From Clostridiales bacterium (GTDB lineage Bacteria > Bacillota > Clostridia > Oscillospirales > Oscillospiraceae), in assembly GCA_019421975.1 (NCBI GenBank), contig JAHZEE010000011.1, positions 1-15,945 on the forward strand: a stretch of 15,945 bases of DNA, read 5' to 3'. Below, piece after piece: positions 1-15,945 of the stretch. Made by a program: the position numbers and the translations under genes. The first letter of the stretch is position 1, and every line of letters starts with the position of its first letter. The notes below the pieces were generated by a model. The model saw only the letters and a list, made by a program, of their open reading frames with translations, searched no databases and had not been told where the DNA came from.

Positions 1-2378
1 CACTGGTGCTGGTCGTCGCAATGATGGCGTCCTTCGCAGTCTCTGCCAGCGCAGCAACCTTCACGGACAGCGCGGATATTGTCTATACCGACGCCGTGAA
101 GCTGCTGTCCACCCTGGATGTCATCGAAGGCTTTACCGATGGCTCCTTCAACCCGGAGGGCAATGTCACCCGTGCCCAGACCGCCAAGATGCTTGCCTAC
201 ATCATGAACGGCGGCTCTGACGCGAGCAGCAGCTTTGCCGCTTCCGCCACCTTCAGCGATGTGGCCAACGGCTACTGGGCCGCCAACTCCATCGGCTACT
301 GCTACACCAAGGATCTCGTTGCAGGCGCAGGTAGCAACATGTTCTACCCGAACAACGATGTGACCGGCGTGCAGATTGCCAAGATGGCTCTGGTCGCTCT
401 GGGCTATGACCCCACCATCGAGGGTCTGACCGGCTCCAGCTGGGCGATCAACACCATCAACCTGGCTGAGGACGCCGGCCTGTTCGACGGCATGAACAAT
501 GACTTCGACGCCTCCGCATCCGCATCCCGTCAGGAGGCCGCTCAGATCCTGTACAACATGCTGCTCAGTGAGATGGTCACCTACACCGACAACGGCACCA
601 ACATTATTGTCGGCGACATCACCATCAACACCGACGCAACCCGCGAGTACAAGACCAGCAACGGCCACAGCTCAGACAAGGACGACGCCATTCTGGGTGT
701 CGAAGAGTACTTTGATCTGGTCAGCGGCGAGGTCAAGGACGGTACCGACGACTATGGCCGTCCGGCCCGCATTGTCGACATCAAGGGCGTCGACTCCATC
801 ACCCTGCCGGACGACGCCGACCTCACCTACGAGGGCCAGGTCAAGTCCAGCACCCTGTACACCGACATGGGCAACTCCGTCCGCAACTACAAGCAGGTCA
901 TCTATGTTGACGGTGATTGCATCTATGACTACAGCGACTCTTCAAACAGCGACGAGGACGACGCTCTGACCATCGCCAAGGGCAACGACACCAAGTACAG
1001 CTACAACGGCGCGACCATGGAGGTCTATTTCGACGACGACAACAGTGTGGCGACTTTCGTCATCGTCAACACCTACTTGGCGCAGGTCGACTCCATCGAT
1101 GAAAACGACGACGACGATACCCTGTTGGACATCGACTTCGATGTCTTTGATATCGGTTCCGTTGTCCTGGAGGAACAGGAGTCCTTCGGCTATGAAGAGG
1201 ACGACTACCTGCTGGTCACCATCGGTAGGGATGATAACGATGACTATGTAATCGATGTGATCGGTGCGCCGGAGACCATCGAGGGCACCGCGGACCGCAT
1301 TGGCTCCGACTATTACACCGTCGACGGCACCAAGTACACCTGGTCTGAGCAGTATAATGAGGATGCTGTAGGCTCTGACACCACCGGTACCTACACCTTC
1401 TACCTGGATCAGCAGGGCTATGTCACCGATGGCACTGAGGCAACCATTGATCTGCCGACCCGTGAGAGAAACGGCGAGTATCAGTTCAAGGATGTCAATG
1501 GCGAGTGGGAGGAGATTGATGATGACAATCTCAGCAACTATGCGCTGAAGGCCGAGGAGTGGTACTCCTACACCAGCTCCGGCAGCGAGTACACCCTGAA
1601 GGAGATCACCAGCGATTATGTGTCGACTGCGACCGTGAAGATCAGCAGCCTGCTGAGTGGCAGCGCCAGCGTCGGCAACAGCAAGACCGCAACCTCCTCC
1701 ACAAAGCTGTACCTGGTTGAGTCCGATCTTGTCTATACCGGCTACCGGAATTTCCCGGATACGGAGGATCTGGACGCCTATGCGAACGACGATTCGACCG
1801 TTCCGGTTCTGTACATCCTGTCCAGCCGCAACGGCAAGACTGCCTCTGAGATCTATGTCATGAACGACGGCGGCACCTCCGAGTCTGTGGATATCGCCAT
1901 GTACGCCGGTGAGTACTACACCTCTGACGACGACTACGCCTACTTCTATGCAGACGGCACTGAGGACGGCACGGCGTTTAAGATGGATACCAATGTCGCA
2001 TCGCTGGTGGAGGATCAGATCTACGCCCTGGACGGCAACGCCACCGACGGCTACACCGCCACTGTGATCACCGAGGAAAACTTTGACGGCTACGATTATA
2101 AGATCGTTGTCGGTAAGGTCTCCAGCACGAGCGATACCAACTTCACGCTGGATGAAATCGGCAGCAAGAGCTACACCGACAAGGCGAATGAGACAAATCT
2201 GATCACCAAGGAAACCGACTTCTATGATATTGAGGACTTCGATGATGACCAGACGCTGGCAGTGTACAGCGCCGAGGACGGCACTGCTGAGTCTCTGTCC
2301 AAGAACGACATCGTGAAGGTTGTCTACATTGAGGTCGACGATGTGTACTACGCCTTCGCGGCCTATATCATGGACTAA
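1..2378 (+). CDS. SLH-domain secreted surface protein, 5' end outside window
   Basis: Probably a cell-wall-anchored surface or S-layer-type protein. The open frame runs off the left edge (first full codon at 3). The GTG at 6 falls inside a signal-peptide hydrophobic core (LVVAMMASFAVSASA-A), so the true start, with a basic n-region, lies upstream. Counting from that GTG, SLH-like repeats occupy about residues 18-65 (FTDSADIVYTDAVKLL... NPEGNVTRAQTAKML), 83-132 (FSDVANGYWAANSIGY... IAKMALVALGY) and a weaker third at about 141-187 (SRQEAAQILYNML). SLH repeats bind pyruvylated secondary wall polymers in known families. The remaining ~600 residues are rich in Asp, Glu, Thr, Ser and Tyr with runs such as DDDD, suggesting a Ca-binding or exposed surface domain; I recognise no enzyme motif there. 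It is transcribed toward the phage block and closed by a strong terminator. It is likely a host gene, but membership of the mobile element cannot be excluded. Confidence 0.85.
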   Translation, partial: LVLVVAMMASFAVSASAATFTDSADIVYTDAVKLLSTLDVIEGFTDGSFNPEGNVTRAQTAKMLAYIMNGGSDASSSFAASATFSDVANGYWAANSIGYCYTKDLVAGAGSNMFYPNNDVTGVQIAKMALVALGYDPTIEGLTGSSWAINTINLAEDAGLFDGMNNDFDASASASRQEAAQILYNMLLSEMVTYTDNGTNIIVGDITINTDATREYKTSNGHSSDKDDAILGVEEYFDLVSGEVKDGTDDYGRPARIVDIKGVDSITLPDDADLTYEGQVKSSTLYTDMGNSVRNYKQVIYVDGDCIYDYSDSSNSDEDDALTIAKGNDTKYSYNGATMEVYFDDDNSVATFVIVNTYLAQVDSIDENDDDDTLLDIDFDVFDIGSVVLEEQESFGYEEDDYLLVTIGRDDNDDYVIDVIGAPETIEGTADRIGSDYYTVDGTKYTWSEQYNEDAVGSDTTGTYTFYLDQQGYVTDGTEATIDLPTRERNGEYQFKDVNGEWEEIDDDNLSNYALKAEEWYSYTSSGSEYTLKEITSDYVSTATVKISSLLSGSASVGNSKTATSSTKLYLVESDLVYTGYRNFPDTEDLDAYANDDSTVPVLYILSSRNGKTASEIYVMNDGGTSESVDIAMYAGEYYTSDDDYAYFYADGTEDGTAFKMDTNVASLVEDQIYALDGNATDGYTATVITEENFDGYDYKIVVGKVSSTSDTNFTLDEIGSKSYTDKANETNLITKETDFYDIEDFDDDQTLAVYSAEDGTAESLSKNDIVKVVYIEVDDVYYAFAAYIMD

Positions 2379-2412
2379 TCTCTTGAGCTTTTACTCAATC
2401 TGATTATGTGTA

Positions 2413-2452
2413 AGAAGGCCCCGCACCGAATGGTGCGGGGCCTTCTCTTTTT
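2413..2452 (+). terminator. Rho-independent terminator after SLH gene
   Basis: A perfect 15-bp stem (2413-2427 with 2432-2446) closes a GAAT loop and is followed by CTCTTTTT, 34 bases after the SLH stop codon. Read on the minus strand it has only a short U-poor tail (CTTACACAT), so it mainly serves the plus-strand gene, while its position also separates the convergent phage operon ending at 2470. Confidence 0.92.
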
Positions 2453-2469
2453 GCTGTATTGACAAATTG

Positions 2470-3372
2470 TCAAAAGCTGAGGGCATATACAGTTACGGTA
2501 CCTGTTACTTTTGTGGTTTTCTTGTCTATGTCTGCATAGACCTTGAGAAGTTCTAACGGGCAACTGACTGTGTCGGAGGTGTTAAGCAAAAGGGCCCTCT
2601 GGAGACCTGTTGTGCCATAATCGTTCCAACCATTGACAGGAATAAAAGAAACCAGCGCCGACGCACCGGTGGTGCTATCTGTGTGGGTTTTAGTGATTAC
2701 ACGCGCTCCATAAAAGCTTGAGCCGCTCATATAGCCGATTCCAATGTTTTCATATGAGGTCGTTTCCTGTGAGGAAAAGGTAAACATAAAATCTGTCAGC
2801 TCCACGAACACCATCCGGTATTGTCCCAGGTTTAGGCCGCTCAGATCATCCAGTTCATGTTTCCCGGTGGTTGAGTTAGTAAAGTTGATATTTTTTGTAT
2901 GAATCTTCTTAATGGTCAGTGCGCCCAGCGCGCTCAGGGCGGCCTCCACTGTTGCGGCACCCGTGCCGCCCTTGCTGATCGGGATGACGGGTAGACGGGC
3001 AGTATCCAGCGTCCCGCTTGTGATATCCCCCGCCGCATGGGTATGGCTTGTATTGGCCTTTCCGTTGAGCGCCGTCTGGGTTGCCGTGCTGATGGGCTTA
3101 TCTGCATCTGCCGTGTTGTCCACATTCCCAAGCCCCACCTGCGCCGCCGTCACCCCATGGGGATTGCTTTTATCGTTGATGTGATTTGACAAATTGGCCT
3201 GTACCCCACTTGCCGCGCCCGAGGCGTCCGCCCCCACATCTGCAGCTGTCAGCGTCACATCTGCGTTCAGCGGCTTTCCATTTACCGTCCGGGTGGCCGG
3301 TACCGCTGCGTTGGCTTTTGCAATTCCCTCATCAATCTGCTGGCCCGTATAGGCCGAATTGTAATCTGCCAT
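2470..3372 (-). CDS. Phage tail fibre / receptor-binding protein
   Basis: 300 residues. The N-terminal ~140 residues are typical tail-fibre repeat sequence: YTGQQIDEGIAKANAAV, then NPHGVTAAQVGLGNVDNT with ADADKPISTATQTALNGKA, then SHTHAAGDITSGTLDTARLP and ISKGGTGA. Such repeats form trimeric fibre shafts. The C-terminal ~150 residues (from about IKKIHTKNINF) are unlike the N-terminus, beta-rich and encoded by noticeably more AT-rich DNA; this is the probable receptor-binding head, which I cannot assign to a family. The start is supported by GAGGTGA upstream of ATG at 3372, and the preceding gene ends within that site. It is the last gene of the minus-strand block. A part of its N-terminal DNA is nearly repeated in the 6733-8571 fibre. 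Confidence 0.8.
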   Translation of the reverse strand: MADYNSAYTGQQIDEGIAKANAAVPATRTVNGKPLNADVTLTAADVGADASGAASGVQANLSNHINDKSNPHGVTAAQVGLGNVDNTADADKPISTATQTALNGKANTSHTHAAGDITSGTLDTARLPVIPISKGGTGAATVEAALSALGALTIKKIHTKNINFTNSTTGKHELDDLSGLNLGQYRMVFVELTDFMFTFSSQETTSYENIGIGYMSGSSFYGARVITKTHTDSTTGASALVSFIPVNGWNDYGTTGLQRALLLNTSDTVSCPLELLKVYADIDKKTTKVTGTVTVYALSF

Positions 3373-3378
3373 AATCTC

Positions 3379-3750
3379 TCACCTCTCACAAAGAAATACC
3401 GCACCGTCCGCTGTCACCAGCGCTGTGCTGTCGGACGGCACAAACAGATGGTTATCATTCCAGCTGCCATCCTCTGCCTGGGCAAACAGGCTGATGCGGT
3501 ATACTCCGTCTCCCTGCAGCAGGTAGTCGTCATATACCTCGAAACTCCGCTCCGTCTCAGCCGGTGTGGCAGAAAAGGACGCCACAAGCGCCCCCTTCCC
3601 CACGCCATATGCCTCCGCCCCTCTGGTCGCGCGGCACTCAAAGGTCTTGTAGGGGAGATCCGCCCGAAATTTCACCGTAATATGGTCATAGCCTGTTGTA
3701 CCGGACACCTTGTTCCCCGTCACCGAAAAAGTCAAGCCTGGCGCTGCCAT
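3379..3750 (-). CDS. Small phage structural protein, function unknown
   Basis: 123 residues, no signal peptide or membrane segment. The sequence looks beta-rich (LTFSVTGNKVSGTTGYDHITVKF, FEVYDDYLLQGDGVYRISLFAQ), consistent with a single Ig-like or fibronectin-like sandwich, but I cannot name the family. Its ATG (3748-3750) shares one base with the stop of the upstream gene (TAATG), so translation is probably coupled; a GGAG lies about 10 bases upstream. Its stop codon lies in the ribosome binding site of the terminal fibre gene. Position between an Ig-like protein and the fibre suggests a virion accessory or fibre-associated protein. Confidence 0.65.
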   Translation of the reverse strand: MAAPGLTFSVTGNKVSGTTGYDHITVKFRADLPYKTFECRATRGAEAYGVGKGALVASFSATPAETERSFEVYDDYLLQGDGVYRISLFAQAEDGSWNDNHLFVPSDSTALVTADGAVFLCER

Positions 3751-4412
3751 TATGCCACGCTCCAGGTCCCGATTTCATTCTTCACAAAAACCTTTACAAC
3801 CTTGGCGCCATCGCCGGGCGCCACCGTCTCCAGATCGGCGCCCGTGATGGTCACCTGGATGTTGGTCGCAGCTGGGTAGTTGCCCGCGCTGCCGCTGGTA
3901 TTGGCGGACCCCGCTGTGGTGGGAATCACCGTCCCCGCCTCCTGGGTCGAGCTGCTGGCCGGCACCACACAGACCTTGTACTCAGCAAATGCCACATCCG
4001 CTGTAAAGTTGATGACCGCCTGGTTGTATCCCGCAACCTTGGAGATCCGGCTTCTGTCTGGCCCCGTCACTGTGACCACCGGTACCACCGTGTTCAGGGT
4101 GATTGTATCCGTCACCGCCTCCGACTCATTGCCAACATCGTCGCGGACCTTGATTGAGACGGTCTTGAGTCCGTCGCCGGTGGGCAGCGTCACGCTCTTG
4201 GTGCTCGCATAGGTCTCCCAGGACGCTGCCGCCTCCTCTGCTACGCCGTCAATGCCCCAGATCTTCATCTGATAGCCCGTGGTGGCCTCGTCCGTCAGGC
4301 CGACCGTCAGCTTCACCGTTGTGGTCGTTGTATACAGCGCGCCGTCGTTGATCGCCAGGGTCAGTCCCTCTGGCGCCAGTGTGTCTAAAGTCAGGTTAAA
4401 ATAACTCGCCAT
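3750..4412 (-). CDS. Ig-like domain phage structural protein
   Basis: 220 residues. It opens with NLTLDTLAPEGLTLAIN and has repeated threonine-rich beta-strand sequence (VKLTVGLTDEATTGYQMKIWG, KTVSIKVRDDVGNESEAVTDTITLN) in the manner of bacterial Ig-like domains. A second, different module follows from about residue 110 (PVVTVTGPDRSRISKVAGYNQAVINF), ending in VKVFVKNEIGTWSVA. Such domains decorate phage tails and capsids and often bind carbohydrate weakly. A clear AAGGAG sits 8 bases before ATG at 4412. It lies between the 47-residue protein and the 123-residue protein, in one transcription unit. The specific virion location is inferred. Confidence 0.68.
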   Translation of the reverse strand: MASYFNLTLDTLAPEGLTLAINDGALYTTTTTVKLTVGLTDEATTGYQMKIWGIDGVAEEAAASWETYASTKSVTLPTGDGLKTVSIKVRDDVGNESEAVTDTITLNTVVPVVTVTGPDRSRISKVAGYNQAVINFTADVAFAEYKVCVVPASSSTQEAGTVIPTTAGSANTSGSAGNYPAATNIQVTITGADLETVAPGDGAKVVKVFVKNEIGTWSVA

Positions 4413-4414
4413 TC

Positions 4415-4558
4415 TTATCGCTCCTTTTGCATATCCAATTCTATATATACATATCCGCCGGGCCTTGTGTAGACGATTTTTTCCCCAAGCCGGATGCTCT
4501 TGATGCGCATTTCACCAGCAAATATGGCCGCAATTTCATCATTTGCAACCGCAATCAT
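4415..4558 (-). CDS. 47-residue phage protein
   Basis: A short complete reading frame: ATG at 4556-4558, TAA at 4415-4417, 47 residues, beginning MIAVANDEIAAIFAGEM and ending YIELDMQKER. It is preceded by an excellent ribosome binding site (AGGGGGTGA, which also contains the stop of the gene at 4564) and followed 2 bases later by the start of the Ig-like gene, whose own AAGGAG lies inside its last codons. The sequence IKSIRLGEKIVYTRPGGY resembles short 'surface-patch' proteins common near phage baseplates and fibres. Function unknown; the tight packing argues that it is translated. Confidence 0.72.
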   Translation of the reverse strand: MIAVANDEIAAIFAGEMRIKSIRLGEKIVYTRPGGYVYIELDMQKER

Positions 4559-4563
4559 TTCCG

Positions 4564-5130
4564 TCACCCCCTGATAAAATAGAGGGTTTTGGCGTCCTTT
4601 GTCGGCAGCGCCTCATACTCTGCCAAATCCAGACCCCGTATTGTGCTGATCTCGTCAGATGCAATGCCACCGCCGCTGCCGCCTCGGTTTGCCTCATTGA
4701 TGGCGCCTACCAGTGTGTCCTTGTGCTCCGTTGTCAAGCCGGCCATCTCGCCGATCATGCCCAGAATCTTCTGGTAGGCATCCGGAGTGGGGGCAGACGG
4801 TTCTGCTCCCATCGTTACCCCCTGCTGAATCACACCAAGGTCTGCCCAAATTGTGGGGAGCACAACGGTTTCGCCCTTTGTGCCGAACACCCCCACCTTC
4901 AGCCGTTTGTTGGGTTCTTTCATCACTTCCCACGGAACTTGGCACTGATTGGTCTCATCAAGCGGAATCGAAATGATCTCCGTCCCATTGGTAAATACGG
5001 CCACCCTATCAATTTCGTTCCAGTCCTCGTTAAATCCGAATTCCACGGAATAGACATTGGCAGAGCCGCTGGTCACCAGCTCCTTCTGCAAAACTTCTAA
5101 GTTGCTCTTATCTGCTTCCAGGATTAACAT
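4564..5130 (-). CDS. Phage baseplate / upper-fibre-like protein
   Basis: 188 residues. The N-terminal ~105 residues (VYSVEFGFNEDWNEIDRVAVF ... VPWEVMKEPNKRLKVGVFG ... TIWADLGVIQQGV) resemble the N-terminal beta-domain of baseplate-upper-type proteins that dock fibres in Gram-positive phages. A linker follows (EPSAPTPDAYQKILGMIGEMAGLT), then EHKDTLVGAINEANRGGSGGG, a common fibre/baseplate element, and the tail LDLAEYEALPTKDAKTLYFI, often seen at the C-terminus of such proteins. ATG at 5130 follows GAGGTGAT. A 7-bp hairpin (5148-5165) lies between the preceding SLH/subtilisin-like gene and this start. Family assignment is by eye. Confidence 0.68.
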   Translation of the reverse strand: MLILEADKSNLEVLQKELVTSGSANVYSVEFGFNEDWNEIDRVAVFTNGTEIISIPLDETNQCQVPWEVMKEPNKRLKVGVFGTKGETVVLPTIWADLGVIQQGVTMGAEPSAPTPDAYQKILGMIGEMAGLTTEHKDTLVGAINEANRGGSGGGIASDEISTIRGLDLAEYEALPTKDAKTLYFIRG

Positions 5131-5147
5131 ACCATCACCTCAAATCT

Positions 5148-5165
5148 GCTGCCCATCTGGGCAGC
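5148..5165. other. Intercistronic hairpin
   Basis: GCTGCCC (5148-5154), ATCT loop, GGGCAGC (5159-5165). On the plus strand it is followed by TCTTTTGTTTT, so it looks like a plus-strand terminator; on the minus strand, the direction of the genes here, it lies 17 bases after the subtilisin-like stop and just before the ribosome binding site of the next gene. It may stop antisense transcription or tune translation. Confidence 0.45.
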
Positions 5166-5181
5166 TCTTTTGTTTTGGAGG

Positions 5182-6225
5182 CTACCCCTCCAGTATTCGT
5201 TTTAGCACCACAGCCAGCTCCTGCCGCGTGACAGCGCCTTTCGGGTCAAACTTCTCGCCCTTCCCCTGCATCAGACCGTGTTCGACACAGTACTCCACCG
5301 CGTCCTTTGCCCAGTCTGCAATCAAATGCGCGTCTGTGAATGTCATCTGCTCCGCCTCCCTGTACTTTTCAATGTCGACCTCTCCCGGCTCCGGCAGCAC
5401 CACCAGCCCGAAGCCGGAGCAGCTGTCCCTTCCTTCCTCACCGATGTCCTCGCAGTGATCCCGGAAGAACTGTACCATCCCCGCACGGCTCAGCGGCCTG
5501 CCGGTCTTCTGAAGAAACAGCTCGTCCACCAGACACGCCATCCCGCACAGCCACGGCGCTGCATACGAGGTCCCCGCCAGAACCTCCCCGCGATCTGCTG
5601 GATCTGTCGCCCCAATGCTGACCGCCGGATTGCCCGGCGCGGCAAAATCGACCAGCTCCGTCTGACTTGTGTACCCTGCCGGAGACACTCTCGGCCCGCC
5701 GATCACCCTGTCCGAGCGCAGCACCTCCGCAGCGCCCACCCCGATGACCTCCTCCAATTCCAATATCCGGCTGTAACGCTTCTCTCCCTCGTTCCCCGCC
5801 GACCAGAACTCCTTCAGCCACGGCCGCGCCGCCAGAACTGCCCCGTGCTTCTCTCTGGCGGTCTTATCGTTCTCCACCCGGGAGAAAAAGACATTCGTGA
5901 TCTGCTTCTCGTCGATCACCGGCAGGCAGTCGTCAAAGAAATCCCAATGTTTCTGCCCGCCCTGCAGGCTGGTGTTGGTGGAGAAGGAATAGAGGGTTGC
6001 CTCTGGGGCCACCTGGAAAAAGGTCGCCGCCGTCTGGATGGCATGTTCACTGCCGGCGCGGTCCAGCACATGGACAATCTGACCGCCCGCATCATATTTG
6101 GCAGTGTCCACATTCTCCCCCGTGCCGGCCACGATCCCCGCGCCGTAATACCCTTTTTTGTGCCACTTCTCAACCCCGGTCACACGCCGCAGCCATGTGT
6201 TGCTGTCCAGTAAAATATTTTTCAT
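5182..6225 (-). CDS. Subtilisin-like (S8 fold) protein with C-terminal SLH repeat; probable pseudoprotease
   Basis: 347 residues from ATG at 6225, chosen because AGAGGTGA lies 5 bases upstream; a longer frame to 6285 would overlap the previous gene by 50 bases. S8 landmarks are in order: VTGVEKWHKKGYYGAGIVAG (about 15-34), TAATFFQVAPEATLYSF (65-81), SAGNEG (142-147, the oxyanion Asn), LVDFAAPGNP (191-200) and GTSYAAP (218-224, Ser220 in the nucleophile position). Where the catalytic Asp is expected (VAxDTG) the sequence reads VAGTG, with Gly34. His61 (SEHAIQTAA) could be the catalytic His, but the usual HGTH is absent. Residues 295-346 form one SLH repeat (FTDAHLIADWAKDAVEYC ... DPKGAVTRQELAVVLKRIL). 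No signal peptide. Between baseplate-type genes it is probably a virion part that binds the cell wall; residual protease activity cannot be excluded. Confidence 0.78.
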   Translation of the reverse strand: MKNILLDSNTWLRRVTGVEKWHKKGYYGAGIVAGTGENVDTAKYDAGGQIVHVLDRAGSEHAIQTAATFFQVAPEATLYSFSTNTSLQGGQKHWDFFDDCLPVIDEKQITNVFFSRVENDKTAREKHGAVLAARPWLKEFWSAGNEGEKRYSRILELEEVIGVGAAEVLRSDRVIGGPRVSPAGYTSQTELVDFAAPGNPAVSIGATDPADRGEVLAGTSYAAPWLCGMACLVDELFLQKTGRPLSRAGMVQFFRDHCEDIGEEGRDSCSGFGLVVLPEPGEVDIEKYREAEQMTFTDAHLIADWAKDAVEYCVEHGLMQGKGEKFDPKGAVTRQELAVVLKRILEG

Positions 6226-6235
6226 TGAATCACCT

Positions 6236-6733
6236 CTATGATACTGGTGCTGGGAATGGCGGTGGGGTGAATCCTTTAATTGCAATCGCCATATATGATG
6301 CTTCTCTAAAATTCAAATTAGTCCCGGCTGAGAATGTTACACTTCCATTGCTAAAGGTAGTTGTTAAATAAATCGCGGGGTCATCATCAGGGTATCTTGG
6401 ACAAATATAGGTGTTTGCAGCCATTCTATACTCAGATGGTGTTGCAATAATACTTTTTATGTGGTTTGAATAGTTACCTGGATTATTGCACTTAAATAGC
6501 ATGATACAATCTGGCAAAAAAGAAAAACCTGAAACTGTAAATACTTTTGTGCTGTCTGTAAGTTCTACAATTTTAGTTTCGATTTCTGCTCCTGTCTGAA
6601 TGTTTCCCACCAGATTTGCCATCTGCCGAAAAGGTGTATTTGCTGGTACCGTTACACCTTTTGCGGTAAGCTGTGTTTTCAGGGTATCTTTCGTACCTTG
6701 AAGATATTCCAACTTTTGCGCTGTCGTTCCCAT
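6236..6733 (-). CDS. Phage baseplate/fibre protein with AT-rich C-terminal domain
   Basis: 165 residues. The N-terminal ~50 residues (KLEYLQGTKDTLKTQL, GVTVPANTPFRQMANLVGNI) match a short module common in clostridial phage tail proteins, where it is followed by variable C-terminal domains. The rest (from about TKIVELTDSTKVFTVSGF, ending MAIAIKGFTPPPFPAPVS) is beta-rich, unrecognised, and encoded by clearly more AT-rich DNA than its neighbours, which suggests domain exchange. The ATG (6731-6733) shares a base with the stop of the large fibre gene (TGATG), with GAGGTGAT just upstream. Probably a small fibre or a cap bound to one. Confidence 0.68.
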   Translation of the reverse strand: MGTTAQKLEYLQGTKDTLKTQLTAKGVTVPANTPFRQMANLVGNIQTGAEIETKIVELTDSTKVFTVSGFSFLPDCIMLFKCNNPGNYSNHIKSIIATPSEYRMAANTYICPRYPDDDPAIYLTTTFSNGSVTFSAGTNLNFREASYMAIAIKGFTPPPFPAPVS

Positions 6734-8571
6734 CAGATCACCTCACCATTTATGGCATCCAGGGCACTGTTGATATCCCCCACGAGGCCGTCCACATAAG
6801 AAATACTCGCTTTCGCATTGAGCTGCGTCTGAAGATTGGAGGTGACACCGTCCAGATACCCCAGTTCTGTACTTGTCACCGCACTCACTGCCACCTTGCC
6901 GCTACCGTTGGAAATCAGCGCCCGGTTCGCCGTCAGGTTGCTGCTCACAATCGTGCTGGCACCGCCCGTCACAGTCGCCTGTTTCCCGTCCAGCGCTGTC
7001 TGGGCTGCCGTGCTGATTGGCTTATCTGCATCTGCCGTGTTGTCCACATTTCCCAGTCCCACCTGCGCCGCCGTCACCCCGTGGGGGTTATCGGTCCGGC
7101 CGGTATGTGCCGCAAGCGCGGTCTGCACCCTTGCGGCCTCTTCTGCCGCTGTACCCGCCGGATCATAATCCATAGCCGGCAGCTGGGCTGACGGGATCTT
7201 TCCGTCCGCTCCAAGCGCTGCCACGCCGCCCGCTGCGCCCTTCTCAGCCAGCGGAACGGAGGCTGCCCTGGCCGCCTCTGCCGCTGCACCGGCCACACTG
7301 TCCGCATAGGAGAATACATCCTCCGCCTTCCTCTGGGGATCATAGACGCCCGTCAGCATGTCTCCTGTCCCCGATCCGGCAGGGCCGGTGTCGCCCTTCT
7401 CGCCCTTGTCTCCCTTTTCACCCTTTGGGATGGCAAAATTCAAAACAGCGGCTGCCGTTGTGCCGGCGTTCGTCACCGAGGCTGCCGCACCCGGCTCCAG
7501 CGTGGTCACACTGCCCACCGCAACAGTCGCCGCTGCGCCGGGCTCGCCCTTTTCCCCCTGCTGGCCCTGCGCGCCGGTGGCGCCTCTTTCTCCCTTGTCT
7601 CCCTTTGGAATTCCAAACTGCAGCTTGGTCACACCGCCGCTTGTGGTCTTTGTGACCGTCGCATCCATCCCCTCTGCCAGCGTCTGGGCCTCCGCGGTCA
7701 TGTTCTCTATTGCGTGCTGCGCCGCCGCTGCATGCTGCGCCGCAGCCTGGGCCGAGACGGCCGCGCTGTCCGCCGCCGTCTTGCTCGCAGCCGCGCTCTC
7801 TGCCTGGGTCCTGGAAATCTGTGCTGCGGCCTGCGCCTCCGTCTGGGCCGAGACGGCCTGATCTGCCGAGGCCGCCGCCGCATCTTCGCTGGCCTCTGCC
7901 GCCGTCCGGGCCTCTGAGGCGCTCTGGGCTGCCTGGGCGGCAGCAGCTGCCCCCTGCCGGGCCGCCTGGGCATCCGCTGCGACCGCCTGCTGCACCAGCT
8001 CTGCCGCCGCCTGGGCCGTCTGCTCCACCGCACTCTGGGCCGCCTGGACGGCGTAGTCCTGGATGCCCTCTGTCAGAGCCTCCAGCTGCTCCGGCGTGAA
8101 ATCCTCGTATAAAAACGGATCGCCCTTGTCGCCCTTCAGGCTGGCGACCCACTCCGCCTCGGTGCCCGCAAATCCCAGCTTGACCGCAATGGCATAGGCG
8201 CTCAGATAGTAGCCCTTGAAGCAGGCCAGCGTATCCTGCGGCCGCAGCGTCTCCGCCACCCACCGCACATAGTCGTTGAGGTTCCGGTTGAACATCTGCA
8301 TACAGTTCTCATACCGGTCGTACTCCTCCTGCTCATAGCAGATCATGGCCTCCAGGTAGTACCGGTAGAGCCGGTCGTGGGGCGGCTGGACGATCAGCTC
8401 CGGATCCTGATCGTCGGCGCCGCCATACTGAACCACATCCTCCAGCGACAGCCGCAGCACATCCGTCTGCACCATGCCCTCTACTTCATTCACCCAGGCC
8501 GTCTTGACCTCGTCGGAGAAGCTGTTCTTTTTCAGGCCGTCTACAAAGCGCAGCAATTGTTTCAGTCTCAT
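6733..8571 (-). CDS. Collagen-like phage tail fibre with adaptor-like N-terminus
   Basis: 612 residues in distinct blocks. Residues 1-115 (LLRFVDGLKKNSFSDEVKTA, PPHDRLYRYYLEAMICYEQE) are helical and resemble head-tail-adaptor-type proteins coded after the capsid gene in clostridial phages. Residues about 120-160 (YLSAYAIAVKLGF, GDKGDPFLYEDFTPEQLEAL) form a fibre-entry motif. Then comes a very Ala/Gln-rich coiled-coil shaft (about 165-300), collagen-like Gly-X-Y runs (about 327-350 and 387-402), an Ala-rich linker, the fibre repeat NPHGVTAAQVGLGNVDNT, and a C-terminus with LTANRALISNGSGKV, TELGYLDGVTSNLQTQLNAK. ATG at 8571 has GAGGTGAAGAG upstream. It is the first gene after the major capsid protein. 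Probable role: a trimeric fibre anchored at the portal or neck; the adaptor reading is less sure than the fibre reading. Confidence 0.82.
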   Translation of the reverse strand: MRLKQLLRFVDGLKKNSFSDEVKTAWVNEVEGMVQTDVLRLSLEDVVQYGGADDQDPELIVQPPHDRLYRYYLEAMICYEQEEYDRYENCMQMFNRNLNDYVRWVAETLRPQDTLACFKGYYLSAYAIAVKLGFAGTEAEWVASLKGDKGDPFLYEDFTPEQLEALTEGIQDYAVQAAQSAVEQTAQAAAELVQQAVAADAQAARQGAAAAAQAAQSASEARTAAEASEDAAAASADQAVSAQTEAQAAAQISRTQAESAAASKTAADSAAVSAQAAAQHAAAAQHAIENMTAEAQTLAEGMDATVTKTTSGGVTKLQFGIPKGDKGERGATGAQGQQGEKGEPGAAATVAVGSVTTLEPGAAASVTNAGTTAAAVLNFAIPKGEKGDKGEKGDTGPAGSGTGDMLTGVYDPQRKAEDVFSYADSVAGAAAEAARAASVPLAEKGAAGGVAALGADGKIPSAQLPAMDYDPAGTAAEEAARVQTALAAHTGRTDNPHGVTAAQVGLGNVDNTADADKPISTAAQTALDGKQATVTGGASTIVSSNLTANRALISNGSGKVAVSAVTSTELGYLDGVTSNLQTQLNAKASISYVDGLVGDINSALDAINGEVI

Positions 8572-8642
8572 CTCTTCACCTCGTCACTGCCGGGACGCAG
8601 GCGCGCGCAGGGCGCACAGCTCCGGCTGCTTTACTTCGTTCC

Positions 8643-8677
8643 GTGGACGGGACGGAGACCCGCTCCGCCCCGTCCAC
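8643..8677 (-). other. Strong RNA hairpin directly after the capsid gene
   Basis: 8643-8657 pairs with 8663-8677 around a 5-base loop. On the minus-strand RNA all 15 positions pair, counting one G-U. It begins 4 bases after the capsid stop codon and lacks a U-tract, so it is more likely a 3' stabiliser or partial attenuator that raises capsid mRNA over the fibre genes than a full terminator. The rest of the 110-base gap 8572-8681 shows no gene. Confidence 0.6.
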
Positions 8678-8681
8678 TGTC

Positions 8682-9677
8682 TCACAGGGTTGCGCCCGCG
8701 TCCAGGCCGCTGGCAATCATGCCGCGGAAGTCCACGAAGCCGCCGCCGAAGCGCATGTAGCCCTTCCACTTGTTGGCGTCGTTGTCGGCCAGCTCCGAGC
8801 GGACCTCCAGCGGCACGCGCTCCTGCCAGACGGCCACATCGCCGGTCTGGTTGAAGCGGCTGTCCAGGATGATCCAGGGCGCGTCCAGGCCGCCGAGGAA
8901 GTCGTTGAGGTACGGCCAGACCAGCACCCGCCAGTTGCCGAACAGGTAGTTGTACTTGTTCTCCGTGCCCGGCTCCAGGTGGGAGGCGATGGCCGCAAAC
9001 ACCTCGTCCTTCAGCTCCGCCAGGTTGGGGATCAGGATGGTGTCCGGGCTCAGGCCCAGCGTCTCACCGTTGTCGCCCTTCATGTTCTGCATGGCCGTGG
9101 CCGCCTTGCCCAGGGCATCTTTGGAAAAGGCGTCGGTGTAGGCGTTTACAATGGTGTCGCCGGACACCTTCGCCTTGTGGGCGTTGGAGAACATGCAAAG
9201 CCCGTCGGCAGACTTGGCGCTGAAGGTCTGCCCCTTCATCTGGAAGCCCTCCTGCTGCTGCAGCGCCGTGCCCAGCAGCTGTGCAAAGAAGCGCTCCTGG
9301 GTGCGGTAGGCCGCCTGGATAAAGCCCTCCGGCTTTTTCTTGAAGTCCACCAGCTTGCCGTCGTCGACCATCTCGCGGGAGATGGAAAAGCTGGACTTCC
9401 AGGTGTAGTTGGGGATGGTCTGGAAGTAGCCCTCCTCAAAGCCGTTTGTGGGATAGGCGCCGTTTTCCGGCGTCAGCTCGAAGTCGTCCATGCCAGTCAG
9501 GCCGCCGTACCCCTCGGCCCAGTGGGTGGAGGGCCGCTTGATAAAGACCTCCTTGGCGATGGAGGCCTGTTCAAAGGCCTCGCCGCGCTTTTGCAGATAG
9601 GATGCAATGGGCGCCTGAATTTTACCGTAGAGGGCGTTGAGCCGCTCGCTGCCCTCGGAAAGAATGATATTGGGCAT
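8682..9677 (-). CDS. Phage major capsid protein, HK97-like
   Basis: 331 residues, with composition and length of an HK97-fold coat protein. Features typical of one capsid family: an N-terminal helical arm (MPNIILSEGSERLNALYGKI), the segment NYTWKSSFSISREMVDDGKL, a long helix (YRTQERFFAQLLGTALQQQ), PDTILIPNLAELKDEVFAAI, and a C-terminal beta segment WKGYMRFGGGFVDFRGMIAS close to the GFVDFR-type ending of these proteins. No prohead protease gene is visible and no long delta-domain precedes the body; the separate scaffold gene upstream may replace it. ATG at 9677 follows AGGAGGAA, which overlaps the end of the decoration-like gene. It is followed by a strong hairpin. Self-assembles into the icosahedral shell if functional. 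Confidence 0.8.
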   Translation of the reverse strand: MPNIILSEGSERLNALYGKIQAPIASYLQKRGEAFEQASIAKEVFIKRPSTHWAEGYGGLTGMDDFELTPENGAYPTNGFEEGYFQTIPNYTWKSSFSISREMVDDGKLVDFKKKPEGFIQAAYRTQERFFAQLLGTALQQQEGFQMKGQTFSAKSADGLCMFSNAHKAKVSGDTIVNAYTDAFSKDALGKAATAMQNMKGDNGETLGLSPDTILIPNLAELKDEVFAAIASHLEPGTENKYNYLFGNWRVLVWPYLNDFLGGLDAPWIILDSRFNQTGDVAVWQERVPLEVRSELADNDANKWKGYMRFGGGFVDFRGMIASGLDAGATL

Positions 9678-9692
9678 CTAAAGTTCCTCCTC

Positions 9693-10082
9693 TCAGAAAT
9701 GCACCCGGACACGGTCGCCGGCGGCCTTCCCCTCAAAGGAGACCACCTCCGCCACGCCGCTGGTGCTGGTCGCTGTGATCTTTTCCCCATTCGCGTCCAG
9801 CGTGTACCTTGTGCCGGCCGCAATCGAAGCGGACGCCTCCGCCAGCTCCGTCTCATAGAGCGTGTCTGCCGACACCCGGATGACCGGCACCATCTGGCCC
9901 GCCGCAGAGGCCTCCACCTCCTGCATGCAGATAAACTCCGGCATTGTAGCGCCGGAGGCGATGTTCAGCGTACCGCCGGAAAACGCCAGCGCGGTGCCGA
10001 CATGCAGGCGCTTGTCTGCCGCAACCGGCTGCAGCTCCCACGGATCGGGCTGTCCATCCAAATATTTTGCTGGGATCAACAT
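9693..10082 (-). CDS. Small phage head protein, decoration/stabilisation-like
   Basis: 129 residues from ATG at 10082, chosen because GGAAGGA lies just upstream; the longer open frame to 10223 only translates the palindromic repeats. The protein (MLIPAKYLDGQPDPWELQPV ... ALAFSGGTLNIASGATMPEF ... VPVIRVSADTLYE ... GVAEVVSFEGKAAGDRVRVHF) is beta-rich, with no cysteine-pair or membrane segment. A small beta-rich protein between scaffold and capsid is the usual place for a head decoration protein that clips the shell after expansion; the function is inferred from place and shape. Its TGA overlaps the capsid ribosome binding site. Confidence 0.62.
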   Translation of the reverse strand: MLIPAKYLDGQPDPWELQPVAADKRLHVGTALAFSGGTLNIASGATMPEFICMQEVEASAAGQMVPVIRVSADTLYETELAEASASIAAGTRYTLDANGEKITATSTSGVAEVVSFEGKAAGDRVRVHF

Positions 10083-10134
10083 AAAATCCTTCCTTTCTCC
10101 TTGACCAATTCTGTTTAAACTAAAACCGCACCCC

Positions 10135-10377
10135 AAAGGCTCCCCCTCGAGGGGGAGCTGGCGCGGCAAAGCCGCGTCTGAGAGGGGGAAAATCCCCCAT
10201 CCCGCTCCGCTTTTCCCCCACACACTGCCGCGGCACCTCTCAGTCCGCTTCGCGGCCAGCTCCCCTCAAGGGGAGCCTCCACACTGCGCGCACCCGAAGG
10301 CTCCCCCTCGAGGGGGAGCTGGCGCGGCGAAGCCGCGTCTGAGAGGGGGAAAATCCCCCATCCCTCCTCCGCGCTCC
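10135..10377. repeat. Three palindromic MITE-like half-units between head genes
   Basis: Part of the 371-base gap 10083-10453, which holds no credible gene. Two direct copies (about 10135-10203 and 10298-10364) carry the perfect palindrome CTCCCCCTCGAGGGGGAG, then GCGCGGC-AAGCCGCG, GTCTGAGAGGGGGAAAAT and CCCCCATCCC. Between them, in inverse orientation, 10234-10277 reads CACCTCTCAG, GTCCGCTTCGCGGCC-type sequence and AGCTCCCCTCAAGGGGAGCC, the same half-unit found near 13451-13493 and 13599-13641. Open frames through it are GC artefacts. It interrupts the head-gene operon, so the RNA would fold into large hairpins between the scaffold and head-protein genes. Confidence 0.85.
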
Positions 10378-10387
10378 CCCACACCGC

Positions 10388-10449
10388 CGCAGCCGACGCT
10401 CGGCCCGCAGCCGACGCTCGGCCCGCAGCCGGCGCCCGGCCCGCAGCCG
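10388..10449. repeat. 18-bp tandem repeat, about 3.4 copies
   Basis: CGCAGCCGACGCTCGGCC occurs twice exactly (10388-10405, 10406-10423), a third copy has two or so changes (10424-10441), and a partial fourth runs to 10449. It begins 4 bases past the scaffold stop codon (on the minus strand). In one minus-strand frame it would read GCGPSV repeats, but that frame has no ribosome binding site and runs into the palindromic repeats. Confidence 0.85.
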
Positions 10450-10453
10450 ATCC

Positions 10454-11200
10454 CTACCGGTACCACTTGTTGTACTCTCTCTGGATCTGCTGCGTCGACA
10501 GGCTTGGATCCATGGCCCGGTAGAGCTCCATCACTTCCTTCGGCACAGCGGGCAGTTCTCCCGTGCCGCCGCCCAGCGGCGCCAGATGGTCCTTGCTGGC
10601 CGCCGCACTCTGGGTGCGCTGCCGGGCCGCGCGCCGCTGGGCAAGCCTGCCGGCATTGGCCAGCTGAAACGCCTCCAGATAGGAGAGGTTGTTCTGCTGC
10701 ACATAGTTTGCAAACACAGCGCCCGTCTCTGACTTCAAAATGTCCTCCAGGCCGTGAATGCCCGGATCCAGCTTCCGGATCTGCGCCAGCTCATAGTCCA
10801 CCTGCTTTTGAAACTGTGCCTGCTGCGCCGGATCCGCCGCCGGCTCCGGGCTCTGCGTCTGCTCGGACGCCCCGTCCTTCTGCGCGCTGCGCGCATACCA
10901 CTGTTCAAAGTCCTCAAAGCTCTCCATCCGCCTGTTTTCGCGATAGGGGTCCTTCATGCCGACCCGCGCGAAAAACGACTGCTCCTGGGCCTTGAACTGC
11001 TCCTGCGCCTCCCGGCGCGCCTGCTCCGCGGCGGCGCGGATGGCCTGCTCCGTCTCCGGCGGCATGCCCTCCGGCGCTTCCGCCGGCGCCCGGCCCTCGT
11101 CCGAGGCCGGGCCCGCGGTCTCGGCCTCCACCTGCGCCGGGGCCGATCCGGCCTCCGGCCCCTCCAGGCTCAGCGCCTCAAAATAGTCCTGCTCTTCCAT
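10454..11200 (-). CDS. Phage capsid scaffold-like protein
   Basis: 248 residues, strongly charged and mostly predicted helical, with an acidic Ala/Pro/Glu-rich N-terminus (EEQDYFEALSLEGPEAGSAP), a coiled-coil region (ETEQAIRAAAEQARREAQEQF), QFQKQVDYELAQIRKLDPGI, and a C-terminal helical patch MDPSLSTQQIQREYNKWYR. Scaffolds of tailed phages have this build, with a basic C-terminal capsid-binding helix, and sit between portal and capsid genes, as here. ATG at 11200 is 6 bases after AAGGAG. A protease role is unsupported. If correct, it guides capsid assembly and is lost from the mature shell. Confidence 0.7.
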   Translation of the reverse strand: MEEQDYFEALSLEGPEAGSAPAQVEAETAGPASDEGRAPAEAPEGMPPETEQAIRAAAEQARREAQEQFKAQEQSFFARVGMKDPYRENRRMESFEDFEQWYARSAQKDGASEQTQSPEPAADPAQQAQFQKQVDYELAQIRKLDPGIHGLEDILKSETGAVFANYVQQNNLSYLEAFQLANAGRLAQRRAARQRTQSAAASKDHLAPLGGGTGELPAVPKEVMELYRAMDPSLSTQQIQREYNKWYR

Positions 11201-11221
11201 TCTGAACTCCTTTGGATGTCC

Positions 11222-11329
11222 TTATTTCTTCTGCTCCCGTCCGCCGCGCAGATCCGTCCCGCGGACAACCCGGTTGGGGGCCTCCGCCGTGCGGCTGTGC
11301 ACCGGCTGTACCCCCTGCGCGCGCGGCAT
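11222..11329 (-). CDS. Possible 35-residue phage protein
   Basis: Complete small frame, ATG at 11327-11329 to TAA at 11222-11224, starting 12 bases after the portal stop and ending 21 bases before the scaffold start. Product MPRAQGVQPVHSRTAEAPNR followed by VVRGTDLRGGREQKK: basic, no domain recognised. The frame fills most of the portal-scaffold gap, but no strong ribosome binding site precedes it, so it would rely on re-initiation after the portal gene. Moderate to low certainty. Confidence 0.45.
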   Translation of the reverse strand: MPRAQGVQPVHSRTAEAPNRVVRGTDLRGGREQKK

Positions 11330-11341
11330 GGGGGGGCGCTC

Positions 11342-13234
11342 TCAGGCCGGTTGGGGTGCGGCCGCCTGCGGCTCGGGCGGCTCCTGCTCCAGATACTCCC
11401 GCGTGGCCCCGGCGTCCGGATATCCCAGCCGCTCCAGCTTGGTCCAGTAGAGGATCAGGGTCTGCAGCTGGCTCGGATCGCCAAACGCGCCTGCCTGCAG
11501 GTTGGCCGCCGCCTCCTGCCACATGGCCTGCCGGTTCTGGCTCAAGGTCGCCGCCGTGTCGGTGGAGAACAGAAAATCGTCAATCCAGCGCCAGTTCCCG
11601 TCCTCGTCCCGCTCCAGGAAGTCCAGGCGGTTGAACTGGTCGTAGAGCCGTTCGCCGTGGATACCGGCGCGGACCACATCCCGCGGCTCGTCGCAGTAGG
11701 CGAGCTTGAACTTGAACAGGATCTCAAAGAGCCGGGCGTAGGCCGCGTTCTTCATCACCCGCTTGCTCTCCATCCGCCCCGCGGCCTGGGCCGCCGAAAA
11801 CTGCTTTGCCACCCCGGACTGCGCCGTCGTGTCCCGCCGGCCCTGGTAGCTGTCGGTGATCCCCAGCACCCGCCGCGACTCCTCGTAGACCTGGCTCAGA
11901 TACGCCATCTCATACTGCAGGTCGCCGGAGAACTGGTAGACATCGATCAGCTGCTTCTCCGCCGCGTTCTCCAGCACCCAGACGCTGCCGTCCTCCGACG
12001 AGGTGGGCATGTGGGTGCTGGCCGGCTTGGTGATGACGCTGCCGGCCCGGACCAGCCGCTCGATGATCTTCTGCTCCAAGCGGTTGACGGTGTTCTGCTG
12101 GTCGGCGATCTTGTCCACATCGCTCTCCCCCAGCAGCCGCCCAAATACCGAGACATTCTTCTGCAGCACCACCGGGAACACATCCGGCTTGTAGACCGGC
12201 ACCTCCTGCAGGGTGTAATAGATGGTCTGCCCCGTCTCGTCCGTCTCCTGGACCGCCTCCTCGCCCGGCTGGGGGAGATATCCCTCCGGCGCGGGCAGCA
12301 GAAGCAGCTGGGTCTGCTCCTGCCGGTCCTCAAAGCGCGTGCCGCCGCAGCTGGGGCAGACGCCCGGCACGGCGCTGCGGGCCTGTCCCTGGGGCGTGCC
12401 GTCATAGGTGGGCAGATCCAGCGCCTGGGCGTTTTCAAGCTGCGGCGCGCCGCACCTGCTGCAGTGCCGCAGCCGGCGGGCCTGGTAGTCCTCCAGATCC
12501 ACCAGCACGGTGTCCCCCACCCAGGAGAACATGCCGATGCCGCCCTGCCCATTGCGGTAGTAGACCACATACTGGGTCACAAGCTCGTCCGTCCCCGCCG
12601 TCTCGCCGCTGGAGCGCAGCGCCGGGTCGCGCTCCGGCTCGTCCGAGACATCCACGCCATAGCGCGCGCGGATAAAGGCCTTGCTCTGCGCCAGCTTCAG
12701 GCCGACGGCGTCCATGTCGTCGAGGCCCGTGTAGACCCCCTCCTGCGGCACCAGCTTCTTCGGATGCTGCACCGTGAGAACCGTCTCGCCCACCGTGTGC
12801 GGGGTTCTGCGCTGGTTGTCCCACTCCACCAGAAACAGCCCGCCGCCCTGAATGGGCACGGTCCGCTCCTGCATGTCGTTGAGCTCCTCCATGGGCAGCC
12901 GGTCCAGCTCATTTTTGAGCATGGCCTCAATGATGCGGGCCAGCGGCTCGTCCTTCTCGCGGCGGGCCGTCACCTTGGGCGCCGGAATGGTGGAGTCGAT
13001 CTCCGACTCGATGTTCTCTGCGACAATATTCCACACATGGCTGGTTTTGCGCGCCGCTCCGTCCGCGGCCCGGTCGTTGTCCGTGAGGGGCCGGAGCGTG
13101 TGCGCGCCGCGGTAGAGCCGCTCGCGCCGGTCCATCTTCTGCCGCTCCAGCTGCCAGGCCTCGTCGTGCTTCTCCATCCAGGCCTGCCACTTTCGCAGGC
13201 GGTTGATTCTCTTTTGCTTTCCCATCGCGGCCAT
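11342..13234 (-). CDS. Phage portal protein with zinc-ribbon-like insert
   Basis: 630 residues from ATG at 13234 (AAGGAG 3 bases upstream; ATG at 13225, giving MGKQKRINRLRKWQ, is equally possible). The open frame continues to 13522, but that part translates palindromic repeats and a terminator and is not coding. Portal-type features: a basic/aromatic N-terminus (RLRKWQAWMEKHDEAWQLER), HVWNIVAENIESEIDSTIPA, KNELDRLPMEELNDMQER, DVDKIADQQNTVNRLEQKII, the long helix YLSQVYEESRRVLGITDSYQ, and AQSGVAKQFSAAQAAGRMES. Between about residues 258 and 296 it has CSRC and CPSC, four cysteines spaced like a zinc ribbon. The end is Pro/Glu/Ala-rich (EQEPPEPQAAAPQPA). In known phages the portal is a dodecameric DNA channel at one capsid vertex and docks the terminase. 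No terminase gene precedes it here. Confidence 0.78.
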   Translation of the reverse strand: MAAMGKQKRINRLRKWQAWMEKHDEAWQLERQKMDRRERLYRGAHTLRPLTDNDRAADGAARKTSHVWNIVAENIESEIDSTIPAPKVTARREKDEPLARIIEAMLKNELDRLPMEELNDMQERTVPIQGGGLFLVEWDNQRRTPHTVGETVLTVQHPKKLVPQEGVYTGLDDMDAVGLKLAQSKAFIRARYGVDVSDEPERDPALRSSGETAGTDELVTQYVVYYRNGQGGIGMFSWVGDTVLVDLEDYQARRLRHCSRCGAPQLENAQALDLPTYDGTPQGQARSAVPGVCPSCGGTRFEDRQEQTQLLLLPAPEGYLPQPGEEAVQETDETGQTIYYTLQEVPVYKPDVFPVVLQKNVSVFGRLLGESDVDKIADQQNTVNRLEQKIIERLVRAGSVITKPASTHMPTSSEDGSVWVLENAAEKQLIDVYQFSGDLQYEMAYLSQVYEESRRVLGITDSYQGRRDTTAQSGVAKQFSAAQAAGRMESKRVMKNAAYARLFEILFKFKLAYCDEPRDVVRAGIHGERLYDQFNRLDFLERDEDGNWRWIDDFLFSTDTAATLSQNRQAMWQEAAANLQAGAFGDPSQLQTLILYWTKLERLGYPDAGATREYLEQEPPEPQAAAPQPA

Positions 13235-13308
13235 CCGCTCCTTTTCTCCGCTTTCTACCCCCCATTTTCCACGCATGGCCTGCCCGTTATCACACACTTT
13301 CCGGCAAA

Positions 13309-13336
13309 CAAAAAAAGCGCCCCCTGAAGGGGGCGC
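13309..13336 (-). terminator. Minus-strand terminator just upstream of the portal gene
   Basis: On the minus strand GCGCCCCC-TTCA-GGGGGCGC (13336-13317) is followed by a run of seven T's broken only after TTTTTTTG. It ends about 75 bases before the portal start. Transcription arriving from the regulators would stop here, so the portal operon needs a promoter in 13235-13309, where I see no good -35/-10 pair. Confidence 0.8.
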
Positions 13337-13380
13337 CAAATCGGGCGGCGTCTGCGCAGCGGCAGGGACCGCCAGACGGC

Positions 13381-13493
13381 CACCTCTCCGCCGCCTGCGG
13401 CGGCACCTCCCCTCCAGGGGAGGCATGCGAACTGCACAGCACCAAAAAAGGCTCCCCTTGAGGGGAGCTGGCCGCGAAGCGGACTGAGAGGTG
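13381..13493. repeat. MITE-like palindromic repeat, copy A
   Basis: 113 bases bounded by CACCTCTC and GAGAGGTG (8-base terminal inverted repeats). Inside: GCCGCCTGCGGCGGC hairpin, CCTCCCCTCCAGGGGAGG hairpin, a shared middle ACTGCACAGCACC plus A-run, then GGCTCCCCTTGAGGGGAGCT hairpin and GCCGCGAAGCGG. Most of the gap 13235-13689 is this repeat, copy B and the terminator; nothing codes there. Confidence 0.85.
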
Positions 13494-13519
13494 TCTGTTG
13501 TGGGATGGTGCAACGGAGC

Positions 13520-13641
13520 CACCTCTCCGTCATGGCTACCGCCATGCCACCTCCCCTCCAGGGGAGGCTATGCGGACTGCACAGCACCCAATAAAAAGGC
13601 TCCCCTTGAGGGGAGCTGTCGGCGGAGCCGACTGAGAGGTG
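13520..13641. repeat. MITE-like palindromic repeat, copy B
   Basis: 122 bases with the same ends (CACCTCTC ... GAGAGGTG) and the same middle (GGACTGCACAGCACCCA) as copies A and C. Its left internal hairpin reads TCATGGCTACCGCCATG, nearly the same as in copy C, while its right internal hairpin is GTCGGCGGAGCCGAC. The internal hairpins change between copies by compensating pairs, which points to selection or copying of a folded form. Confidence 0.85.
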
Positions 13642-13662
13642 TCACAGCACGCCCATAAAAGT

Positions 13663-13691
13663 AAGAGGCCCCTCGGCGTGAGGGACCTCCT
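13663..13691 (-). terminator. Terminator of XRE regulator 1
   Basis: Stem 13664-13674 with 13681-13691, loop about GGCGT, overlapping the stop codon of the gene starting at 14055. The minus-strand RNA runs on into TTACTTTTAT, and the plus strand into ATTTTTCT, so it may work both ways. Confidence 0.72.
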
Positions 13692-14055
13692 ATTTTTCTA
13701 ATAAATCTAATAAAATATGAACGAAAGTATGCAATTTCTGCGAATCCGTATGATCCAAAACATCATTTATGCGATTTAATTCATCAGGCGGAAGCTGCTT
13801 TAACTGATTGTAAAGCTTTCTGAGTGCAGCCGGATCCTCCACATTTGGATTAAAAAACTCATACGGCGTCACTTCAAAATAGTCACAGATATCTAAAAAA
13901 TTGCTCATATGCGGAAGTGCAATGCCAGCTACAATATTGTGGATGTAGCTATGGCCCTTCCCCAGCGCAAAACTCATTTCCCGCTCAGAGACATCTTTCT
14001 GCATTCTCAGTTCTGTAATACGGGTTCGGATAAACTGGGCCCCGCTCTTTTTCAT
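13690..14055 (-). CDS. XRE-family helix-turn-helix regulator 1
   Basis: 121 residues. The HTH domain covers about residues 8-68: IRTRITELRMQKDVSEREMS, FALGKGHSYIHNIVAGIALP (recognition-helix region), then NFLDICDYFEVTPYEFFNP, the usual Cro/C1-type ending. The rest is a helical tail (LRKLYNQLKQLPPDELNRIN ... HTFVHILLDLLEK), probably for dimerisation. No protease or ligand domain, so not a LexA/CI-type repressor. ATG at 14055 follows GGGGGCG; a TATAAT (minus strand, near 14083) lies upstream within an inverted repeat. It resembles the next two regulators in the motifs SER-(E/Q)-(M/L)S, GK and TP-x-E-(F/L)F. Target unknown. Confidence 0.85.
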   Translation of the reverse strand: MKKSGAQFIRTRITELRMQKDVSEREMSFALGKGHSYIHNIVAGIALPHMSNFLDICDYFEVTPYEFFNPNVEDPAALRKLYNQLKQLPPDELNRINDVLDHTDSQKLHTFVHILLDLLEK

Positions 14056-14064
14056 TTAAGCGCC

Positions 14065-14093
14065 CCCATTTCATACAAATATTATAAAATGGG
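14065..14093 (-). promoter_or_regulatory. Possible operator around the -10 of XRE regulator 1
   Basis: CCCATTT (14065-14071) and AAATGGG (14087-14093) form a 7-bp inverted repeat spaced by 15 bases that holds a TATAAT-like -10 on the minus strand. No convincing -35 was found. The surrounding 14056-14210 is AT-rich and noncoding. Confidence 0.35.
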
Positions 14094-14224
14094 TTATTAA
14101 AATATATTCTGAACAATTAAGTCGAATATAAATATTATTTATTGAAATATCTTAATTATTATGTTATTATGGCTTTGAAATAAAAACGATTGAAGCTCCT
14201 TTTTCTATTATGCTCCTTCCCGAA

Positions 14225-14344
14225 CACCTCTCCGTCATGGCTGCCGCCATGCCACCTCCCCTCCAGGGGAGGCTATGTGGACTGCACAGCACCCAAAAAA
14301 GCCTCCCCTTGAGGGGAGGTGCCGCCAAAGGCGGCGGAGAGGTG
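14225..14344. repeat. MITE-like palindromic repeat, copy C
   Basis: 120 bases, CACCTCTC ... GAGAGGTG ends, nearly identical to copy B through the left hairpin (TCATGGCTGCCGCCATG) and the middle; the right part reads GCCTCCCCTTGAGGGGAGGT then GCCGCCAAAGGCGGC. The gap 14056-14392 consists of AT-rich upstream DNA of XRE 1, this repeat and the XRE 2 terminator. Confidence 0.85.
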
Positions 14345-14367
14345 TTGCCGCACTCCCATAAAAAGCA

Positions 14368-14394
14368 AGAGGCCCCTCACACGAGGCGCCTCCT
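14368..14394 (-). terminator. Terminator of XRE regulator 2
   Basis: AGAGGCCCCTC and GAGGCGCCTCCT pair with one mismatch around ACAC; the minus-strand RNA goes into TTGCTTTTTAT and the plus strand into ATTTTTCT. It overlaps the stop of the gene ending at 14393 and closely matches the XRE 1 terminator in sequence. Confidence 0.7.
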
Positions 14395-14776
14395 ATTTTT
14401 CTAATAGATCTAACAAGGTTCGGAACTGTTCAGGTTTCAGAGTTTTCAGTATTTTTAGCAGTCTCTGCAAATCGCCGCCGCATAGGCGCGTAAATTCTAT
14501 CATAACTTCACGGGACAGATTTGAATTACTGATATCTGGATCAAAAAATTCTGCTGGTGTAACATCCAAATATGTACAAAGTAAAAAGAAATTTTCCATT
14601 TGTGGAAGCGCAACGCCAGAAGTAGCATTGTGAATAAACGCGGGAGACTTTCCCATGGCCAAACTCAGTTCTCGTTCCGAATAATGGTTGTCCATGCAAA
14701 GCCGAATTAAACGATCCCGGAACAGCTTTTTATAGGCTTCTGTAGAATCTACTTCTTCTCCCTCTTTTATACTCAA
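14393..14776 (-). CDS. XRE-family helix-turn-helix regulator 2
   Basis: 127 residues from a TTG start at 14776, supported by GGAGGGGA 4 bases upstream. HTH domain about 17-78: FRDRLIRLCMDNHYSERELS, LAMGKSPAFIHNATSGVALP, NFFLLCTYLDVTPAEFFDP. The C-terminal helices end in FRTLLDLLEK, like regulator 1 (LLDLLEK), so the two are close paralogs. It starts 39 bases after regulator 3, with the regulator 3 terminator hairpin between, so it may be read through from that operon or have its own weak promoter. No effector domain; partners unknown. Confidence 0.84.
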   Translation of the reverse strand: MSIKEGEEVDSTEAYKKLFRDRLIRLCMDNHYSERELSLAMGKSPAFIHNATSGVALPQMENFFLLCTYLDVTPAEFFDPDISNSNLSREVMIEFTRLCGGDLQRLLKILKTLKPEQFRTLLDLLEK

Positions 14777-14801
14777 ACGATCCCCTCCAATGATTCAAAA
14801 T

Positions 14802-14830
14802 AAGAGTCTCTCCACCTAAGAGGGACTCTT
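14802..14830 (-). terminator. Terminator of XRE regulator 3
   Basis: On the minus strand AAGAGTCCCTCT and GGAGAGACTCTT pair with a couple of mismatches, followed by ATTTTG. The hairpin takes in the last codons and TAG of regulator 3. The plus-strand side is followed by ATTTTTCTTT, so it could also stop plus-strand RNA. Confidence 0.62.
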
Positions 14831-15244
14831 ATTTTTCTTTCCATATTTATAATCATAGAGCATATCAACCAGTATATTCATTTGGTCAATTCCCATTTCA
14901 TCAATAATAGAGTTTAGCTTTTCCTTATGCTCTAAGTCCAAGTTGCTCAGATGATCGGTAAATTCATTTTCAATCAGTTTTTCTCGCCCAGGACCGTTTT
15001 CAGAAAACAGTTCCGACGGCGTAATATGAAAATACTCACAAATCTCTAATAGGGCATCGATATGTGGTAGAGACAGGCCCCTTGTAATCTGCCCAATATA
15101 TCCTCTGCTTTTCCCCAATTCAAAGCTCAATTGCCGCTCGGAAATATTTTTCTCATCTCGCAATTGATCAATTCTCTTCCGAAGCAATTCTGTGTAGTAA
15201 CGCTTATAGTCATATTCCACATACCTCACCCCGATTCTATCCAC
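14816..15244 (-). CDS. XRE-family helix-turn-helix regulator 3
   Basis: 142 residues from a GTG at 15244; internal GTG codons, for example the one giving MEYDYKRYYTELL, are alternatives because no start has a strong ribosome binding site. HTH about 16-80: LLRKRIDQLRDEKNISERQL, SFELGKSRGYIGQITRGLSL, LLEICEYFHITPSELFSENG. The tail (LEHKEKLNSIIDEMGIDQMN ... MLYDYKYGKKNKSPS) is helical and ends basic, and differs from regulators 1 and 2. It lies 27 bases after the RHH gene that ends at 15272 and is probably co-transcribed from the RHH promoter. Confidence 0.84.
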   Translation of the reverse strand: MDRIGVRYVEYDYKRYYTELLRKRIDQLRDEKNISERQLSFELGKSRGYIGQITRGLSLPHIDALLEICEYFHITPSELFSENGPGREKLIENEFTDHLSNLDLEHKEKLNSIIDEMGIDQMNILVDMLYDYKYGKKNKSPS

Positions 15245-15271
15245 TCTGGTCTTCCCATTTTTATAATGTAT

Positions 15272-15457
15272 TCAGGATTTAACTTCTGTTTTATCCACTT
15301 TATATTCTTCTTTCTTTACAACTTCGAGCCCCAAACGGATTAATTCCGTTGTAGCTTCTGACCGTGTCTGAAATCGGTGCTCAAAGCGAAAATCCTCAAT
15401 TGCTTTGAACATTTCATCATCAACAGAAATCATATACCGCGCTCGCTTAGTTGCCAT
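15272..15457 (-). CDS. Ribbon-helix-helix DNA-binding protein 1
   Basis: 61 residues from ATG at 15457, with GGAGGTGAT just upstream; an in-frame TTG at 15472 would lie inside that site. MATKRARYMISVDDEMFKAI gives the RHH beta strand (RYMISVD), then helix A (EDFRFEHRF) and helix B (RSEATTELIRLGLEVVK), as in Arc/CopG/MetJ repressors, followed by a charged tail. Such proteins bind as dimers to short palindromes. The promoter region to its right holds inverted repeats that fit. Probably the first gene of an operon with XRE 3. No toxin gene is next to it. Confidence 0.82.
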   Translation of the reverse strand: MATKRARYMISVDDEMFKAIEDFRFEHRFQTRSEATTELIRLGLEVVKKEEYKVDKTEVKS

Positions 15458-15480
15458 CCGTATCACCTCCAACAGTGTAT

Positions 15481-15509
15481 ATCATATCATAGTGATACTT
15501 TGATGTAAA
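15481..15509 (-). promoter_or_regulatory. Sigma-A-type promoter for RHH 1 with operator in the spacer
   Basis: Minus-strand TTTACA (15509-15504), 17-base spacer, TATGAT (15486-15481), directed at the RHH 1 start 24 bases on. The spacer carries TATCA-TAG-TGATA (15485-15497), an inverted repeat that a dimeric repressor could occupy. Confidence 0.72.
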
Positions 15510-15532
15510 GATGGGTATTTTTTTCAAACAGA

Positions 15533-15561
15533 TTGACAGTGTATCACTGATACTGTATAAT
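15533..15561 (+). promoter_or_regulatory. Consensus promoter for RHH 2 with operator in the spacer
   Basis: Perfect TTGACA (15533-15538), 17-base spacer, perfect TATAAT (15556-15561). The spacer is filled by GTATCA-C-TGATAC (15541-15553), an exact 6-bp inverted repeat. A promoter this strong with an internal palindrome is probably repressed by an RHH or XRE protein from this region. Confidence 0.88.
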
Positions 15562-15582
15562 CTTGTAAGAAACACTGATTCT

Positions 15583-15597
15583 TTGATACACCATCAA
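15583..15597. promoter_or_regulatory. Third inverted repeat upstream of RHH 2
   Basis: TTGAT-ACACC-ATCAA (15583-15597), containing another TGATAC (15584-15589), lies between the promoter and the GGGGGGAG ribosome binding site of RHH 2. It could be an extra operator or affect translation in the leader. Confidence 0.5.
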
Positions 15598-15611
15598 GGG
15601 GGGAGAAAATT

Positions 15612-15809
15612 ATGGCACTTTATCAGAAGCGAGCCATGATTAGCTTGCGGCCCGAATGGGAGCCAGAGTTAGAAAAGCTCAAAAAAGAAAAATTTTACAA
15701 CACCACCCAGGCAGAGATGTTTCGATATTTAATCCGCCTTGGCTTAAATAGTTTGAAAAATGATGCAGACAATACAATCCCATTCCAGGAAAAGCAAAAG
15801 GACATCTAA
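15612..15809 (+). CDS. Ribbon-helix-helix DNA-binding protein 2
   Basis: 65 residues, ATG at 15612 with GGGGGGAG 6 bases upstream. MALYQKRAMISLRPEWEPEL gives the beta strand (RAMISL), helix A (EPELEKLKKEKFY) and helix B (TTQAEMFRYLIRLGLNSLKN), the RHH order seen also in RHH 1, with the same RLGL. The tail NDADNTIPFQEKQKDI is probably loose. It is read from the consensus promoter, away from RHH 1. RHH proteins at this place in mobile elements are either repressors or relaxase accessory proteins; the palindromes just downstream make the second worth testing. Confidence 0.83.
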   Translation: MALYQKRAMISLRPEWEPELEKLKKEKFYNTTQAEMFRYLIRLGLNSLKNDADNTIPFQEKQKDI

Positions 15810-15830
15810 ACTTCAGATGTCCTAAAAATT
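15799..15830. terminator. Hairpin terminator after RHH 2
   Basis: AGGACATCT (15799-15807) pairs with AGATGTCCT (15815-15823) across AAACTTC, overlapping the stop codon of RHH 2. The plus side is followed by AAAAATTATT, a poor U-tract; the minus side reads TTTTGCTTTT, a better one, so it may mainly stop minus-strand RNA coming from the right. Confidence 0.6.
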
Positions 15831-15870
15831 ATTAGTTTTAGTTGTTATTGGGAGAAACAAGAACAACACG

Positions 15871-15930
15871 GCAGCTATGGAGGGTTGCAGCCCTCCATAG
15901 CCTGCGCAGGCGAAGTAGGCGCCTACACAA
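15871..15930. other. Cluster of three palindromes at the right edge
   Basis: A perfect 11-bp stem GCTATGGAGGG (15874-15884) with CCCTCCATAGC (15891-15901), the self-complementary CCTGCGCAGG (15901-15910) and the 12-base palindrome GTAGGCGCCTAC (15915-15926), all within 55 bases, with no coding frame I trust. Sequence to the right is outside the window. It may be an origin, transfer-start or recombination site, or the leader RNA of the next gene; the sequence alone does not decide. Confidence 0.7.
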
Positions 15931-15945
15931 CAGGATTCTATCCCG

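What the first reader, a model, noticed from the sequence alone, without database searches (positions are those of the whole stretch)
5182..6225. Phage-encoded subtilisin fold, apparently missing the catalytic Asp, fused to an SLH repeat
Seen: S8 landmarks (SAGNEG, LVDFAAPG, GTSYAAP with Ser220) in order, but Gly34 in the VAxDTG position and no HGTH around His61; an SLH repeat at 295-346; a place between baseplate-type genes. Known: S8 proteases need Asp-His-Ser, and SLH repeats bind secondary wall polymers. Inference: a pseudoenzyme used as a virion adhesion part for the host wall, or a protease with a relocated acid residue.
Basis: partly seen in the sequence, partly recalled or inferred. 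Interest (0 to 1): 0.72.

Follow-up and report, generated by a model that had tools for sequence, protein, structure and literature searches.

The report
Phage wall-targeting protease, unusual Glu triad
A phage gene in this stretch encodes a subtilisin-type protease with a cell-wall anchor; its active site looks intact except that the usual aspartate is a glutamate, and many relatives sit beside or inside the enzymes phages use to burst their hosts, which suggests a tool for cutting through the host's protein coat.

Summary
The protein is real: a phage-encoded subtilisin fold with one C-terminal SLH repeat (window 5182-6225, minus). The "missing Asp" is a three-residue register error: gapless alignments of distant relatives put Glu37, not Gly34, at the Asp32 position. 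In the 94-row alignment Glu37, His61, Ser115 and Ser220 are invariant wherever present; Asn145 differs in one row. AlphaFold2 gives a confident subtilisin fold. So this is a conserved Glu-His-Ser site, not a decayed one; 27 of 27 aligned S8 proteins from bacterial genomes keep Asp. A wider search shows a clade (66 Glu, 6 Asp rows) often fused or adjacent to peptidoglycan hydrolases: 18 of 19 IMG/VR loci, but 0 of 2. In a relative of this window's phage a CHAP-like/SLH protein occupies the corresponding region. Best reading: a wall-anchored protease of the phage lysis (or entry) equipment, cutting surface protein that shields the peptidoglycan. Activity, substrate and timing are untested. My paper searches, on an open-licence library, showed no S8-endolysin fusion or Ser-His-Glu subtilase. 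New variant of a known kind.

The parts
5182..6225 (-). S8-SLH protein, 347 aa (P0001)
   Evidence: ORF and translation; Pfam S8 and SLH; AF2 model
6115..6117 (-). Glu37 codon, at the subtilisin Asp32 position
   Evidence: E in 91 of 91 ungapped rows; gapless alignment of distant relatives; profile alignment to BPN' with only moderate certainty at this residue; codon checked
6043..6045 (-). His61 codon, His64 equivalent
   Evidence: 92 of 92 ungapped rows
5881..5883 (-). Ser115 codon, Ser125 equivalent
   Evidence: 94 of 94 rows
5791..5793 (-). Asn145 codon, oxyanion-hole Asn155 equivalent
   Evidence: 93 of 94 rows, P0030 has His
5566..5568 (-). Ser220 codon, nucleophile Ser221 equivalent (GTSYAAP)
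   Evidence: 94 of 94 rows
5212..5343 (-). single SLH repeat, residues 295-338; W305, G317..G321, TRQE 333-336
   Evidence: PF00395 44.3 bits; motif conservation
6236..6733 (-). upstream fibre-type protein, 165 aa
   Evidence: weak PHROG tail-fibre matches
6733..8571 (-). collagen-like tail-fibre protein, 612 aa
   Evidence: PHROG tail fibre 3.9e-13; N-terminal 166 residues 50% to L087
4564..5130 (-). downstream protein with phage tail tip motif, 188 aa
   Evidence: PF24243 Phage_tail_C 2.2e-08
3750..4412 (-). phrog_10898 protein, 220 aa
   Evidence: 7.4e-81
8682..9677 (-). major capsid protein
   Evidence: PF25209 2.2e-19, phrog_371
11342..13237 (-). P22-like portal protein
   Evidence: PF16510 2.7e-08

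Best explanation
A phage subtilase with an intact Glu37-His61-Ser220 catalytic site (Asp32 replaced in place by Glu) and a single SLH repeat that docks it on the host's secondary cell-wall polymer, perhaps as a homotrimer. Held at the wall, it cuts host surface (S-layer type) protein so that peptidoglycan hydrolases and progeny (or incoming DNA) can pass. It belongs to a clade of S8 proteins, found largely in phage sequences, many of which are fused to, or encoded beside, amidases, M15 peptidases, glucosaminidases and holins. Shown: predicted fold, residue identities, conservation, domain make-up, gene neighbourhoods. Inferred: catalysis, substrate, wall binding, trimerisation, timing (lysis more likely than virion-borne).
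Against: No activity measured; removing the triad acid lowers subtilisin activity (PMC7935941, passages) and Glu may also be poor. No lysis gene was recognised among the window proteins scanned. The IMG/VR scan with the close family gave two loci, L001 and L002, and neither shows a hydrolase among the neighbours scanned; both lie at a contig start. The 19 loci were fetched with an alignment rich in hydrolase fusions, which favours such loci. A Tepidibacter relative looks degenerate. No signal or pro-domain seen, so export must depend on holin or virion.
Confidence: 0.57

Rival explanations
1. Virion-borne penetration enzyme: the same active protease is part of the tail or fibre complex and clears surface protein at adsorption.
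For: In the window the gene lies inside a run of fibre-type genes, after the collagen-like fibre and before the phrog_10898 protein; in several viral loci (L059, L060, L067, L069) the preceding ORFs look like tail or fibre genes by reading alone.
Against: No tail-attachment domain found in the Pfam scan; fusions to amidases and neighbouring holins favour lysis; in tailed phages lysis genes commonly follow fibre genes (recalled).
Confidence: 0.2
2. Processing protease: it activates or trims the partner peptidoglycan hydrolase (or itself) rather than host surface protein, as CspB activates the cortex hydrolase SleC in clostridial spores.
For: S8 is fused or near to a hydrolase in 18 of the 19 viral loci; CspB precedent (PMC3567191, passages).
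Against: Partners are of several unrelated kinds; separate S8-SLH proteins keep their own wall anchor, which processing would not need.
Confidence: 0.15
3. Pseudoprotease used only as a wall-binding or structural part.
For: Canonical Asp absent; a phage tail sheath protein with a triad-less subtilase-like domain is described (PMC13118943, passage); a Tepidibacter relative looks degenerate.
Against: His, Ser and Glu invariant, Asn nearly so, to about 30% identity.
Confidence: 0.07

Closest known systems
LysBT1 (Brevibacillus prophage amidase-SLH endolysin, PMC12285257)
   Same: Phage lysis-type enzyme with one C-terminal SLH repeat having Trp, a Gly motif and TRxE
   Different: Catalytic domain is a Zn amidase, not a protease
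Subtilisin BPN' / peptidase family S8
   Same: Fold; His, Ser, Asn and Ser125 equivalents
   Different: Glu instead of Asp32; no pro-domain or signal seen; phage-encoded with SLH
Chromosomal S8 proteases with SLH repeats (e.g. L013, L015, L017)
   Same: S8 plus SLH in one protein
   Different: Longer, with several SLH repeats (by reading); Asp in the triad; outside the 72-row clade
CspB germination protease
   Same: Subtilase working with a peptidoglycan hydrolase
   Different: Spore protein with pro-domain and jellyroll insert; Asp triad
Sedolisins (S53)
   Same: Subtilisin fold with a Glu in the catalytic set
   Different: There Glu replaces His and the acid moves; here Glu replaces Asp in place (contrast drawn from PMC11593635, abstract and passages)
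A0A8S5T9E9, 'S-layer homology domain' [Siphoviridae sp. ct0Wl9]
   Same: 68% identical homolog over 346 columns
   Different: Named only for its SLH repeat

Membership tests
Peptidase family S8 | Subtilisin fold | tested here: met
Peptidase family S8 | Asp-His-Ser triad in that order | tested here: not met
   Glu in the Asp column, His and Ser present in order; so called S8-like, with a Glu-His-Ser set
Peptidase family S8 | Oxyanion-hole Asn | tested here: met
   Asn145, 93 of 94 rows
Peptidase family S8 | Proteolytic activity | not testable with these tools
   none
SLH domain proteins | PF00395 above cut-off with Trp, Gly motif and TRxE | tested here: met
   44.3 bits, cut-off 20.8; W305 in 90 and R334 in 92 of 94 rows
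SLH domain proteins | Binding to secondary cell-wall polymer | not testable with these tools
   none
Endolysins | Peptidoglycan-hydrolase domain in the same protein | tested here: not met
   window protein has S8 and SLH only; 35 of 59 S8-bearing rows have one
Endolysins | Location in a lysis cassette | tested here: inconclusive
   met for many relatives; no holin or hydrolase recognised among the window proteins scanned
Pseudoproteases | Loss of catalytic residues | tested here: not met
   only an Asp-to-Glu change, fixed in most of the clade
Sedolisins S53 | Glu in place of His | tested here: not met
   His61 invariant

The most novel reading that the evidence does not exclude
Phages of S-layer-bearing Firmicutes carry a dedicated class of lysis protease, built as S8-SLH, S8-amidase-SLH, S8-M15 and S8-glucosaminidase modules, that uses a working Glu-His-Ser triad, a third triad type on the subtilisin fold, to strip the protein layer while the partner hydrolase cuts peptidoglycan.
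Probability: 0.4. Interest if true: 0.85.

Novelty: new variant of a known kind. Interest (0 to 1): 0.66.

Why it matters
Endolysins are normally thought of as peptidoglycan cutters; the S-layer can bar their way (LysBT1 lysed B. cereus only with EDTA, which its authors put down to the S-layer; PMC12285257). A phage module that pairs a protease with these enzymes would explain how phages leave or enter S-layered cells and would add a protein-cutting class to the lysis toolkit. A naturally fixed Asp-to-Glu change in a subtilase also makes a textbook question (how strictly the triad acid is constrained) testable on natural enzymes, since Asp-type relatives exist in the same clade.

Tried and rejected
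Rejected: (1) Gly34 as the Asp32 equivalent: needs a three-residue deletion that the distant members do not show; GYxG-to-acid spacing is gapless in them. (2) Lone mutant: E37 is in 91 of 91 ungapped rows. (3) Tail-sheath subtilase-like domain: no such match was listed for this protein in Pfam or PHROGs.

Led nowhere: no homolog of P0001 in the 50,697 phage records; for P0105 (1470 records, 30 listed) the listed matches start at residue 196 or later, that is mainly the amidase part; L072 none; L060 gave 10 records, nine of them Staphylococcus phages at about 25%. The whole genome of the window is not held. Rfam and tRNA scans of the window were empty. L005 was a weak match and not followed. 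PMC10534430 holds the string Ser-His-Glu, but as part of a peptide sequence, not a triad.

Rows dropped: 2 of the 95 rows (P0095, P0096, matching only in the C-terminal part) were left out of A2, which holds the query and 93 homologs; 3 of 94 rows lack the E37 column and 2 the H61 column. Of 30 S8 control loci listed my motif filter kept 24; with L013, L015 and L017 that makes the 27. Of the 6 left out, one search shows an Asp motif in 5 (L033, L035, L042, L049, L056; the last two hold the same array); for L040 it was not displayed. The ten loci L077-L086 of the class search (11 of 391 genomes, the eleventh being G037) all show Asp and are ordinary S8 proteins by motif. P0151 was dropped from the tree; of the 19 viral loci L058, L063, L068 and L073 were not put in it. 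The tree is a quick search without bootstrap; the control rows are not one clade (4 rows on the wrong side); the label needs 3 changes at least, 1 by starred branches alone.

Full report
WHAT IS THERE. The reverse strand of 5182-6225 encodes a 347-residue protein that starts 10 nt after the stop of the preceding gene. Pfam finds Peptidase_S8 (26.4 bits, cut-off 21.8) and one SLH repeat (44.3 bits). No pro-domain was found and I see no signal sequence at the N-terminus (inspection). It lies in a same-strand phage run: P22-like portal, phrog_35275 protein, phrog_24113 protein, major capsid protein, collagen-like fibre, fibre-type protein, S8-SLH, a protein with a tail tip motif, phrog_10898, phrog_17347-like, fibre. 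Next to it, on the other strand, is part of a large protein with three SLH repeats (3-2378), so the host probably uses SLH-anchored surface proteins (inference).

THE ACID RESIDUE. A search gave 95 homologs. In an alignment of the query with 93 of them Glu37 is present in 91 of 91 rows that reach that column, His61 in 92 of 92, Ser115 in 94 of 94, Asn145 in 93 of 94 and Ser220 in 94 of 94. The family profile matches a subtilisin BPN' chain at E 4.5e-16 and puts Glu37 on Asp32, with only moderate certainty at that residue; a second chain, an engineered acid mutant, was aligned differently there. Distant relatives settle the register: GYTGKGISIASLE, GYTGKGIRIANLE and GYTGKGIKIAEIE run without a gap against GLTGKGVTVGIVD and GYTGKGMKVAILD of ordinary S8 proteins. 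In 18 divergent members 24 of 340 positions are invariant and include all five catalytic-core positions; drawing those five by chance has probability about 1e-6, a simple count that ignores kinship. The newly found P0097-P0141 also carry Glu, 45 of 45. S8 controls from bacterial genomes carry Asp, 27 of 27 aligned, with ten more by motif.

THE WIDER FAMILY. A profile of divergent members returned 112 proteins, of which I count 59 with an S8 domain; 35 of those 59 also carry a peptidoglycan-hydrolase domain: 28 Amidase_2 (one of them, P0142, with Asp), 2 glucosaminidase, 4 M15/VanY, 1 Amidase_3. Others carry PF07833. A scan of IMG/VR with a second alignment gave 19 loci. In 18 of the 19 a hydrolase is fused to the S8 domain or encoded within four ORFs of my list; the nineteenth, L063, ends at the S8 gene. 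That alignment was rich in fusions, which biases the set. The earlier scan with the close family gave two loci, L001 and L002, with no hydrolase among the neighbours scanned; together 18 of 21. Holins of three Pfam families are one or two ORFs away in L059, L060, L066, L071, L073 and L074. Order varies: L070 has the amidase first. L019 has S8-Amidase_2 next to a holin, with a fibre gene two genes upstream; L020 and L003 have an M15 gene next. A Tepidibacter hydrothermalis plasmid carrying tail genes reads baseplate J, tail proteins, two small genes, S8-SLH, XhlA, holin, M15. Fusion and adjacency exchanging with each other is the classic sign of proteins that act together (inference). The family is rare in bacterial genomes: 3 of 400 at E 1e-20 in one family.

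EVOLUTION. On a tree of 104 catalytic domains, without the acid column, 72 rows form a clade (SH-aLRT 99) of 66 Glu and 6 Asp rows that holds all 15 viral-contig rows used, while the 27 control S8 proteins lie outside; the label needs 3 changes at least, and none of 500 shuffles reached so few. On this tree the deeper members (L061, L066, L072, L074, P0142, P0147) still have Asp, so Asp-to-Glu was probably fixed within the clade. This is a quick tree without bootstrap, with several open forks. Not every row is proven to be phage.

THE WINDOW'S OWN SLOT. L104, a contig from a relative of this phage (capsid protein 50% identical), has between its fibre gene and its phrog_10898 gene a 222-aa CHAP-like protein with SLH (CHAP 23.3 bits, below the 26-bit cut-off; SLH 56.8 bits). 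The window has S8-SLH in the same interval, though with the 4564-5130 gene between it and phrog_10898. That supports a lysin-like role here too, although no holin or hydrolase was recognised among the window proteins scanned. L087, another relative, showed no S8 or SLH match.

MECHANISM. Shown: residues, predicted fold, domains, neighbourhoods. Inferred: the SLH repeat binds the wall, as a single SLH does for LysBT1, which trimerises and whose SLH lost binding when the Arg of its TRAE motif was changed (PMC12285257, abstract and passages); the S8 domain then cuts surface protein. LysBT1 could lyse B. cereus only when EDTA was present, put down by its authors to the S-layer, which is the gap such a protease would fill. 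Glu may give a slower enzyme, a possible advantage for one made without a pro-domain inside the cell (speculation). Removing the acid altogether lowers activity (PMC7935941, passages).

AGAINST. Activity is unproven. L001 sits among DNA-metabolism genes and L002 shows no hydrolase among the neighbours scanned, so lysis linkage is not universal. The Tepidibacter relative appears degenerate at two active-site positions (read; the alignment did not resolve it), so pseudoenzymes can arise in this family. The closest homologs' contexts were out of reach.

PRINT. The listings of ten searches (several capped, e.g. 20 of 210 and 12 of 838) showed no S8-endolysin fusion and no Ser-His-Glu subtilase; passages were read only in the papers named. 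[quoted passage not shown] In a survey of prokaryotic serine proteases the passages show one subtilisin with SLH repeats, and the words amidase and phage do not occur in its main text (PMC2605481). The library is open-licence only, so absence is weak evidence.

VERDICT. Not a pseudoenzyme on present evidence; a Glu-triad phage subtilase with a wall anchor, in a family often tied to lysis enzymes. New variant of a known kind.

Noticed in passing
L111 11989-12990 (NZ_CP120734.1): Tepidibacter S8-SLH relative in a textbook lysis cassette looks degenerate at two active-site positions (read by eye): a probable true pseudoprotease of this family.
   Followed up: partly
window 2470-13237: Phage run with portal, capsid and fibres but no terminase, tail tube, integrase or lysis gene recognised among the proteins scanned: remnant, minimal phage or satellite.
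   Followed up: partly
window 10132-10450, 13380-13713, 14225-14416: Repeated GC-rich palindromic elements between genes; repeats 703-705 nt apart lie around two HTH-type regulator genes, suggesting a tandem duplication.
   Followed up: partly
window 13690-15244: Three XRE-type regulators in a row on the minus strand, alike by eye; only the first was scanned.
   Followed up: no
window 3-2378: Part of a large acidic protein with three SLH repeats, probably a host surface protein, next to the phage run.
   Followed up: no
L104 6554-7222: CHAP-like plus SLH protein, 222 aa, in a relative of the window's phage: possibly a second kind of SLH-bearing lysin.
   Followed up: yes
L062, L069 and rows: PF07833 (copper amine oxidase N-terminal domain) takes the place of SLH in several S8 proteins, so it may act as a wall anchor.
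   Followed up: no
L020 5641-8913: 1090-aa protein with kinase and AAA_11/AAA_12 helicase domains beside the S8 and M15 genes; looks like a defence candidate.
   Followed up: no
L001 1340-2518: S8-SLH gene among DNA-metabolism genes of a 54-kb viral contig rather than near lysis genes.
   Followed up: partly
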